A stretch of DNA of 64,000 bases from Mycobacterium florentinum (GTDB lineage Bacteria > Actinomycetota > Actinomycetes > Mycobacteriales > Mycobacteriaceae). Every line of letters begins with the position of its first letter. Position 1 is the stretch's first letter. This document shows, piece after piece, positions 1-64,000 of the stretch. The notes below the pieces were generated by a model. The model ran no database searches, was not told where the DNA came from, and worked only from the letters and a program-made list of their open reading frames with translations. The stretch is taken from contig NZ_AP022576.1 in the NCBI RefSeq assembly GCF_010730355.1, positions 6,076,001 to 6,140,000 of the forward strand. Direction: 5' to 3'. A program made the translations under genes and the position numbers.

Positions 1-503
1 AGGTCGGCCATGATGCCACTGGAGATAAAGGTCTTTTGGCCGTTGAGGATCCAGTTGTCGCCGTCGCGTTGCGCGGTGGTGCGAATCCCTCTGAGATCGC
101 TGCCGGCGCCCGGCTCGGTCATGGCGAGGGCGCCGATCACCTCACCGGAGGCGAAGCCGGGCAGCCAGCGCTGCTTCTGGTCTTCGGTGGTGAGGTCAAT
201 CAGGTAGTGCAGCACCAGGTCGTCCTGGAGGCTGATGGTCAGACCGAACGAAAGGGCATTGACCTTGGCGATTTCCTCGCAGACCACCATGCGGTAGCGG
301 TAGTCGCGTTCGCCGGCGCCACCGTAGCGTTCGGCGACTTCCAATGCGTAGACACCGGCCTTGGCGGCGCTGGCGAAGACGTTGCGATCGATTTGGTGGT
401 TCTGATCCCAATCATGGTGGTGGGGAACGACTTCCCGAGCTAGGAACTCTCGGACAGTCTCTCGGTATGCTTCATGGTCGGGGCCATACAGGGTGCGCCG
501 CAC
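1..503 (-). CDS. Acyl-CoA dehydrogenase, N-terminal part (runs off the left edge)
   Basis: Flavoprotein that would oxidise an acyl-CoA to the 2,3-enoyl-CoA. Only the first 167 or so residues are in the window and no stop is reached. Reading from GTG at 503 gives an N-terminal helical domain followed by the family signature AMTEPGAGSDL and then NGQKTFISSG, the usual FAD/substrate-contacting middle segment. The start codon lies only 3 bases after the stop of the upstream thiolase, so the two are surely cotranscribed. No strong ribosome binding site is visible beyond the end of the thiolase gene, which suggests translational coupling. The substrate cannot be told from this fragment. The thiolase next to it resembles FadA6, which in M. 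tuberculosis belongs to steroid-ring catabolism, but this copy need not share that role. Confidence 0.9.
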   Translation of the reverse strand, partial: MRRTLYGPDHEAYRETVREFLAREVVPHHHDWDQNHQIDRNVFASAAKAGVYALEVAERYGGAGERDYRYRMVVCEEIAKVNALSFGLTISLQDDLVLHYLIDLTTEDQKQRWLPGFASGEVIGALAMTEPGAGSDLRGIRTTAQRDGDNWILNGQKTFISSGIMAD

Positions 504-506
504 CGG

Positions 507-1658
507 TTAGATCCTCTCGATGATCGTAACGTTGGCCTGGCCCCCGCCTTCGCACATGGTCTGCAGCCCATAGCGGCCGCCGGTGCGCTCCAGTTCGTGC
601 AACAGTGACGTCATCAGGCGGGCTCCGGTGCAGCCGATCGGGTGTCCGAGGGCGATCGCCCCTCCGTTGACGTTGACGCGCTCGGGGTCGGCTTCGAGCT
701 CTGCCTGCCAGGCAAGGACCACCGGAGCGAACGCCTCGTTGATTTCGACCAGGTCGATGTCGTCGATCGACAACCCCGTTCGCTTGAGCGCGTGGCGGGT
801 GGCCGGGATCGGGGCGGTCAGCATCATCACCGGATCGGAGCCAAGCGCCGACATGTGGTGGATCCGCGCTCGCGGCGTCAAGCCGAAGCGATTGACGGTT
901 TCTTCGGACGCGATCAGCAATGCGGCGGCGCCGTCGGAGATTTGGCTGGCCACCGCGGCGGTCAACACCCCACCCTCGGTCAGGGGCGGCAGTTTGGCCA
1001 TTTTTTCCAGCGAAGTGTCGGGGCGCGGCCCTTGGTCATTCACAACACCGGCATATTCGGTGATCTCACGGTTGAACCGGCCTTCTGCGATCGCCGCGGC
1101 GGCGCGTTGGTGGCTGGTCAGTGCGAACTGCTCGTTGTCCTCGCGGCTGAGCTTCCATTGGCTGGCGATCAGTTCCGCGCCGCGGAATTGCGAGATCTCC
1201 TGGCTTCCGTACCGGGCCTCCCAGCCGCGACATCCGGTCCAGGGATCGGTCGAACCGAACGGCTCACCTGCGGTGAACGCGCTCAAGATGGGGTACTGGC
1301 TCATCTTCTGCACCCCACCGGCGACGATCAGATCGGCGGTGCCGCTCATCACGGCCTGCGCGGCGAAATGCACTGCCTGCTGCGCCGATCCGCACTGGCG
1401 ATCCACCGTCACACCGGGTACCGATTCGGGCAGGCCTGCGGCCAGGGCAGCCGTGCGCGCAATGTCGCCGGCTTGCGAGCCGATGTTGTCCAAGCAGCCG
1501 AGGATCACGTCGTCTATGGCTTCGGGATCTAGGTCGTGTCGCTCAACCACAGTCCGGATGACGTGGGCTGCCATGTCCGCGGGGTGCTCGTCGGCAAATC
1601 CCCCTCCGCGCTTACCCACCGCTGTACGAACCGCATCGACAATGAACGCTTCAGTCAC
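507..1658 (-). CDS. Thiolase / acetyl-CoA C-acyltransferase, FadA6-like
   Basis: 383-residue thiolase performing the final CoA-dependent cleavage of a 3-ketoacyl-CoA, or the reverse condensation. The three expected catalytic residues are visible: nucleophilic Cys89 in VDRQCGSAQQ, His339 in GHPIGCTGARL and Cys369 in MCEGGGQANV. The N-terminus and the whole motif spacing look close to mycobacterial FadA6, as far as I can recall that sequence; the assignment to FadA6 itself is an inference. It begins with GTG and has no visible Shine-Dalgarno, but a TAAATT hexamer ends 6 bases before the GTG, which suits a leaderless transcript. It is followed 3 bases later by an acyl-CoA dehydrogenase and preceded on the same strand by a TetR gene, so the three may form one lipid-degradation unit under local TetR control. 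Confidence 0.9.
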   Translation of the reverse strand: MTEAFIVDAVRTAVGKRGGGFADEHPADMAAHVIRTVVERHDLDPEAIDDVILGCLDNIGSQAGDIARTAALAAGLPESVPGVTVDRQCGSAQQAVHFAAQAVMSGTADLIVAGGVQKMSQYPILSAFTAGEPFGSTDPWTGCRGWEARYGSQEISQFRGAELIASQWKLSREDNEQFALTSHQRAAAAIAEGRFNREITEYAGVVNDQGPRPDTSLEKMAKLPPLTEGGVLTAAVASQISDGAAALLIASEETVNRFGLTPRARIHHMSALGSDPVMMLTAPIPATRHALKRTGLSIDDIDLVEINEAFAPVVLAWQAELEADPERVNVNGGAIALGHPIGCTGARLMTSLLHELERTGGRYGLQTMCEGGGQANVTIIERI

Positions 1659-1670
1659 CTACATAATTTA
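1659..1670 (-). promoter_or_regulatory. Candidate -10 element giving a leaderless thiolase mRNA
   Basis: On the minus strand a TAAATT hexamer (1665-1670, TANNNT type) lies 6 bases before the GTG of the thiolase, in an AT-rich stretch that stands out from its surroundings. In mycobacteria this spacing often means transcription starts at the start codon itself. No good -35 is seen. The idea is supported by the lack of a ribosome binding site. Confidence 0.35.
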
Positions 1671-1717
1671 ACATAGAATCAAAAAGTTAGGCCACCCGCG
1701 TCGAAGTGGCGGTCGTC

Positions 1718-2416
1718 TCAGCGCCTGCCGGTTGTCGTGCGCGCCTTCCTGGTGCCGCGGGCCCGCGATTGCCCCTGCGGGCTCAGCCCGTGACTCACCA
1801 ACGATTGGGCGGTGGCAACGATGCCGTCGACGGAGTCGCGTTGAGGGTCACGCCATTCGGCCGCCCAGTTGAGTGCCCCGAGGGCCAGTAGTTGCGCGTA
1901 GCGGAGGTCGAGGTCGGCGCGGATCTGCCCATCGGCTTGGGCATTGTCAAATAAACGGCGCCATATCCGTCCGTAGCTCGCTTCTTCCTTGAGCTGTCGA
2001 GCGCGCAGATGCTGGGGGATCTGCCCGGAGTTGCGGATCGAGGCTGTGGCGTAGTCCGAAATCTCGAGCTCATGACGCAGATGGGCCTCGACTGCGGTCA
2101 TGATCCGATCCAGCGCCGAGGTTTCCGGCGGCAACTCGTTGAGGGCGTCCTGCACATGTCGGCGCAGTTCGGCAACGCCGCAGTACATCACCTCTTCGAT
2201 GAGTTCCTCGCGAGAACCGAAATAGTAGTAGATCGCCGGCGCTTGTATCTCGGCATAGTCGGCAACATCTGAGAGCCTTGTGCCGGCAAACCCCTTCGCA
2301 CTCAGGACGTGCGCCGCCGCATCGAGGATGCGGGCACGCGTGCGGGCGGATTTAGAATCAGCGTCAGCGGCTGTTCCGCGATTAGAAGCCGCCGTAGATT
2401 TTTTAGGCACCGTCAC
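1718..2416 (-). CDS. TetR-family transcriptional regulator
   Basis: 232 residues. After a Ser/Thr/Lys-rich 20-residue lead, residues about 24-75 form the TetR helix-turn-helix (RARILDAAAHVLSAKGFAGT, then APAIYYYFGSREELIEEV). The C-terminal two-thirds is the variable ligand-binding domain, here ending in a basic tail rich in Arg. The reading begins with GTG at 2416; a second GTG two codons on could also serve. It lies 59 bases upstream of the thiolase on the same strand, and divergent to a MaoC-like gene, so its likely targets are the thiolase/acyl-CoA dehydrogenase pair and itself. The effector is probably an acyl-CoA or similar metabolite (inference from neighbours). I could not identify a convincing palindromic operator in the 267-bp divergent region. 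Confidence 0.85.
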   Translation of the reverse strand: MTVPKKSTAASNRGTAADADSKSARTRARILDAAAHVLSAKGFAGTRLSDVADYAEIQAPAIYYYFGSREELIEEVMYCGVAELRRHVQDALNELPPETSALDRIMTAVEAHLRHELEISDYATASIRNSGQIPQHLRARQLKEEASYGRIWRRLFDNAQADGQIRADLDLRYAQLLALGALNWAAEWRDPQRDSVDGIVATAQSLVSHGLSPQGQSRARGTRKARTTTGRR

Positions 2417-2683
2417 ATCGTAGACGTGGATTTGAATCTAGGATCAGGCACGCTGACTGTGTCGTGGAATGGCACTCCGCCCGACGGTAATTCGCGACCG
2501 GCCGCCAGCAGTTTGTTGTGGCCAGGTGTTGCTTCGACTGCCGCATGGCATATCGGGTCACGGTAATCGCAGCCTCCGGGTGCTGCGAGCGGCTGGGAAC
2601 CGTGCGCCGGTGATCGAAGATACGTTGCGCAGCAGCTTGTTCCGGCAGACGTCATCGCAACGGGGCCGCACGTTGACCCGGAG

Positions 2684-3739
2684 ATGGGCAACCTGCCAGC
2701 ATGTGGCGTTGTGAACATCAATGGCGGTCGCGCGGGGTATCCGGGACAATATCAGGGCGGCCCGTATTTCGACGACCTGTCGATAGGTCAGGAGTTCGAC
2801 TCGGCGCCTGCGATGACGCTGTCGTCCGGCTTGGCCGGCGCTCACCAGGCGATTCTGGGGGATCGGTTGCGGCTGGCTCTCGACGCTGAACTCTGCTTGA
2901 GAGTAACTGGCGCTCCTGGCCCGCTGGCGCATCCGGCGTTGGTCTGTGATGTGGCGATCGGGCAGTCGACGTTGGCGACTCAGCGTGTCAAAGCCAATCT
3001 GTTCTACCGCGGGCTCACCTTTCATCGATTTCCGATCATCGGCGACACCGTCTACACGCGAACCGAAGTCGTTGGGCTGCGTGCTAACTCGGCGAAACCT
3101 GGGCGCGCACCGACCGGAATGGCGGCGCTTCGGATGACCACGATCGACCAGGCCGACCGGTTGGTGCTCGACTTCTACCGCTGCGCCATGTTGCCCGCAA
3201 GTCCCGATTGGCGCCCCGACGATGATCCCGGCGATGACCTGTCCGCCGTCGGATCCGACGCACCGACGTCCGTGTTGGATTCGACCGCGCAATGGCAGGG
3301 GGAGGACTTCCGGAACCGGGTGCACGGTCCGCATTTCCACCCGGGTATGGCCGGGACGGTGCTGAAAAGCACCGGCGACGTCGTCAGCAACGCGCCTGAG
3401 CTTGCCAGACTAACGTTGAACATTGCTGCGGCACATCATGATTCTCGGGTGGGCGGCCGTCGCCTGGTATACGGGGGCCATACCATCGGGTTGGCGTTCG
3501 CTCAGGCCACGAGGCTACTGCCCAATCTTGCGACGATCCTGGGTTGGGAATCGTGTGATCACACCGGTCCCGTCTATGAGGGCGACACGTTGTATAGCGA
3601 ACTGCACATCGACGCCGTGGAACCGATCGACAACGGGGGCGTGCTCAAACTGCGGTCGCTGGTGTACGCGGTGTGCGAATCCGCAGCTGAACCTGACCGC
3701 CAGGTGCTGGACTGGCGGTTCAGTGCCCTGCACTTTTAG
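2684..3739 (+). CDS. Double-hotdog MaoC-like dehydratase family protein
   Basis: About 350 residues with two hotdog-like halves. The first (about residues 25-175) has a FDDLSIGQEF opening typical of MaoC/hydratase proteins, but the expected catalytic histidine region reads LSSGLAGAHQAIL and looks degenerate. The second half holds VYGGHTIGLAFAQATRLLPN, which matches the hydratase-type motif, and ends with VYEGDTLYSEL, a common MaoC strand. Such proteins hydrate 2-enoyl-CoAs in beta-oxidation or in catabolism of branched acids. The neighbours (TetR, thiolase, acyl-CoA dehydrogenase) support acyl-CoA metabolism. The start is unsure: ATG at 2684 has GGAG too close, and GTG at 2711 has no clear ribosome binding site. 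Confidence 0.75.
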   Translation: MGNLPACGVVNINGGRAGYPGQYQGGPYFDDLSIGQEFDSAPAMTLSSGLAGAHQAILGDRLRLALDAELCLRVTGAPGPLAHPALVCDVAIGQSTLATQRVKANLFYRGLTFHRFPIIGDTVYTRTEVVGLRANSAKPGRAPTGMAALRMTTIDQADRLVLDFYRCAMLPASPDWRPDDDPGDDLSAVGSDAPTSVLDSTAQWQGEDFRNRVHGPHFHPGMAGTVLKSTGDVVSNAPELARLTLNIAAAHHDSRVGGRRLVYGGHTIGLAFAQATRLLPNLATILGWESCDHTGPVYEGDTLYSELHIDAVEPIDNGGVLKLRSLVYAVCESAAEPDRQVLDWRFSALHF

Positions 3740-3779
3740 ACTGCCGGGGTAATGCCGCAGGTCAGCGCGCTGATGCGCG

Positions 3780-4421
3780 TTATCGTTTCGGCATGATGCC
3801 GGTCACCAGGTCGGTGAAGCGCTCAGTGATGAAGCCCAATTCGGTATTACTGCTGAGGAACACGATGTAGAAAACCATTCCCCACGTGATCGCCAGCAGT
3901 GACTCGACCAAAAGAGGGGCCTCGATATCGGTCCTCAGTTCACCCCGCTCGACCGCGCTGTTGACTGCCCATTGGACGAAGCTTCGTGTATGTCTCGTGG
4001 CGTCGTGTTCGAGATCTTCGTTGTGCTGCGGGCGATGGCACGGCAGCAATGAGGTAACCAGAAATGCGGCCGCTGAACGGTCCTCGGCGTCGACCTGGGC
4101 GGCAACATGAACGAACGCCATGAGCTGTCCGAACAGGGTTGCGGCCTCACGGCCCCTTTGGATCCCGGCGGCGACGACCAGGGCATCGGTATGGTCGACG
4201 ACGGCGCGGTAGAGTTCGCGCTTGCTTTTGAAGTGGTAATTGAGCGCGGGGCGGGTCAGATTCGCGCGATTGGCGATGGTCGAGAACGTCGCGCCCTCGT
4301 AGCCGACTTCGCTGAACACGCGGCACGCATTGTCGATGATGCGTCCGCGTGTCTCGGCCGCGGCGGCCGCAGGCGGCCGTCCGGCTCGCCGTGTGACCGC
4401 TGATCGGCGCGGACCCGTCAC
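3780..4421 (-). CDS. TetR-family transcriptional regulator
   Basis: 213 residues from the preferred GTG at 4421; the open frame extends back to a TTG at 4493 but the extra part is low-complexity. The DNA-binding domain follows an Arg/Ala-rich lead: RGRIIDNACRVFSEVGYEGA, then LTRPALNYHFKSKRELYRAV, the standard TetR recognition helix. The C-terminal domain is largely hydrophobic near its end (SLLAITWGMVFYIVF), consistent with a lipophilic ligand pocket or dimer face rather than a real membrane span. It converges on the MaoC-like gene and lies downstream of the aldehyde dehydrogenase on the same strand, separated by an AT-rich spacer with two inverted repeats, so it may autoregulate. Its target is not known. 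Confidence 0.85.
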   Translation of the reverse strand: MTGPRRSAVTRRAGRPPAAAAAETRGRIIDNACRVFSEVGYEGATFSTIANRANLTRPALNYHFKSKRELYRAVVDHTDALVVAAGIQRGREAATLFGQLMAFVHVAAQVDAEDRSAAAFLVTSLLPCHRPQHNEDLEHDATRHTRSFVQWAVNSAVERGELRTDIEAPLLVESLLAITWGMVFYIVFLSSNTELGFITERFTDLVTGIMPKR

Positions 4422-4860
4422 GCGCCTAGTGCTCCCGTGCGCCGGTGCGGGTGTCGCTGATTGAGGTGCGAGAAGTACACGCCGACCCAGCAAAGTATCG
4501 GTGTTCGGGTTTCACCACGATCATCAGTTCCTCGACTAGGCGTCGCACTCGCCGCGGCGTTCTGCAGATTTTCGAGTTTAGAATAGAATAAGCGACTCGC
4601 TGCCCGCTAGTGCTGGGCTATTTCGACATCGATCCTCAATTTCGTTGAATGCAACTCAATTGCAGTCAGTCGCGAGCCACTCAAACGGGTTTTGAATCGA
4701 CGTTCAACGACGCGATTGACCGTTAGACGCCTAGCCAAGCTAGCAAACAGATGTCGCCCAGTCGTGGTGCGCCGATGTGCGAAAACGGCTTTGGTGCGAG
4801 ATTTTTGGAGGCCGTACGGCGGCTCCGGGCCGGAGGTGCGTCGGGTAGTCGTCGGCCTGA
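4422..4860. other. Intergenic region of 439 bp, AT-rich, with two short inverted repeats
   Basis: No convincing gene. It lies between the 3' end of the aldehyde dehydrogenase and the TetR gene. The stretch 4570-4710 is visibly more AT-rich than the flanks. It contains TGCAA-N5-TTGCA (4650-4664) and TTGAA-N6-TTCAA (4692-4707). These may be operators or promoter elements for the TetR gene that is read leftwards from 4421. Confidence 0.5.
4650..4664. promoter_or_regulatory. Inverted repeat TGCAA-N5-TTGCA, possible TetR operator
   Basis: TGCAACTCAATTGCA is a perfect 5+5 inverted repeat about 230 bases upstream of the TetR start. A second one, TTGAA-N6-TTCAA, follows at 4692-4707. Both are short enough to arise by chance in an AT-rich stretch. 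Confidence 0.3.
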
Positions 4861-6267
4861 TCAGAGGCCGATGTAGACCGCCTTGGTGTTGAAGTAGGCC
4901 TCGATACCCTTACGGCCGCGCTCGCCACCCCAGCCGGACTGCTTGTGCCCGCTGATCGGCATCGACGGGTCTGCCGCCAGCGAGGAGTTCACCCAGACCT
5001 GGCCCGCGCGAAGCTCATTGACGACGCGATGGGCGCGGCTGAGGTTCTCGGTCCAGATGGAACCGGCCAGCCCGTAGTGCGTGTCGTTCGCGGCGGCGAG
5101 CACCTCGTCCTCGTCGTCGAACGGGATCACACAGCCGACCGGGCCGAAGATCTCCTCCTTGATGAGCCGCATGTCGGGCGTGGTGTCGGTGACGATCGTC
5201 GCCTCGTAGAAGTAGCCCTTGCGGTCCATCGGCTTGCCGCCGGTGATCACCTTTGCGCCGCCGGCCACGCCCTCGTTCACAATGCCTTCCACGCGCTTGC
5301 GCTGCTTGTCGCTGATCAACGGCCCGAGTACGGAGTCGGGATCATCGCTGCCGCCCATCGGCAGCATTTGGGCGAAGCCGGCAAGGCTTTCCACCACCTG
5401 GTCGTAGATGCCGCGCTGGACGTAGATGCGCGAGGTGCAGGAGCAGTTCTGCCCCGAGCCGGCGAGCAGGCCCATGCCCGCTCCCATGATCGCCTTGTCG
5501 AGGTTGGCGTCGTCGAACATGATCAGCGGTGACTTGCCGCCGAGCTCGAGGGTCAGGCGCTTGAGGTTGCCCGCGGCGGCCTTCACGATCAGCCGCCCGA
5601 CCTCCGTCGAACCGGTGAACGAAATCTTGTCGACGTCCGGGTGCGCGGTGAGCGCGGCTCCCGTCGTCTCGCCGTAGCCGGTGATGACGTTCAGGACGCC
5701 GTCGGGCAGGCCGGCCTCGCGGAAGATCTCTTCGAGCTTCAGCGCGGTGAGTGGCGTCTCCTCGGCGGGTTTCAGGACTGCGCTGCAGCCCGCCGCGAGC
5801 GCGGGCGCGACCTTGAGCATCGCGACGAAGAAGGGCCCGTTCCACGGGATGATCAGGCCGACGACGCCGACCGGCTCGAGCTGGGTGAAGGTGTGGTACG
5901 TCTCCCAGCTGCCGAGCAAGCCGTCGGAGACGAGATTGGCCGACTCGCCGTGGATCTTGCCGACCCAGCCGGCGTAGTACTTCAGCATGGCGACCGACAC
6001 CGGGATGATGTGACGAGCGGCCGTCAGATTCATGCCATTGTCCTGGCCCTCCAGCGCGGCGAGCTCATCGGTGCGTTGCTCGATGATTTGCGCGGCGCGG
6101 AAAAGGACGTTAGCGCGGTGCGACGCGGGAGCCTTGCGCCACACGCCCGACTCGAACGTTTCCCGCGCCCGGGCGACGGCCGCGTCGACGATCGTCTGAT
6201 CGGAATCGGGGACCTCGGTGATCAGCTCTTCGTTGGAGGGGTTGTAGACCGCGATGCTGTCAGTCAA
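4861..6267 (-). CDS. NAD(P)-dependent aldehyde dehydrogenase
   Basis: 468 residues, a normal length for the ALDH superfamily; oxidises an aldehyde to the acid. Visible landmarks are the cofactor-domain segment IIPWNGPF, SFTGSTEVGR, the general-base Glu in LELGGKSP, and the catalytic Cys275 in SGQNCSCTSR. The gene starts with TTG, preceded by AAAGGATGAAGGAC; the nearby ATG is in another frame and meets a stop at once. A LacI-family regulator lies immediately upstream on the same strand, and a perfect palindrome sits 144-157 bases before the start codon, so induction by a small sugar-, polyol- or aldehyde-related ligand is plausible (inference). The substrate is unknown. Confidence 0.92.
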   Translation of the reverse strand: MTDSIAVYNPSNEELITEVPDSDQTIVDAAVARARETFESGVWRKAPASHRANVLFRAAQIIEQRTDELAALEGQDNGMNLTAARHIIPVSVAMLKYYAGWVGKIHGESANLVSDGLLGSWETYHTFTQLEPVGVVGLIIPWNGPFFVAMLKVAPALAAGCSAVLKPAEETPLTALKLEEIFREAGLPDGVLNVITGYGETTGAALTAHPDVDKISFTGSTEVGRLIVKAAAGNLKRLTLELGGKSPLIMFDDANLDKAIMGAGMGLLAGSGQNCSCTSRIYVQRGIYDQVVESLAGFAQMLPMGGSDDPDSVLGPLISDKQRKRVEGIVNEGVAGGAKVITGGKPMDRKGYFYEATIVTDTTPDMRLIKEEIFGPVGCVIPFDDEDEVLAAANDTHYGLAGSIWTENLSRAHRVVNELRAGQVWVNSSLAADPSMPISGHKQSGWGGERGRKGIEAYFNTKAVYIGL

Positions 6268-6410
6268 TGTCCTTCATCCTTTCGCCGAGCCACTCCGGTG
6301 CGGAGAAGCGCGATGCTGTCGGTTGCCGGGAACCCTGCGCTGTGCGGGCGCCGGAAGGAGCCGGCCGGGTCGCCCTTCGCTCGCGAAAATGGCGTCGTTG
6401 CTCGACAGAG

Positions 6411-6424
6411 GTTACGCGCGTAAC
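6411..6424. promoter_or_regulatory. Perfect 14-bp palindrome, likely LacI-family operator
   Basis: GTTACGCGCGTAAC is a perfect palindrome with a central CpG-rich core, the classical form of a LacI/GalR operator. It lies between the end of the LacI-type gene (6455) and the start of the aldehyde dehydrogenase (6267), both on the minus strand. The position suits repression of the aldehyde dehydrogenase by the adjacent regulator. Confidence 0.6.
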
Positions 6425-6454
6425 TAGTGAGTGTCTAGTACGTGGGCGCGAGAT

Positions 6455-7420
6455 TCAGGTGGATTGCCGGACGATCAGCGTCGCTATGTCGCCGGCGGCC
6501 GGACGCGATTCGTCGGGCAAGCCGAGTTCGGTCAAAACCGCGGATAGTGCCACTTCGGCAATCGCCGTGCGGTCGAACTCCACCGTGCTCAATGCGGGGA
6601 CGCTGAAGGGGGACAGGGCCGTGGCGTCCACCCCAATCACCGCGAGATCGTCCGGGCAGCGGAGTCCGGCGCGCCGGATGCCGTCGAGGACGACGAAGGC
6701 CACCTCGTCGCTTTGTGCGCAGACCGCGGTGACGCCCGCTGCGTGCAATTCGCGGACCACCGTGGCGTTGTCGTCCGGCGTCAACGACTTCACGACGACC
6801 TCGGGCAGCCCACGCTGGTGCGCGGCGCGCCGGACGCCGTCGATCCAGTAGTCGCCAAGCGCGTGCCACCGGCGATCACCCGAATACGCGAACGCCAGAT
6901 TCCGATGACCCCGCGAGACGAGATGGTCGACGCGCATCTGGCCGACCGAATACTGCGGGTCGCCGAGACCCGGCAGGGTGTGGACGCAGATGTGCGGGAT
7001 GGCCGCGTCTTTGACGGCGCCAGATGCCTTGCGGCCCAAGGGGAAAAGGCTCGTCACCGCGATCGGCTGGAGGTGGTTGATGGCATCGGCGACGGCGTCG
7101 TCGTGCTCGGTCTCGAAGAGCTGCACCTGCATGATCCCGCGGCGGGTCAACTCGGTGGTCATATGAGTGCCGACCTGCATGGGCATTTCGCCGCCGGCGA
7201 GCTGCGGCACGATGTACAAGATCACACCACTTTTCCCACGGGCCAGATTGCGGGCGGCAAGGTTGGGGCGGTACCCCAACTCGGCGGCGGCATTGTGCAC
7301 CGCGGCGCGCGTCTGCGCCGAGATGGTGCGCCCGACAGAGTTGTTCAGCACGTAACTGACCGTCGCGGTCGAGACGTTCGCCATTCGCGCAACGTCGGCC
7401 TTGGTTGGCCTGCCCTTCAC
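6455..7420 (-). CDS. LacI-family transcriptional regulator
   Basis: 321 residues from GTG at 7420, chosen because GGGAGG lies 9 bases upstream and the protein then starts directly at the helix-turn-helix; the open frame runs further upstream to 7486. Residues about 5-25 (PTKADVARMANVSTATVSYV) are the LacI helix-turn-helix, followed by the hinge region LGYRPNLAARNLARGKSG that inserts in the minor groove. The rest is a periplasmic-binding-protein-like ligand domain with the late segment DDLAVIGVDATALSPFSVPALSTV, typical of LacI regulators. It is upstream of, and co-oriented with, the aldehyde dehydrogenase and next to a perfect palindrome, so it probably represses that gene until an inducer appears. 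The inducer cannot be read from sequence. Confidence 0.92.
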   Translation of the reverse strand: MKGRPTKADVARMANVSTATVSYVLNNSVGRTISAQTRAAVHNAAAELGYRPNLAARNLARGKSGVILYIVPQLAGGEMPMQVGTHMTTELTRRGIMQVQLFETEHDDAVADAINHLQPIAVTSLFPLGRKASGAVKDAAIPHICVHTLPGLGDPQYSVGQMRVDHLVSRGHRNLAFAYSGDRRWHALGDYWIDGVRRAAHQRGLPEVVVKSLTPDDNATVVRELHAAGVTAVCAQSDEVAFVVLDGIRRAGLRCPDDLAVIGVDATALSPFSVPALSTVEFDRTAIAEVALSAVLTELGLPDESRPAAGDIATLIVRQST

Positions 7421-7670
7421 GCTCAGTTCGACCTCCCGGCGCAGCCGTCTCGTGTGCCGACATACATTACGTGGCTCGTGGAGCAAGCAACCGACGATCG
7501 CAGCCGTCCGCGGGTGGCTTGGGGGCTATTCTTCTTGGCCCTGTACAGGCAAAATCGGACGGGCGGCGTGCAGCCGTCGTCTCGAGATTGGGATCCGTAG
7601 CGAACACGCGCCCGTGTGATTTGCGCCGACAACGCCGCGACAGGCGACACACCAGTCAGGAGAACACGAC

Positions 7671-7994
7671 ATGAAGCGACTCATTGCCGGCGCACTGCTG
7701 TCGGGCACGGTGGCCCTGGCCGGTTCGGCGTTCGGCGCGGGTACCGTCCAGGCAGACCCGGGAACGGGCATCTGCAACCAGTTGGCGGTGTGCAGCCGCG
7801 TTTGGTGTCCCGGCAGTCCGCTGCCGTGGCCGGACGTGGTGTGGGACATGAACAGGTGCCACCACTACTACGGCGGCACCGTCGGTGAGCGGGGAACCGC
7901 GGGCGGGATTCAGGTTGGGACGGGAATTATCGAGGGAGATCCTTCCCCGGCGAACACCTGCGCCGGATCGCCCATCTGCTTGCCCGGCCTGTAG
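7671..7994 (+). CDS. Small secreted Cys-rich protein, unknown function
   Basis: 107 residues. The start has a good ribosome binding site (AGGAGAACACGAC before ATG). A classical signal peptide is visible: MKRLIAGALLSGTVALAGSA, with likely cleavage after the VQA at about residue 29. The mature part of some 78 residues has six cysteines (in ICNQ, VCSR, WCPG, RCHH, TCAG and ICLP), enough for three disulfides, and is rich in Gly and Pro with a WPDVVWDMNRCHHYYGG core. Small secreted proteins of this shape are common in mycobacteria but I do not recognise a function. It is divergent from the LacI gene and followed by a lytic-transglycosylase lipoprotein on the same strand 97 bases on, so a cell-envelope role is possible. 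Confidence 0.8.
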   Translation: MKRLIAGALLSGTVALAGSAFGAGTVQADPGTGICNQLAVCSRVWCPGSPLPWPDVVWDMNRCHHYYGGTVGERGTAGGIQVGTGIIEGDPSPANTCAGSPICLPGL

Positions 7995-8091
7995 GACGGA
8001 AAAGAATCGTTGAAGCCATGCGGTCGGATGCGAAAGACTCGATGCGGAAATCCAGCCGCAGACTTCAACCGATCGTTGATGGTGGGACGCA

Positions 8092-8994
8092 GTGAACCGT
8101 AGCCGGGTGCGCGCCGCGCCGTTTGCCCTCGCGATGATCGTGTTCGCGATCATCGGCTGTGCGGAGTCGACAGCGGCACCGGCGTCAACCACGAGGACGT
8201 TCGCCGAGGCGCCGCCACTGGGGGTGCAACCTCAACTGGCGTCCGACCCCGCGCAGTTGGCCAGCGATCTCGTCGCAGACGAACTCGCGCTGCGTGACCC
8301 GTCGACGCCGGAAGCCGCGCTGGCAGCGGCGGCGCACCGCGAGCAAGCGGCCTATCGGGCCATCGGGAGGCATCCGGAATGGGATGCGGTCACCCGACCG
8401 CGAGTCCCGTCGTCGTTGCTCGACGTCTACGACCGTAATGTCGACGCCCGTCGACAGCTCCAGGCGATGGCACAAGTGAGGGACACGGTGCCCGCCTGGC
8501 GCATCGACGCTCCTATTCCGGCCGACGAACTGATCGGTTACTACCACGCGGCGGAGGCCGAGTCCGGCGTCGGCTGGAACTACCTGGCCGCGATCAACCT
8601 GGTCGAGACTCGTTTCGGCAGCATCAACGGTGTAAGCACCGCCGGCGCGCAAGGCCCCATGCAGTTCTTGCCGTCGACGTTCGCCTCGTATGGGCAAGGC
8701 GGCGACGTCAATTCGCCCCACGACAGCATCATGGCGGCGGGTCGCATGCTGGCCGCCGACGGCTTTGCCAACGATCGCGATCACGCCATCTACGCCTACA
8801 ACCACGCGCATCAATACGTGCAAGCGGTCGACGATTACGCCGCGTTGATCGGGGCCGATCCGGCCGCGTTCGCGACCTTCTACCGCTGGGACGTCTACTA
8901 CGTCACGACCGCCGGTGACGTGTTGCTCCCCATCGGTTACGCCGCATCTGCACCGATCCCCGTCGCGGATTATCTGGCAGCCCACGCCCAGTAG
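8092..8994 (+). CDS. Lytic murein transglycosylase-like lipoprotein
   Basis: 300 residues beginning with GTG preceded by GGTGGG. The N-terminus is a lipoprotein signal, with FAIIGCAES providing the lipobox cysteine at about residue 24, so the protein should be anchored on the outer face of the membrane. The C-terminal half matches the SLT/MltB type lysozyme fold: YHAAEAESGVGWNYLAAINL, then VETRFG with Glu172 as the likely catalytic acid, then GAQGPMQFLPSTFASYG and the AIYAYNHAHQYVQAV helix. Such enzymes cut the glycan strands of peptidoglycan with 1,6-anhydro formation. The middle part (residues 40-130) is a linker rich in Ala and charged residues. Substrate cleavage in mycobacterial wall remodelling is an inference from the family. 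Confidence 0.88.
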   Translation: MNRSRVRAAPFALAMIVFAIIGCAESTAAPASTTRTFAEAPPLGVQPQLASDPAQLASDLVADELALRDPSTPEAALAAAAHREQAAYRAIGRHPEWDAVTRPRVPSSLLDVYDRNVDARRQLQAMAQVRDTVPAWRIDAPIPADELIGYYHAAEAESGVGWNYLAAINLVETRFGSINGVSTAGAQGPMQFLPSTFASYGQGGDVNSPHDSIMAAGRMLAADGFANDRDHAIYAYNHAHQYVQAVDDYAALIGADPAAFATFYRWDVYYVTTAGDVLLPIGYAASAPIPVADYLAAHAQ

Positions 8995-9174
8995 TCGTCG
9001 CGGCGGGTGCAAACCGGATAGCCGACTTATCGAACCCGCCTGCCCGCGCAAACGTCGCAATTGTGGGCTATCCAGCGAAAAGCTGGCGACGAGACCGCGG
9101 TGAATGGTTCTCTTGTGGGGACCGCAACGGCAGCGGTAGGCGACCACCTCTGGGTCTGAGCACATTCGAAAGGG

Positions 9175-12100
9175 ATGGCAGTGGTGTTCCGGGCAGACCA
9201 GGAGATCGGCCTCGACATGGCCGCCCTGGACTGGGCCGACACCCCGCTCGGACCAGCGGAGGTTTGGCCGCAAAGCCTCCGCACAGCGGTCAACATCCTG
9301 CTTTCATCGCGGTTTTCGATGTGGATGGCGTGGGGACCGCAGCTGACGTTCTTCTGCAACGCCGCCTATCGCCGCGACACCCTCGGCCGCAAGTACCCCT
9401 GGGCGCTTGGTCGCCCGGCCAGCGAGGTGTGGGCGGAGATCTGGGACGACATCGGTCCACGGATCGAGAGCGTGATGTCGACGGGCGAGCCCACCTGGGA
9501 CGAGGCCCTGATGCTGATCGTGGAGCGCTCGGGCTACCCCGAGGAGTCGTATCACACCTTCTCCTACAGCGCGCTGCGTGACGAGGATGCACAGATCGTC
9601 GGCATGCTCTGCGTGGTCCGGGAAGACACTGAGCGGGTGATCGCCCAACGTCGCATGGCGACACTGCGTGACCTGGGCTCCGATCCGACCGTCGTGCGCA
9701 CCGAACGCCAGATGCTTGATCACGCCGCACGGCAACTCGCGAGCAACCCGTACGACCTGCCCTTCACCACGACCTATCTCTTCGGCGATCACGGCCAGGC
9801 GTTGCTGGCCGGTGTCAGCGGAGTTGCACCCGGGCATCCCGCGGCGCCGCAAATACTGCCCGCGGGCGGCCTTTCCGCGTGGCCTGTCGAGAGGTTGGCG
9901 CGTGGTGCGAGCGAACTGATCGATCTCGACGGCGATTCGTTGAATCTGCCCACTGGCGCCTGGTCGGAGCCGCCCGTGCAGGCGCTCGTGGTCCCGCTCC
10001 TGCAGCAGGGCGGAGAACCGGTCGGATTCCTGGTGGCAGGGCTGAACCGGTACCGACCGCTCGACGACGGCTACCGCGGCTTTGTGGAGCTGGTGGCCGG
10101 TTACATCGCCGCGGGCGTGGGCAGCGCGCGCAGCTATCAAGCTCAGCAGCAGCGTGCCGAGGAGCTGGCCGAACTCGACCGGGCGAAGACGGCGTTCTTC
10201 TCGAACGTCAGCCACGAATTCCGTACCCCGCTCAGCTTGATCCTTGGACCCGTCGACGAGTTGCGCGGCCGGGCAGGCGGATTGGACGAGCAGGCGCGTC
10301 ACGAGCTGGACCTCATCCACCGCAACGGCTTGAGGTTGGCGAAGCTGGTGAACACGCTGCTGGACTTTTCGCGCATCGAGGCGGGGCGAATGAAGGCCCG
10401 ATTCGAGCCCGTCGACTTGTCAACTGTCACTGCGAATTTGGCAAGCGTGTTCCGTTCGGCGATCGATCGGGCCGGCCTGCAGTTCACGGTGGACTGCCCG
10501 CCGCTCGGCGAACCTGTTTATCTGGATCGCGAGATGTGGGAGAAGGTGGTCCTCAACCTGCTCTCCAACGCCTTGAAGTTCACCTTCGACGGCACTGTCG
10601 GGATCGCGGTGAACCGCGACCAGACCGATGCCATCATCACGGTCACCGACACCGGCGTCGGCGTACCCGCTGCCGAAATTCCTTGGCTCTTCGAGCGTTT
10701 CCACCGCATCGAAGACTCGCGCGCACGCTCCACCGAGGGCAGCGGTATCGGGCTGGCGCTGGTCAAGGAACTCATCGGGCTACACGGTGGCACCATCGCG
10801 GTCGACAGTCAGGAGGGCGTCGGCACCAGTTTCGTCATCCGCCTGGGCTTCGGCTCGGCTCATCTGCCAACCGATGAAGTCTCGGCGCCACCGGCGGACC
10901 GTCCGACGTCCGGTGTGATCGCCGAACCGTTTGTGCAGGAAGCCTTGCGGTGGCTGCCCGGAAACACCGACGCCACAACAGCGGACGCGAGTACCACGGC
11001 GATGATGACCGCCACCGCTCCCGCCGGGAAGGACGGCGAACGGACGCGCGTGTTGGTCGCTGATGACAACGCCGACATGCGTGAGTACCTGAGCAGCTTG
11101 CTGCAGACGTCCGGCTACCAGGTCACCAGCGTCACTGACGGGCAGCACGCGTTGGACACCGTCCGCGCGCAGATTCCCGACCTCGTCATCAGCGACGTCA
11201 TGATGCCCCGGCTGGACGGTCTGCAACTGCTCGCGGCGTTGCGCAGTGATCCGCGCACCGCTGCGTTGCCGGTGTTGCTGCTGTCGGCACGCGCGGGACA
11301 GGAAGCCTCGATCGAAGGCTTGCTGGCCGGCGCGGACGACTATCTCGTCAAGCCGTTCGCCGCCGCCGAGCTGCTCGCCCGGGTGCGCGCCAACGTCGAG
11401 CTGTCGCGGATACGCAACCACCACGCGCAATGGCGCACCGCCATGGTGGATTCGCTGCAGGAAGGGTTCTTCGTCTGCGACGAACACGGTGCCGTCACCG
11501 AGATCAACGCCGCGTTCACCGAGATCCTCGGCTACGGCTCCGAACAGTTGCCCTATGGCCCGCCCCACCCCTGGTGGCCGGATGCCGAGACCTCCCCTGA
11601 AGCCCATCGGCAAGTCGAGGGGGTCTTCGAGCAGCTGCTGAACGACACCCAAGGTGCTGTCGCGGCTCCCGCCTTGCACCGGGACGGGCACCGATTATGG
11701 GTCGCGGCGAACTTCAATCATGTAGACGATCCGGACACCGGCCGCCGGATCGTGGTCGGCACCTTGCGCGACATCACGACCGAGCACTACATCGTGCAGA
11801 CGCAGCTTGCCCTGGGAGCACTGAACCAGCAACTGGCACAAGCAGATACGCTAGACGACACCTTGCGGGGTGCTGTCGAAGAACTACGGCAGACCTGGAA
11901 CGCGCGCCGGGTTCTGGCCGCGACGTTCGTCCGTGACGCTCCCCATGACGGCGCGCCGGTGCTTGTGTGTGCCGGCGAAACCTGCAGCTGGGACGAACTG
12001 CCGCCGCGCCACCGGCTGCTGCTCGAGTCGCTTCGCGATTCCGACCTGCTCACGACGGTCACCGGAGAGGCTGGTACGGCGGGCATCTCGCTGCAGCATC

Positions 12101-13311
12101 CCCGCGGAGTACTCGTCGTATGGATCGACTTGGCGGAGCAGCGCCCCTTTACGTCGGAGGATCACAATCTGCTGAAAGTGCTGGGCGGGCGGCTTAGTCA
12201 AGGCCTGCACCGCGTCTATCAGTTGGACGAGCAGCGCGAAACCGCCCTGGCGCTGCAGCATGCGATGCTCGGCCCGGCGACGCTGCCGGGAGGCTTTGCG
12301 GTCCGTTACCACCCGGCCAGCCATCCGCTGCAGGTTGGCGGCGACTGGTACGACGTTGTCGACCTCGACGACGGGCGCGTCGCCTTGATAGTCGGCGACT
12401 GCGTCGGCCACGGCTTGGCCGCCGCGACGGTGATGGGTCAGCTCCGCAGCGCATGCCGTGCGCTGCTGCTCGACCAGCTGGCTCCCAGTGCGGTGCTCGC
12501 CGGGTTGGACCGTTTCGCCGCGCGTCTGCCCGGCGCCCGCTGCACTACTGCATTCTGCGCGGTGCTCACCCTCGACACGGGGGAGCTGGTGTACTCCAAT
12601 GCGGGTCACCCACCGCCGATCATGGTGCACGCCAACGGAACTGCTGAACAGCTCGATGGTGAACATGGCCTGCCGCTGGCGCTACGGCCGGACTGGTCTC
12701 GGCCCGAAGTTCGCGTGACGATGCCTCCGCGGTCGACACTGTTGCTATACACCGATGGTCTGGTCGAGCGCCGCGGTCGTTCGATCGATGAAGGTATTGC
12801 CAGTGCGACGGATCTGATTCAGGAGGGCCGGTCTCAGTCGCTCGATGAGGTGGCAGATGATCTGATGGTCCGGCTCGAGCCTGGAGGCGGCTACCTAGAT
12901 GACGTGGCCATGCTGCTCTATCGGCAGCCCGCCCCGCTGTCGATGAAATTCGCCGCCGACGTCGATCACCTCGCCCCGAGCCGTGATGCGTTGCGCGGCT
13001 GGCTGGCCCGGGCGGGCGTCGAGCCCGATCAGATTCAATACGTACTCACCGCGGTCGGAGAGGCCGTCGCCAACGCAATCGAACACGGCTACCGCGATCA
13101 AAGCGCGGGTACCGTCTCGTTGAGCGCGACTGCGGTCGTTGACGCGCTGCACGTGACTATCGCCGATGCCGGCAGCTGGAAGACTCCGCGAACCGTCCCT
13201 GGAGCCAATCGAGGCCGCGGTATCACCCTGATGCGAGGCCTGGTGGAGGACATCACGATTCGCTCCACTGAAGCCGGCACCACAGTTCACTTGTACACGA
13301 GGATCGCCTAA
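9175..13311 (+). CDS. Giant hybrid sensor: PAS-GAF-histidine kinase-receiver-PAS-GAF-SpoIIE phosphatase-RsbW-like kinase
   Basis: 1378 residues with an unusual chain of signalling domains. Residues about 10-150 are a PAS-like module (TPLGPAEVWPQSLRTAVNIL). A GAF-like region covers about 170-320. The histidine kinase has the H-box NVSHEFRTPLS with His347, N-box LLSNALKF (Asn465) and glycine-rich ATP lid motifs. A receiver domain follows: Asp630/Asp631 acidic pocket, phosphoacceptor Asp674 in VISDVMMPRLDG and Lys726 in YLVKPF. A second PAS (about 755-880) and a GAF-like segment (about 885-1015) lead to a PP2C/SpoIIE phosphatase with GGDWYDVV (Asp1057) and VGDCVGHG (Asp1075). The last 120 residues are a HATPase_c_2 kinase of the RsbW type (GEAVANAIEHGY, Glu1296/Asn1300). 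No membrane span is seen, so it is probably cytosolic. It overlaps the following STAS gene by one base, which points to a partner-switching output on a sigma factor. Confidence 0.93.
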   Translation: MAVVFRADQEIGLDMAALDWADTPLGPAEVWPQSLRTAVNILLSSRFSMWMAWGPQLTFFCNAAYRRDTLGRKYPWALGRPASEVWAEIWDDIGPRIESVMSTGEPTWDEALMLIVERSGYPEESYHTFSYSALRDEDAQIVGMLCVVREDTERVIAQRRMATLRDLGSDPTVVRTERQMLDHAARQLASNPYDLPFTTTYLFGDHGQALLAGVSGVAPGHPAAPQILPAGGLSAWPVERLARGASELIDLDGDSLNLPTGAWSEPPVQALVVPLLQQGGEPVGFLVAGLNRYRPLDDGYRGFVELVAGYIAAGVGSARSYQAQQQRAEELAELDRAKTAFFSNVSHEFRTPLSLILGPVDELRGRAGGLDEQARHELDLIHRNGLRLAKLVNTLLDFSRIEAGRMKARFEPVDLSTVTANLASVFRSAIDRAGLQFTVDCPPLGEPVYLDREMWEKVVLNLLSNALKFTFDGTVGIAVNRDQTDAIITVTDTGVGVPAAEIPWLFERFHRIEDSRARSTEGSGIGLALVKELIGLHGGTIAVDSQEGVGTSFVIRLGFGSAHLPTDEVSAPPADRPTSGVIAEPFVQEALRWLPGNTDATTADASTTAMMTATAPAGKDGERTRVLVADDNADMREYLSSLLQTSGYQVTSVTDGQHALDTVRAQIPDLVISDVMMPRLDGLQLLAALRSDPRTAALPVLLLSARAGQEASIEGLLAGADDYLVKPFAAAELLARVRANVELSRIRNHHAQWRTAMVDSLQEGFFVCDEHGAVTEINAAFTEILGYGSEQLPYGPPHPWWPDAETSPEAHRQVEGVFEQLLNDTQGAVAAPALHRDGHRLWVAANFNHVDDPDTGRRIVVGTLRDITTEHYIVQTQLALGALNQQLAQADTLDDTLRGAVEELRQTWNARRVLAATFVRDAPHDGAPVLVCAGETCSWDELPPRHRLLLESLRDSDLLTTVTGEAGTAGISLQHPRGVLVVWIDLAEQRPFTSEDHNLLKVLGGRLSQGLHRVYQLDEQRETALALQHAMLGPATLPGGFAVRYHPASHPLQVGGDWYDVVDLDDGRVALIVGDCVGHGLAAATVMGQLRSACRALLLDQLAPSAVLAGLDRFAARLPGARCTTAFCAVLTLDTGELVYSNAGHPPPIMVHANGTAEQLDGEHGLPLALRPDWSRPEVRVTMPPRSTLLLYTDGLVERRGRSIDEGIASATDLIQEGRSQSLDEVADDLMVRLEPGGGYLDDVAMLLYRQPAPLSMKFAADVDHLAPSRDALRGWLARAGVEPDQIQYVLTAVGEAVANAIEHGYRDQSAGTVSLSATAVVDALHVTIADAGSWKTPRTVPGANRGRGITLMRGLVEDITIRSTEAGTTVHLYTRIA

Positions 13312-13640
13312 TGGCCGCAGAGCTCACGCTGAACACCGACCTCGGCCCAGACGGGACGCCCCGGGTGACTGCGACGGGGGAGATCGATCTCAGTAACGTC
13401 GCCCAGCTCGTCCAGGCACTCACCACCGCGAGCGCGGGGACCCGAAGGCCGATCACCGTCGATCTCAGCACGGTCAAGTATCTGGATAGCGCAGGCATCA
13501 ATGCACTTTTCGACCATGCCGACAAAGTCGACGGACTGCACATCATCGTCCACCGCTTGCTGGTTCGGGTCCTCACGATCACCGGTCTGGATAAGGTTGC
13601 GACCCTCGAGGCTGCACCGGAAGTCGGCGATAACGCCTAA
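13311..13640 (+). CDS. STAS-domain anti-sigma-factor antagonist
   Basis: 109 residues, a single STAS domain of the RsbV/SpoIIAA type. The conserved phosphorylation loop reads VDLSTVKYLDSAGINALF, with Ser in DSAGI as the expected phosphorylatable residue. The ATG shares one base with the stop of the upstream sensor gene (TAATG), so translation is coupled and the two proteins are made together. By family knowledge the RsbW-like kinase at the end of the sensor would phosphorylate this protein, and the SpoIIE phosphatase in the same sensor would remove the phosphate, controlling release of an anti-sigma factor. The cognate sigma factor is not in this window. Confidence 0.92.
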   Translation: MAAELTLNTDLGPDGTPRVTATGEIDLSNVAQLVQALTTASAGTRRPITVDLSTVKYLDSAGINALFDHADKVDGLHIIVHRLLVRVLTITGLDKVATLEAAPEVGDNA

Positions 13641-13654
13641 AATTGTTGCTTCAC

Positions 13655-14368
13655 TTAGTATTCGGCATAAATCAGTGTGTCCGTGACGTGTGCACCCTCG
13701 AAACGGAATTGGTGCACGGGTCGGCGCAGCGGCTCGATGGCGCCGTCGGGGTGGACGACGACGCCACTCCCGGAGGGGATTCCGAGCCCGGTGGCTGCTC
13801 CCTGCAGTGACTGAATCGCGCGGGATAGCCGCGCCCAGTTGGCACGCTCGTCGTGCGTGTCGACGACCGTCGGGACGAGCTTGAACACATCGAACAGCTC
13901 GGTCGCGCAGGACTGCGACGCCTCGACAATTCCGTATTCCCCGAGCTGGACGGCGCCGGCCGAAATGCCCACCAGGATCGCTCCATCGGCGTACCGGCCG
14001 AGGATCGCCTCTTTCATCCCGGTTTTCTCGAACGTGGTCCAACCGAGACGCACATCGCCGCCCGCCAGGACGATCAACCGCGCGCCCGCCAAGAAGGCGC
14101 GGTCATCTGGGCCGAACGACGAGTCGATCATGCGGCGGTTGGTGATCCCAATCGCATCCATCGCCGCCTCGAAGATCTCGTAGAACTCGGGGCGGTCCCC
14201 ATTAGACGCACCGATGTAGGCCGCGCTGAGTTGCGTGTCCCGAGCCGGCCCGTGCAGTGCCGACCGGAGCAGCGGTCGGTCGCGGTGCTTCCAGAACAGC
14301 AGCTGGCTGTCCGCGAGCAGATACAGCGGTTGCAGTGAACCGCTCAATTCCCGATAGGCGCCGGACAT
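13655..14368 (-). CDS. Peptidase S51 family (cyanophycinase / dipeptidase E-like)
   Basis: 237 residues from ATG at 14368 with AGGGTGA upstream; the open frame extends to 14452 without homology-like content. The nucleophile elbow GISAGAVQL (Ser136) is the hallmark of family S51, where the serine sits in a class I glutamine-amidotransferase-like fold. LIVLAGGDVRLGW before it is the conserved glycine-rich turn. Family members hydrolyse dipeptides starting with Asp or cyanophycin-like beta-linked dipeptides; which applies here is unknown. It converges on the STAS gene (14 bases apart) and is divergent from the following membrane protein gene. It could act in cytosolic peptide turnover. Confidence 0.8.
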   Translation of the reverse strand: MSGAYRELSGSLQPLYLLADSQLLFWKHRDRPLLRSALHGPARDTQLSAAYIGASNGDRPEFYEIFEAAMDAIGITNRRMIDSSFGPDDRAFLAGARLIVLAGGDVRLGWTTFEKTGMKEAILGRYADGAILVGISAGAVQLGEYGIVEASQSCATELFDVFKLVPTVVDTHDERANWARLSRAIQSLQGAATGLGIPSGSGVVVHPDGAIEPLRRPVHQFRFEGAHVTDTLIYAEY

Positions 14369-14462
14369 GGGAGTCACCCTATCGGCGAATTCGGGCGGCA
14401 AGCGTTGCGCGCTTCGCTGATGGGGCCGGAACCTTGTTCGTCTCAATACCACGAGTTACGGT

Positions 14463-14576
14463 AGTGATCGTTCACTTTTGAGTTTTGGAGATGCGGTTAT
14501 GGATTCCGGCTTCCCGCTAATGTCCGTACGTCTATTCACCAATGCCGACGAAAGTGCACGCAAGTGATCGTTCGCT
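14463..14576. promoter_or_regulatory. Pair of AGTGATCGTTC(A/G)CT boxes exactly 100 bp apart
   Basis: AGTGATCGTTCACT at 14463-14476 is an inverted repeat (AGTGA-N4-TCACT). A near copy, AGTGATCGTTCGCT, starts exactly 100 bases later at 14563-14576, just upstream of the ribosome binding site of the membrane protein at 14607. The two boxes flank the presumed divergent promoters of the S51 peptidase and the membrane protein, which suits a looping or dual-site regulator. No regulator gene is adjacent. Confidence 0.45.
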
Positions 14577-14606
14577 ATCTGGCTTCAACTCCTTAGGAGC
14601 TCGCGA

Positions 14607-15344
14607 ATGTACGACGGACGACAAACCCTGACTGCCATCGACCACCACATGGTCGGAATCTTGGCCTTATGCGCGTTGGCGATGATTTTCAACTACATCT
14701 GGTTCTTCGCCGCATACGTGATCGCCCGGCGCGAAAAGGTGTACTCGATCCCGATCTTTTGCACGCTGTTCTGGTTCGCCGGCGATGGTTCGTTCGTGGC
14801 TCGATACCACACCTGGTTCCACACGTACCACCACTGGTATGTCGAATTGTTCTGGTGTGCACTGGTTTTGACCGTCACATTCGAGATCGCCTACATCGTG
14901 CAGGCCATCCAGTACGGCAGGAAGGAGCTGCTGCCGTCAGCGACTTCGCGCCAGTTCGCGGCGCTGATGGTGGCCGGGGCGGTCGTTGCGGTCATCGTCT
15001 GGAATTTCCTCAACCACTTGATGACTGACCCCATTGCGATCGCCTATTTCTCCATCGCAAACACGGCACTCCCGTTGATGTACATCGGCATCCTGATGCG
15101 CCGCCGCAGTACCGCGGGAACCGCGCCAGTGGTGTGGTGGGGCTACCTCGGCATGATCAACTGCTGGTTCGTGGCCCTGACGCTGTTTTTCGGACCGGAG
15201 TTCCGGTCGTTCTGGTATCTCGCGTTGTGGGCGGTCTGCGTCGTCGCCGGCGTTGGTGTGCTGGTCGCGGTGCTGCGGCTGCCGAAGGCGTCGCCACAAT
15301 CGGAGCCCGTACCGTCGACCTCCGGCGCCTCGCTGGCACGCTGA
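14607..15344 (+). CDS. Polytopic integral membrane protein, unknown function
   Basis: 245 residues with about six or seven hydrophobic helices and very many aromatic residues; the last 20 residues are a hydrophilic Ser/Pro tail. The start has AGGAGC 8 bases upstream. The first third holds NYIWFF, REKVYSIPIF and LFWFAGDGSF followed by a His/Tyr/Trp-rich loop (HTWFHTYHHWYVE). Length, helix count and the NY...KxY...W...(E/D) pattern are reminiscent of membrane terpene cyclases of the Pyr4 type, but that is a weak resemblance from memory and other small membrane protein families fit as well. It is preceded by two matching boxes that look like operators and followed by an MFS exporter gene on the same strand. 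Confidence 0.7.
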   Translation: MYDGRQTLTAIDHHMVGILALCALAMIFNYIWFFAAYVIARREKVYSIPIFCTLFWFAGDGSFVARYHTWFHTYHHWYVELFWCALVLTVTFEIAYIVQAIQYGRKELLPSATSRQFAALMVAGAVVAVIVWNFLNHLMTDPIAIAYFSIANTALPLMYIGILMRRRSTAGTAPVVWWGYLGMINCWFVALTLFFGPEFRSFWYLALWAVCVVAGVGVLVAVLRLPKASPQSEPVPSTSGASLAR

Positions 15345-15499
15345 ACATCGACCGCAAGCCTTTCGCGCTGCACGGGGAATCGGGCGGGGCCGGATAGGGG
15401 CATCCGTGCCGAGAGATACCGGCGTCGGTGTCTTAAACTTTTAATCCTTAAAACAACGCGACCGGCGTTGCCCGCCACGTTGGAGAGCGCCAGTCAGCT

Positions 15500-17149
15500 T
15501 TGTCGCTGGACACTGGCCGAGCAGAGGGGCTGTCGACCATCGACGGTGTGGTGATTCAGGACCAGGAGCGTAAGCCGTCGACGTGGGCGCCCTTGCGCAA
15601 TCGCGTGTACCGGGGCCTGTTTATCGCGCAGTTCATCTCCAATATCGGAACCTGGATGCAGGCCGTGGCGGCGCAGTGGTTCCTGGTGGAAAAGCACAGC
15701 CCGGACGTCATCGTCGCACTGGTTCAGACGGCAAGCCTGGGGCCGACGCTGCTCTTGGGGCTGTTCGCCGGCGTGCTAGCTGACCTTTTCGACCGTCGTC
15801 GCCTGCTCATATTTCTGCAGACGTACGCCGTGCTGGTGGCGCTCGCTCTGGCGCTGCTGACGAACCTTGGTCGCCTCACCCCGACCGCGCTGTTGATGTT
15901 CACCTTGGCTATCGGGTTCGCTTCCGCGTTGACCGGACCGGCCTGGCAGGCGATTCAGCCCGAGGTTGTCCCGCGTGAACAGATACCGGCGGTTTCGGTG
16001 TTGGGCAGCGTCTCGGCGAACTCCACCCGAGCGATTGGGCCTGCGATCGGCGGCATCGTCGTGGCCTGGCTCGGCCCGTCGGCGGTCTTCGCGATCAACG
16101 CAGTATCTTTCTCGGCGATCATCGTCGCGTTGCGATTGTGGAATCGGCCGAAGCAAATCGTGCCGATCGAGCGAGAACGCATCGGCCAGGCCATCATCAC
16201 CGGGCTGCAATACATCGAGAACAGCCCAATCTTTCGCCGGATCCTCTTGCGCACAGCCCTTTTCCTGTTTCCCGCCTCGGCCATACTGGCGCTTTTGCCG
16301 GTTGCCGCCGCGCACACGTGGCATCTGGGAGCGGGCGGCTACGGTGTGGCGCTGGGGGCCATCGGTTTTGGCGCCATACTCGGCGTCGTCGCTGCCGAGC
16401 CGTTGCATGTAACAATGTCGGACAACATGCTGCTGGCGCTCTCTGCCGCGGCGTATGGCCTTGCGCCGCTGGCGGTGGTCTGGCTACCTTTCGCGGCTGC
16501 GATTGTATTTTTGATGCTGTCGGGGATGGCGTGGCTCATCACTTTGACGACGTTGAACGCCGCGGCACAGCTGTCGCTGCCGCGATGGGTTCGAGCCCGT
16601 GGACTGTCGGTGTATCTGTTGGTCTCTACCGGATCTCAGGCGCTCGGCGCCTATATCTGGGGTGTCCTCGCCACGCGGTGGGGACTTGACGTCGCGATGC
16701 TGTGGTCGGCGGGGGTGCTGGGCGCTGTTGCGCTCAGTGTTGCCGTGCTTCCGCTGCGGCCGCGCACCGGAACGGTGAGTGTCGAGGTTTCCAGCGCCTG
16801 GCCGACTCCGACGCTCGTGTTCGAACCGTGCCCACAAGACGGACCGGTACTGGTGGCCGTCCGCTACCAAGTGCCGCCCGAGAACCTCGACGAATTCATC
16901 GAGGCGATGCGGGCTGTCAGGCGGTCACGGCTGCGGACGGGCGGCCACAGTTGGCGGCTTTATCACAGCGTCGAGGAACCCAACTCCTTCCTCGAGCGGT
17001 TCACCGTGACGTCCTGGAGCGAATTTGAACGCCAGCGCACGGAGCGCTGGGTGGACGTCGACCACGACGGTGTCACGAAGGCGGTCAGCTACACCGTCGA
17101 CAACACCCGGCGGCACGAGTATTACGTCGCGTTGCGTACGCGCAAGTAA
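15500..17149 (+). CDS. MFS exporter (MFS_3 / EntS type) with C-terminal soluble domain
   Basis: 549 residues. Residues about 28-425 form the 12-helix major facilitator core; the loop DLFDRRRLL after helix 2-3 is the conserved motif A, and ALTGPAWQAIQPEVVPREQI is typical of the enterobactin-exporter-like MFS_3 group. After the last helix comes a soluble tail of about 110 residues (from about 440) that begins LVAVRYQVPPENLDEFIEAM and looks like a ferredoxin-like ABM/DUF-type module, as seen in longer members of this group. Function would be efflux of a small molecule by proton antiport. The frame opens at TTG 15500; GGAG lies rather far (15482-15485), so a slightly later start is possible. Confidence 0.85.
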   Translation: MSLDTGRAEGLSTIDGVVIQDQERKPSTWAPLRNRVYRGLFIAQFISNIGTWMQAVAAQWFLVEKHSPDVIVALVQTASLGPTLLLGLFAGVLADLFDRRRLLIFLQTYAVLVALALALLTNLGRLTPTALLMFTLAIGFASALTGPAWQAIQPEVVPREQIPAVSVLGSVSANSTRAIGPAIGGIVVAWLGPSAVFAINAVSFSAIIVALRLWNRPKQIVPIERERIGQAIITGLQYIENSPIFRRILLRTALFLFPASAILALLPVAAAHTWHLGAGGYGVALGAIGFGAILGVVAAEPLHVTMSDNMLLALSAAAYGLAPLAVVWLPFAAAIVFLMLSGMAWLITLTTLNAAAQLSLPRWVRARGLSVYLLVSTGSQALGAYIWGVLATRWGLDVAMLWSAGVLGAVALSVAVLPLRPRTGTVSVEVSSAWPTPTLVFEPCPQDGPVLVAVRYQVPPENLDEFIEAMRAVRRSRLRTGGHSWRLYHSVEEPNSFLERFTVTSWSEFERQRTERWVDVDHDGVTKAVSYTVDNTRRHEYYVALRTRK

Positions 17150-17186
17150 GAGCCGCTATATGGCTGCGGCGCAACATAATCGGTTA

Positions 17187-17726
17187 TTAGCCGAGTGACC
17201 GCGGCGGGTCCTGTTGCTCGCCGGGGCCCAGATCGAGTTGCATCCATGCGACGTCCTGCCAGCGGTCGTTCTTGAAATAAACCCGCGGCCAGGCGCCGAT
17301 GTCCTCGAACCCGAAGGATCGGTGAAATGCGTTGCTGACCTCGTTGGGCTGGGTGATGCCGGCGAAGACCCGCCGGTAGCCGCGCTCGGCGAGCCGGTGC
17401 AGCACTTCTGCGTAGAGTCGCCGTCCCCAGCCCGCGCGATGACGGTCGCCACTGATGTAAATGCCCGTCTCACATGACCACTTGAAGGAGGGCAGGCTGA
17501 TCAATGCGTGGCCGTAAGCGAAGCCGATGACCTGATCGTCATGTTCGAGAACGAGCCATTCGTGGGCCTTTTGGGCGTTGGCGATCCGCGAAGCCATCTC
17601 GTCAGGGCTCGGGGCCTCGAGTTCCCAACTGATCGTCGTGTTCTCGACATAGGGACGATAGATCGCAACGCAGGCGGCCGCGTCCTGCGGAGAGGCCGAA
17701 CGCACCGTGCCGCTGATCGCTTGCAT
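17187..17726 (-). CDS. GNAT acetyltransferase, phosphinothricin-acetyltransferase-like
   Basis: 179 residues. The opening VRSASPQDAAACVAIYRPYV and the early TTISWELEAPS segment are characteristic of the PAT/Bar-type branch of GNAT enzymes, which acetylate glutamate-like amines. The acetyl-CoA loop reads HRAGWGRRLYAEVLHRL, and the late NAFHRSFGFEDIG is the usual GNAT helix/strand. Chromosomal homologues often act on methionine sulfoximine or sulfone, or on unknown amines, so antibiotic resistance is not implied. It converges on the MFS exporter, with 37 bases between them. ATG at 17726 is the natural start; only a distant GGAAGA is seen upstream. Confidence 0.85.
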   Translation of the reverse strand: MQAISGTVRSASPQDAAACVAIYRPYVENTTISWELEAPSPDEMASRIANAQKAHEWLVLEHDDQVIGFAYGHALISLPSFKWSCETGIYISGDRHRAGWGRRLYAEVLHRLAERGYRRVFAGITQPNEVSNAFHRSFGFEDIGAWPRVYFKNDRWQDVAWMQLDLGPGEQQDPPRSLG

Positions 17727-17911
17727 GCCAGGAGTCTTCCACTCGCTCAGTACGCGGGTGAATCGCGGGTCAAGATTATCGGGACGTGCGGATGCGACAG
17801 CGCAGTCCGCTTAGGGCTCAAATGCCTGAACGGGACAAAGCGCAGTGCAATCCTCGGCGCCCCGCGATTGCGCAGTGAGAATTGAAGGGGCGCAGAGGAA
17901 ACGGATTAGAT

Positions 17912-18073
17912 TTAGCGGCCGCCGCCGGCACCGCCGCCGCGGCCACCACCGGCGCCACCACCACGGCCGCCGCCGGCACCGCCGCCGCGGCCACCACCGG
18001 CGCCACCACCGCGGCCGCCGCCAGCGCCACCGCCGTGGCCGATGAACATTGTCCCGATGCTGTTCTTGATCAT
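17912..18073 (-). CDS. 53-residue Gly/Arg repeat protein (RGGGAGGG repeats)
   Basis: A very short gene with ATG at 18073 and TAA at 17912-17914. It begins MIKNSIGTMFIGH, then switches to perfect repeats of the octapeptide GGGAGGGR, five complete units, and stops right after the last Arg. AGGGTAAGGGCC precedes the ATG. At DNA level the repeat unit is 24 bp, and two different synonymous versions alternate, giving a 48-bp higher-order repeat; synonymous variation with a perfectly kept peptide suggests selection on the protein. RGG-type proteins commonly bind RNA, but no function can be assigned here. It lies between the PAT-like gene and the NAGGN osmoprotectant operon. Confidence 0.65.
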   Translation of the reverse strand: MIKNSIGTMFIGHGGGAGGGRGGGAGGGRGGGAGGGRGGGAGGGRGGGAGGGR

Positions 18074-18449
18074 GGCCCTTACCCTATCGCCGAATCCGGC
18101 GTGGCGGCAATACGATTCACGGCGCGCGTAGGGCTTCCATCAGCAGGTGAACGGCGACCGCAATTCGGTTTAACAAAAGGGGAACGCGGTTATTCGCACC
18201 GCCCGCCGATCGGCGTTGCTCGGCTATGTGAGCCCGCAGCCGCGCCCGACGCTTCGCGAGGTCGCGAGGCCGCTGGCGTTCGACGACCGCGGCAGTCACC
18301 ACCTATACGGAGTGCCGGACGAGTCGCCCGTCCTCGCTGTGCACGACAACCCGCCGGGCCCGGGCTAACCGCGCGTCGGAACCAGCGGATAAGCCGGGCG
18401 CTGCGTTCCCGGCAACTCCTTTTCTCAGCAACGCGGTTAGGCTCAATTG
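18074..18449. other. Intergenic region of 376 bp upstream of the NAGGN operon
   Basis: It holds the presumed promoters of the divergent small Gly/Arg gene and the amidotransferase. A possible short reading frame runs from GTG 18228 to TAA 18366-18368 (46 residues, beginning VSPQPRPTLREVARPLAF). Its codon use is gene-like but it has no ribosome binding site, so it may be a remnant of an older gene. No clear terminator or operator palindrome was seen. Confidence 0.4.
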
Positions 18450-20255
18450 ATGTGCGGAGCCACCGGTGAGGTGCGACTCGACGATCGTGTGCCCGACGTA
18501 GCTGCGGTTTCGGCCATGGCTGCGGTGATGGCGCCAAGGGGGCCAGACGGCGCGGGGGTGTGGTCACAGGGGCGCGTTGCCCTGGGACATCGTCGCCTGA
18601 AGATCATCGATCTGACCGAGGCGGGCGCCCAACCCATGGTCGACGCTGAACTGGGCCTGACGATCGTCTGGAACGGCTGCATCTACAACTACAAGCAACT
18701 ACGCACCGAACTCGAGGGCCACGGCTACCGGTTCTTCTCGACGTCCGACAGCGAAGTCCTGCTCAAGGCCTACCATCGCTGGGGCGACGACTTCGTCAGC
18801 CGCCTCAAGGGCATGTTCGCGTTCGCCATCGTGGAACGCGAGAGCGGCCGGGTGCTGCTGGGTCGGGACCGGCTCGGCATCAAGCCTCTGTATCTGACCG
18901 AGGACAGCAACCGAATCCGATTCGCCTCGACGCTTCCGGCGCTGCTGGCCGGCGGCGGCGTCGACACCCGGATCGACCCCGTCGCGCTGCACCACTACAT
19001 GACTTTCCATTCGGTGGTGCCCGCGCCGCTGACGATTCTGCGCGGCGTGCGCAAGATTCCTCCCGGGTCGCTGCTGGCGATCGAACCCGATGGACGGCGC
19101 GTTGCCACGACGTACTGGAAACCGGATTTCACCCGGCACGCCGACCGGGCCGACTGGTCCGAGCGGGACTGGGAAGACGCCGTGCTGTCCAGCCTGCGCC
19201 TTGCGGTCGAGCGCCGACTCGTTGCCGACGTGCCGGTCGGATGCCTGTTGTCCGGCGGCGTGGACTCGAGCCTGATCGTCGGGTTGCTCGCCGAGGCCGG
19301 CCAACACGGGCTGTCGACCTTCTCGATCGGCTTCGAGTCGGTGGGGGGTGTCGAGGGCGACGAATTCCGGTACTCCGACATCGTGGCCGAGCGGTTCGAC
19401 ACCGATCACCACCAGATCCGCATCGAAACCGATCGGATGCTGCCCGCGCTCGACGGTGCCATCGGCGCGATGAGCGAACCGATGGTCAGCCATGACTGCG
19501 TCGCCTTCTACCTGCTCAGCCAGGAGGTCGCCAAACACGTCAAGGTCGTGCAGTCGGGTCAGGGCGCCGACGAGGTGTTCGCCGGTTACCACTGGTATCC
19601 GCCGATGGGTTCACCCGACGCCGCGACCCTCGAGGGTGCCGTCAGCGAATACCGCGGCGCCTTCTTCGATCGCGACACGGCGGGCCTCGAGGCGCTGCTG
19701 GCGTCGGGCTACGTCGCGCCCGGAGATCCCAGCGGGTTGTTCGTCAGTGAGCATTTCGCTCAAGCCGGCGCCGAAACCGGCATCGATCGGGCGCTGCGGC
19801 TCGATACGACGGTGATGCTGGTAGACGACCCGGTGAAGCGGGTAGACAACATGACGATGGCGTGGGGGCTGGAGGGGCGGGTTCCATTCCTCGACCACGA
19901 GCTGGTCGAGCTGGCCGCCACCTGCCCGCCGGAGCTGAAGATCGCGCACGAGGGCAAGGGCGTCCTCAAACAGGCCGCGCGACGGGTGATCCCGTCCGAG
20001 GTCATCGATCGGCCCAAGGGCTACTTCCCGGTTCCCGCGCTGACACATCTCGCAGGCCCGTATCTGGACCTCGTCCGCGATGCGCTATACGCGCCAATCG
20101 CCAAGGAGCGCGGGCTGTTTGACGCCGAGGCGGTCGACGCGCTGTTGGCCGACCCCAACGGCAAGCTGACGCCTTTGCGCGGCAATGAACTCTGGCAGAT
20201 CGGCCTGCTGGAGTTGTGGTTGCAGCGCCACGGGGTGACGGGGCCCGCCGCATGA
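18450..20255 (+). CDS. N-acetylglutaminylglutamine amidotransferase (asparagine-synthetase family)
   Basis: 601 residues from ATG at 18450, chosen over TTG 18447 because processing then exposes Cys2 of MCGATGEV, the N-terminal nucleophile of class II glutamine amidotransferases. The glutaminase domain continues with the APRGPDGAGVW and ALGHRRLKIIDL segments. The synthetase domain starts near residue 240 with the PP-loop CLLSGGVDSSLIVGL, the ATP-binding signature of asparagine synthetase, followed by SGQGADEVFAGYHWYP and the late VPFLDHELVELA. The gene overlaps by ATGA the next gene, which encodes N-acetylglutaminylglutamine synthetase, so this one is best read as the enzyme that amidates the dipeptide to the osmoprotectant NAGGN rather than as a plain AsnB. 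Expected cytosolic, salt-responsive in other bacteria. Confidence 0.85.
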   Translation: MCGATGEVRLDDRVPDVAAVSAMAAVMAPRGPDGAGVWSQGRVALGHRRLKIIDLTEAGAQPMVDAELGLTIVWNGCIYNYKQLRTELEGHGYRFFSTSDSEVLLKAYHRWGDDFVSRLKGMFAFAIVERESGRVLLGRDRLGIKPLYLTEDSNRIRFASTLPALLAGGGVDTRIDPVALHHYMTFHSVVPAPLTILRGVRKIPPGSLLAIEPDGRRVATTYWKPDFTRHADRADWSERDWEDAVLSSLRLAVERRLVADVPVGCLLSGGVDSSLIVGLLAEAGQHGLSTFSIGFESVGGVEGDEFRYSDIVAERFDTDHHQIRIETDRMLPALDGAIGAMSEPMVSHDCVAFYLLSQEVAKHVKVVQSGQGADEVFAGYHWYPPMGSPDAATLEGAVSEYRGAFFDRDTAGLEALLASGYVAPGDPSGLFVSEHFAQAGAETGIDRALRLDTTVMLVDDPVKRVDNMTMAWGLEGRVPFLDHELVELAATCPPELKIAHEGKGVLKQAARRVIPSEVIDRPKGYFPVPALTHLAGPYLDLVRDALYAPIAKERGLFDAEAVDALLADPNGKLTPLRGNELWQIGLLELWLQRHGVTGPAA

Positions 20256-22036
20256 CGGACCTCGATCCTTCAGACGACCATCCCGAGGCGATTACGCTCG
20301 GCCTGCACGACGCCTCGCCGCCGCACATGGTGGACGCCATGGCCAAGGACGTCGAGCTCGAATTGGGTTGGGGCAGGCTAATCTTCGGCCAGACGTTTGC
20401 CGATCCCGACACGCTGGCCGAGGCGCTACGACGAGAAGCGGCCGGTCGCCGCGACATCTGCATCTACGCCCGCGAGTCGCACGTGGTGGTCGCCAAAGCA
20501 CCAACCGAGCTTTTCATCGATCCCAGTCACACCTATCGACTGCGCTTTACCCCCGAGCACGCGGAAGGCTTGGCGCCGTCACCGCTGGGCGTGACAGTGC
20601 GCACGCTGAATGACCCCGCCGATGCCGATGCGATGAACCGCGTCTTTGTGCGCTGCGGAATGGTTCCCGCTCCGGTGGAGACGATTTGGGACAACCACCA
20701 GCACGCGGATGCGGTGACCTACCTGGTCGCCGTCCGCGACGAGGACGGCGCGGTGGTGGGCACCGTGACCGGCGTCGACCACGAGGTGTTGTTCTGCGAC
20801 CCCGAGCACGGGTCGAGCCTGTGGACGCTCGCGGTCGACCCGGCTGCTGGATTGCCCGGCATGGGCGAGGCCCTGACCCGCACGCTGGCTGAGCACTTCC
20901 GCAGTGCGGGTCGCGCCTATATGGACCTGTCGGTCGGCCATGACAATGCTGCCGCCATCGCGCTCTACGAAAAGCTGGGTTTCCGCCGCGTTCCGGTGCT
21001 GGCGATCAAGCGGAAGAACGCCATCAACGAGCCGTTGTTCAGCCCGCCCCCGGAGACCGTCGATGACCTCAACCCGTACGCGCGGATCATCGCCGATGAG
21101 GCGCTGCGACGTGGAATCCAGGTCGAGGTACTCGATGCCGAGACCGGCGAGATGCGACTGTCTCTCGGCGGCCGCAGCCTGATTACCCGCGAGTCGCTGT
21201 CGGAGTTCACCTCGGCGATCGCTATGTGCCGATGCGACGACAAGCGCCTGACTCGGCGCCTGGTCTCCGACGCCGGCATTACCGTGCCGCGTGCCCGCCT
21301 GGCCACGTTCAACGACGACGACTATGTGTTCTTGCACGAGGTCGGCGAGGTCGTCGTCAAACCGACTCGTGGAGAACAAGGTAAGGGCATCACCGTCGGC
21401 GTTGTCGCCGAAGACGAGCTCACTACCGCCCTGGCGCGGGCGCGCCAGCAGTACCCGGAGGTGCTGATCGAGCAGCGGGTAAATGGCGATGACCTCCGAT
21501 TGGTTGTGATCGACGGCCGGGTCGTTGCCGCGGCACTGCGAGTGCCTCCGGAGATCATCGGCACGGGGGAGCACACCGTGCGGGACCTGATTGCGGCCGA
21601 GAGTCGGCGGCGTTCTGCGGCCACCGGGGGTGAGTCCCGTATTCCGCTCGATGACCTCACCGAGTCGACGGTCCGTGATGCCGGTTGGATGCTGGACGAT
21701 GTGCTGCCCGAGGGAATTCGGCTGCGTGTTCGCCGCACCGCCAATCTCCATCAGGGCGCCACGATCCACGACGTGACCGCCCAGGTGCATCCGGACCTTT
21801 GTCGGGTCGGGGTGGCTGCGGCCGAGGCGATCGGCATCCCGGTGACGGGTATCGATTTGCTCGTCCCCGACATCACCGGCGTTGAGTACGCCTTCATCGA
21901 AGCCAACGAGCGGCCCGGGTTGGCCAACCACGAACCGCAACCCACAGCCACTGCTTTCATCGACTTCCTGTTTCCCGGGCAGCAAGGCGTGCCGACGGCG
22001 TGGAGTCCCGAAGAGCCTCCACCGCATCACGATTGA
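20252..22036 (+). CDS. ngg: N-acetylglutaminylglutamine synthetase (GNAT + ATP-grasp fusion)
   Basis: 594 residues starting at the ATGA overlap with the amidotransferase. The first half (about 110-270) is a GNAT acetyltransferase: SLWTLAVDPAAGLPGMGEAL, then SVGHDNAAAIALYEKLGF. From about residue 300 an ATP-grasp ligase follows: VVVKPTRGEQGKGITVGV (nucleotide-binding loop), VLIEQRVNGDDLRLVVIDG and EYAFIEANERPGLANH (metal/ATP residues). This fusion is the TIGR03103-type NAGGN enzyme, which acetylates glutamine or the dipeptide and joins two glutamines with ATP. With the upstream amidotransferase it should make the compatible solute NAGGN. The third gene often found with this pair, an M42-family peptidase, is absent here. 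Stop lies 3 bases from the convergent aldehyde dehydrogenase stop. Confidence 0.9.
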   Translation: MTDLDPSDDHPEAITLGLHDASPPHMVDAMAKDVELELGWGRLIFGQTFADPDTLAEALRREAAGRRDICIYARESHVVVAKAPTELFIDPSHTYRLRFTPEHAEGLAPSPLGVTVRTLNDPADADAMNRVFVRCGMVPAPVETIWDNHQHADAVTYLVAVRDEDGAVVGTVTGVDHEVLFCDPEHGSSLWTLAVDPAAGLPGMGEALTRTLAEHFRSAGRAYMDLSVGHDNAAAIALYEKLGFRRVPVLAIKRKNAINEPLFSPPPETVDDLNPYARIIADEALRRGIQVEVLDAETGEMRLSLGGRSLITRESLSEFTSAIAMCRCDDKRLTRRLVSDAGITVPRARLATFNDDDYVFLHEVGEVVVKPTRGEQGKGITVGVVAEDELTTALARARQQYPEVLIEQRVNGDDLRLVVIDGRVVAAALRVPPEIIGTGEHTVRDLIAAESRRRSAATGGESRIPLDDLTESTVRDAGWMLDDVLPEGIRLRVRRTANLHQGATIHDVTAQVHPDLCRVGVAAAEAIGIPVTGIDLLVPDITGVEYAFIEANERPGLANHEPQPTATAFIDFLFPGQQGVPTAWSPEEPPPHHD

Positions 22037-22039
22037 GGG

Positions 22040-23755
22040 TCAGCCGCGTACCGCGGAAGCGAGAATCCCTGGCAGCGCAGCAGGATTGCGGAGCACGGCG
22101 AATTTGACCAGTCGGCGTACCGTGGTCAAGGCCGTTTTGTTGGTTATGAAGAACACCGGTTTTGGTGAGAGCGTCAGCTCGCCGCCGAAGAAAGAGCGTG
22201 GCGCCGGGCGGAAGGGAACCTCGACCACGGCCTTCTGCGGCTTCGCCAGCATGAAAGCGTTGTGCACCATGCCGATACCGCTGCCGATGCTCTGCGGGGT
22301 GTTGCCGGGATAGGCGCCCCAGGGTGCGAGCGCGAAGACCATCCCGGTCCACACATTAATGCCGATGGCGCCGTAGTGCAGCCGTGCGATGGCGTCATCG
22401 AGCACTTCAGCATTGTGCTTGCGGGTCTTGGGGTCGATGGCGATGACGGCGCCGAGGGACCCGGGCAGTACGTCGTTAGCGAATGCAACGGCGTTGTCCA
22501 GGAATTGTTTTGGGGTCTTGCCGGGGAGGCGCACAACGCCGAGCACTCCTGCGAATACCTCGTCTGTCAGGATGCTGGCTCCACTGCCTGGGTCGACGTC
22601 GGGGATGAGGGCGCGAGTCTTCTGGTTGCAAAAAAATTCGGCGCCGGGCATACCGTCGCACGCTTTGGCGGTCCTCTCCTGCGAGTGTGGGTAGTACGGC
22701 GGTCGTGGTTCGGCATCGCGCATGACGGTGCGGATTTCGTCGATAAGTTTGTCGGCCAGTGGCCAGTCCTGCGGGATGACGAGGAGTTGGGTGGCGTTGC
22801 AATTGTGGCCGCAGTTGGTGAGTTTGGTCGTCGCGATGTGCTCGGCCTGGAACCTGAGGTCGGCATCGCTCCAGTCCCCGGGGACGACAATGAACGGGGT
22901 GACGCCGCCGAGTTCGGCGGTAATCGGCTTGCGTACAAGCGGTGTGTTGTCAGCTTTTCGAGCCGCGACGCTGTCGTCGGTGCCCCAAGTGACCGCGTCG
23001 TAGGTAGCCGCCGAACCCGTCATATGGATCGTGTCGATCTTCTGGTGTTGTGTTAGGTAACCACCAACATCGGCGCCGCCGTACAGGATACGAAGCCAGC
23101 CCCGCGAGATGAATTCACCGAAGATCTCTTCGTAGAACGGTCCGAGGTAGTCGTTGACCGGGTTCAACTTCACGGCGCAGACATTGCCCCGCACGTACAG
23201 CTGGTCGATGATATCCAGCGCCGTGATGGAGCCCAGGTTGCCGGCACCCAGTACCAGGCAGACTCCGGACCGGCCCGGGGTGCGACCGCGGTAGATCTGG
23301 GCGGCGTCCCTGCGCGTCTGCTCGGCGTCCGTAGCCGCCTCCATCCACACGGTGGCGTGGTAGCCGTGGAAGAACAGACGGTCGTACGGGGTGAGGGGGA
23401 AGATGTCGACGACGACCTGGCCATCGGGCCGCGTGTGCACGGCTCCGGCGTCGATCGGTTCCTTTCCGGCGAGAATCCGCTTGAGGACGCGTAGTTGCGT
23501 GTTGATGGCCTGGATGGACACCCAAATGTTGGTTGTCCACTCCTCCGCGGCCCAGGTGGAGTTCGACGAGATACCTTTGGCCTCGGCGGAAGCGGTCACC
23601 ATCTGCGGGGCAACATCAAAGATCCTGTGGGGCAACGCTTCCAGCATCGTCACTTTGTCGGCCAAGGGCAAAGCCGCCCAGCTCGGAGCGCCGGAACTCA
23701 AGTCGTCGAGCGCCTTTTCGAGCGCTGGTGCGTCCATCGCGGTCCCCGCGGTCAT
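22040..23755 (-). CDS. Long aldehyde dehydrogenase-family protein
   Basis: 571 residues from ATG at 23755, with an excellent GGAGGGCGACG before it; the frame opens further upstream but without such a site. It is about 90 residues longer than a standard ALDH. The Rossmann part shows CLVLGAGNLGSITALDIIDQ, a spaced version of the usual cofactor region; HMTGSAATYDAV replaces the common FTGS motif; the Glu loop is TAELGGVTPF and the Cys loop is TNCGHNCNATQLLV, so both catalytic residues are kept. The C-terminal segment GGELTLSPKPVFFITNKTA is hydrophobic and may associate with membrane lipid. Long ALDHs of this kind in actinobacteria often handle long-chain or bulky aldehydes; that is inference. 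It converges with ngg, and a very large regulator gene ends 116 bases upstream on the same strand. Confidence 0.85.
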   Translation of the reverse strand: MTAGTAMDAPALEKALDDLSSGAPSWAALPLADKVTMLEALPHRIFDVAPQMVTASAEAKGISSNSTWAAEEWTTNIWVSIQAINTQLRVLKRILAGKEPIDAGAVHTRPDGQVVVDIFPLTPYDRLFFHGYHATVWMEAATDAEQTRRDAAQIYRGRTPGRSGVCLVLGAGNLGSITALDIIDQLYVRGNVCAVKLNPVNDYLGPFYEEIFGEFISRGWLRILYGGADVGGYLTQHQKIDTIHMTGSAATYDAVTWGTDDSVAARKADNTPLVRKPITAELGGVTPFIVVPGDWSDADLRFQAEHIATTKLTNCGHNCNATQLLVIPQDWPLADKLIDEIRTVMRDAEPRPPYYPHSQERTAKACDGMPGAEFFCNQKTRALIPDVDPGSGASILTDEVFAGVLGVVRLPGKTPKQFLDNAVAFANDVLPGSLGAVIAIDPKTRKHNAEVLDDAIARLHYGAIGINVWTGMVFALAPWGAYPGNTPQSIGSGIGMVHNAFMLAKPQKAVVEVPFRPAPRSFFGGELTLSPKPVFFITNKTALTTVRRLVKFAVLRNPAALPGILASAVRG

Positions 23756-23871
23756 CGTCGCCCTCCGATCGCCGACCCTATTATCTGCAAAGTAGGCTCG
23801 AGCTCGGACGAAATCCACGGTGCCAGCAAGTTGGCAGGCGCTGTTGTCAGAAGCTGGAGATCTCGGTTCGC

Positions 23872-26800
23872 TCACGTATCGAGTTCCTCGAAGCGCGCGA
23901 GCGCTACGTCGAGGTCCGCCTCGTCGAAGAATTCGTAACGTTTGATCAGGTCGCCATCAACGATGAAGACATCGGTCATGCGCCACTCGGCCTCGAAGCC
24001 CCCTCGCGACGTCCCCTGAGCTGCGTGGGTGACAACCGCGCCACGGTCGGTTAGCCGATGAACGCAGACGGGGTAGACGTGGCTGCGGGCCGAGTCATTC
24101 AGCGAGACGCGGAGGTATTGACTCAGGTCGCCCGGCGCCAGCAATGCCCCACGTCGATGATCGATGTCTTCGAAGTCCTCTGTTGTCGTGGGCATTTCCC
24201 CTCGATTGATCATTTCGAAAACCCGGGTTATGGCTGACCACGTACGCGAGTATGCGGCCGCCTCGCCGGCGAGATATCGTGCCTCAAGCTCTGCGAAGGC
24301 GGCGGCCACGTCGTCGGTATCGAAACTAATCTGGGCGACGATCCGATTGTCGGAGTTTGCCTCCACGACGCCGAGCGTCTCCGTGAAGAACGCGGGCCCT
24401 TGATCGCGGCCTGAGAACACGAATCGACCGAGGGCCAGGCGATCGCCGCGCGTCGCAATGACCGTCGACGAGATATCCGTCCTCCCGAGTTCGGCGATCG
24501 CCCGCATGTCCGCGATTGCGGCGTCTCTCCCGAGTCGCAGTCCCGTGCCCACTACCCGACGGCGATCATCGGCAGAAGTGTTGTCTGCTAATGTCTCTGA
24601 CATGGCGGTCCAGTCGCCTGCCGCGTAGTACGCCTGGAAGCGCTCGACAAGCTGACTTGCCGTATTTTCTAATTGCGGCGGCCGCGAGCACAATTCGTCG
24701 AAGCGGGCAAGAGCGGCGTCGAGGTCCGCCTCGTCGAACATCTCGACGCGGCTGATCAAGTCGCCGTCGACAGTGATGACGTCTGTTACGTGCCACTCAG
24801 CATCGAACCCCCGGTGCGACGTATTCCTCGCCACATGGGTGACGACCGCGCAGGAGCCTGCCAGCCGATGAACGGCCTCAAGATAGATGCGGTTGCTTTT
24901 GATGTCGTCGAACGATGCACGAAGGTATTCGATCAGTTCACCGGGAGCCAGTGGGCCTCGGCGATGGTCAATATCCACAAAGTCCGTTGTTATCGCTGGC
25001 ATTTCACCTCGACCGAGCGCAACAAACCCCCGGGCGATGATCGACCACGTGTGCGCGTGGGGGGCCGCCTCGACCGCGAGGTATTGAGCATCAAGTTCCT
25101 CGAAGGCCGCATCGATGTCTTCTGCGTCGAATAAGGCGGCGGTGGTGAGTCGGTTGTTGCCATCGGCCTGAACGATGCCAAGCATGTCTGCGCTGGTCTC
25201 CCCGGGTTCGAAGTCATGGGCCGAGGACCAAACACGACTGAGGGCGAGGTATTGCCCGCGCGTCGCGATCACGGTCGATGCGATAGCCTCGAACCCGACC
25301 TCGGCGACCGTCCGCATATTTGCGACATGGACATCACGACCGCGCATAACACCTGCGTTGACAACCCGGCGGTGATCATGTGACCAGAAGTCGTCAATCA
25401 TTGTGTCGGCCAATGCGGCCCAGTCCTGGGTGGCGAAGCAGGTCCATAGACGCGCTACCGCTCGGCTTGCCGCGTTTTCCAGTGGCGGCGCCTGCGGCTG
25501 CAGTTCGTCGAAGCGGGCAAGAGCGGCGTCGAGATCCGCCTCGTCGAAGACCTCACCGCGGTTGACCAAATCGCCTTCGACCGTCAAAACGCTGACCACT
25601 CGCCACTCGGTGTAGAAACCCTCTTGCGAGGTCTCGTGCGCCACGTGCGTGATGACACAACCGAGGTCGTTCAGTCGATGCACCGACTCGATGAAGCTCC
25701 TCAGGTCAGATGCGTGTTCCCACGCGGCATTGAGGACTGTAGACATCTCGCCGGGCGCGATTGATGTCCCTCGTCGGTGGTCGATGTTCACCCAGTCTGG
25801 CGTAGTCTGGGGCATTTCGCGCCGATTGAGCACGGCAAAGCCCTGCGTGATGACCGACCACGTGTCAGCGTGGGCGGCGGCTTCGGCCGCGAGGTAGCGG
25901 GCATCGAGTTCGGCGAATGCTGCGTCGATGTTGTCGAGGTCGAATGCGACGGTCGCGGCGCACCGGCCGTCTGCATTCGCTTCGACGACGATCAAAATTT
26001 CTACGACGAATCCCTCTAACCCGTGTTCGTATGCGGCATACCGCAAACGGCTGAGGGCGAGGCGTTCACCCCGGACCGCAATTACAGTCTGTGATATTTG
26101 TGTGGTGCCGACGTCGACTTGTGCTTGCGCGCTGACGATCTCGGCGTCACGGCCGTAGACGCCGCCGCCTGTCAGGTGACGACGATCGTCGGTGTAGTAG
26201 TCGTCGGCCAGTACTTCCGCCGCTGCTTCCCAATCGCGGGCGACGACTCGTTCCAGATAGCGAGCAGAGGCGCGGCTGGCTGTGTTTTCCAGCCCTCGCG
26301 CGGTTGGGTGTAATTCCTCAAAACGTGCGATCGCAGCGTCGAGGTCTTCTTCATCGAATAGTTCGCAGCGGCTGACCTTTTCGCTGTCGATTATCGAAAC
26401 GGCGATTGCTCGCCATTCGGCGTCAAAGCCCTCCTTCGAAGTTCCGTGGGTCACGAAGGTGATGACCGCTCCGAGGTTGCTCAACCTATGGACCGCCTCG
26501 GCATGAGTTGTGTCATGGTCGAGTTCGGAACCGGTACTGACAAATGCAAGCAGCTGACCGGGGGCGAATGCCACTGTGCGGCGGTGATCGACGCTCACGA
26601 ACTCCGGCGTGGTCGGCAGCGGCTCGTGTCGGTTGAGCGCGGCGAAAGTTTCCATGATCACCGACCACGTGTGCGCGTGGGCGGCTGCCTCGCCGGCGAG
26701 GTAGCGCGCATCGAGTTCGGCGATGGCGGAATCGATGTCGTCGGGTTCGAACGAGGCGATTGCGGCGATCTGCTGGTTGGCGTCGATTTCGGCGATGCCG

Positions 26801-28715
26801 ACTACCTCCGTGAGGAACTCCGCGGCGTCTTGGCCGCGGAATGCGAACCGGACACGCGTGAGGGCAAGGCTGTCCCCGCGGGTGGCAATGACGTGCGGCG
26901 CCACCGTGGTGAGCCCGATGTCGGCAATCACCCGCATATCGGCGATCTGACCGTCCCGACCATGCCGGATTCCCGCGCCGACCACAGCACGGCGGTCGTC
27001 ACTCCAAAAGTCGTCGCTCATCATCTGCGTCATGGCATCCCAGTTTTGAGCTACGAGATGCCTCATGAATTGCTCGCCCAGTCGACTCGCCGTGTTTTCC
27101 AGCCGATACACCGGCCGGCTGAGCTCTTCGAACCGCGCGAGCGCCGCGTCCAAGTCTGCCTCGTCGAACAACTCGAAGTGATTGACCCTGTTGCCCACTA
27201 GCGTGGACACGATGACGTCTTGGAACTCGGCGTCGAAGCCGGCGTTCGAGGTTACCTGCGCCGTATGAGTGATGACCGTGCCGAGTTCATTCAGCCGATG
27301 CACGATCGTGGGATGGATGTTGGTTCTTTGGCTTTGATCGATCGCAGCGCGGAGGTATTGGAGGAATTCACCGGGCGCGAAAGCGGCGGCTCGGCGGTGA
27401 TCAATCGTCACGGCGTCGGCTGTCATCGGGGGTAGCTCGTGTCGGCTCAGCGCGGCGTAGTTCTCAGTCGTTATCGTCCACATGTGTGCGTACGGCGCCG
27501 CTTCGCCGGTGAGGTAGCGCGCCTCGAGATCATTGAACGCCGCGTCGACGTCGTCCAGATCGAAGATATCGACCAGTGTGATCCGCTTGTCAGCGTCGAT
27601 CTCGATGAGATTGAAGGCATCGTTTTGGACTGTCTCGGGGTCGCGACCGGCGGCGCGCACGCGTGTGAGAGCGAGGCGCCCGCCGCGGATCGCAACAACA
27701 TCCAACATCGAAATCGAGAAGAGCTCGGCAGCCACCCGCAGGTCGTCGATCACGGCATCTCGGCCACCCCGCATCCCGGCATTGACGACCCGCCGGTGAT
27801 CCATACCGGAAACGCTCTCGGCGAGAGTTTCAGTCACCGCATCCCAGTCGCGGGCCGCGAAATGTGACCAGAAGCGGTCGTATACGCGCGTTGCCGCGTT
27901 CTCTGGCCGCCGTGCCGGACGGCTGAGTTGTTCGAACCGCGCGAGCGCGGCGTCCAATTCCGCCTCGTCGAAGACTTCAGAGCGGCTGATCTTGTCGCTG
28001 TCGACCATCAATATGGTGATCCCTCGCCATTCGGCGTCGAAGCCCTCTTGCGAGGTCTCCTGCGCCGCGTAAGTGATTACCACCCCGAGGTCAGCCACCC
28101 GATGCACGGCCTCGATATAAATTCGGGTCTCTTGCTCGGCGTCCAGCCCGGCACGCAGGTACGCGACCAGGTCACCGGGCCCGAACGCTGCCTCCCCACG
28201 GTGGTCGATGTTGACCCAGTCCGCTGTAGTTGCGGGAAATTCGTGCCGGTTGAGCGCGGCGTAGGCCCCAGCGATGATCGACCAGGCGTGCGCGTTTGCC
28301 GCGGCTTCGCCTGCGAGGTAGCGGGTTTCGAGCTCGGCAATGGCAGCGTCGAAGTCGTCAGGGTCGAACACGACGTCGGCCGCTATGCGCCCATCGGTGT
28401 CGATCTCAACGACGTTGATGGCATCGCTTGCAATTGTCTCCGAGTCGCGGCCTGACGCATGGGTGTGTATAAGCGCGAGGCGCTCACCGCGAATCGCGAT
28501 GACGGCCAACATATTTATCTCCATGCCGACGTCTGCCGCTGCCCGCAGCTCGTCGATGCCGGCGACTCGACCATATCTAATTCCGGTATTGACAACACGC
28601 CGTCGATCGTCGATGGAATAGTTATCGGCCACTACTTGAGTTATGACATCCCAGTTGCGCGCGGCGAAGTCGGAAAAGAGCCGTTCGTGTACACGGGTTG
28701 CGGCGTTTTTGAGCC
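23872..28715 (-). repeat. Six tandem coding repeats of about 807 bp (268-270 residues)
   Basis: The marker sequence N(A/T)A(S/T)(R/Q) opens each unit at residues 1433, 1702, 1970, 2240, 2510 and 2780 of the giant regulator (codons starting at 28707, 27900, 27096, 26286, 25476 and 24666). The spacing is 269, 268, 270, 270 and 270 residues. Each unit holds two similar halves. The A half has DWxA, DxRRxVxxG, GRD, V(I/V)AxRGxxLAL and (D)DxDAA; the B half has the IDHRR, APGE, TSxxGFxAEW and FDEADLDAALARFEEL motifs. The units are diverged, so this is old internal duplication rather than recent slippage. Confidence 0.85.
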
Positions 28716-31700
28716 GGCGGGCTGGTGGCTGTGCCTCTTCGAACCGGGCGTGCGCGGCGTCGAGTTCTGCAGTCGCTCCGTCGATGTCGTCGATATCGAA
28801 CCACACGTCGAGCGCGAATCGACCGTCCTCGTCGATGCCGATTAGCTGTAACAACTCTTCGCGCGGCGCCCCGGGACTGACATCCGCGTTGCCCAATTCC
28901 GTTTTGTAGAGAGCCAACCGCTCGCCTCGCACAGCGACAAGCGTGCGACGGAGTTGAACCATTCCGTCCAGCTCGAGAGAACGTCGTGCGTCGTATGGCC
29001 ATCGGCCAGACCGAAGATCGGCGCTTGCAAAACCGAGTATCTTGCGGCGACTCTCGAAGAAGATGTCGTCCGCGAAATATCCCTCGAACTCGTCAAAGGC
29101 CCCACGATGGAAAGCCGCATCTCCGCGGGCGACCGCTCGCACGCACGCATTGTCGAACTCGACGTGCGACGGCTCGGGTCGAGCGGACGGAGCGACGGGC
29201 TGCTCGACGCGCCTGCCGAGAAGACCCCGCGCCATCTCAGCCAGTGCCGCAGCGCCTTTGCGTTCGTACAAGCCAACCGCTTGCTCGGCGGAGGCTCGCG
29301 CTCCTGCGACATTCCCGGCGGCCGCCAAAACGGTTGCCAGCGTGAGGCATGCGTCGCCGTGATCAACCAGGGCGTCAGTGCGCTCGGCCAAAGTCACCGC
29401 AGCCTCCGCAACCCGGCGGGCCTCCTCGTGGTCACCGCCGCGCGCCAGCAGATGTGCCCGAAGCGTGCGCCAGCCCATCGACGCTTTCAGCGCGTGGCCG
29501 GCGAGACGCTCGCTCTCCGAGCATAATTCGTCCGACTCGGCGACGCGGTCGAGCGCGAGGCAGGCACGGCCCAGCAGCGCGGCGGTCTCGGCGGTGTCGG
29601 CGTCGAGGCCCATGCGACGAAAGCCGTTGTAGGCCTTGCGCAGAGGTGGCTCGGCCGCCGCAGGGTCGCCGACGATGAGCTCGACGATGCCGGCGAACTG
29701 CTCAACCTCGAGCCGCGCGTGACGTAACCCGAGTTCGACGACGGTGCGTCGGGCGGAGTCGATCATCCGCCGTGCCGCGGCGGCGCGTCCGCGGAAAGCC
29801 TCCAGCACGGCCTGACAACGGGTGGAAGTCGCTTCGACCGCGGGGGAGTCGGTGGTGATTCGGAGCAACCGCACCACGTCAAGACACCGCCCGCCCGCGC
29901 GCGGAACTGGGTTGGGCCCCCATAATGCCGCGAGCGGCGCCCCCGCCAAGACCGCGTTCACCCGCCGGTGTTCACGCGCTCGTCGCGCCGCGGTCAGCGC
30001 GTCGTCCAACGCGATTTCGCAGTCGCCGATTCGCCCGAGGCGGGCGAGGCATCCGGCGCGTACGGTATGCGCCTTGGCTTCTCCGTTGGCGTCGTCCAGT
30101 TGGGCGAGTTTGGCGGCGGCCGCGCCCAACGCAACCTCCGCCTCGTCCAATCGCTCGGGGTGAATCAACATCGAAAGTTGGCCGTCGAAGCATGTTGCCC
30201 ATGCCGCCAGCCGGGCCGAATCGATTGTCGTTTCCTGCAATTGGGCGACCGCACCCGCCGCAGTAACCACATCACCCGCGGCCAGCAGGGCCTCACAGCG
30301 CGCAATCAACAGCTCGGCAGTTTGGTCGTCGCGATCGGGCAGCTCGTCGTCAAGCTCCTCGAGCGAGTGCAGGGCGTGACGGTACAGGTCGGCGGCTCCC
30401 TCATAGGCGAGTCGCGCCATCGCTTGGTCTGCGGCCCGCCGGCAGTAAAAGACTGCCTTGGCCGCGTTTCCCGCCCAAGCGCATTCGTAATAGTGATGAG
30501 CCAACTCGGCCAGCAGCTCGTCGTCGGCACCTGGCAGCGTCTCCAGAGTCGCGGCGATGCGCTGGTGCAATCGCATGCGCCGCACCGAGGCCAACTCGGC
30601 CAGTAGCGACTGGCGGACGATCGCGTGGTTGAACCGGTAGTTGCCGCCGGGCTCCTCGATGACGATGCCTGCTTGGCAGGCCTCGTCGAACGCGTCGATC
30701 AGGTCGCCCCCGACCACGCTCTCGACCAGTTCCAAGGCGAACCGGCTACCGACGACCGCGGCCGCCGCAAGGGCCTTGTTGGTCTCGACCGGAAGCCGGG
30801 AAAGTCGGCGGCTCACCGCTTCTCGTACGCCCTGCGGCAGGGTGCTCTGATCCCATACGCCGCCGCTCTCGTCGATGTGGCGCAGGGCCTCGATGAGGAA
30901 GAAGGGATTACCGCCCGTGACGGACGCCAACGCGTGGGCGAGTTCATCGTCGTCGTAGCCGGCTTCGGCGACGTACGTGGTCACGTCCTCCTCGTCGAGA
31001 CCGGTCAGGCTCAGCCGGTTGGCCGTGCCGTCGCGGTGAAGGTCGGCGAGCGTCGCCGCCAGGGGATGGGAGCGGTCCAGGTCGGTGCTGCGGTAGGTGC
31101 CGACGATCTGCACCCGGGCGTGGTCGCCGAAGCGCAGCAGATGCCGCAGCAGCAGCAGGGTCGGCTTGGCCGCCCAGTGCAGGTCGTCGAGTATCAGCAG
31201 GACCGGCGCACTCTTGGACGCGATTTCCAACAGCGCAACCACGGCATCGAAGAGTGCGTAGCGCTCGGTGTCGGGATCCGGATGGGCCCGAGGGGAGAGA
31301 TCGGGCACGACATCGCTCAGCCCGGGCACCAGTGCTAGCAACGCGTCGGCGCCGCGCAGTCCCCGCAACCGGTCGGCGCCCATGCACGGAACGAGCGAAC
31401 GTAGCGCTTCCGCGAACGGCTGATAGGGCGCACCGAGGTCCTCGTCGCAACGGCCATACAGGACGACCGCCCCTTGCGCATAGGCCCGCTGCGACCACTC
31501 ACCGGCCAGGCGTGTCTTCCCGACGCCGGGCTCGCCGGCGATCAGCACCGTGGGCACACCACCGGCAAGTGCGGCCTGCCACACCGACAGCAGGCGTTCC
31601 AGCTCGCGCCCACGTCCGACGAACGGCCCCGGTCCGACGAGTACCGCGGGCAGGCCGGGACGTTCCATCGGCGGTTCGGCGGTCTGCGATTCGGGTTGGG

Positions 31701-33003
31701 CCGAAGCGGTTTCCAGCCGCAGCTCGAAAACATGCTCGGGGCGGACAAGGTTCTTCAGCTGACGCATTCCCAGGTCGTTGAGCATGACGTCGTCGGCCAG
31801 CGAGTCGATGACGAGCTCGGCAGTCGCACCGGAGCACAGGATCTGACCACCCTCGGCCAGCGATCGCAGGCGCGCCACCCGATTGACCGCCCGGCCGAAG
31901 TAGTCGCCGTCGCGAAGCTCGGCCTCGCCGGTGTGTAACGCCATCCGGACACGAATGGGCTCGCGCGATGTCCATGGCTCGTGAGTGATCGCGTCTTGCA
32001 ACTCAATTGCCGCTGCGGCGGCCGCGGACGGCCGTTCGAACACCGAGAAAGTCGCATCGCCCTCGCCGCGTGTTTTGATCAATCGTCCGCCCCGCGACGT
32101 GACGACCTGCTCGACCAGCTCGTCGTGACGCGCGAGTGCTCTCGCCATGGCATCGGCGTCGGCCTCCCACGCGGCAGTCGATCCCTCGATATCGGTGAGC
32201 AGGAAGGTCACGGCGCGTGTCACTGACGGAAGATGCTGTGTCACAGCAACATCCAGTGACGTATCTTGAGCGACGATCGCGGTTTCGAGCCGCCGAAGCT
32301 CCGGCCCGGGATCGACCCCCAGCTCGTCGGCCAGCAGCGACCGTGCTCGTTGATAAGCCGCAAGGGCTTCACCCTGCCGCCCGCCCCGGTATAGGGCGAG
32401 CATCAGCTGGCCCCATCGCCTTTCGCGCAGGGGAGCCTCGGCCACTGCCGCCTCGAGGTCGCCGATGACTTCGGCGGCCCGGCCGGTGGCGAGTAGCGCG
32501 TCAGCCCGATCTTCGACGAGCGCGGCGTGGCTTTCGATCCAACGGGTCTTCTCGGACAGCCCCCGCTGACCGTCGGGGAGTTCGGGGACTCCGCGCCAGA
32601 GGACCAGCGCCTCCTCCAATCGCACCGCCGCTTGATTGGTGTCGCCGACGGTGGCCGCATCACGCCCGGCCTTGGCCGCTAACTTGTAGCGCGACGCATC
32701 CACGTCGGCGCCGTCTAGCCTCCAGCCCGCTCCCTCGGTGACCACGAGGCCGTCGCCAAGCGCGCGGCGCAGCGAGGAGATATGGGTCTGCAGGGCCTTG
32801 GCGGCCGTGCGCGGCGGATCGTCACCCCACAGCAACTTGATCAGCACGTCGGCGGGCACGACCGATCCGTCGTGTAGCCCGAGCATCGTGAGGATGGCGC
32901 GCGGCTTGGCGCCCGGAATAGCGACGGGCGTCCCGTCCTGTCGGACCTGGAGAGGTCCCAAAACCCCCAGTTCCACCGATGAAAGGCTACTCACATCAGC
33001 CAT
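23872..33003 (-). CDS. Giant SARP-cyclase-ATPase regulator with a tail of about 13 SnoaL/NTF2-like domains
   Basis: A single open frame of 3043 residues. Residues 1-100 are an OmpR-like SARP DNA-binding domain (VELGVLGPLQVRQDGTPVAI, ALQTHISSLRRALGD), and 100-250 the BTAD helices (YQRARSLLADELGVDPGPEL). A class III cyclase spans about 262-435 with metal-binding Asp271 (LLTDIEGS) and Asp316 (GEGDAT) and the transition-state pair Asn374/Arg378 (AVNRVARL), so it may be active. An AAA/STAND ATPase follows: Walker A GEPGVGKTRL (Lys496), Walker B LLILDDLHW (Asp606/607). A helical TPR-like region runs to about 1280. The rest is a string of SnoaL/NTF2-like domains, one single domain (about 1285-1425) and then six tandem two-domain repeats. 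Relatives such as M. tuberculosis Rv0386 or Rv2488c share cyclase-ATPase-helical parts but end in a LuxR domain. No good ribosome binding site is seen before ATG 33003. The role is unknown; a ligand-gated transcription regulator is plausible. Confidence 0.85.
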   Translation of the reverse strand: MADVSSLSSVELGVLGPLQVRQDGTPVAIPGAKPRAILTMLGLHDGSVVPADVLIKLLWGDDPPRTAAKALQTHISSLRRALGDGLVVTEGAGWRLDGADVDASRYKLAAKAGRDAATVGDTNQAAVRLEEALVLWRGVPELPDGQRGLSEKTRWIESHAALVEDRADALLATGRAAEVIGDLEAAVAEAPLRERRWGQLMLALYRGGRQGEALAAYQRARSLLADELGVDPGPELRRLETAIVAQDTSLDVAVTQHLPSVTRAVTFLLTDIEGSTAAWEADADAMARALARHDELVEQVVTSRGGRLIKTRGEGDATFSVFERPSAAAAAAIELQDAITHEPWTSREPIRVRMALHTGEAELRDGDYFGRAVNRVARLRSLAEGGQILCSGATAELVIDSLADDVMLNDLGMRQLKNLVRPEHVFELRLETASAQPESQTAEPPMERPGLPAVLVGPGPFVGRGRELERLLSVWQAALAGGVPTVLIAGEPGVGKTRLAGEWSQRAYAQGAVVLYGRCDEDLGAPYQPFAEALRSLVPCMGADRLRGLRGADALLALVPGLSDVVPDLSPRAHPDPDTERYALFDAVVALLEIASKSAPVLLILDDLHWAAKPTLLLLRHLLRFGDHARVQIVGTYRSTDLDRSHPLAATLADLHRDGTANRLSLTGLDEEDVTTYVAEAGYDDDELAHALASVTGGNPFFLIEALRHIDESGGVWDQSTLPQGVREAVSRRLSRLPVETNKALAAAAVVGSRFALELVESVVGGDLIDAFDEACQAGIVIEEPGGNYRFNHAIVRQSLLAELASVRRMRLHQRIAATLETLPGADDELLAELAHHYYECAWAGNAAKAVFYCRRAADQAMARLAYEGAADLYRHALHSLEELDDELPDRDDQTAELLIARCEALLAAGDVVTAAGAVAQLQETTIDSARLAAWATCFDGQLSMLIHPERLDEAEVALGAAAAKLAQLDDANGEAKAHTVRAGCLARLGRIGDCEIALDDALTAARRAREHRRVNAVLAGAPLAALWGPNPVPRAGGRCLDVVRLLRITTDSPAVEATSTRCQAVLEAFRGRAAAARRMIDSARRTVVELGLRHARLEVEQFAGIVELIVGDPAAAEPPLRKAYNGFRRMGLDADTAETAALLGRACLALDRVAESDELCSESERLAGHALKASMGWRTLRAHLLARGGDHEEARRVAEAAVTLAERTDALVDHGDACLTLATVLAAAGNVAGARASAEQAVGLYERKGAAALAEMARGLLGRRVEQPVAPSARPEPSHVEFDNACVRAVARGDAAFHRGAFDEFEGYFADDIFFESRRKILGFASADLRSGRWPYDARRSLELDGMVQLRRTLVAVRGERLALYKTELGNADVSPGAPREELLQLIGIDEDGRFALDVWFDIDDIDGATAELDAAHARFEEAQPPARRLKNAATRVHERLFSDFAARNWDVITQVVADNYSIDDRRRVVNTGIRYGRVAGIDELRAAADVGMEINMLAVIAIRGERLALIHTHASGRDSETIASDAINVVEIDTDGRIAADVVFDPDDFDAAIAELETRYLAGEAAANAHAWSIIAGAYAALNRHEFPATTADWVNIDHRGEAAFGPGDLVAYLRAGLDAEQETRIYIEAVHRVADLGVVITYAAQETSQEGFDAEWRGITILMVDSDKISRSEVFDEAELDAALARFEQLSRPARRPENAATRVYDRFWSHFAARDWDAVTETLAESVSGMDHRRVVNAGMRGGRDAVIDDLRVAAELFSISMLDVVAIRGGRLALTRVRAAGRDPETVQNDAFNLIEIDADKRITLVDIFDLDDVDAAFNDLEARYLTGEAAPYAHMWTITTENYAALSRHELPPMTADAVTIDHRRAAAFAPGEFLQYLRAAIDQSQRTNIHPTIVHRLNELGTVITHTAQVTSNAGFDAEFQDVIVSTLVGNRVNHFELFDEADLDAALARFEELSRPVYRLENTASRLGEQFMRHLVAQNWDAMTQMMSDDFWSDDRRAVVGAGIRHGRDGQIADMRVIADIGLTTVAPHVIATRGDSLALTRVRFAFRGQDAAEFLTEVVGIAEIDANQQIAAIASFEPDDIDSAIAELDARYLAGEAAAHAHTWSVIMETFAALNRHEPLPTTPEFVSVDHRRTVAFAPGQLLAFVSTGSELDHDTTHAEAVHRLSNLGAVITFVTHGTSKEGFDAEWRAIAVSIIDSEKVSRCELFDEEDLDAAIARFEELHPTARGLENTASRASARYLERVVARDWEAAAEVLADDYYTDDRRHLTGGGVYGRDAEIVSAQAQVDVGTTQISQTVIAVRGERLALSRLRYAAYEHGLEGFVVEILIVVEANADGRCAATVAFDLDNIDAAFAELDARYLAAEAAAHADTWSVITQGFAVLNRREMPQTTPDWVNIDHRRGTSIAPGEMSTVLNAAWEHASDLRSFIESVHRLNDLGCVITHVAHETSQEGFYTEWRVVSVLTVEGDLVNRGEVFDEADLDAALARFDELQPQAPPLENAASRAVARLWTCFATQDWAALADTMIDDFWSHDHRRVVNAGVMRGRDVHVANMRTVAEVGFEAIASTVIATRGQYLALSRVWSSAHDFEPGETSADMLGIVQADGNNRLTTAALFDAEDIDAAFEELDAQYLAVEAAPHAHTWSIIARGFVALGRGEMPAITTDFVDIDHRRGPLAPGELIEYLRASFDDIKSNRIYLEAVHRLAGSCAVVTHVARNTSHRGFDAEWHVTDVITVDGDLISRVEMFDEADLDAALARFDELCSRPPQLENTASQLVERFQAYYAAGDWTAMSETLADNTSADDRRRVVGTGLRLGRDAAIADMRAIAELGRTDISSTVIATRGDRLALGRFVFSGRDQGPAFFTETLGVVEANSDNRIVAQISFDTDDVAAAFAELEARYLAGEAAAYSRTWSAITRVFEMINRGEMPTTTEDFEDIDHRRGALLAPGDLSQYLRVSLNDSARSHVYPVCVHRLTDRGAVVTHAAQGTSRGGFEAEWRMTDVFIVDGDLIKRYEFFDEADLDVALARFEELDT

Positions 33004-33096
33004 CGTCGGTGGCGGAATTCAATACCTGGTCAAGATCGAGTAAAGGCGCCGCGCCCAATTCACGGCTGTCCGCAACCCTGCGCGCTGGCTAAGTCT

Positions 33097-33801
33097 TTAC
33101 TCCGGCGGCGCGGGGGTCATCGAGGCGATGTAGTAAACCTCGTTGCCCTTGGGATATCCGCCGCCGCCGGTGGCGATGTGGACGTGGTCGTAGTGGTTGG
33201 CGGTTTCGTTTCCGAGGTCGGCGGTCCAGGCTCCCGAGTTGGGGCCCGGATAGATCTTCTGCCGCCAGATCACGTGGTTGATGCCCCACCGCTTCGCATT
33301 GGCCAGCGCATATCCGGCGATCTGGTTGCCGAGTTCGATGCCCTCGGGGCTGGCATGATTCGGGATCATCACGTCGATCGCCAGCCCATTGGGATGCCAT
33401 GGCAGAGCGTCTTGCCGATACCCGTAGATGGTCTTGATCTGCGGGAACAGCACGCTGATGACACGGGCGGCCCAGATGGTCTTCACCTGCAACCGGTCCT
33501 CGGACGCGACACCGGCGGGCAACGGGAATTGGAAGCTCTGTGCCCCGGTCGGCGCGGTCGCCGCCAGCGCCGCCAACGACTCCACCTCCGACGGAGTGGC
33601 GACATGCGGGCCCAGTCCGGTCGCCGGGTCTTTCGGGGGCGGAGCCGCGGTCATGGTCGGGGTTGCGGTGGGGGGTTCAACAGGGAGCGACGACTTCGTT
33701 CCTTGGGCGTAAATCATTCCGGCAGAAACGACGAGCGAGGCCGCGATCGCCATCCAGCGGCTCCGGCCGATGGCTAACACGTTCCTGCTCACCCAGAGCA
33801 C
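33097..33801 (-). CDS. Membrane-anchored/secreted M15-like (D-Ala-D-Ala peptidase fold) protein
   Basis: 234 residues from GTG 33801; ATG at residue 17 is a reasonable alternative. An N-terminal hydrophobic segment (MAIAASLVVSAGMIYAQG) is a signal peptide or anchor, followed by a Pro/Thr-rich linker. The C-terminal part has HPNGLAIDVMIP and NHYDHVHIATGGGGYP: the H-x(6)-D and HxH pattern is that of zinc peptidases of the VanY/M15 and hedgehog-like group, so His and Asp probably bind zinc. Such proteins act on peptidoglycan stem peptides, though many actinobacterial members are uncharacterised. The gene lies just upstream of, and co-oriented with, the giant regulator (93 bases between), and is divergent to the methyltransferase. 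Confidence 0.75.
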   Translation of the reverse strand: MLWVSRNVLAIGRSRWMAIAASLVVSAGMIYAQGTKSSLPVEPPTATPTMTAAPPPKDPATGLGPHVATPSEVESLAALAATAPTGAQSFQFPLPAGVASEDRLQVKTIWAARVISVLFPQIKTIYGYRQDALPWHPNGLAIDVMIPNHASPEGIELGNQIAGYALANAKRWGINHVIWRQKIYPGPNSGAWTADLGNETANHYDHVHIATGGGGYPKGNEVYYIASMTPAPPE

Positions 33802-33944
33802 TTTAGTGTCGTGTGCGACGCATGTGGCGGTCTTTGTTGTTTCTTTTTGGTTCGCTACCTGCGGATCGTGGCGCTGCGGCTCAAGTTATGGTGGCTGCTA
33901 TCGAATTTCTGCTCTCGCGGGCCGGTTTCAGGATGGGGGTAACG

Positions 33945-34868
33945 GTGTCATCGGATGGCGCAGCGCGTACCGAAGGGGACAGTTGGGACCTTGCCTCCAG
34001 CGTGGGAGCGACGGCAACAATGGTGGCGGCATCTCGAGCGTTGGCGTCACGCGATCCGGATCCGCTGCTTGACGATCGGTTCGCCGAGCCGTTGGTCCGC
34101 GCGGTGGGACACCCGTTCTTCACGCGCATGCTCGACGGCGATATTCCTCTTGACGACGCGGATGTACCCCTGACCGCGCGGCAGCGCTGCGAGCAGATGG
34201 CCGTGCGCACAAGGTTTTTCGATAACTTCTTCCTCGCCGCGACCGAGAGTGGGATCCGTCAGGTCGTCATCTTGGCGGCAGGCCTCGACGCGCGGGCATA
34301 CCGGTTGCAGTGGCCCGAGGGCACGGTGGTCTTCGAGGTGGACCAGCCCGAGGTGATCTTGTTCAAGGACACCACGTTGGCTCAGATCGGCGCCGAACCG
34401 ACCGCCGAACGGCGAGCGGTCGGAGTCGACCTGCGCGACGACTGGCCTACGGCCTTGCGCGACAACTTCTTTGACACCGCGGCCCCGACGGCCTGGATCG
34501 CCGAAGGCCTACTGCCGTATCTGCCGCCGGATGCCCAGGATCGGCTTCTGGACAACATCACCGCACTCAGCGCGCCGGGCAGCCGCCTGGCCACCGAAAA
34601 CATCACCGACATGCGCGTGTTCACCGACGAGCGCGCGCGTGCCTTACGCAGCGGGTGGCAAAAGCACGGGCTCGATTTCGACGTCGCCGATCTGGTGTGG
34701 GTCGGTGAGCGTCGCCAAGCCGGCGAGCACCTGGCGGGTACCGGCTGGACGGTCACGCAGCATCCCACCGAAGACCTGTACGCCGAAAACGGATTTGCGC
34801 TTCCGGATCACGAGCTGCTGGCCGAGTTTCGGCGGACCATCAGCTACCTGAGCGCAGAACTGGGCTGA
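33945..34868 (+). CDS. SAM-dependent methyltransferase, TIGR00027/LCMT-like mycobacterial family
   Basis: 307 residues from GTG 33945, chosen because GGGGG lies just before it and the protein then begins within a dozen residues of [20 protein letters not shown], the conserved N-terminus of this large mycobacterial family. Motif I is [15 protein letters not shown] (SAM binding), followed by [12 protein letters not shown] and [14 protein letters not shown], all typical. The family resembles leucine carboxyl methyltransferases; substrates in mycobacteria are mostly unknown, with lipids or polyketides suspected. An open frame runs upstream to 33813 but is not family-like. Its 3' end overlaps the convergent glycosyltransferase by 29 bases. 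Confidence 0.92.
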
Positions 34869-36135
34869 CCGCCGATCGTTTAGGGCCGGCGAAATCCTCG
34901 AGCAGATCGGCCGCACTGGCAACGCTCGCGTCGGGTTTGCTCATCCGAGTGGCGAATTCTCGGGCTCGGCTCACGCATTCCGGAGTGAGGATCTGGCGTA
35001 GATCGGCGACCAATGATGCCCGGTTCGTGTTCGCAAACCGCCGCGCGGCACCGACCTTGAGTCTGGTGATCTGAGCTCCCCAGATCGTTTGAACGAGGTC
35101 CATCGACAGGACCAGCGTGGGAACTCCGGCGCGCAGGCCCGCGGCCGTGGTGCCCGTGCCGCCGTGATGCACGACCGCGCGGCAGGCGGGAAAAATTGCC
35201 GCGTAGTTGACCTCGCCGACCACCTTGACGTTGTCGAAATGTGGCACGGCGCCGAAGTCGCTCCAGCCCGAGCACACCAGCGCCCGCTCACCGAGTTGCG
35301 CACATGCCGCGCTGATCATCTTGACCGTGTCGACGGGAGACTCGACCCGCATGCTGCCGAAGCCGAAGCAAATCGGCGGCGTTCCCGCCGCAATCCACGA
35401 CGCGACTTCCTCGTCGGCGTCTGTCGTCAGTTCCAAGGTCAGCGCTCCGACGAAGGGTCGCTGCCCCTTCCATTTCGCCCATTCGGCTTCCAGACCGGGA
35501 AAGCAAGCCTTGTCATAGGCCTGGATTTCCAGCGATCCACGATCCGCGATGCGTCGCGAGGCTGGACGCGTCGCGTCGGGAAGGCCCAGTTCATGGCGTT
35601 GTGCGTCCTCGAGATGCTTCGTCATCCGCCATGTCAGCAAGTTGGACACGCTCATTGCCGAACGGACCAATGGGGAGGGCAGGATCGGGACCAGTTGACC
35701 GTTGGCCCGGATCGGGACGTAGTGCAGGGTGGCCAGCGGCATGTCGTAGTACTCCGCGACGTTGGCCGCGGTTTCCATGAAGCTCTCGCCGGTGAAGAGC
35801 ACATCGGCGCCGTCCGCCAGTGGGGTCAGCGTTTCGCTCATCTGCACCCAGCTCTGGACGACGGATTCGCGAAGTTCGCGCCACATCCTGATCAGCGAGG
35901 GGACTTTCCACGAGTTGTGGAAGGCGGACGCCCAGAAGTCGCGGTAGGTATCCAGCCATTCCTGTGTGTCGAGCCCATAGGCGACCGCGTTGAGCCCGGC
36001 CGCTTCGGCGAAGGCGACGAGGTCGGGCGAGACGGCCATCTGCACGTCGTGCCCTCGGCGCAGCAATTCGCGGCCGACAGCGACTGACGGCTCTATATCC
36101 CCCCGAGTTCCATAACTTGCGAGCACAAATCTCAT
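34840..36135 (-). CDS. GT1-family glycosyltransferase (glycopeptidolipid/sterol UGT-like)
   Basis: 431 residues. The start [20 protein letters not shown] is the signature N-terminus of the MurG/UGT-like GT1 group that includes mycobacterial glycopeptidolipid glycosyltransferases and M. tuberculosis Rv1524/Rv1526c. The donor-binding C-terminal domain has [10 protein letters not shown] and the [20 protein letters not shown] motif that holds the nucleotide-sugar. Such enzymes add deoxyhexoses or glucose to lipid-linked acceptors. Only one glycosyltransferase and no rhamnose-synthesis gene are nearby, so the product is not known. ATG 36135 has GGGAT upstream. Its 3' end overlaps the methyltransferase gene, and the pair may act on the same molecule (inference). 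Confidence 0.9.
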
Positions 36136-36423
36136 TGCGGATCCCGGATCTTCAGTTGTGGCCTGCCTAGTCCGACCTCAGGGGGCATCGGTGGAAGTGG
36201 TGCTGCGGGCCCAGCGTAGCGTGCCTGGGCGGTGGTGTGAGCAAAGTCTGGATGCATCATGTTCGGGCTCTTCGAGACGAGGAATCTGCGCGTTAATCAC
36301 TTCAGCACCAGCTGGGGCCGATGAAGTGGTTCTCAAAAGCGAAAACGCATGCGATATCACTTTGGCGAACAGCCACACCCCGCCTTTCCCGTGACCCGTG
36401 GGAATCGCGACGCAACATCCGGC

Positions 36424-37194
36424 TCATGACTCGGCACCGCGCGAAACGCGGTCGGCGCGCCAGCACCACGCGCGCATCGGGATGTCGATCATGTCGGCTC
36501 CGGGAAAGCGTGCCTCCATGGCCGCGCGCGCCGCGTCGAGCGTTCGGGCGCGATCCTCCGGGGAGGCGATGATCGCCCGACTGTAGGTCGCCAGCATCGC
36601 GACGGCGTCCTCGAGCGTCATCGTCCGCACGAACCGGAAGATCTCGCGCTCGATGTTGTGAAAGATCTGCGGTTCGGGAAGGTCGAAGTGCAGGCGCTGC
36701 CGGAAGCGGTCGACCGATTGGACCTCTTCGAGGTCTTGGCCGGGCAGCCGGCCCAGGTCACGCACCCAGTCCACCTCACGGTCGCGGCTCGTCCAGATCA
36801 GGCCGAACCGACCGCCGTCGCGCAGCACCCGACCGATCTCGGGAAGGGCCCGTTCGTGATCCATCCAGTGCCACGCCGACGACACGAACACCCCGTCGGC
36901 GGTGGCGTCGGCAAGCGGGATCGACTCGCCGCGACCCTCGAATGCGCGGACTCCCGGGGATCGCTCCGTGAGCACCTTGCGCATTCGTGCGTCGGGCTCC
37001 ACCGCAATGACTTGAGCTGCCCTGTCCACGAGGGTGCGGCTGAACAACCCGGTTCCCGCCCCGACGTCGACGGCCACCTCACAACCGGGTGGCACCAGCC
37101 AGTCCACCGCCTCCTGCGGGGCCTGGGGCCGCAGTCCGTCGTAGTCTTCGGCAATCGATCCGAAGGACATTGCGCGTTCTTGGCGATCAGTCAC
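36424..37194 (-). CDS. Class I SAM-dependent methyltransferase
   Basis: 256 residues from GTG 37194; ATG at residue 9 (37170) is an alternative, and neither has a clear ribosome binding site. The SAM-binding motif VAVDVGAGTGLFSRTLVD is unmistakable, followed by VIAVEPDARM (acidic ribose-binding position) and SAWHWMDHERALPEIGRVLR, the usual methyltransferase_11 order. The preceding SIAEDYDGLRP element fits the UbiE/BioC-like group. Substrate unknown. Upstream 288 bases (36136-36423) towards the glycosyltransferase hold no convincing gene. Confidence 0.88.
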   Translation of the reverse strand: MTDRQERAMSFGSIAEDYDGLRPQAPQEAVDWLVPPGCEVAVDVGAGTGLFSRTLVDRAAQVIAVEPDARMRKVLTERSPGVRAFEGRGESIPLADATADGVFVSSAWHWMDHERALPEIGRVLRDGGRFGLIWTSRDREVDWVRDLGRLPGQDLEEVQSVDRFRQRLHFDLPEPQIFHNIEREIFRFVRTMTLEDAVAMLATYSRAIIASPEDRARTLDAARAAMEARFPGADMIDIPMRAWCWRADRVSRGAES

Positions 37195-37228
37195 ACCGCC
37201 ACGCTAATGCGCTTACCTGTGTCTGAAC

Positions 37229-37438
37229 TTAGTGATTCCCATGTGCTGCAAGCGTTTCGTGCAATCGGCTAAAGGCCCGGTCAGTCGCCCGACGCGGCCA
37301 CCAGACGTCGTACATCACGATGTCACCGTCATGCCGCAGGACTCGGTTGGGCCGGTCATCGTGCGGGAACCGGAACACCGCCCCGAGTTCGATCTTGGAC
37401 GGGTCCAGGCGCGCAGCGTAGCGGCGATCTTCCGCCAT
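37229..37438 (-). CDS. Small conserved-looking protein of 69 residues, unknown
   Basis: ATG at 37438 is preceded by CGAAGGCG. The product (MAEDRRYAARLDPSKIELGA at the start, then VFRFPHDDRPNRVLRHDGDI) is charged, has no signal peptide or membrane segment and ends with a His/Asn tail. The beta-rich look (GAVFRFPHDD, VMYDVWWP) suggests a small folded domain. The longer open frame to 37576 has no gene-like character. I do not recognise a family. It lies 34 bases upstream of the methyltransferase start on the same strand, so the two may be cotranscribed, and is divergent to a secreted collagen-like protein. Confidence 0.55.
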   Translation of the reverse strand: MAEDRRYAARLDPSKIELGAVFRFPHDDRPNRVLRHDGDIVMYDVWWPRRATDRAFSRLHETLAAHGNH

Positions 37439-37557
37439 CGCCTTCGGGCGAGTGCCCGCCTGAACGGAGCCAAACGAATCCGGACCGCAAACGGCTCCGG
37501 CGGCGCACAATGATGTGGCCGGCTGCCGGCTGGACGTTTGCGGGGAGGAGAACCGAC

Positions 37558-37839
37558 ATGACCGACACGACACCATTGCTACGGCGTTGCGCCGTAGGCG
37601 TGTTCGCTCTCGTGATGGCAGGGTTGCCGACGGCCTGGATCGCGGCGCCCGCGGTCAGCCGGGCCGACCCGTATTGCGCCCCGGGGTGGGCCTGGAGCGT
37701 CGAATTGAACCAATGCGTGTTTGTGCTTCCGGCCGCAAACGGGCCGGGCGGACCGGGTGGCCCGGGCGGACCGGGTGGGCCCGGCGGACCGGGCGGCCCC
37801 GGTGGACCCGGTGGACCCGGATTGCCGGGCCACCACTAG
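37558..37839 (+). CDS. Small secreted protein with collagen-like Gly-Pro-Gly tail
   Basis: 93 residues from ATG 37558 with a strong GGGAGGAGAACCGAC before it. The first 36 residues are a signal peptide (LLRRCAVGVFALVMAGLPTAW, cleavage near SRA-DP). The mature part begins DPYCAPGWAWSVELNQCVFV, two cysteines likely disulfide-bonded, then runs into about 26 residues of GPG/GGP repeats and ends LPGHH. Related short secreted proteins with DPxCAPGW starts and Pro/Gly tails are found across mycobacteria. The repeat DNA is nearly pure G/C and prone to slippage, so length may vary between strains. Divergent to the 69-residue gene; the next gene is a methyltransferase 9 bases on. Confidence 0.8.
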   Translation: MTDTTPLLRRCAVGVFALVMAGLPTAWIAAPAVSRADPYCAPGWAWSVELNQCVFVLPAANGPGGPGGPGGPGGPGGPGGPGGPGGPGLPGHH

Positions 37840-37848
37840 ACATGACGT

Positions 37849-38481
37849 ATGACCGCACCGCGACGTCGGGGGTTTAACAGCGCCATCACCGGGGTCTGGA
37901 GTTTCCTGGCCCCCGCCTACGACCAGCCAACTTTGCAGCAGTGGGTGTATCGCCCGCCGCACAACGAGGTGATCGCGCGGCTGCGTGACCATCAATCACG
38001 CAGGATCGCTGACATCGCTTGTGGGACAGGAATTCTCAGCGATCGAATCGAGCGTGAACTGCATCCCGAGGCGATCTATGGGGTCGACATGTCGGACGGC
38101 ATGCTCGCCCAGGCGCGCGCCAGATCCGATCGGGTGCAGTGGTTGCGTGGCCCGGCCGAGCAGCTGCCCTTCGACGACGGCGCCCTCGACGCGGTCGTCA
38201 CGACCTCGGCCTTCCACTTTTTCGACCAGCCGGCAGCGCTGCGGGAGTTCCATCGCGCCCTGGTGCCGGGCGGACTGGCGGTCGTCTCCGCACTGAGTGC
38301 GCGTCAAACGCTGCTGCATGTGTCGAGGAATAGGTGGAAACCGCAGCACAACGCATCGCCGGCCGAGGTGCGGTCGATCTTCGAGGGCGCGGGGTTCACC
38401 GTTGCCGATCAGCACCGCATCCCGCGGCCCTTCTGGCTTCGGTTCGTATCCGACGTGGTAACCGTCGGTATCAAGAGCTGA
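37849..38481 (+). CDS. Class I SAM-dependent methyltransferase (UbiE-like)
   Basis: 210 residues. Motif I reads RIADIACGTGILSDRIE, followed by IYGVDMSDGMLAQARARSD and LPFDDGALDAVVTTSAFHFF, the standard methyltransferase_11 motifs II-III. A short N-terminal AYDQPTLQQWVY element is typical of small-molecule methyltransferases. It is somewhat short compared with UbiE proper (about 230). It starts at ATG 37849, 9 bases after the stop of the collagen-like gene, so it may be translationally coupled to it. It converges on the histidine phosphatase gene with 15 bases between stops. Substrate unknown. Confidence 0.85.
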   Translation: MTAPRRRGFNSAITGVWSFLAPAYDQPTLQQWVYRPPHNEVIARLRDHQSRRIADIACGTGILSDRIERELHPEAIYGVDMSDGMLAQARARSDRVQWLRGPAEQLPFDDGALDAVVTTSAFHFFDQPAALREFHRALVPGGLAVVSALSARQTLLHVSRNRWKPQHNASPAEVRSIFEGAGFTVADQHRIPRPFWLRFVSDVVTVGIKS

Positions 38482-38496
38482 GGCCGCGTCGGGAAA

Positions 38497-39192
38497 TCAG
38501 CACGGCGGCGGATCGGCATCCCATTCGGTCAACGTCCAGCCGTCGGAAGGATTTCCGGTGAGGACCACGTGGCCGACGTTGGTCAGCGACTTGGTTTTCA
38601 GCAACGACGGGTCGGCATTGCGCGCGTTCATCAGCACCCAGAACATGATCGCCGCGCTGTGCGAGAACGCGACTGGATTCTGCTCGCCGCTGTCGTAGAT
38701 CCGCTGGACGGCTTCGGTGAACCGCGCGTTGAACTCGTTGCCATTCACCGAGCCGGGGATCCGAGCGCTGCGATCGCCCTGCAGCCAGCGCGCCGGAGCC
38801 GCGAAGTAGGTCTGGGGGATATCGGCCTCGGGGGTGCCCTCGAACTTGCCGGCCTCGATCTCCCGCAGCCCGGGCAGCACCGTGATCTGTTCACCCAGCA
38901 CTTGTGACGTCGGTGTGGCCGTCTCCTGGGTGCGGATCATGGTCGAGGCGTAGACACCGTCGTAGTGGTTGGGCGCCAATTGCGCAGCCACCACGTTCGC
39001 CTGGCAGAACCCCCGGGGTGAAAGTTCGGGGCCCGGGACCGTGGTGTCGATCAATCCCGACGCGTTGGCCGCCGATTGGGCATGTCGCACCAGCGTCAGC
39101 GTGATAGTGCGATTGCCGGCGGCGTGTGCGGGCGCCCAGCTCGCGGCGAGCGCCGCGATGAGGGCGACGGCAACGAAACGTCGTACGTTCAC
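38497..39192 (-). CDS. Secreted histidine-phosphatase (phosphoglycerate-mutase-like) protein
   Basis: 231 residues from GTG 39192, which places a clean signal peptide (RRFVAVALIAALAASWAPAH, cleavage near HAA) at the N-terminus; an open frame extends to 39288. The phosphatase signature is TLVRHAQSAANASG with Arg36/His37 (RHA instead of the common RHG), the second arginine lies in YASTMIRTQETA and the second histidine in AFSHSAAIMFW. These form the phosphohistidine catalytic site of branch-1 histidine phosphatases. Being exported, it may act on phosphorylated metabolites or lipids outside the membrane; substrate unknown. Confidence 0.85.
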   Translation of the reverse strand: MNVRRFVAVALIAALAASWAPAHAAGNRTITLTLVRHAQSAANASGLIDTTVPGPELSPRGFCQANVVAAQLAPNHYDGVYASTMIRTQETATPTSQVLGEQITVLPGLREIEAGKFEGTPEADIPQTYFAAPARWLQGDRSARIPGSVNGNEFNARFTEAVQRIYDSGEQNPVAFSHSAAIMFWVLMNARNADPSLLKTKSLTNVGHVVLTGNPSDGWTLTEWDADPPPC

Positions 39193-39354
39193 GGCGATTT
39201 CACCAAAGCGCGAAGACGCCGTTGTCATCCGCAGATTCACGCGAGAAGTGTAAGACGTTGCGGCCAGCCGCGCCGCCCGAGCCCGCACAACAGCGCACGA
39301 CGCCCGCCTCGCCGGGCGGCGAAACGGGCGTCGTGGTGGGTCGAGGTCAGCGAT

Positions 39355-40065
39355 TTACAGCGGGATCCACACCCCGAAGAACCAGAAGCCCCAGGCGTTG
39401 AAACCGGGATCCCACACGGGGGTTTCCTGGTAGCCCCAGTAGTTGATCGGGCCATAGTTCCACGGACCGCCAGGCGGCGGGAGCGGTCGATCCCACGCCG
39501 GACGAGGCGGCTCACCCGGTCCCCAAGGGCCAGGTCCGTCGCCCCACGGCGCGTTGTTGAAGTAGCCGCGGTGCGGATCTCCGTGCCACGGCCCGCCGGG
39601 ACCACCGGGTCCGCCCGGGCCACCCGGCCCGCCGGGACCACCAGGTCCGCCCGGACCATTGAAACCAGGGCCGCCGGGATGTCCCGGCCCGCCCGGGCCA
39701 CCGGGCCCGCCGGGACCACCTTGAGGTCCACCTGGGCCGCCCGGGCCGTGTTCCCCAGGGCCGCCGGGGCCACCGGGCCCGCCGGGACCACCTTGAGGTC
39801 CGCCTGGGCCGCCGGGTCCACCGGGACCACCTTGAGGTCCGCCTGGGCCGCCGGGTCCACCGGGACCGGGGCCACCGGGTCCGCCAGGATCATTTGGCCC
39901 GGTCGGAGCGTGGCCGCCCCCGCCGGGTCCGGGAGCGCCATGGCCTGCCGGCGCCGAAGGTGGTGAACCAGGAGCGGCATTTGCCAATCCGGCGCCCACG
40001 CCCAGCGCTGACGCACTAAAGGCGCCGGCGAGCGTGGCCGCCGCAATCAATTGCTTGAGTTTCAT
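39355..40065 (-). CDS. Secreted collagen-like GGP-repeat protein with aromatic C-terminus
   Basis: 236 residues, ATG 40065 preceded by GGGGGGAAT. Signal peptide MKLKQLIAAATLAGAFSASA with cleavage near ANA-AP. Residues about 60-165 are an irregular chain of GGP/GPG triplets, with QGGP and single His, Glu or Phe inserts, resembling collagen or elastin-like sequence. The last 70 residues are a separate module rich in Trp, Pro and Tyr (NYWGYQETPVWDPGFNAWGF) that is probably folded and may attach to the envelope. Similar Pro/Gly-rich exported proteins are known in mycobacteria, mostly without function. It is a few genes from the smaller GPG protein at 37558, suggesting two related envelope proteins in one neighbourhood. 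Confidence 0.8.
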   Translation of the reverse strand: MKLKQLIAAATLAGAFSASALGVGAGLANAAPGSPPSAPAGHGAPGPGGGGHAPTGPNDPGGPGGPGPGGPGGPGGPQGGPGGPGGPGGPQGGPGGPGGPGGPGEHGPGGPGGPQGGPGGPGGPGGPGHPGGPGFNGPGGPGGPGGPGGPGGPGGPGGPWHGDPHRGYFNNAPWGDGPGPWGPGEPPRPAWDRPLPPPGGPWNYGPINYWGYQETPVWDPGFNAWGFWFFGVWIPL

Positions 40066-40349
40066 ATTCCCCCCACGTATTTGCTAGTGGATATATCGAA
40101 CGTCGACCCCCAACCCGCTCAAGACTAGATAGCCTAGCTATGAGTCGGCTGTGACTTGCCACTGCGAAGGCCTTGGTGAATCCGTTGGCATTCGCTGCTC
40201 GACAGGTGGGCAAGGGGCCGCCCGTCTCGGGTACGAAAGTCAATACTGCTGTGCGCGTGGAGTTTTGACACCAACGGCAACGGCATATCGCGCGACCCGG
40301 AAGACGAACTGTAACATCTACTGTTGCTTACCTCAGAGGAGGAATCTTG
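40066..40349. other. Divergent intergenic region between the GGP protein and the thioesterase operon
   Basis: No gene recognised. It carries the promoters of the leftward GGP protein and the rightward thioesterase/ligase pair. An inverted repeat ATAGC-CTA-GCTAT lies at 40129-40141. At its right end is a very strong Shine-Dalgarno (AGAGGAGGAAT, 40335-40345) that serves the small leader frame described separately. Confidence 0.5.
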
Positions 40350-40385
40350 ATGAAAGCCCTGTTCGTGCGGAGACGCATGTGGTGA
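40350..40385 (+). CDS. Possible 11-codon leader peptide before the thioesterase
   Basis: AGAGGAGGAAT is followed by ATG at 40350 and the frame MKALFVRRRMW, ending at TGA 40383-40385. That stop overlaps GTG 40382 of the thioesterase. The strongest ribosome binding site in the area therefore belongs to this mini-frame, so the downstream gene may be translated by coupling. Confidence 0.35.
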   Translation: MKALFVRRRMW

Positions 40386-41227
40386 CCGAGCCGAATATCC
40401 TGGCGGACGGCGTCGATTCGACGACGCCGATGCCGTACTTCATGCGCGACGAAAGCCGTTACGTGCCAACGGCAATGGCGCGCGGTGGGTGGGGCCCGTC
40501 CATGAGCGGACACGTGGTCGGTGGGATCCTGGCCGCAGCCCTCGAGGGTGTGGTCGACGACCCGGAGCTGCAACCTGCGCGGCTGACGGTCGACCTGCCC
40601 GCACCGGCGGCGCTGGAGCCGTTCGAGCTGCACACCAAGGTGCAACACGAACGCCGGCGATTACGGCTGGTCGAGGCGCTTCTCATCCAGCGTGGCGAAC
40701 CGGTCGCGCGGGCCAGCGCGCTGTTGTTGCGGCGCGGCTCGCAGCCCGACGGCACAGTGTGGTCACAACCTTTGCAGATGCCGCGGCTGCCCGTCGAGCA
40801 AGACGGTGACACCCCCACGCTGTTCCTGCGGACCTACGGCTGGGGCGGAGACCTTCAGAATCCCGATCCCGAGTGGGACATGACCGGACCGAAGTACACC
40901 TGGCTACATGAAACGCGTCCATTGGTCGACGACGAGCCCCTCACGCCATTCACCCGCGCTGCGCTGTGTGCCGACGTCACTGCCGCCATCGCCAACTGGG
41001 GCAGCAAGGCGCTGGAGTTCATCAACGTCGACTACACGCTCACTCTGAGCCGACTGCCCGAAGGACCGCACATCGGGCTGGCCGCACTGACCCACTACAG
41101 CGACGGCGGAGTGGCCAACGGTTCGGCCGTTGTCGTGGACCACCTAGGCCCGGTCGGCAGCGCGGTGTCCGTGGCCATCGCGCACTCCGGATTTCGACCA
41201 CCCTCGGACTTGCCGTCGGCCGGATGA
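40379..41227 (+). CDS. Acyl-CoA thioesterase, double-hotdog TesB-like
   Basis: 282 residues from GTG 40379 (GTG 40382 is equally possible); GGAGAC lies 6 bases upstream. PYFMRDESRYVPTAMARGGW and GPSMSGHVVGGILAAAL form the first hotdog domain; the second holds NVDYTLTLSRLPEGPHIGLA and DGGVANGSAVVVDHLGPVG, typical of thioesterase-like superfamily proteins that hydrolyse acyl-CoA. The stop overlaps the start of the acyl-CoA ligase by ATGA, so the two are coupled; the enzyme may edit or release products of that ligase. An open frame extends to 40151 but lacks family character. Confidence 0.82.
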   Translation: MVTEPNILADGVDSTTPMPYFMRDESRYVPTAMARGGWGPSMSGHVVGGILAAALEGVVDDPELQPARLTVDLPAPAALEPFELHTKVQHERRRLRLVEALLIQRGEPVARASALLLRRGSQPDGTVWSQPLQMPRLPVEQDGDTPTLFLRTYGWGGDLQNPDPEWDMTGPKYTWLHETRPLVDDEPLTPFTRAALCADVTAAIANWGSKALEFINVDYTLTLSRLPEGPHIGLAALTHYSDGGVANGSAVVVDHLGPVGSAVSVAIAHSGFRPPSDLPSAG

Positions 41228-42780
41228 CGACCCGAGAGGACGTCACCTACTGGCGGTTGATCACCGAATCGGCTCAGCATCAGCCGAATCGGGCGCTTTT
41301 CGCCGACGACTATGGTCGGAGCCTGAGCGCACGTCAGCTTAACGACGCCGCATGCGAGACCGCGGCCGCGTTCGCCGACCGTGGGATCGGCGCGCAAACT
41401 GTGGTGTCCTGGCAGCTGCCAACCACGCTCGAAACCGTGGTGGTCATGGCGGCGCTGGCTCGACTCGGCGCCGTGCAAAACCCGATCATTCCGATATTGC
41501 GGGAGCGTGAGGTCGGCTTCATTACCGGTCAGCTGTCGACCGAATTCCTTGTGGTTCCCGAAGTTTGGCGTGGATTCCATCACGGCGCGCTCGCACGGTC
41601 GTTGGCGTCGGCTCAGGGCTTCGAGGTCATCACCGTCGACCTGGCGACACCCCCACACGCCGGTGAGCTACGGCTTCCGCGTGCCAGTGCCGAGACCCTC
41701 ACCGCGGCGCCCGGTGGCGACAACCAGTGGATCTACTACTCATCGGGAACCACCGCGGCGCCCAAGGGGATTCGCCACACCGACAGCACGGTGATCGCCG
41801 GCTCGCGCGGGATGGTGGCGGCGATGGGGATCACCGCAGCCGATGTGGATCCGATCGCCTTTCCGATCGCCCATATCGGTGGGGCCGCCATGGTGGCCGC
41901 CTCGCTGATGACCGGCATGCGCCTGGCGCTCTTCGAGGTATTCGATCCGGCCACGACACCGCTGGCGATCGCGACACACAATCCGACCTTCCTGGGCACG
42001 GCCACGCCCTTTTTCGTCGCCTTCCTGGAAGCCCAACGGGCCCATGGCGATCAGCCCCTCTTCGGTGCGTTGCGGGGTTGCATCGCCGGGGGTGCGCCGA
42101 TCACCGCCGAACTGGGACGGCAGGTCCGCGAAACCTTCGGGATGCCCGGCATCGCCAACGCCTGGGGGATGACCGAGTTTCCCGTGGCGACCTCGCCGCC
42201 GCTGAACGCCGCGCCCGAGGTGCTCGACTACACCGTCGGTGCACCGGTATCGGGCGTCAGCGTCCGCGTGGTCGACAGCCGGGAGAACGAACTGGCCGTC
42301 GGCCAGGAAGGGGAGCTGCGGCTCAAGGGGCCGCAATGCTTCCTCGGCTACGCGGACGCCACGCTCGACGCCCACGCGTTCGACGACGAGGGCTGGTTGC
42401 GCACGGGCGATCTCGGGCTGATCGATACCGACGGCAACGTCCGGGTCACCGGCCGAATCAAGGACGCGATCATCCGCAACGCGGAGAACATCTCGGCCCT
42501 CGAGATCGAAAACGTGCTCGCCACCCATCCTGCCGTCGCCGACGTCGCCGTCATCGGGGTGCCCGACCGCACCGCGGGGGAGCGGGTCTGCGCAGTCGTG
42601 ATACCTGCCTCGGCCGACGGCGTGTCATTGGAATCCCTGGTACAGCACTGCCATTCGCGGGGCCTGAGCCGATACAAACATCCCGAACACCTCGTCATCG
42701 TCGACACCTTGCCGCGCAACCAATTCGGCAAAGTCATCAAGAAGGATCTGCGCGAGGCCTTCGGTCGAGGCCAGCTGTGA
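41224..42780 (+). CDS. Acyl-CoA/aryl-CoA ligase (AMP-forming, FadD-type)
   Basis: 518 residues from ATG 41224 in the ATGA overlap. The ANL-family signatures are complete: P-loop-like IYYSSGTTAAPKGIRHTD, NAWGMTEFPVATSPP, the GWLRTGDLGLIDTDGNVRV hinge segment with the key Asp, RIKDAIIRNAENISALEIEN, and the catalytic Lys in NQFGKVIKKDL. The enzyme activates a carboxylate to acyl-AMP and then acyl-CoA. Its resemblance is to cyclohexanecarboxylate/short cyclic-acid ligases and FadD3-like enzymes, but the substrate is not fixed by sequence. Together with the thioesterase it forms a two-gene operon. Confidence 0.9.
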   Translation: MTTREDVTYWRLITESAQHQPNRALFADDYGRSLSARQLNDAACETAAAFADRGIGAQTVVSWQLPTTLETVVVMAALARLGAVQNPIIPILREREVGFITGQLSTEFLVVPEVWRGFHHGALARSLASAQGFEVITVDLATPPHAGELRLPRASAETLTAAPGGDNQWIYYSSGTTAAPKGIRHTDSTVIAGSRGMVAAMGITAADVDPIAFPIAHIGGAAMVAASLMTGMRLALFEVFDPATTPLAIATHNPTFLGTATPFFVAFLEAQRAHGDQPLFGALRGCIAGGAPITAELGRQVRETFGMPGIANAWGMTEFPVATSPPLNAAPEVLDYTVGAPVSGVSVRVVDSRENELAVGQEGELRLKGPQCFLGYADATLDAHAFDDEGWLRTGDLGLIDTDGNVRVTGRIKDAIIRNAENISALEIENVLATHPAVADVAVIGVPDRTAGERVCAVVIPASADGVSLESLVQHCHSRGLSRYKHPEHLVIVDTLPRNQFGKVIKKDLREAFGRGQL

Positions 42781-42867
42781 GGCCCCATCGGATCAAGAGT
42801 GCGGCATTGTCATTCCAGAAGGGTGTGGAAGTGCCGTTTGTAGCCGAGCCGTCGGCGTGACGGAGGG

Positions 42868-43488
42868 CTAAAGCCCCTTGGGCGCATCGCGGACGGCCTG
42901 CACCGTGGACGCGTCGCCGTCGAACTCGACCCGGGCCGCTCGCCCGACCGAGAACAGCAGCAGCTCTTCGGGCGCACCGGTCACGGTGACGGCCGGGCCG
43001 CTGCCCGCGATCAACACCGTCCTGCCCTCCGGGATGCGCAAGGCGACCCGGCCGGGAACCTTGGCAAGCGTCATCCGGGCCATCAGCGGAAGGGTGCGCC
43101 GCAGGCTGTTGGCCAGGGCGGGTTCCAGGGCTCGTGGCGTCCAGCTCGGCTGCGCGCGGCGGACGTCCTCGTGGTGGATGAACATCTCGCCGATATTGGC
43201 CACCGGGTCGAGCAGCTTCAGCGGTGAGTAGACGGGCGGACCGGACGCGACCTTGTCCAGCAGCGCATTCCAATCGGTGCGCTCCGCCACGTCGTCTTGC
43301 ACCTTGGCGGTGTGGCCGGCGAAGAACGGGATCAGGATGCCGGGTCCGGCGTCGGGACGATATTCGCGAATCACGAGGTGGGCGGCCAAGTCCCGGGTGG
43401 TCCAGCCGTCGCACAAGGTGGGCGCGTCCGGCCCGACGCTGCGCATGGTGTCGACGAGGGCGGCACGTTCGCGTTGAGCAACAGACAC
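42868..43488 (-). CDS. TIGR03085-type maleylpyruvate-isomerase-N/DinB-like protein
   Basis: 206 residues from GTG 43488, preceded by GAAGGGAATTCAG; the open frame extends to 43689 with sequence that is plainly non-coding. The start RERAALVDTMRSVGPDAPTL and CDGWTTRDLAAHLVIREYRP match the actinobacterial TIGR03085 group, related to the metal-binding four-helix DinB/mycothiol-dependent enzymes. His in AAHLVIRE and in MFIHHEDVRRA are likely metal ligands. Mycothiol-dependent chemistry is suggested by the family only. It is divergent from htpG (71 bases). Confidence 0.8.
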   Translation of the reverse strand: MSVAQRERAALVDTMRSVGPDAPTLCDGWTTRDLAAHLVIREYRPDAGPGILIPFFAGHTAKVQDDVAERTDWNALLDKVASGPPVYSPLKLLDPVANIGEMFIHHEDVRRAQPSWTPRALEPALANSLRRTLPLMARMTLAKVPGRVALRIPEGRTVLIAGSGPAVTVTGAPEELLLFSVGRAARVEFDGDASTVQAVRDAPKGL

Positions 43489-43559
43489 CTGAATTCCCTT
43501 CACCGGGTGGGCTGACCTCTTCAGCGTAGAGCCGGAGCACAACGGTAGATTCGAATCCC

Positions 43560-45485
<1,926 letters not shown>

Positions 45486-45557
45486 GCAGGCAAAACACGC
45501 CCCGTCGGTCGAAATTACGTGCGGTTGAAACTTGACCGAAGGGGATAATCACGTCGC

Positions 45558-45770
45558 ATGGCCACGTTTCGGGCTATCGATCCACACGGCGAGATAGTCG
45601 CAACGAAGAGTTTCGACAGCGCAGAGGCTGCACACGCATGGTTTATCGACACCGTCGCGGGCAGTTCTGAGCTGGGTTGGCGCATGGAAGTCGACGACAA
45701 CGGATCGTGGGCGTTCTTCGACGACACCGGCGGCTTTACCGCCCCGGCGAGTCGTCGTCCGCGCAGCTAG
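45558..45770 (+). CDS. Small conserved mycobacterial protein, 70 residues
   Basis: A compact protein starting MATFRAIDPHGEIVATKSFD, with EAAHAWFIDTVAG and GWRMEVDDNGSWAFFDDTGG, which looks like a folded alpha/beta mini-domain; no signal or membrane segment. A sharp drop to Arg/Ser in the last residues follows. I do not recognise its function. It lies 72 bases after htpG on the same strand, so it may be part of the htpG transcript. Its TAG stop (45768-45770) is itself the first arm of a 28-bp perfect palindrome shared with the convergent DUF3556 gene. Confidence 0.7.
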   Translation: MATFRAIDPHGEIVATKSFDSAEAAHAWFIDTVAGSSELGWRMEVDDNGSWAFFDDTGGFTAPASRRPRS

Positions 45771-45795
45771 TTGTACTGCCCGGGCAGTACAACTA
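45768..45795. terminator. Perfect 28-bp palindrome containing both stop codons of convergent genes
   Basis: Each arm is TAGTTGTACTGCCC or its reverse complement, with no mismatch. The TAG at the left end stops the rightward small gene, and the CTA at the right end is the TAG of the leftward DUF3556 gene. As RNA it folds as a strong hairpin on either strand without a U-tract, the usual form for mycobacterial terminators. Dual use as terminator and stop on both strands is notable. Confidence 0.6.
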
Positions 45796-47559
45796 ATCGG
45801 CGGTGGATAGCCGCTTGGTGGCATCGTGGGTGAGGTGGACGGGGAACTCGTCGCCGGGCTCGGGCCACGGCTGACGTGCCAGCATGTCCTCGACGGTGAC
45901 GTAGCCCTCCTCGATCACGCCGGCCTTGGCGTCCGCGATCCGATACCACTGTCGTTGGGTCTGGATGGGTTGGCCTTCCAGAATGACCACCCGGACGTCG
46001 CCCTCGTCGAACTGACAGCGCCGCTGCAAGGCCTCCAGCAGTTGCTCGTTGTGCAGGTGGCCTTCGCCGAAGTTCCAGCCGACCAGGGGACCGGCGACGG
46101 CTTCGCCCTCGCGCATCCGGTACGCGGTTTCGTCGTCGATGGCGCGGGGCAGCAGCCCATTGAGCGCGCGACCATGAGTGTGCATCGACCGAAAGGCGCC
46201 GGCCTTGTCGATCGTGATCTCGGCGGTCGCCTCGTCGTAGAGCCTGGTCAATTGCTTCGCAGTGAGCGCAGAGCTTTTCACGACGTTGGTTTCGATCTTC
46301 TCTTCCGCACCGGCGCGGAAGCACCACACGCTGGTCGCCCAGTTACCGGCGTAGTAGCGCATCGCCGGTAGAAACGAAAACTGCTGGGGGAAAAGGTTTC
46401 CCAGAATCGGCACCACGGCCAGCGCGACGACGAGGATGGCCAGCAACAGCGGTGACTGAAGGTCCGTCGCGTGAATTGTGTTGTAGTGCCCGAACAAATA
46501 GAACAGCGAGAAGATCAGGAACACATTCCACTCCAACGGAACTCCCATCGGGAGGTTGGAAATGATGTTGAGGTGGAAGATCACCATGAAGGCGATCAGG
46601 AACCATGCCCAGCGATGACCGTCCGCGAAGAAGACCAGGACCAAGGGCACCAGGAATTCGGCCGTGGTGCCGCCCACGTGTGCCATGACTTTGGGCACCC
46701 ACGAGGGACGTAGGTCATTGACCGGGTCACGGTAGAGCCGGTGCTTGACCCAGTTGAACAGTTTGCTGCGCAATAGCGGGTGATTGCTGGTCATCACCGC
46801 GACGACGTACGGGAAATGATGGTTGAGCTTGGAGGTCGCCGCCCCCCACCAGAGTCCGAGCATGATGATTTTGAAGGCGGCGATCTGGTCGGTGAAAGCG
46901 AAGAAGAACACGAACAGGGTCAGCCAGTAGTGTTCGCCGCGCGCCGCCAGGAACACCGTTTTGTCGCGCAGACCCAGCAGCGCCAGGGCGATGATCGCCG
47001 GCACCAGCAAGGCCGGATCGAGCAGGCCGACATCGCCCGACGCGGTGACCGGGCCGCCGCGGCCTGCCGAGAGCAACGACCACACACCGGAGGCCAGCAC
47101 GATCGCGTAGAGGGCCACGTCGATGATCGAGCGACTGTCGCCGCGGGTGAAGGGAACCACGCGCGGCCAGGGTGGCAGACGAATCGTGTTGGGCCGCAAC
47201 CAATAGAGGAAGCCCCCGATTGGGGGCCAGAATCGTGCCGTGAGCGGTCCGGATCCGCAGCCCAGGCCGAGCACCTCGAACAGCAGCGTGTAGACCACGA
47301 CCTTCTGGTACACGATCGGTTGCGTCCACCAGTCTTGGATGCGATCCAGACCGCCCAGACCGGGGGTTAGCGAGATGACCGCCGCGGCCCCGCCGGCGTA
47401 GGCGGCCATCTTGAGTACATACAGCAGATAGATCGCATACGGGGTGCCGAAGCCGTGCTCCACCCAATGCCGTGTCACCACTTGCATCCGCGTGGACCGC
47501 GGCAGCGAGGGCCAGGTGTCGCGATCGACGTCTGGAAGGTCCGGCGTGATGAATCCCAT
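45793..47559 (-). CDS. DUF3556 family transmembrane protein
   Basis: 588 residues; ATG 47559 with GAGG 6 bases upstream. It has some ten hydrophobic segments (YAIYLLYVLKMAAYAGGAAA, VVYTLLFEVLGLGCG, LLVPAIIALALLGL, WLTLFVFFFAFTDQ, WFLIAFMVIFHLNI, FLIFSLFYLFGHYN and more), then a soluble C-terminal domain of about 175 residues from FRAGAEEKIETNVV with the HTHGRALNGLLPR and GWNFGEGHLHNEQ histidine-rich stretches. This matches the mycobacterial DUF3556 group, whose role is unknown. The HTHGR and HLH motifs could bind a metal or cofactor, in a membrane-bound oxidoreductase manner (speculation). It is divergent to the MFS transporter at 47869, with 309 bases of shared promoter region. Confidence 0.85.
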   Translation of the reverse strand: MGFITPDLPDVDRDTWPSLPRSTRMQVVTRHWVEHGFGTPYAIYLLYVLKMAAYAGGAAAVISLTPGLGGLDRIQDWWTQPIVYQKVVVYTLLFEVLGLGCGSGPLTARFWPPIGGFLYWLRPNTIRLPPWPRVVPFTRGDSRSIIDVALYAIVLASGVWSLLSAGRGGPVTASGDVGLLDPALLVPAIIALALLGLRDKTVFLAARGEHYWLTLFVFFFAFTDQIAAFKIIMLGLWWGAATSKLNHHFPYVVAVMTSNHPLLRSKLFNWVKHRLYRDPVNDLRPSWVPKVMAHVGGTTAEFLVPLVLVFFADGHRWAWFLIAFMVIFHLNIISNLPMGVPLEWNVFLIFSLFYLFGHYNTIHATDLQSPLLLAILVVALAVVPILGNLFPQQFSFLPAMRYYAGNWATSVWCFRAGAEEKIETNVVKSSALTAKQLTRLYDEATAEITIDKAGAFRSMHTHGRALNGLLPRAIDDETAYRMREGEAVAGPLVGWNFGEGHLHNEQLLEALQRRCQFDEGDVRVVILEGQPIQTQRQWYRIADAKAGVIEEGYVTVEDMLARQPWPEPGDEFPVHLTHDATKRLSTAD

Positions 47560-47868
47560 GATGGCCTCGTTCCGCGTTGAACCCTAGTAGGCGATTACTA
47601 AATGTAGCGAAACCATGCGATTTAGTCGTGAGCTTGGGTCCGAATGCCGCAACCAAGACTCGACGACCGAAAGACAACACGCATTTCCTTCTGGCGAAGA
47701 GCTCATTGTGAGCCTTCGCCAGCGCGTTGTAACGAAATACGCTGTCGTGACACGTTTGCCATCGCAACCGTGCTCGAAGCGCGGAATGCCAAAGCGAATT
47801 CAGCTCTGCCACTTTGCTGGCTCACGCGATGGTCGTTCATGTGGATGGTTGTTCAGCGAGAGGGCGAA
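47560..47868. other. Divergent promoter region, 309 bp, with two inverted repeats
   Basis: No gene. Two inverted repeats overlap near the DUF3556 start: TAGTA-N6-TACTA (47585-47600) and CTAAAT (47598-47603) paired with ATTTAG (47620-47625). They are candidate operators. The right part near 47800-47868 leads into the MFS start with AGAGGG just before ATG 47869. Confidence 0.4.
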
Positions 47869-49170
47869 ATGAGTTCAACGACAGAACAGGTAGTGCCCGC
47901 ACGCCATCGGACGCCGCTCAATCGCTCACAAATCGTGGGTTTCTGGGGGGCATGGACCGGCTGGACGCTCGATGGGATGGATTCGTTCATCTACGCGCTG
48001 GTGCTCACGCCCGCGCTGACCGAACTGTTGCCACGGTCGGGGATCTCCGCAACGCCGGCCAATGTCGGGCTCGTCGGATCGATCCTGTTCGCCCTGTTCC
48101 TCGTGGGCTGGGGGCTGTCCTTCATTTGGGGACCGATCGCCGACCGGTTCGGGCGGACCAAGGTGCTGGCGGCGACGATCTTCACCTTTGCGATCTTCAC
48201 CGGCCTTTCGGCCATGGCGCAAAACGTCTGGGAGCTCGCCACCTTCCGTTTCATCGCGGGTGTCGGAATCGGCGGCGAATGGGCCCTCGCCGGGACTTAC
48301 GTGGCCGAGGCGTGGCCAGAGGATCGACGCAAGATGGGTGCCGGCTATCTGCAGACTGGCTACTACGCCGGTTTCTTTCTGGCCGCGGCGCTCAACTACA
48401 CGATCGGTGTTCATTTCGGTTGGCGCGCAATGTTTCTGACCGGCGCAGTGCCAATCGTGATCGCGATCCTGATTCTGACGCGGGTAAAGGAGACCGAGAA
48501 GTGGCAGCGGGCCGAGGCGGGCACCTCGGTCCGGGTGAACCCGTTGCGCGAAATCCTCGGCGCGCGCTATCGGCGTCGCACCTGGGTGGCGTGTGCGCTG
48601 CTGACGATCGCGATCGTGGGATTGTGGGCAGGCACGGTATACGAACCGACGGCCGTGATTCAGCTTGCGCAGCATGCGGGTCTGGGCAAGGGTGACGCGA
48701 CCAGAACGGCTTCGTGGGCGACCGGCTTGTTGTCGATCGGAACCATCCTGGGTTGCCTTGTCCTGCCGGCGATCGCGGAACGCGTCGGACGCCGGAAGAC
48801 GTGCGCGATCTATTTCGCGGGAATGGCAGTCGCGATCACGGGCAGCTTTGGCTGGGCGTTCTATCTGCCCAACGGCCTCGCGCCGTTTATCGCGTGGCTG
48901 TTCGTGCTCGGCTTCTTCGGCGGCAACTTTGCGCTGTTCAGTCTCTGGCTGCCCGAGCAGTTCGAAACGCGGGTGCGTGCAACGGCGTTCGCGTTCTGCA
49001 CCTCGATCGGCCGGTTTGTCGGTGCCGGCGTGAACTTCGTGCTCGGCGCCGCGGTACTGCACATGCATACCCTGGGCTTGCCGGTGGCCCTGACGGCGGT
49101 CGTGTTCGTCATCGGACTCTTCATCATTCCGCTGGCGCCCGAGACGCACGGCGAGACGCTGCCACAGTAG
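47869..49170 (+). CDS. MFS transporter (organic/aromatic acid type)
   Basis: 433 residues from ATG 47869, preceded by AGAGGGCGAA; the frame continues upstream to 47644 without membrane-like sequence. Twelve hydrophobic helices are seen. The start GFWGAWTGWTLDGMDSFIYA with the Asp in helix 1, the ADRFGRTKV motif A after helix 2 and GIGGEWALAGTYVAEAWPED after helix 4 are typical of proton-coupled carboxylate/aromatic-acid or sialate-type symporters. Substrate unknown. Its last 47 bases overlap the convergent PadR gene. It is divergent from the DUF3556 protein, which may work on the same compound. Confidence 0.88.
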   Translation: MSSTTEQVVPARHRTPLNRSQIVGFWGAWTGWTLDGMDSFIYALVLTPALTELLPRSGISATPANVGLVGSILFALFLVGWGLSFIWGPIADRFGRTKVLAATIFTFAIFTGLSAMAQNVWELATFRFIAGVGIGGEWALAGTYVAEAWPEDRRKMGAGYLQTGYYAGFFLAAALNYTIGVHFGWRAMFLTGAVPIVIAILILTRVKETEKWQRAEAGTSVRVNPLREILGARYRRRTWVACALLTIAIVGLWAGTVYEPTAVIQLAQHAGLGKGDATRTASWATGLLSIGTILGCLVLPAIAERVGRRKTCAIYFAGMAVAITGSFGWAFYLPNGLAPFIAWLFVLGFFGGNFALFSLWLPEQFETRVRATAFAFCTSIGRFVGAGVNFVLGAAVLHMHTLGLPVALTAVVFVIGLFIIPLAPETHGETLPQ

Positions 49171-49804
49171 GGGAGTCGTCGCCATATTGCGAGGGCCAGC
49201 CGGCAGTAAACGCATGGGCTGGCACCCTGGCGCCGGTCGCCGGCGTCACGCCGGTCCATTCTCTGATCGCGTCTTCGGCCCAGCGAGCCCAGCGGATAAC
49301 GGCCTGGTGTTGGCCCATCAGCAGCTTGCCGGTGATCGCGGCGACGGGCAGGCGGTCGGGGAATGGCCCGCCAGTGGTGTCGTACTCCGCTAATCTGTTC
49401 ATGATCTCGGCGAGTCGCGCCTCGGCGTCGGCCCGGATTTCGGCCACCGTCGCGCGGAGCTGACCTACGTCGCCGGCATCGGCGAAGGCCAGTTTGATCA
49501 TCGCTTCGAATTCCATCCGCATCCCGGCTGCGGGTGCATCCAGCCAGTCGCGCAACGCGTCGCGCCCGGCGTCGGTGATCTCGTACACGGTGCTACGCCG
49601 TTTGCCCGTAAAGGTGACCCGCGGGTCGGCCAGGCCGGCGGACGCCAGCTTCTTCGGCTCCTCATAGATCATGCTGGCCGCCCGCGGCCAGAACCAGCTC
49701 AGTGTCCGCTCCATCTGTTGTGCGAGTTCATAAGTCGTGAACGGCTGGATAGAGAGCAGCCCGAGGATCGCGAAGGATGTCGGGCTCAGCTGCCTGCGTG
49801 ACAT
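49124..49804 (-). CDS. PadR-family transcriptional regulator
   Basis: 226 residues. The winged helix begins SPTSFAILGLLSIQPFTTYE, ELAQQMERTLSWFWPRAASM and EEPKKLASAGLADPR, followed by GKRRSTVYEITDAGRDALRD, exactly the PadR order. A C-terminal helical domain (VGQLRATVAEIRADAEARLA) mediates dimerisation; the last 30 residues are low-complexity and are encoded over the end of the MFS gene. PadR proteins repress genes for phenolic or toxic compounds. It is divergent from a nitronate monooxygenase, with an inverted repeat in the gap, and is therefore likely to control that gene and itself. Confidence 0.9.
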   Translation of the reverse strand: MSRRQLSPTSFAILGLLSIQPFTTYELAQQMERTLSWFWPRAASMIYEEPKKLASAGLADPRVTFTGKRRSTVYEITDAGRDALRDWLDAPAAGMRMEFEAMIKLAFADAGDVGQLRATVAEIRADAEARLAEIMNRLAEYDTTGGPFPDRLPVAAITGKLLMGQHQAVIRWARWAEDAIREWTGVTPATGARVPAHAFTAGWPSQYGDDSPTVAASRRASRAPAE

Positions 49805-49807
49805 GGC

Positions 49808-49835
49808 TTGACAATACTCCAGAACGGACTAAGGT
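49808..49835 (+). promoter_or_regulatory. Candidate promoter of the nitronate monooxygenase gene
   Basis: TTGACA at 49808-49813 is a perfect -35, followed 16 bases on by TAAGGT (49830-49835), a TANNNT-type -10. It lies 38 bases before the ATG at 49874. The PadR inverted repeat half-site AATACTCCA overlaps the end of the -35. Confidence 0.55.
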
Positions 49836-49859
49836 AAAGATGCTCCGATATGGAGTATT
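49813..49859. promoter_or_regulatory. Inverted repeat AATACTCCA...TGGAGTATT in the PadR/NMO divergent region
   Basis: AATACTCCA (49813-49821) and TGGAGTATT (49851-49859) are perfect reverse complements, 29 bases apart. They bracket the putative -10 and lie between the PadR start (49804) and the monooxygenase start (49874). A smaller CTCC-N5-GGAG lies within the right half-site (49843-49855). This is a good candidate for a PadR operator. Confidence 0.6.
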
Positions 49860-49873
49860 AGTTGGGAGGGGCG

Positions 49874-50953
49874 ATGCCCGATTCGACCAGCAATTCTGCG
49901 ATCGACGACGATCACCCCGGCCCGGTAGTTGTGCCGCCGGATACGACTGGATTTGAAACGCGGTTGACCCGCGAATACGGCCTCCGCCACCCGCTGGTGG
50001 GTGCGGGCATGGGATTCATCGCGCACGAACGGCTCGCCGCGGCGGTTACCAACGCCGGTGGATTGGGTGTGCTCGGTGCATCCCCGGACCCGGCCGAAAG
50101 CCTGGCCGTGATGGTGGAACGATTGCGCGCCTTGACGTCTGGCCCGTTTGGGGTGGACCTCATTTGTGCTGACACCGGGCTCGGCCCGGCCAGCACCGAC
50201 AAGCACATCGACGAATGCATCCGGCTGGACGTGCCGCTGGTCGTATTTCACCACGACCCACCCCCGGCCGACTGGGTCAGGGCGCTCTGCACGGCGGGAA
50301 TACAAGTGTGGATGCAGGCATCTTCGCCTGAGATCGCCGCGACTGCAATCGGATTCGGGGTCAGCGGAATCGTCGCACAGGGCAGCGAAGCCGGCGGTCA
50401 CGCCCGCGGACGCATACCGCTGCACGCACTGTTGCGCACCATCCAACACAACTGGCCGGACATGCTTCTGCTCGCGGCCGGCGGCATCTCCGACGGTACC
50501 GCGGTGGCCGCCGCGTTACGCGCGGGCGCGGACGGAGTGTGGGTGGGCACCGCCTTGGTCGCTGCCGCGGAAGCCAATGCCCATCCCGAGTACCAGCGTC
50601 GGCTCGTCGATTCGCCCGGTAAGACGTTGCGCACCAACGCCTTCGGGCCCGAGTGGCCCGACCAGCCATACCGATTGCTGGCGACCCCCGCGGTGCACAG
50701 CGCTGAGGCAACCACGGCTCGGCAGGACGAGACCATCGGGGGCACGCGACTTTTTCCGCACTCCGCCAACATGGCGTACGACTTGCCGGTCAGGTCGGCG
50801 TTGCCCCCGACACCCGAGACCAGCGGTGATTGGGAGTCGATGGTCTATCCGGCCGGGCAGGGAGTGGGCGCCGTTCGCCGCATCGCGCCGGCCGCCGAGA
50901 TCATCGAACAGATGATGGGCCAGGCCCGCGCATGTCACCCGCTCAGTGCTTGA
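49874..50953 (+). CDS. Nitronate monooxygenase (2-nitropropane dioxygenase family)
   Basis: 359 residues from ATG 49874, with GGGAGGGGCG before it. This is a TIM-barrel flavoprotein using FMN. Landmarks are HPLVGAGMGFIAHERLAAAV (substrate/flavin pocket), NAGGLGVLGAS, QGSEAGGHARGRIPL with the family GGH motif near the active site, and LLAAGGISDGTAVAAALRAG with GADGVWVGTALVAAAEA (phosphate-binding loop). It would oxidise alkyl nitronates or related propionate-3-nitronate, and some relatives are enoyl reductases. The 60-residue C-terminal extension after AEAN is somewhat unusual. The divergent PadR suggests induction by its substrate. Confidence 0.88.
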   Translation: MPDSTSNSAIDDDHPGPVVVPPDTTGFETRLTREYGLRHPLVGAGMGFIAHERLAAAVTNAGGLGVLGASPDPAESLAVMVERLRALTSGPFGVDLICADTGLGPASTDKHIDECIRLDVPLVVFHHDPPPADWVRALCTAGIQVWMQASSPEIAATAIGFGVSGIVAQGSEAGGHARGRIPLHALLRTIQHNWPDMLLLAAGGISDGTAVAAALRAGADGVWVGTALVAAAEANAHPEYQRRLVDSPGKTLRTNAFGPEWPDQPYRLLATPAVHSAEATTARQDETIGGTRLFPHSANMAYDLPVRSALPPTPETSGDWESMVYPAGQGVGAVRRIAPAAEIIEQMMGQARACHPLSA

Positions 50954-51070
50954 CCGTGGTAAATCCGCTGCGGTGCTGGGGATGTTGGCCTCGACACGCA
51001 ATGATCGAGATTGCGCGGATGGGGCCGACGTCGGGCCATTGCCATCCAGATCAACGTCCAGAGGGTTTCT

Positions 51071-51472
51071 ATGCCAACTTTCAGTAGGGTGTCGCACATT
51101 TCGTTCTCGGTTCGTGACGCCGAGGTCAGCGCCCGATGGTGGGCTGCGCTCTTCGACCTGACCGAAATCGACCGGGCCGCCGGCGATGGATGGCATGGGA
51201 TCTTGCTGATGCATCCGAGTACCCGGACCATCATCGAGTTCCAGCAGCACGACGCGCATCAGGGTGAGGCCTTCGACCCACGGCGTACCGGGTTGGATCA
51301 CGTGGCATTCAAAGTCGACACGCGTGCCGAACTCGACGAGTGGCTGGCACGTTTCGAGCAGCTGGGCGTAGACCACACCCCGATCGCCGACCGTGAATAC
51401 GGTGCGGTCCTGACCTTCAGGGACATTGACGGCATTCAGTTCGAAATGTTCTTCAAGGCCGACCACCCGTAG
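51071..51472 (+). CDS. VOC-family (glyoxalase/dioxygenase fold) protein
   Basis: 133 residues from ATG 51071 with AGAGGG 5 bases upstream. Two beta-alpha-beta-beta-beta modules are seen: FSRVSHISFSVRDAEVSARW and TGLDHVAFKVDTRAELDEWL. HISFSV (His), IIEFQQ (Glu), LDHVAF (His) and IQFEMFF (Glu) give the metal ligands of the vicinal oxygen chelate fold. The reaction (lyase, dioxygenase, or resistance protein) cannot be named. It follows the monooxygenase gene by 117 bases on the same strand and may be cotranscribed. Confidence 0.82.
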   Translation: MPTFSRVSHISFSVRDAEVSARWWAALFDLTEIDRAAGDGWHGILLMHPSTRTIIEFQQHDAHQGEAFDPRRTGLDHVAFKVDTRAELDEWLARFEQLGVDHTPIADREYGAVLTFRDIDGIQFEMFFKADHP

Positions 51473-51488
51473 ACGTACGAGTAAGGCT

Positions 51489-51671
51489 GTGCCGCACAAA
51501 CGTTCGCTGCTGACGGTGCTGCGCCGGGCCGCTACGGGGCGAGCCAGCACCTCCGATCTCAGTTGCGAGTCGGATTGCTATTTGCGGGCCAACATTCGTT
51601 GTTTGGCCTGCACACTCGCCCTGCTGGCCGTCGTCGTTCTGGCGGTGGTGTCGATTTGCAGGGGACCTTGA
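51489..51671 (+). CDS. Possible 60-residue Cys-rich single-pass membrane protein
   Basis: GTG 51489 to TGA 51669-51671. The N-terminal half is basic (PHKRSLLTVLRRAATGRAST) with CESDC, and the C-terminal half is one hydrophobic helix, CLACTLALLAVVVLAVVSIC. Five cysteines flank or lie in the helix. AAGG is only 2 bases before the GTG, so initiation is uncertain. It lies 16 bases after the VOC stop and converges on the GMC oxidoreductase gene. No family recognised. Confidence 0.4.
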   Translation: MPHKRSLLTVLRRAATGRASTSDLSCESDCYLRANIRCLACTLALLAVVVLAVVSICRGP

Positions 51672-51685
51672 CTCGTAGCGAGCCG

Positions 51686-53305
51686 TCAGCACCGTGTATC
51701 GGAGCCCGGGCGACGAGATTTCTTGATCAGGTCGGCGCCCTTTTCGGCGATCATGACCGTTGCCGCATTGGTGTTCCCACTGATGATGGCGGGCATGACC
51801 GATGCGTCGACGACCCGAAGTCCTTCGACGCCACGAACTTTGAGCTCGGGATCGACGACCGCTCGTTCGCCGACACCCATCGCGCAGGTGCCGACCGCGT
51901 GGTATTCGGTCTGCGACCAGTTCCTCGCGTGAGCGGCCAGGGTGGCCTGGTTCAGGTTCTCGTCAGTGGGGAGATTCATTCCCTTGAGGAACTTCCGCAA
52001 CGAAGGCTGCTGCGCGATCTCGATTGCCGCGCGCAGGCCCGCGATGACGTCGTGAACATCTGCCGGGTCGGAGAAGTAGGCCGGATCGATGCGCGGAGGC
52101 TTCAGTGGATCGGCGTAGCCCAGCCAGAGCCGGCCACGGCTGCGCGGGTGGGTCGGGGCGGCATTCATCGTGAAATTCGGCAGTGGCGGACTGAAGTGAC
52201 CGTGGTCGACGAATGACGTCGGCCCCCCGATGAATTGGATGTTCGGGATGCCGTCGCCAGCGGTGGACAGGAATCCACCGACCTCGCCGCCGTTGGAGGC
52301 GAAGGGGCCACCGCGCCGGTCCTGCCAGAGCGCAAGGTTTTCCGGGCTGGCCATCTCCAGCAGATCCGTCGAGTCCTGGGTTGCCCAGACAATGGGGGTC
52401 ATCGTGTGATCGTGCAAATTCTCCCCAACACCCGGCACATCGGCTTTGACGTCGATGCCCAGTGCGCGCAGCGCGTCGGCCGGACCGATGCCCGACAGCA
52501 GCAACAGTTGCGGGGAGTTGATGGTCCCGCCGGCGAGAATGACCTCCGCCCCGGCATGGGCGGTCTTCTCCGCGCCATCGTGCAGGTAGGCCACGCCGGT
52601 GGCGCGCGTCCCGGACACGAGAACCCGGGTCGCATGCGCATTGACCCGCACGGTGAGGTTGGGCCGCGCGAGTGCCGGTCTCAGGTAGCCGTCGGCACCC
52701 GACCACCGCCAACCTTCATGGCAGCTGACTTGGTAAGCGCCCGAACCGATCTGGGAGGTGCCGTTGAAGTCTTCGGTGGTAGCCAGGCCCCATGCGCTGG
52801 CCGCGCTGACCCAGCCGTGCGAGAGCTCATGCGTGAACATCCGGTCCTCGACGTGCAGGGGACCGCTCTGGCCATGCAGCGGTTCACCGAGGCGGCTGTT
52901 GTTTTCGGCTTTGATGAAATAGGGCAGCACGCTGTCGTAATCCCAGCCGGTGCAGCCGCTTTCGCTCCAGCCGTCGAAGTCGCTGCGGTTTCCACGGATG
53001 TAGACCATCAGGTTGATCGACGACGAACCACCCAGCGTCTTGCCGCGGGGGTAGGTCATCGATCCCTGATAGTGCGTCTGCGGTTCGAGGCGATAATCCC
53101 AGTCGACTTCCGTCCCGAATAGGGAACTGAAGATGGCGGGGACCCGAATTGCGTCGTGGGTGTCCTCGGGGCCCGCCTCGAGTAGAAGCACTTGAACCGA
53201 CGGGTCTTCGGAGAGTCGGTTGGCCAGCACGCACCCAGCGCTACCGGCTCCGACGATGACGTAATCGAACGAATTTTTTGGTGAAGCTTCCGGTGAAGAT
53301 GTCAT
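51686..53305 (-). CDS. GMC-family FAD oxidoreductase (choline/alcohol dehydrogenase-like)
   Basis: 539 residues. FAD-binding DYVIVGAGSAGCVLANRLSE at the N-terminus, LLLEAGPED (adenine ribose), the GMC signature PRGKTLGGSSSINLMVYIRG, GGTINSPQLLLLSGIGPADA (second GMC motif) and the active-site His in YHAVGTCAMG, with VDASVMPAIISGNTNAATVM at the end. It would oxidise a primary or secondary alcohol; choline is only one possibility, since glycine-betaine aldehyde dehydrogenase is not adjacent. It is divergent from a TetR gene with a near-perfect operator 20 bases before the ATG, so expression is probably repressed by that TetR. Confidence 0.92.
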   Translation of the reverse strand: MTSSPEASPKNSFDYVIVGAGSAGCVLANRLSEDPSVQVLLLEAGPEDTHDAIRVPAIFSSLFGTEVDWDYRLEPQTHYQGSMTYPRGKTLGGSSSINLMVYIRGNRSDFDGWSESGCTGWDYDSVLPYFIKAENNSRLGEPLHGQSGPLHVEDRMFTHELSHGWVSAASAWGLATTEDFNGTSQIGSGAYQVSCHEGWRWSGADGYLRPALARPNLTVRVNAHATRVLVSGTRATGVAYLHDGAEKTAHAGAEVILAGGTINSPQLLLLSGIGPADALRALGIDVKADVPGVGENLHDHTMTPIVWATQDSTDLLEMASPENLALWQDRRGGPFASNGGEVGGFLSTAGDGIPNIQFIGGPTSFVDHGHFSPPLPNFTMNAAPTHPRSRGRLWLGYADPLKPPRIDPAYFSDPADVHDVIAGLRAAIEIAQQPSLRKFLKGMNLPTDENLNQATLAAHARNWSQTEYHAVGTCAMGVGERAVVDPELKVRGVEGLRVVDASVMPAIISGNTNAATVMIAEKGADLIKKSRRPGSDTRC

Positions 53306-53324
53306 GCGCCGAACGTACCTCTAT

Positions 53325-53344
53325 CTGAATGCAAGTGCAATCAG
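53325..53344. promoter_or_regulatory. Near-perfect 20-bp palindrome, probable operator of the divergent TetR
   Basis: CTGAATGCA-AG-TGCAATCAG differs from perfect symmetry at a single position per arm. It lies 20 bases upstream of the GMC oxidoreductase start and 90 bases upstream of the TetR start, in their shared promoter region. The core GTGCAATCAGA (53335-53345) recurs as an exact 11-bp direct repeat at 53414-53424, 10 bases before the TetR ATG, giving a second half-site. Confidence 0.65.
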
Positions 53345-53433
53345 ATGGTGACTGCCCTCACATACTCTGGCGGTAAGAGCGCAGGTTGGCTTACGCTTTG
53401 CATCATGGGACGCGTGCAATCAGAAGGTCTTGA

Positions 53434-54051
53434 ATGAGGGATTACGACGGAAAGACAGCCGCGGAACGGGTCGCCGAGCGTCGTGCCCGATTGGTCGACG
53501 CGGGCATCGAGCTGTTCGGCGAGCTCGGCTACGCAGGCACCTCCATCCGGGCGGTGCTGCGACAAGCGGAGCTGCGCGACCGTTATTTCGGCGAGAGTTT
53601 CGCCGATCTGGACGCGCTGCTGGCGGCCGTCTACGACCAACTCATCGACGAGGAAGTCAGTGCTTGCCGAGCCGCGGTCGACGCCACCACCGGGGCCTCG
53701 GAAGGCGCGCGGGCGATGATCGACACGATCAGCCGGGGGCTGGACGGCAACCCCGGCCACGCGCGCATCAAGCTTCGTGAGGTGTTTTCCGGTGGGCCGA
53801 TGGTTGCGCTCCAACGCCAGGAAGGACTTCGCAAGTTGGCCCAGCTCGTCGCCGACCTGCTGCCGGCGGTCGACGGCATCGACGATCGTCGGCGGCTGTT
53901 GCTCGGCGTCGGCGTGGTGGCCGCCGCCGACGCTTACTTACTCGCCTGGCTGGACGGTGAATTGGACGTCACCCGCGAAGACGTCGTCGACCTCGTGACG
54001 CAGGTGTTCGATTCGGTGGCGGCCGGCATGACGGTCAGCCCGTCGGGATAA
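53434..54051 (+). CDS. TetR-family transcriptional regulator
   Basis: 205 residues from ATG 53434 with AAGG 6 bases before. The helix-turn-helix is RRARLVDAGIELFGELGYAG and TSIRAVLRQAELRDRYFGES. The recognition helix reads AELRDRYF in place of the common LYYHF-type sequence, a variant seen in some actinobacterial TetRs. The C-terminal domain is Ala/Leu-rich. It is divergent from the GMC oxidoreductase, with a near-perfect palindrome plus a repeated half-site between them, which strongly suggests it controls that gene and its own. It converges on the acetyltransferase gene, with a hairpin in the 70-base gap. Confidence 0.9.
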   Translation: MRDYDGKTAAERVAERRARLVDAGIELFGELGYAGTSIRAVLRQAELRDRYFGESFADLDALLAAVYDQLIDEEVSACRAAVDATTGASEGARAMIDTISRGLDGNPGHARIKLREVFSGGPMVALQRQEGLRKLAQLVADLLPAVDGIDDRRRLLLGVGVVAAADAYLLAWLDGELDVTREDVVDLVTQVFDSVAAGMTVSPSG

Positions 54052-54065
54052 CCGTCAGATGCCCT

Positions 54066-54082
54066 CGCCCTGCAGCAGGGCG
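54066..54082. terminator. Short perfect hairpin between convergent genes
   Basis: CGCCCTGC-A-GCAGGGCG is a perfect inverted repeat (stem about 6 bp with a GCAGC loop). It lies between the stop of the TetR (54051) and the stop of the leftward acetyltransferase (54122). No T-run follows, as is common in mycobacteria. It is likely to work in both directions. Confidence 0.5.
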
Positions 54083-54121
54083 TGGGCTTTCAGCGCCGAC
54101 AGGGCCGGTTGCAAGCGCTCG

Positions 54122-54976
54122 TCAGTACCCGATCGACGCCAGGGAGGAACCGCGCGGTTCTTGGTAGTACCCCATCGCCATCAGGTTCAGCATGTAGACG
54201 ACGCGCAAGCCGTGATCGAAGCACCATCGCAAGAGCTCGGCGTTGCGCAACGGAACAAGAAATCCGTTCCAGGAGAACGCGTCTGCGTCGGCGATCAACG
54301 CCATCAGGTCTTCGTTGCTCACGGCAACAGAGTGGCCGGTGAACCCGACGTCGGTCGTGTACGCGGTGATTTGGCCGTCGCGTTCGACGACCTTCGCCGA
54401 TCCGTGCGCGATCGCGTCGCGCAGCTCGCCGTTTCGGTCATGGCCATGCACCTGTAGACAGAGCTTGTCGCAGTCGGCCAGATCCGCTTCGTGAGCTGCG
54501 CGCACGTCGTATCCGCTGATTTGCATCGACAGTGGCCTGCCCTGGATTGCGGCGAGGGGTTCACGGACTTGAAAGCCGAGCTTGGTGTAGAGGCTCATCG
54601 AACGGTTGTGATACGCGACCTGTACCAGTCGCACTCCCAACGCCTGCTGCTCGGTGCTTCGGTCCAGCACGGCCTGCATCAAGGCGCGACCGATGCGGCC
54701 GTCCTGGACATCGGTGGCCACGCTGACCGGGCCCACGCCGAATATCGCCGAACGTTCGTCGAGAAAGTTGCTACCGACTACCCGACCGTCGGATTCGGCT
54801 ACGACGCTGAAGTATCCGGGGTGCGGCTGCAATGCCGAGACGAGATCGTGAGCTTGCTGTACCGAGCGGAAGTCCGACGGAAAGTTGTGCCGGGCAGCGA
54901 TGGCATTGAAGGCCTGGTAGCAGATGCGCGCGCACTCGTTGGTGTCTGCCTGCGTCATGGTGCGTATGCGGGTCAT
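54122..54976 (-). CDS. Two-domain GNAT acetyltransferase
   Basis: 284 residues; ATG 54976 with AAAGGAACACCAG. The N-terminal GNAT domain shows MTQADTNECARICYQAFNAI, VVAESDGRVVGSNFLDERSA, TDVQDGRIGRALMQAVLDRS (acetyl-CoA loop) and LVQVAYHNRSMSLYTKLGFQ. The second half (from about 155, MQISGYDVRAAHEADLADCD) resembles a degenerate second GNAT fold, with DRNGELRDAI and VYMLNLMAMGYYQEP. Such tandem GNAT proteins are common in actinobacteria and their substrates are unknown. Neighbours do not suggest a pathway. Confidence 0.85.
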   Translation of the reverse strand: MTRIRTMTQADTNECARICYQAFNAIAARHNFPSDFRSVQQAHDLVSALQPHPGYFSVVAESDGRVVGSNFLDERSAIFGVGPVSVATDVQDGRIGRALMQAVLDRSTEQQALGVRLVQVAYHNRSMSLYTKLGFQVREPLAAIQGRPLSMQISGYDVRAAHEADLADCDKLCLQVHGHDRNGELRDAIAHGSAKVVERDGQITAYTTDVGFTGHSVAVSNEDLMALIADADAFSWNGFLVPLRNAELLRWCFDHGLRVVYMLNLMAMGYYQEPRGSSLASIGY

Positions 54977-55129
54977 CTGGTGTTCCTTTATCCGTCGCCT
55001 GCACTAACGACGTAGCCTACCGAGTTGACCGACAGCTAAACACCCTGCGGCTGAAAGGCTCACGCTTCCAGCAAAGAGTTCGTGCCTTTCAACCGTGTGA
55101 AAACCAAAGGGGGAGAGCCGAGTACGTGT

Positions 55130-55648
55130 CTAGCCGCCGATCACGAAACAGCGGCCACTGCTCGATGCGAGCAGGACCTCTTGAACCGCGGACTTATCGA
55201 TCGTCGGGAATTCGAAGCGATGGGTTTGTTGGCCGGCCTCGATGGCGGCATCTTGAGACTCGTTGGTGCCGTCTTTCTTTCGCACGATCGCCGTGACCTT
55301 GTCGGGCTTCGACAGGTTCTGCGGCTCGTGGAAATACCATATTTCGATTCCCGCTCCGGCTGAATTCGCTTGCCAGCCATCGGAGTAGTAGCACGCCGGA
55401 TTGCCCTCGGCGTCCGGCGGAGGCGGTGTACAGATCGACAATCCGACGCAATCGGGCGGCGCACTGCTCGTCCCCGCCGGCGCGACGGCCGTGGTCGGAG
55501 ACTTCGGAGCGACGGTGGTGCTGCTGATCGCCGCCGGCTGCGCTGAACTCGAGCCGGGAGCGTTGGGTCCGGACGCCTGATGCGAGCCGCACGCCGTGAC
55601 GGCAATCGCTAGCGTAATTGCTCCTGGGGCGAACAAGCTGCGAAGCAT
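55130..55648 (-). CDS. Secreted lipoprotein, unknown function
   Basis: 172 residues from ATG 55648 with AAGGG upstream; the longer frame to 55843 overlaps the DUF2505 gene and is not likely. The lipobox is IAVTACGSHQ (Cys at about residue 20). A Ser/Thr/Pro/Ala linker of about 45 residues follows, including a PPDCVGLSICTPPPPD cysteine pair, then a folded part (NPACYYSDGWQANSAGAGIE, VTAIVRKKDGTNESQDAAIE) with four cysteines in total before a terminal SGRCFVIGG. It probably sits on the cell surface. No family recognised. Confidence 0.75.
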   Translation of the reverse strand: MLRSLFAPGAITLAIAVTACGSHQASGPNAPGSSSAQPAAISSTTVAPKSPTTAVAPAGTSSAPPDCVGLSICTPPPPDAEGNPACYYSDGWQANSAGAGIEIWYFHEPQNLSKPDKVTAIVRKKDGTNESQDAAIEAGQQTHRFEFPTIDKSAVQEVLLASSSGRCFVIGG

Positions 55649-55748
55649 CTTCTTGGCCCTTCTATGAGCGAAGCAGCGGTCGTTGCTGACGAATACAGAG
55701 CTAACACCTCGACGCCCTCGCATGGCAAGAGGCCCGGCAGTGGACAAC

Positions 55749-56255
55749 CTAGGAGTGGTCGGCGATCCAGCTGGTGGTGAAGCGCTGCAGCGCGGGGATG
55801 CTCTCATCCAGGCCGGCGCCGAGGGTCTTCTCGAGCTTGCCACCGACCAGCGGGATCTTGACCTCCACTTTGCCGGCGAATCTCAGGTGTGTCCCGTTGC
55901 CGTTGGGTTCCAGCCGCGCATCGGCGCGGCTCCCTCCCACCCTGGGCGAGGCCGTGACGTTGACCTGCCCGAGAACATGACCGTCACCGGCCGGTTTCCA
56001 GGTCTCCTCGTGCACGAGTTTCAGCTCGCCGCGTGCGAATTTGGCAACCGGCCCGGGCAATAGCTGGCGACCGAGGTGCTGAGTCACCCGCACTGTCACC
56101 CTGCCGTCGGGATCGACGTTCAGTGAATCCAGGGTGGTGGTCGTGGTATCCCCGAGGGCGATGCGGGCCAGCCAATAGTCCTCGCGACTGAACGCCCAAT
56201 AAATCTGTTCAACGCTGGCGGGCGATTCGGTCGAGACATCGAATGAGCGCGGCAT
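55749..56255 (-). CDS. DUF2505 (SRPBCC-like) protein
   Basis: 168 residues. MPRSFDVSTESPASVEQIYW, AFSREDYWLARI and GRVTVRVTQHLGRQLLPGPV show the DUF2505 pattern. It is a START/Bet-v-1-like alpha/beta grip with a hydrophobic cavity, ending GAGLDESIPALQRFTTSWIA (long C-terminal helix). These mycobacterial proteins probably bind a lipid or other hydrophobic ligand; nothing more specific is known to me. It lies upstream of the lipoprotein gene on the same strand with 100 bases between, and the two may be transcribed together. Confidence 0.82.
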   Translation of the reverse strand: MPRSFDVSTESPASVEQIYWAFSREDYWLARIALGDTTTTTLDSLNVDPDGRVTVRVTQHLGRQLLPGPVAKFARGELKLVHEETWKPAGDGHVLGQVNVTASPRVGGSRADARLEPNGNGTHLRFAGKVEVKIPLVGGKLEKTLGAGLDESIPALQRFTTSWIADHS

Positions 56256-56339
56256 AGCAACCCATTCTTACCAAAGTCGCGACTCTCGTGTCGGTCTTGC
56301 TCGAATCGATTGAACGCCAGGGGAACTGGCGCGCGACGA

Positions 56340-57095
56340 TTACTGCTTGTCGACTTTGGCGACGATCTGTTTGGCGGCAGTGATGCCCGCGTCGCCCGGA
56401 CCCTTCCCGCACGCCTCGGCGTCAATCACGACGTTGTTGCGCACCGTCAGGGCCCGTTGACAGGTCTGGGACATCGACTCGCTGCCCTTGCTCAGACTCA
56501 CGCTCACGGTGGTGCTCACTATCCCGTTGGCGTTGGAAACCGGTCCCACTTTCCATTGAATTTGCGGGGCGTCCGCGTCGCTGCCGGGCACGGTTTCCTG
56601 GCGGTTCGCGCAGGAGGACCAGCGCTGCGACGACGTGTTGAAGAAGGTGCGCGCCTGGTCGGCGGACGGATACAACACCACGAATTGGGTGACGTCGGGG
56701 TTCGGATCATTCGAGTCCGGGGGTATGGGTGCAATGTCGCGCTCGCCGTGCACCGCGGTGTTGCCGCTGCCTGTGTAAATGGGTGCCAAGCCCTCGCCGG
56801 TGATGAAGAGGCACTCGGTGGGGAACTTGTAACTAGCGGGGAACACCTCGGCGCTCTTGTCCTCTTGCAGCGTGTCGAAAGTTTTGTCGGTCTTCGAACC
56901 CGTGACCCCGAGGACGCTGTCGACTTCGGCGGGAGTGAGCAAGAGGTTCGGCAGCGCGGCTTGCGCGAGGGGAGGCTTCGACGACGTCGTTGTCGTGGTC
57001 GAAGACGAAGCGGTGCCGCCCCCGTTGCCTCCGCCGCAGGCAGCGACCAGTATCCCGGTAGTGGCCACGGCGGCGGCGACTGCAAATTGACGCAT
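56340..57095 (-). CDS. PknH_C-like sensor-domain lipoprotein (copy 1)
   Basis: 251 residues, ATG 57095 with AGGAAAGGCATCAAGG. The lipobox is GILVAACGGG (Cys20). A Gly/Ser/Thr linker leads to the domain: LPNLLLTPAEVDSVLGVTG, ECLFITGEGLAPIYTGSG, QFVVLYPSADQARTFFNTSS, then SCANRQETVP and SQTCQRALTVRNNVVID with DAEACG. This is the extracellular sensor domain found on PknH and in lipoproteins LpqA/LpqQ; four cysteines are expected to form two disulfides. It would sit outside the membrane and bind an unknown ligand. The next gene upstream (57286) is its paralogue. Confidence 0.85.
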   Translation of the reverse strand: MRQFAVAAAVATTGILVAACGGGNGGGTASSSTTTTTSSKPPLAQAALPNLLLTPAEVDSVLGVTGSKTDKTFDTLQEDKSAEVFPASYKFPTECLFITGEGLAPIYTGSGNTAVHGERDIAPIPPDSNDPNPDVTQFVVLYPSADQARTFFNTSSQRWSSCANRQETVPGSDADAPQIQWKVGPVSNANGIVSTTVSVSLSKGSESMSQTCQRALTVRNNVVIDAEACGKGPGDAGITAAKQIVAKVDKQ

Positions 57096-57285
57096 CCTTG
57101 ATGCCTTTCCTGCTCGACTCGACAGGGCACCACGCGCCCGCGTGTCAGTTGTTGAGAGATTGTTTGCGGATGGAGCATACGACAGCAGCGCGGGTCTCGC
57201 GGTGTTTGCGGAATTAAGGACGCATCCAAGATCGCAACCGAGATCGCAGCGCGAACTACCAGATTCACGCGGACGGGCGCAACCT

Positions 57286-58041
57286 CTACTGTTTGTCGAC
57301 TTTGCCAGCGATCTGATTGGCGATGTCGACGCCCACGTCTCCGGGGATTGGGCGGCAGCCGTCGACGTCGATCGCGATGTTGTTGCGTGCGGTCAGCGCC
57401 CGCTGACAGCTCTTGTCGATCGTCTTGCCATCCTTGGTGAGGGTTATCGATACGGTCGTGCTCAGAACTCCGTTGGCACTCGACACCGGTCCCACCTTCC
57501 ACTGAAAGCCCGGCGATTTCGCGTTGTCGGGAACGGTGCCTTGGCGGTTGGCGCAGGCGGGCCAGCGTTCCGACGACCTGGTGAAGAAGGCGCTGGCCTG
57601 CTGGGCGGACGGATACATCACCACGTATTGGTTTGCGTCAGGGGTCGAACCATCTGAGTCGGGCGAGGGGACGCTGATTCTCTCGCCGTGAACCATGGTG
57701 CTCCCGCTGTTGGCGTATACCGGCGCGAGAGCAGGACCGGTGATGTACAGGCATTCCTGGGGAAAGGTATATCCCGCCGGCCCCAGGCCCGCGGTCGGGT
57801 CTTCTTGCAACGAGTCGGACACTTTGTCGGTCCTCGCGCCGGTAACACCCAGGACGCTGTCGACCTCGGCCTCGCTGAGCAACAGATCGGTGAGTGCGGC
57901 CGGCGGGAGCGCCTGCTTGGTGGCACTCGTCGAGGGCGTGAATGCGGATGGGGGGCCGGTGCCGCCCCCGTTGCTGTCGCATGCCGCAACCAGCATCGCA
58001 GCGGCGGCGAGTGCGGCGACGGCTGGTAGCTGACGCATCAT
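57286..58041 (-). CDS. PknH_C-like sensor-domain lipoprotein (copy 2)
   Basis: 251 residues, the same length as its neighbour and aligned with it along the whole length. Lipobox MLVAACDSNG (Cys21). The corresponding blocks are LTDLLLSEAEVDSVLGVTGA, ECLYITGPALAPVYANSG, QYVVMYPSAQQASAFFTRSS, ACANRQGTVPDNAK and DKSCQRALTARNNIAIDVDG. The two genes clearly arose by tandem duplication and have since diverged, mostly in the linker and loop segments. The start MM has AGGAAGGCACGCA upstream, nearly the same as for copy 1, so the regulatory region was duplicated as well. Confidence 0.85.
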   Translation of the reverse strand: MMRQLPAVAALAAAAMLVAACDSNGGGTGPPSAFTPSTSATKQALPPAALTDLLLSEAEVDSVLGVTGARTDKVSDSLQEDPTAGLGPAGYTFPQECLYITGPALAPVYANSGSTMVHGERISVPSPDSDGSTPDANQYVVMYPSAQQASAFFTRSSERWPACANRQGTVPDNAKSPGFQWKVGPVSSANGVLSTTVSITLTKDGKTIDKSCQRALTARNNIAIDVDGCRPIPGDVGVDIANQIAGKVDKQ

Positions 58042-58124
58042 TGCGTGCCTTCCTGTCGACTCGGGTGGAGCATACGACAGCGTTCGCCGGCCCTTTCGGT
58101 ACGAGCGAACTGACAGACTGTGGT

Positions 58125-58493
58125 GTGCCCGAAATCGGTTTCTCCTCGGTAGCCCCGATCGTTCCGGTTCGCGATCTCGACATCGCCCTGGATCGTTACC
58201 GCCGGCTGGGGTTCGATGCCCGCGGCTACGAAGGTCCCCAGCGCTACGGCTTTGTCGACCGCGGTTCGGTGTCGATGCACCTCAGCGAGTGGGCCGAGCA
58301 CGATCCGCTGCGTACCGCGGCCAGCGTGTACCTCTACGTCAGCGACGCCGACGCCGTCTACGCGGAATGGGCGGCGCTCGAGGACCTCGACGGCCGCTTG
58401 GTGGAACCGGTCGATACACCCTACGGCTTAAGGGAATTCGCCTACATCGATCCCGACGGGACGTTACACCGCATCGGTTCGCGGGGAAGTTGA
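58125..58493 (+). CDS. VOC-family (glyoxalase/bleomycin-resistance-like) protein
   Basis: 122 residues from GTG 58125. FSSVAPIVPVRDLDIALDRY, RRLGFDARGYEGPQRYGFVD and VSMHLSEWAEHDPLRTA give the first VOC module; ASVYLYVSDADAVYAEWAAL and GLREFAYIDPDGTLHRIGSR the second. The metal ligands are partly missing (APIVPV instead of the first His), as in non-catalytic antibiotic-binding members, so a binding role is possible. No ribosome binding site is visible. Its final 30 bases overlap the convergent DMT transporter gene. Confidence 0.78.
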   Translation: MPEIGFSSVAPIVPVRDLDIALDRYRRLGFDARGYEGPQRYGFVDRGSVSMHLSEWAEHDPLRTAASVYLYVSDADAVYAEWAALEDLDGRLVEPVDTPYGLREFAYIDPDGTLHRIGSRGS

Positions 58494-59375
58494 TCGCACC
58501 TCGGTCGACGCGTCGGTGGCCGGGGCTCCAGCGGCCTGGCTGTGTGCCAGCGCGACCGCCGCCGCGATCATCACCGCGACCGAAACACCGAGCGCGAGCA
58601 TGCCGACGTGGTTGGTGCTCAACGTCTCGCCCAGCACGGTGACGCCGAGCACCGAGCCGACGAGTGGCTCGGCGACCGTCACCGCGGGGAGCGACGCGGT
58701 CAGCGGGCCCGCCCGAAACGCCGACTGCTCCCAGGCCGTCGCGGCGATCCCCAGCACCGCCCACACGTAAAACTCGGGCGTTCGCAACAATTCCGGAATG
58801 CCGCGGCCGAGTTGGTCGACCACACCCTTCGTCAGCACCGAAAAAAGGCCCCACAGCACGCCCGACATGAGCCCCAGCAGCAATGCGCTGAGCCAACCCG
58901 AGGACAAGCGAGCGCCGATTACACACACGATCAGGGCTGGGCCCAGGATCAAGGCCACGATCGTCCATGTCTTGAATGACCCGCGGGGTGTGCCGGCCTG
59001 CGGGTTGCCGACGGTCACCACCACTGCCACGGCAGCAACGAGCAAGATTGCCCAAATGGCTTGCCAGCGTGATATTTTGCGGTGATTCGTGGTGCTGCTG
59101 ATGAGCAATGCGAACAGCAGCGAAGTCACCGACAGTGCCTGCACGAGAACCACCGAACCCAGGCCGAGCGCCGCAGCCTGCAGCCCGAACCCGGCGGCGG
59201 CCACGAGACTGCCCAGCCACCAGCGGCGATCGCGCAGCAGCCGATGGAACAGTGCTGGGGTGCTGACCGGTTTGTCGGTGACCTGCCGAGCGGATTGCTG
59301 TTCTAGGACATCTCCGATGCCGATCATCAGGGCGGCCGCCAACGCGAGCAGCACCGCGATCCCAGTCGCTCCCAT
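58464..59375 (-). CDS. DMT/EamA-type membrane transporter
   Basis: 303 residues from ATG 59375 with GGAG upstream; the open frame to 59498 overlaps the neighbouring gene. About ten hydrophobic helices: GIAVLLALAAALMIGIGDVL, WLGSLVAAAGFGLQAAALGL, LVQALSVTSLLFALLIS, WAILLVAAVAVVVTV, ALILGPALIVCVIG and so on, with the EamA-like repeat GPLTASLPAVTVAEPLVGSV and LGVTVLGETLSTNHVGML in the second half. It is probably an exporter of a small metabolite. The final residues (SQAAGAPATDASTEV) are hydrophilic. Runs just downstream of the DoxX-like gene, which overlaps or nearly touches it. Confidence 0.85.
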   Translation of the reverse strand: MGATGIAVLLALAAALMIGIGDVLEQQSARQVTDKPVSTPALFHRLLRDRRWWLGSLVAAAGFGLQAAALGLGSVVLVQALSVTSLLFALLISSTTNHRKISRWQAIWAILLVAAVAVVVTVGNPQAGTPRGSFKTWTIVALILGPALIVCVIGARLSSGWLSALLLGLMSGVLWGLFSVLTKGVVDQLGRGIPELLRTPEFYVWAVLGIAATAWEQSAFRAGPLTASLPAVTVAEPLVGSVLGVTVLGETLSTNHVGMLALGVSVAVMIAAAVALAHSQAAGAPATDASTEVRSTSPRTDAV

Positions 59376-59386
59376 CGAACGCTCCG

Positions 59387-59776
59387 TTAGCTGTTGCGCA
59401 TGATCTTCAACGCCGTGGTGATCATCGGAATCTGCAGCGGCAGCCGGGCGAAGGCGGCGATGCGCATCGGCCAGGGCTTGCTCCACCACAACCGGCACAT
59501 GTTGACGTTGGCCGGGAACACCCCGATGAACAGCAGGGCGGCGGCCAGCGCGGCGAACCGCCGAGTCTGTCGCGGTACCAGCAGGGCGCCGGTGGCTATC
59601 TCGGCGACGCCCGAGGCGTAGGTGTAAAAGCGCGGGGTGCCGGGTAGCTCGGCGGGCACGATTGTGTCGAACGGTGCGGGGGCCAGGAAGTGCACGGTGC
59701 CGATACCGATCAGCATTCCTGCGGTGCGGTATGCGGCGGTCTGGACCTCACGCTGGGCGACGGGGGTGGTGGTCAT
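59387..59776 (-). CDS. DoxX-like small membrane protein
   Basis: 129 residues from ATG 59776 (the open frame reaches 59824, overlapping the bicupin gene). Four hydrophobic segments: GMLIGIGTVHFLAPAPFDTI, GVAEIATGALLVP, FAALAAALLFIGVFPANVNM and FARLPLQIPMITTALKIMR. The PGTPRFYTYASGVAEIATGA portion is typical of the DoxX/DoxD-like group, some of whose members take part in thiosulfate-quinone or redox functions in mycobacteria. Role here unknown. It lies between the bicupin and the DMT transporter, all leftward, so these three probably form an operon. Confidence 0.82.
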   Translation of the reverse strand: MTTTPVAQREVQTAAYRTAGMLIGIGTVHFLAPAPFDTIVPAELPGTPRFYTYASGVAEIATGALLVPRQTRRFAALAAALLFIGVFPANVNMCRLWWSKPWPMRIAAFARLPLQIPMITTALKIMRNS

Positions 59777-59810
59777 GGACTCATTGTGCTCATGCCCGGC
59801 GAACAGCACT

Positions 59811-60869
59811 TCATCGCTCCCCAACGGCGTGGGCGTCCAGCGGGTTGATGCGGTTGACGATCAGCGGGTCGGCCTTCGTGAACGGGAAGTCGGGCAGGTC
59901 GTCGATGTGGGTGTCGAACGTCGCCGCGAGCACCTTGCGTGAGTAGGCGCTGATCGACGTCCGGTAGCCGATGTCGGCGGGCGTGGGCTGGTCGAAGAAG
60001 ATGCAGAAGTGCATCTCCGGAGCGTCGAATACCTCGATGTGGTGGGGATAGGCGCGGGGAATGAAATACACGTCGCCCTGGCGCAGGTACCAGGTGTCGA
60101 GCTCGCCGCCGGGATTCATGACCGTCATGCGGGCCGCGCCCTTGTTGACGTAGCCCATCTCCGCGGTGAGCGGGTGCCAGTGCGGCTCGCGCATCCCATC
60201 CTCGCGGATGCGCAACGAGTACATCGACAAGTCCTTGAGCGCGGGCCAGTACTGCACGCGTGCGGTTCTCGCCGACCCGACCGCGCTGGTGACGGGCGGC
60301 GTCATCGCGTCGACGGAGAACTTGTGCGGGTCGTCGAAGTAGGCGGTCGCCGGCACATCGGGGTCGCCGTCGCGGCGGGCCAAGGCGCGGTCGACCGTGC
60401 TGCGGCGCATCGCGGCGAAATCCGAGGCCGGCAGGTCATAGGTGTTGCCCAGCACGGCGTCGGTCATCGCTGCGAATGCGGCGCCCAGCCCGAAATCCTC
60501 GGGCCGTTCACTGCGGAACGTGATCACGAATTCGGCGGTGTCCGTGCCGATGTTCTCGATGTGGTGCAGCGAGCCGGAGTCGATGTGGAACATGTCGCCC
60601 GCGCGAACCACGAAGGAGGCGAACCGGCTACCGGTGTCGAGCACCGAGACCAAGGCGGTGCCCGAAACGCAGTAGGTCAACTCGTTGGCATTGGCGTGCC
60701 AGTGCGGGGTCCGCATGGCGCCGGGGTTGATCAGCAGCCGCTTGATCGATAGCCCCTTGAGGATGGGAAAGACGTCGGCGGTCAGGCGCCGGATCGAACC
60801 CAGGTCGGACTCTTCGACGATTTCACCTTCAGTTAACGATGCGGCGTGTTTACTTATCTGCGTTGACAT
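59811..60869 (-). CDS. Bicupin, oxalate-decarboxylase-like
   Basis: 352 residues, ATG 60869 with a strong GAGGAGATCGAA. Two cupin domains: the first has TPHWHANANELTYCVSG (His56, His58, Glu63) and GSLHHIENIG (His102/103), the second has EPHWHPLTAEMGYVNKG and YPHHIEVF, so each binds a metal ion, usually Mn in this family. Enzymes of this fold include oxalate decarboxylase, but family membership does not prove that substrate; no formate dehydrogenase is nearby. It is followed closely by the DoxX-like and DMT genes. About 130-180 bases upstream of its start lie two tandem palindromes (61003-61051) which look like operators. Confidence 0.88.
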   Translation of the reverse strand: MSTQISKHAASLTEGEIVEESDLGSIRRLTADVFPILKGLSIKRLLINPGAMRTPHWHANANELTYCVSGTALVSVLDTGSRFASFVVRAGDMFHIDSGSLHHIENIGTDTAEFVITFRSERPEDFGLGAAFAAMTDAVLGNTYDLPASDFAAMRRSTVDRALARRDGDPDVPATAYFDDPHKFSVDAMTPPVTSAVGSARTARVQYWPALKDLSMYSLRIREDGMREPHWHPLTAEMGYVNKGAARMTVMNPGGELDTWYLRQGDVYFIPRAYPHHIEVFDAPEMHFCIFFDQPTPADIGYRTSISAYSRKVLAATFDTHIDDLPDFPFTKADPLIVNRINPLDAHAVGER

Positions 60870-61002
60870 TTCGATCTCCTCGCCCGTCCCGGGTTTACTA
60901 CCCTTACGATCCCGCCTCCGGGTGCCGCATGTCCAACATCGCTTTTAGATGTGCTGATTACCGCCGGTTATCAAGCCGGCGCGGCCACGCGGCTGGTCGA
61001 GT

Positions 61003-61051
61003 GTGAAGTTAGTTTCACGTTGGGTCGCGAACGTGAAGCTAGTTTCACGTT
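61003..61051. promoter_or_regulatory. Two tandem palindromes GTGAAGYTAGTTTCACGTTGGG upstream of the bicupin operon
   Basis: GTGAA-N6-TTCAC occurs at 61003-61018, and a longer copy, AACGTGAA-N6-TTCACGTT, at 61030-61051. The two share GTGAAG(T/C)TAGTTTCACG and their centres are 30 bases (three helical turns) apart, so a protein could bind both on one face of the DNA. They lie between the start of the bicupin (60869, leftward) and the stop of the alcohol dehydrogenase (61071, leftward), in front of the bicupin/DoxX/DMT operon. The N8 spacing between GTGA and TCAC does not suit CRP. A TetR- or GntR-like operator is more likely. Confidence 0.6.
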
Positions 61052-61070
61052 GGGGCCAGAAGGAGAGACG

Positions 61071-62201
61071 CTAAGAGCGGTCGGCGTCGGTGAATCGGAT
61101 GACGCCGCGGATGTTGCGTCCCTCGAGCATGTCGCGATAGCCGTCGTTGATCTGCTCGAGGCGATATTCCCGGGTCACCATGTCATCGAGATTGATTTGG
61201 CCCAGCTTGTACAACTCGAGAATGGCAGGGATGTCGTATTGGGGGTTGCCGCCGCCAAATATGCTGCCCTGCAAGCTCTTCTGCAGCAGCGACAGCCCGC
61301 CGAGGTTGAGAGTGCATTCGTTGGACATGACGCTGGCCATGCCGGTGAGGACGCATACGCCACCCTTGGCCGTCAGCCCCATCCACGACTCGACGTCTTT
61401 GCCTTCCACGTGTCCGACGGTGACGATCACCTTCTGGCACATCAGGCCGCGCGTCGCCTCGGCGATGCGGGCCGCGGCTTCGGTGACGTCGGCGAAGGCT
61501 TCCGTGGCGCCGAACTTCAACGCCTGCTCACGTTTCCATTCGTATGGGTCGACGGCGAAGATGCGCCGGGCACCGGCGATGCGGGCGCCCTGCAGCGCCG
61601 CGGCGCCGACGCCGCCGATCCCGACGACCGCCACGTCGTCACCCGGCGTGATCGCCGCGCTGCGCACGGCCGAGCCGTAGCCGGTCGTCACACCGCAGCC
61701 CACCAGGCAGGCGACGTCGAAGGGGATCGTGGGGTCGATCTTGACCACCGACGTGTGGTGCACCACCACATACGGCGCGAAGGTGCCCAGCAGCGACATC
61801 GGAATCACGTTGCGGCCTTGTGCCGTCACTCGAAACGATCCGTCGGACACCGATTGGCCCGACAACAGGCCCATGCCGAGGTCGCAGAGATTGCGCAGCC
61901 CGGTCTGGCAGGGCTGGCATGTCCCGCACGACGGGATGAACGACATGACGACGTGATCGCCGACGGCCAGGTGCTCCACGCCCTCGCCGATTTCGGTGAT
62001 GATCCCGGCGCCCTCGTGACCGCCAAGCACCGGATAGCTCGGGATGGGGAAGTCGCCGGTCATCAAATGGTGATCGGAATGGCACAGGCCGGCCGTCTCC
62101 AGCTGGACCGTCACCTCACCGCGACGAGGATCACCGATCTCGATCTCCTCGACCGACCACGGCTCGTTCAATTCCCAGACCAGCGCACCTTTGGTCTTCA
62201 A
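61071..62201 (-). CDS. NDMA-dependent alcohol dehydrogenase, AdhD-like (mycofactocin-associated)
   Basis: 376 residues from TTG 62201, with GGAGG 7 bases before it. This zinc-dependent MDR enzyme has catalytic-zinc ligands Cys40 (GLCHSDHH), His62/Glu63 (GGHEGAG) and the structural zinc set Cys92, 95, 98 and 106 (SCGTCQPCQTGLRNLC). The Rossmann motif is VAVVGIGGVGAAAL. The N-terminus MKTKGALVWE and C-terminal block NINxVIRFTDADR are very near M. tuberculosis AdhD (Rv3086), and the family (TIGR03989 type) keeps tightly bound NAD and uses the redox peptide mycofactocin, or NDMA in vitro. Its alcohol substrate is unknown. No mycofactocin biosynthesis genes are in this window. Confidence 0.9.
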   Translation of the reverse strand: MKTKGALVWELNEPWSVEEIEIGDPRRGEVTVQLETAGLCHSDHHLMTGDFPIPSYPVLGGHEGAGIITEIGEGVEHLAVGDHVVMSFIPSCGTCQPCQTGLRNLCDLGMGLLSGQSVSDGSFRVTAQGRNVIPMSLLGTFAPYVVVHHTSVVKIDPTIPFDVACLVGCGVTTGYGSAVRSAAITPGDDVAVVGIGGVGAAALQGARIAGARRIFAVDPYEWKREQALKFGATEAFADVTEAAARIAEATRGLMCQKVIVTVGHVEGKDVESWMGLTAKGGVCVLTGMASVMSNECTLNLGGLSLLQKSLQGSIFGGGNPQYDIPAILELYKLGQINLDDMVTREYRLEQINDGYRDMLEGRNIRGVIRFTDADRS

Positions 62202-62347
62202 CGGCAGGCCTCCGTCTTTACCCGAACCGCTTAATTGTTGGCGCCGTCACAGAGCCCGGCCTACCGAATTTAGACCATTACTATTGCCTATACAGTATTT
62301 GATACGATTCGCGTCGTCTGACCGCCCAACGCAGCGAGGTTGAGAAC

Positions 62348-63523
62348 ATGGCTACACCCGTAATTGTCGGAGCCGCCCGGACCGCGATCGGTCGGTCGTT
62401 CAAGGGGACGCTGGTCAACACGCCGCCCGAGACGCTGATCACCGCGATTCTTCCCGAGGTGGTGCGCCGCTCGGGTGTCGACCCGGCGGACATCGACGAC
62501 ATCATCTTCGCTGAATCTCATTACGGCGGTGGAGATTTGGCGCGCTACGCGGCCACGGCCACTGGCCTCGACCACGTACCGGGGCAGTCGGTCAACCGGC
62601 ACTGCGCGGGCAGCCTGACGGCTATCGGCAACGCCGCGGCGCAGATCGGTTCCGGCATGGAGCGCGTCCTGATCGCCGGCGGCGTGCAGTCGCTGTCGAT
62701 GACCCCGCTGACCAACTGGCGCATCCCCGGCCCCGAACTGAAGTTCGAGGAGCGCTGGATGCCGCCGACCCACGTCGAAACCCCGGACGCGCCGGCCAAG
62801 GACATGTCCATCACCGTCGGCTGGAACACCGCGCAGTCCGAAGGCATCTCTCGCGAGCAGATGGACGCCTGGGCGGCCCGCTCGCACGAGCGCGCCATCG
62901 CGGCCATGGACGCCGGTAAGTTCCTCGACGAGATCCTCCCGCTGAAGATCACTCAGATCGACGGTTCGGTGGTCGACTTCTCCGTCGACGAGCACCCTCG
63001 CCGTGACACCACGATCGAGAAGCTTGCCGGCCTCAAGGTGCTGCACCCCGAGATCGAGGGCTTCTCGATCACCGCGGGCAACAGCAGTGGCACCAATGAC
63101 GCCGCCGCGGGGGTCGCACTCGTCGACGCCGACTACGCCGCGTCCAACAATCTCAACGTGATGGCCAAGGTCAAGGCCTGGGCCGCCGCGGGCGTGCAGG
63201 CCCGGGACTGCGGTCTGGGTGCGCTCGCGGTCATCGACAAGGTGCTGCAGCGCGCCGGTCTTTCCTACGGTGACGTGGCGCTGTGGGAGATCAACGAGGC
63301 ATTCGCTTCAGTGCCCGTCGCGGCGTGCAAGAGGTTCGGTCTCGACGAGGAGAAGGTGAACTTCTCCGGTAGCGGCTGCAGCCTCGGCCATCCCATCGCC
63401 GCCTCGGGCGCGCGCATGGTGACCACGCTGATCTACGAGCTGGCCCGTCGCGGTGGCGGCATCGGCGTCGCGGCAATGTGTGCCGGCGGCGGCCAGGGCG
63501 GCGCCGTCGTCGTCGAGGTCTAA
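62348..63523 (+). CDS. Thiolase / acetyl-CoA acetyltransferase
   Basis: 391 residues, ATG 62348 after GAGGTTGAG. The catalytic set is Cys86 in VNRHCAGSLTA, His348 in GHPIAASGARM and Cys378 in MCAGGGQGGAVVV. NRHC before the nucleophile is unusual compared with the common RQC or RFC. It cleaves or forms 3-ketoacyl-CoA in fatty-acid or steroid catabolism; the specific pathway is not clear. It is divergent from the NDMA-dependent alcohol dehydrogenase (146 bases), and the two may form a regulon: alcohol to aldehyde to acyl-CoA to thiolysis. It converges on a secreted protein gene, with a large palindrome between. Confidence 0.9.
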   Translation: MATPVIVGAARTAIGRSFKGTLVNTPPETLITAILPEVVRRSGVDPADIDDIIFAESHYGGGDLARYAATATGLDHVPGQSVNRHCAGSLTAIGNAAAQIGSGMERVLIAGGVQSLSMTPLTNWRIPGPELKFEERWMPPTHVETPDAPAKDMSITVGWNTAQSEGISREQMDAWAARSHERAIAAMDAGKFLDEILPLKITQIDGSVVDFSVDEHPRRDTTIEKLAGLKVLHPEIEGFSITAGNSSGTNDAAAGVALVDADYAASNNLNVMAKVKAWAAAGVQARDCGLGALAVIDKVLQRAGLSYGDVALWEINEAFASVPVAACKRFGLDEEKVNFSGSGCSLGHPIAASGARMVTTLIYELARRGGGIGVAAMCAGGGQGGAVVVEV

Positions 63524-63533
63524 GCGGTCTTCT

Positions 63534-63597
63534 GCGCCGAACGTGCACTCATGGCGAGATTTCGCCGATTTTTCAACCCTGAGAGCACGTTCGGCGC
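63534..63597. repeat. 64-bp imperfect palindrome, probable interspersed mycobacterial repeat / bidirectional terminator
   Basis: GCGCCGAACGTGC (63534-63546) and its exact complement GCACGTTCGGCGC (63585-63597) form 13-bp outer arms. An inner hairpin GGCGA-GATT-TCGCC lies at 63554-63567. It lies between the convergent thiolase (stop 63523) and the next gene (stop 63601). Very similar CGAACGTGCACT... palindromes are, from memory, scattered in many mycobacterial intergenic regions. Confidence 0.6.
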
Positions 63598-63600
63598 TTC

Positions 63601-64000
63601 TCAGTTGCAGAACGTGTAGCCGATGAACTCGGTCTGGCGGGTATCGCTGGGCGAGTAGTTGACGTAGTGCACCGCGGGCATCCCGTTGTACTGGGTGTCG
63701 ATTTGTTGCGCGTTGGGCGGCGGGACGTCTTTGGGGAAGGCCAGGATCATGTCGCCAAAGATCTTGAGGCCGACCACGCAAATCGCATCCGAGCGCGGCT
63801 TCTGCGCATTCCACGCATGCACGACGACCGGCTCCCTGAGTTGGGCGCCGGTGGCGCAATTCGGATCGCACAATTTGAAAACGGCGGTGCCGGTCCCGTC
63901 GGCGCCTTGTGGTCCCCACGAACTCCATGACATGTCTTGCAGCGCAACGGCAACGCTCGCGCAGCCCAGGACATTGAGCTTTTTCGGACGCGGGCTGGGT
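63601..64000 (-). CDS. Exported protein, C-terminal part (start beyond the right edge)
   Basis: Stop at 63601; the frame stays open to the end of the window, so at least 133 residues are present and the start is outside. At the edge the frame reads SPRPKKLNVLGCASVAVALQ, which has the look of a signal or lipoprotein sequence (VLGC as a lipobox-like site), followed by DMSWSSWGPQGADGTG. The mature part has cysteines in KLCDPNCATG, ICVVG and FCN at the very end, probably disulfide-bonded, and motifs VVVHAWNAQKPRSDAICVV and NYSPSDTRQTEFIGYTF. A shorter frame begins at ATG 63933, but the hydrophobic lead argues for the longer protein. I do not recognise the family. Confidence 0.65.
   Translation of the reverse strand, partial: PSPRPKKLNVLGCASVAVALQDMSWSSWGPQGADGTGTAVFKLCDPNCATGAQLREPVVVHAWNAQKPRSDAICVVGLKIFGDMILAFPKDVPPPNAQQIDTQYNGMPAVHYVNYSPSDTRQTEFIGYTFCN

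Follow-up and report, generated by a model that had tools for sequence, protein, structure and literature searches.

A one-component regulator in bacteria typically detects a single class of ligand through a single domain, and AfsR follows a SARP-STAND-TPR plan. When a STAND protein carries a variable C-terminal superstructure, that part is the expected sensor. The mclx proteins (Rv0386, Rv1358, and Rv2488c) place a class III cyclase ahead of an AAA/NB-ARC ATPase in one polypeptide and end in a LuxR helix-turn-helix, according to the portion of PMC4452763 that describes them. A gene in the window (the whole stretch of 64,000 nucleotides of Mycobacterium florentinum DNA that was analyzed) encodes a protein that resembles AfsR-type large SARPs in its N-terminal Trans_reg_C and BTAD domains followed by a STAND ATPase and a TPR-like region, but that differs from AfsR in having a class III cyclase between the SARP and ATPase parts and an array of NTF2-like domains after the TPR region. 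It shares the cyclase-ATPase order of the mclx proteins, whereas no LuxR domain was found in it and it carries a BTAD head at the N terminus and the array at the C terminus.

Architecture of the gene and its product

The gene runs on the minus strand from its ATG at 33003 to a stop ending at 23872 as a single 3043-codon frame, and the plus strand of the same interval contains many stops. The first-pass annotation had proposed an uninterrupted 3043-residue frame that combines a SARP/BTAD head, a cyclase, an AAA/STAND ATPase, a TPR-like region, and an array of about 13 SnoaL/NTF2-like domains; all of these parts were found in the one frame by use of Pfam and our own profiles, with the TPR matches being weak and below threshold. 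The features are as follows.

23872..33003, minus strand: whole gene, SARP-cyclase-STAND-TPR-leader-(AB)6, 3043 aa (ORF, Pfam, profiles)
32752..32907, minus strand: winged-helix DNA-binding domain Trans_reg_C, residues 33-84 (Pfam E 1e-7, 32.3 bits, above cut-off)
32275..32703, minus strand: BTAD, residues 101-243 (Pfam E 2.6e-37, 128.8 bits, above cut-off)
31810..32217, minus strand: class III nucleotide cyclase (Guanylate_cyc), residues 263-398 (Pfam E 1.3e-8, 35.1 bits, cut-off 21.9)
31114..31626, minus strand: AAA_16/STAND-type NTPase, residues 460-630, Walker A K496, Walker B D606-D607 (Pfam E 5.5e-28, 99 bits, cut-off 32.6)
29179..30423, minus strand: TPR-like region, residues 861-1275 (weak TPR matches below cut-off at ~1182-1247; conserved across the family)
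28711..29178, minus strand: leader NTF2-like domain 0, residues ~1276-1431 (A-profile match from residue 1284; own profile)
28300..28710, minus strand: NTF2-like unit A1 (profile)
27904..28299, minus strand: NTF2-like unit B1 (profile)
27496..27903, minus strand: NTF2-like unit A2 (profile, structure model, fold matches)
27100..27495, minus strand: NTF2-like unit B2 (profile, two structure models including one of B2 alone, fold matches)
26683..27099, minus strand: NTF2-like unit A3 (profile, structure model, fold matches)
26290..26682, minus strand: NTF2-like unit B3 (profile, structure model)
25876..26289, minus strand: NTF2-like unit A4 (profile)
25480..25875, minus strand: NTF2-like unit B4 (profile)
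25063..25479, minus strand: NTF2-like unit A5 (profile)
24670..25062, minus strand: NTF2-like unit B5 (profile)
24256..24669, minus strand: NTF2-like unit A6 (profile)
23875..24255, minus strand: NTF2-like unit B6 (profile)

The array extends from residue ~1276 to the C terminus, and 13 domains were counted by profile and SnoaL_2 matches: the leader plus six alternating A-B pairs with a period of ~270 residues, the A units beginning at residues 1432, 1701, 1969, 2239, 2509, and 2779. Identities within the protein are 38-57% among A units and 44-59% among B units. SnoaL_2 was detected in three stretches of the array (57.8 bits against a cut-off of 27) and was the sole family above its Pfam cut-off there, with no enzyme family passing. 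GerE, the LuxR helix-turn-helix, was absent among the 13 Pfam families listed for the protein at E ≤1, and the C terminus is NTF2-like; with the BTAD head at the N terminus, the previously drawn contrast with LuxR-ended cyclase-ATPase regulators holds. The NCBIfam AfsR model NF053617 scored 157.7 bits against a cut-off of 1430, its best stretch being residues 8-260.

Structure models of A2B2A3B3 and of B2 alone were confident and matched NTF2/ketosteroid-isomerase folds, in agreement with the NTF2-like fold anticipated for the repeats; a cone-shaped α+β fold is predicted for A2, A3, and B2, and the remaining units are probably NTF2-like by homology to those that were modeled. The four-domain model had a pTM of 0.65 with uncertain relative placement of its domains, and its best fold matches spanning multiple domains were Lsd19 and MonBI, for which the rmsd across both domains was poor (12-25 Å). 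Among PDB sequences, the A unit gave one chance-level match (E 1.1) and the A-B pair gave none. Strand β1 ends in a near-invariant Asp (D35 in A, D32 in B), after which A and B units alike have a conserved Arg; by the general topology of the fold, these positions may correspond to ketosteroid isomerase residues that include the catalytic Asp.

The cyclase and ATPase residues singled out earlier (D271, D316, N374, R378, K496, D606, and D607) are each present at the assigned position. Residues D271 and D316 are kept in 97 of 98 relatives (one gap), N374 and R378 in all 98, K496 in 99 of 104, and D606 and D607 in 100 of 104, the remainder being gaps; position 368 is Tyr. The ATPase motifs are thereby conserved (Walker A Lys and Walker B acidic pair, AAA_16 above cut-off). 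The cyclase domain matched the solved Mycobacterium avium cyclase Ma1120 with an E value of 2.6e-19 in HMMER, in an alignment with a two-residue gap near D316 such that E314, not D316, faces the Asp of the GDG motif. The candidate catalytic residues of the cyclase, namely the metal-binding Asp pair (D271 and D316) and the Asn/Arg transition-state pair (N374 and R378), are conserved in relatives, with D316 a tentative assignment given its position within the two-residue insertion relative to Ma1120. On the basis of family knowledge, we take the SARP head, the class III cyclase, and the STAND ATPase to be the output and switch of the protein.

The host genome is assembled as a single contig of 6.22 Mb, in which 5 BTAD and 20 cyclase matches were counted, the window gene included, and only one of its loci has an array of this type. 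The public cluster of the protein (P0017) comprises three sequences on three contigs, one of which is the host contig, and is therefore weak as independent support for the frame. An assembly artifact is an unlikely source of the frame given the single-contig assembly, the same architecture in many genomes, and the purifying selection on inherited parts described below. Public annotations of family members read "BTAD domain-containing putative transcriptional regulator" or "nuclear transport factor 2 family protein." Among the best 80 of 163 relatives, the named ones near the top by ATPase-TPR sequence include those from M. triplex (93%), M. ahvazicum (92%), and M. genavense (90%).

The stop of the gene overlaps by 4 bases the next minus-strand frame (22040-23875), which encodes a 611-aa protein with an Aldedh match confined to residues 191-386. 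This Aldedh-like gene is 80% identical over most of its length in locus L036, is represented by a 60-residue piece in L040, and had no match within the fetched stretches of L041 and L049; because of these patchy matches, it does not look like an obligate operon partner. On the other side, positions 33097-33801 (minus strand) encode a conserved 234-aa protein that is hydrophobic over part of its N terminus, is rich in Pro and Thr in another stretch, and contains the motif HYDHVHI; it had no Pfam match at E ≤1 and is possibly a LAS-type peptidase. Four syntenic loci (L036, L040, L041, and L049) share this upstream gene together with the LCM methyltransferase and glycosyltransferase genes, the 234-aa protein and its neighbors being 84-96% identical. 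The genes past this one, at positions 33813-38481, specify the LCM methyltransferase, a GT28/EryCIII-like glycosyltransferase, and two more methyltransferases and may together serve to tailor a glycolipid or natural product. An asparagine synthase-like gene followed by a GNAT/ATP-grasp fusion occupies positions 18447-22036; these genes are ~92-94% identical in L040 and L041, with the L040 fusion in two pieces, the shorter of which is 85% identical. The sole tRNA that ARAGORN found in the window is tRNA-Asn (gtt) at 57341-57438 (plus strand).

Spread, copy number, and exchange of array units

The array query matched 138 of 297 sampled genomes of the genus at E ≤0.001, the host included and a few of the matches weak. 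With the A-B profile, 26 of the 397 order genomes matched, 24 of them members of the genus and two from another family with a weak match to one domain each, as did 7 of 396 genomes of the phylum (six in the genus plus G696, from outside its class). When the array of genome G093 was used as the query, 9 of 396 phylum genomes matched, namely the six genus members already found, G696, and two others with weak matches. Both G696 and G093 encode a related plan with a zinc ribbon, not a SARP head, ahead of the cyclase, AAA_16, TPR, and SnoaL_2 repeats, so the cyclase-STAND-TPR-array plan recurs under two different N-terminal domains. Loci of this sister plan are L069:3551-9181 and L070:3526-10881, and a relative of the L070 array (42-45% identical) was located in a 2498-aa frame of G011 (G011:C1:4778089-4782192). 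The suggestion of a new class requires amendment: the architecture is not unique and belongs to a large mycobacterial family, but we found no description of the SARP-cyclase-STAND-array family in the accessible portions of open full text (PMC2447327, PMC4452763, and PMC7730460 included), with earlier notice elsewhere being possible.

The homologue search scored 7986 candidates that shared most words, and profiles were built on the best 120 of 1051 homologues and the first 20 loci. The first set (the best 120 of 1051 homologues, the window protein, and the frames of the first 20 loci, with some genes present twice) contained 142 multi-domain frames, of which 93 read exactly 0(AB)n with n = 4-17, five read (AB)n, and 44 deviate, mostly by having two or three leader-type matches or by missing the last B. 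The named set (the best 80 of 163 relatives) gave 79 loci, with 54 whole, 17 truncated where the contig or locus stops, and 8 split across more than one frame. Among the whole loci, 50 follow the strict pattern 0*(AB)n and 51 have B as their last unit; n ranges from 2 to 11, and the frames measure 1978-4430 aa. The alternating pattern is thus nearly general in the family. Copy number thus varies among homologues as the first-pass annotation had predicted, and the number of domains per array, 13 in the window, reaches 35 in relatives. The head or the array is split over frames in L036, L038, L040, L054, L073, L074, L089, L090, L109, L125, L142, L145, L150, and L154; in L038 and L125, apparently the same gene, the split lies between the TPR region and the array. 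Decay, an error of assembly, or a form made of two proteins may underlie these splits. The short homologues (120 listed) were not counted as A-B proteins in their own right; several have partial in their names or sit on 1-2 kb contigs, and some served solely as alignment rows.

The syntenic loci have 8 (L041), 6 (L040), 4 (L049), and 10 (L036) pairs per array, compared with 6 in the window. In 40-residue segments, identity to L041 and L049 was 94% and 93% for the head and 64% and 59% for the array, respectively, with each array segment allowed its best partner anywhere. The head means for L040 (58%, 13 segments) and L036 (77%, 23 segments) are low because parts of these heads are in other frames. 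The modules that survive in the syntenic loci are the leader, at 77-92% identity in three of these loci, and one or both of A2 and B2, at 74-88%; of all pairs, A2B2 is retained best there. For the 1082 units of 85 array-bearing frames, the best match inside the same protein had a median identity of 54%, with 0 of 1074 at ≥90%, and the best match in another protein had a median of 74%, with 94 of 1082 at ≥90% (24 of these from the close pair L114/L115); 1049 of 1074 units were nearer to a unit of another protein than to any sibling. Concerted evolution, or highly alike repeats, was ruled out by the low identity among sibling units, and repeats at least 85% alike, as used to define the NLR type, are not what the window protein contains (38-59%).

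Exchange was counted in 77 directed locus pairs with heads at least 91% identical, the odd number arising from a length filter that acted unequally. The mean fraction of units kept at ≥75% identity was 1.00 for heads ≥98% identical (a single locus pair), 0.42 for 95-98% (22 directed pairs), 0.24 for 93-95% (26 directed pairs), and 0.15 for 91-93% (27 directed pairs). In the three classes below 98%, taken in the same sequence, 161 of 324, 253 of 404, and 313 of 434 units lacked a counterpart at 65% identity. Of 254 successions of kept units, 238 preserved the order. A change from kept to lost or back fell as often within A-B pairs (126) as between pairs (123), from which the single domain looks like the unit of exchange. 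This exchange of array units against a conserved head is a new result. The L114 and L115 arrays are 98-100% alike at a head identity of 99.5%, so, for this one locus pair, array change looks evolutionary rather than a form of phase variation. No long-range transfer of units was seen among the 49 unit pairs that are at least 90% identical, none of which had heads below 86%, and 27 of 236054 unit pairs were more alike than their heads. Shuffling of units among arrays gave about the observed similarity (7 similar units per array observed, shuffled mean of 8.45), and thus no selection against redundant units was found. Retroelement hypermutation was also rejected: the reverse transcriptase family RVT_1 (PF00078) had no match in the host genome at E ≤0.001, and ω for inherited units is <1.

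Variable sites and candidate pockets

The site entropies of 1539 A and 1533 B units alternate along strands β4-β6, with one face variable and the other conserved (3.10 versus 1.24 in A and 2.23 versus 1.35 in B). According to a mean-field analysis of 1528 A-B neighbor pairs, the variable face couples with variable positions of α1 (A8 and A12), β1 (A31 and A33), and α3 (A51, A55, and A58), and likewise in B. In an NTF2-like cone the α1, β1, α3, and β4-β6 elements surround the cavity; judged by this fold topology rather than by atomic coordinates, the most variable, coevolving sites probably line it. These sites were picked as the pocket set after the entropies and couplings had been viewed, so their variability between units is partly by construction, but their conservation in close pairs is not. 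Charged residues account for 6-8% of the pocket set, 30-35% of other columns, and 18-20% of control columns. The couplings of A with the following B (A129-B66 at 4.9 sd, A130-B114 at 3.7, and A133-B32 at 3.3) exceed the strongest of B with the next A (3.0), which makes A and the following B a likely structural pair; all are weak beside the within-domain couplings (up to 10.8 sd).

For units that are 40-50% identical, the pocket set agrees at 16% (A) and 22% (B) of positions versus ~50% elsewhere, and for units 70-98% identical it agrees at 77-97%, slightly above elsewhere, with these bins including the pocket set itself. When pairs were binned by columns outside both the pocket and control sets, the pocket positions in the 85-93% bin agreed at 84% in A (55 pairs) and 89% in B (68 pairs), compared with 74% and 75% for controls of nearly equal entropy and 88% in both unit types for the binning columns; by this independent binning, the A pocket set is no more conserved than the remaining unit (84% versus 88%). 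In the 75-85% bin, where unit types are mixed, the pocket values were 57% (A) and 55% (B) versus 52% and 45% for the controls, and below 75% the A pocket set was no better conserved than controls. The Nei-Gojobori ω for inherited units, pooled over 155 unit pairs 75-98% identical from 39 locus pairs (overlapping locus pairs treated as independent), was 0.16 for the pocket set, 0.22 for the outer strand face, and 0.24 for the rest, with values of 0.07-0.14 for the heads. All site classes have ω <1, the inherited units are under purifying selection, and no positive selection was found at the pocket set (0.18 in A, 0.14 in B).

When units were clustered by single linkage at 70% identity of the pocket set, the 547 A units fell into 311 types (218 singletons) and the 535 B units into 232 types (150 singletons), a large and open repertoire of unit types. 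The units appear to act as modules of fixed specificity that are exchanged, rather than as places where mutation continues. The apolar, diverse, and type-conserved candidate pockets point, at the level of sequence, to small-molecule ligands of differing identity. The earlier proposal of a multi-ligand or high-avidity regulator accordingly divides: the multi-ligand idea gains support because the candidate cavity positions differ between units yet are largely kept within inherited units, whereas high avidity for one ligand is not supported, given the unlikeness of sibling units (median best match 54%, 0 of 1074 at ≥90%).

Proposed function and relation to known systems

The reading that we favor, with a probability of roughly one half, is that the protein is a STAND-type cyclase/SARP regulator in which the sensor is a modular set of different putative pockets renewed by domain exchange. 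The DNA-binding SARP/BTAD head joined to the class III nucleotide cyclase would be the output end, the AAA/STAND ATPase with the TPR-like region would be the switch, and the sensor would be a rod of NTF2-like A-B pseudo-dimers in which every domain has a separate, mostly apolar pocket, all in a large and presumably cytoplasmic protein. Different small apolar molecules (lipids, polyketides, sterols, terpenoids, or metabolites of a host or neighbor) would fill different pockets; this filling would alter the rod and the TPR region and free the ATPase for ATP binding and oligomerization, which would in turn activate paired cyclases and place the SARP heads on DNA. Lineages would retune their set of molecules by exchanging whole domains, with each retained domain keeping its pocket. 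More tentatively, the family may constitute a bacterial repertoire receptor, a regulator with a combinatorial, heritable library of small-molecule pockets that is renewed by single-domain swaps while retained specificities are preserved. As presented in the relevant portion of PMC7730460, the NTF2-like domains of sigma J, SigG1, and ECF41 are intramolecular modulators without shown ligand binding, and these reports count against the ligand-pocket reading.

It is doubtful that the protein is instead an NLR-like receptor for non-self, with an array that recognizes phage or competitor proteins and a cyclase/SARP output that triggers the response. A STAND ATPase with variable C-terminal repeats is the plan of NLRs and Avs-type systems. 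The replacement of units beside a head that stays conserved is reminiscent of an arms race, and the part of PMC10907252 consulted links DGR-diversified targets to NACHT defenses in other bacteria. However, PADLOC gave one weak match only, to a 33-residue P-loop piece (E 0.0024), the variable positions are rarely charged and seemingly interior rather than on the outer face, the head combines DNA-binding and cyclase domains and is not a known killing effector, and neither the absence of RVT_1 from the genome nor ω <1 in all classes fits this view. NTF2-like domains often dimerize or bind proteins, and the array might then serve as a scaffold that tethers partners or oligomerizes, its cones gripping peptides or proteins and its copy number setting avidity or length. 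The range of 2-17 pairs would suit such a role, but avidity predicts alike units, and the own-protein best match has a median of 54% with none at ≥90%; the outer strand faces, moreover, are conserved and not diverse. We regard the scaffold as unlikely, even with the intramolecular contacts by which the SnoaL_2 extensions of ECF sigma factors work (PMC7730460, in the portion cited above) on its side.

An array of SnoaL/KSI-like catalysts with different substrates, the products of which are sensed by the fused regulator, is improbable. Enzymes are numerous among the fold neighbors, the tandem two-domain polyether epoxide hydrolases Lsd19 and MonBI being examples, and the Asp at the β1 end is near-invariant in both unit types, but SnoaL_2 is alone in passing its Pfam cut-off and the conservation of Arg after this Asp, together with the coupling of B32 to the A end helix (A133), suggests a structural interface. 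That the array is a near-neutral repeat region, in which units are added, removed, and replaced by unequal recombination while their content is under little selection, is very improbable and largely refuted by the purifying selection on inherited units (ω 0.16-0.24), with strict A-B alternation in 50 of 54 whole loci and the better conservation of candidate pocket positions than of nearly equally variable controls in close pairs also outweighing the wide copy-number range, the split frames in 8 of 79 named loci, and a shuffled redundancy close to that observed.

The window protein differs in several respects from the nearest known systems. The zinc-ribbon proteins of L069 and L070 likewise contain a cyclase, AAA_16, TPR, and a C-terminal run of SnoaL_2 units, but they have the zinc ribbon for the SARP head and five units each by our own profiles; the L070 array is 27% identical to the window array over a long match, and L069 comes from another class of the phylum. 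Lsd19 has two NTF2-like domains in one chain, and the likeness of the array to it and to MonBI is one of fold only, these being biosynthetic enzymes of ~270-283 aa. If the pockets bind ligands, a single protein would carry a genetic repertoire of chemical specificities, and should the repertoire-receptor reading be true, pocket content would be readable from sequence as a record of the molecules that a species must distinguish. The family would then help to show what environmental mycobacteria sense, supply ready-made biosensor scaffolds, and make it tractable to study how the threshold of a STAND switch is set by a multi-domain sensor. The ECF41/ECF56 sigma factors (sigma J, SigG1) have a single SnoaL_2 domain that touches the sigma core, with neither cyclase/ATPase nor array, as far as the portion of PMC7730460 used here describes them. 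Fungal NLRs of the HET-E class likewise join a NOD/STAND switch to C-terminal repeats that vary in number and content, but their repeats are ~85% identical and under positive selection in the part of PMC4986451 that reports them, whereas the window family has a median of 54% and purifying selection. The present family offers one regulator with a dozen or more candidate pockets, the set of which is exchanged among close species while the signaling head is kept; if these pockets bind ligands, its logic would be comparable to that of repertoire receptors, with stable modules instead of hypermutation.
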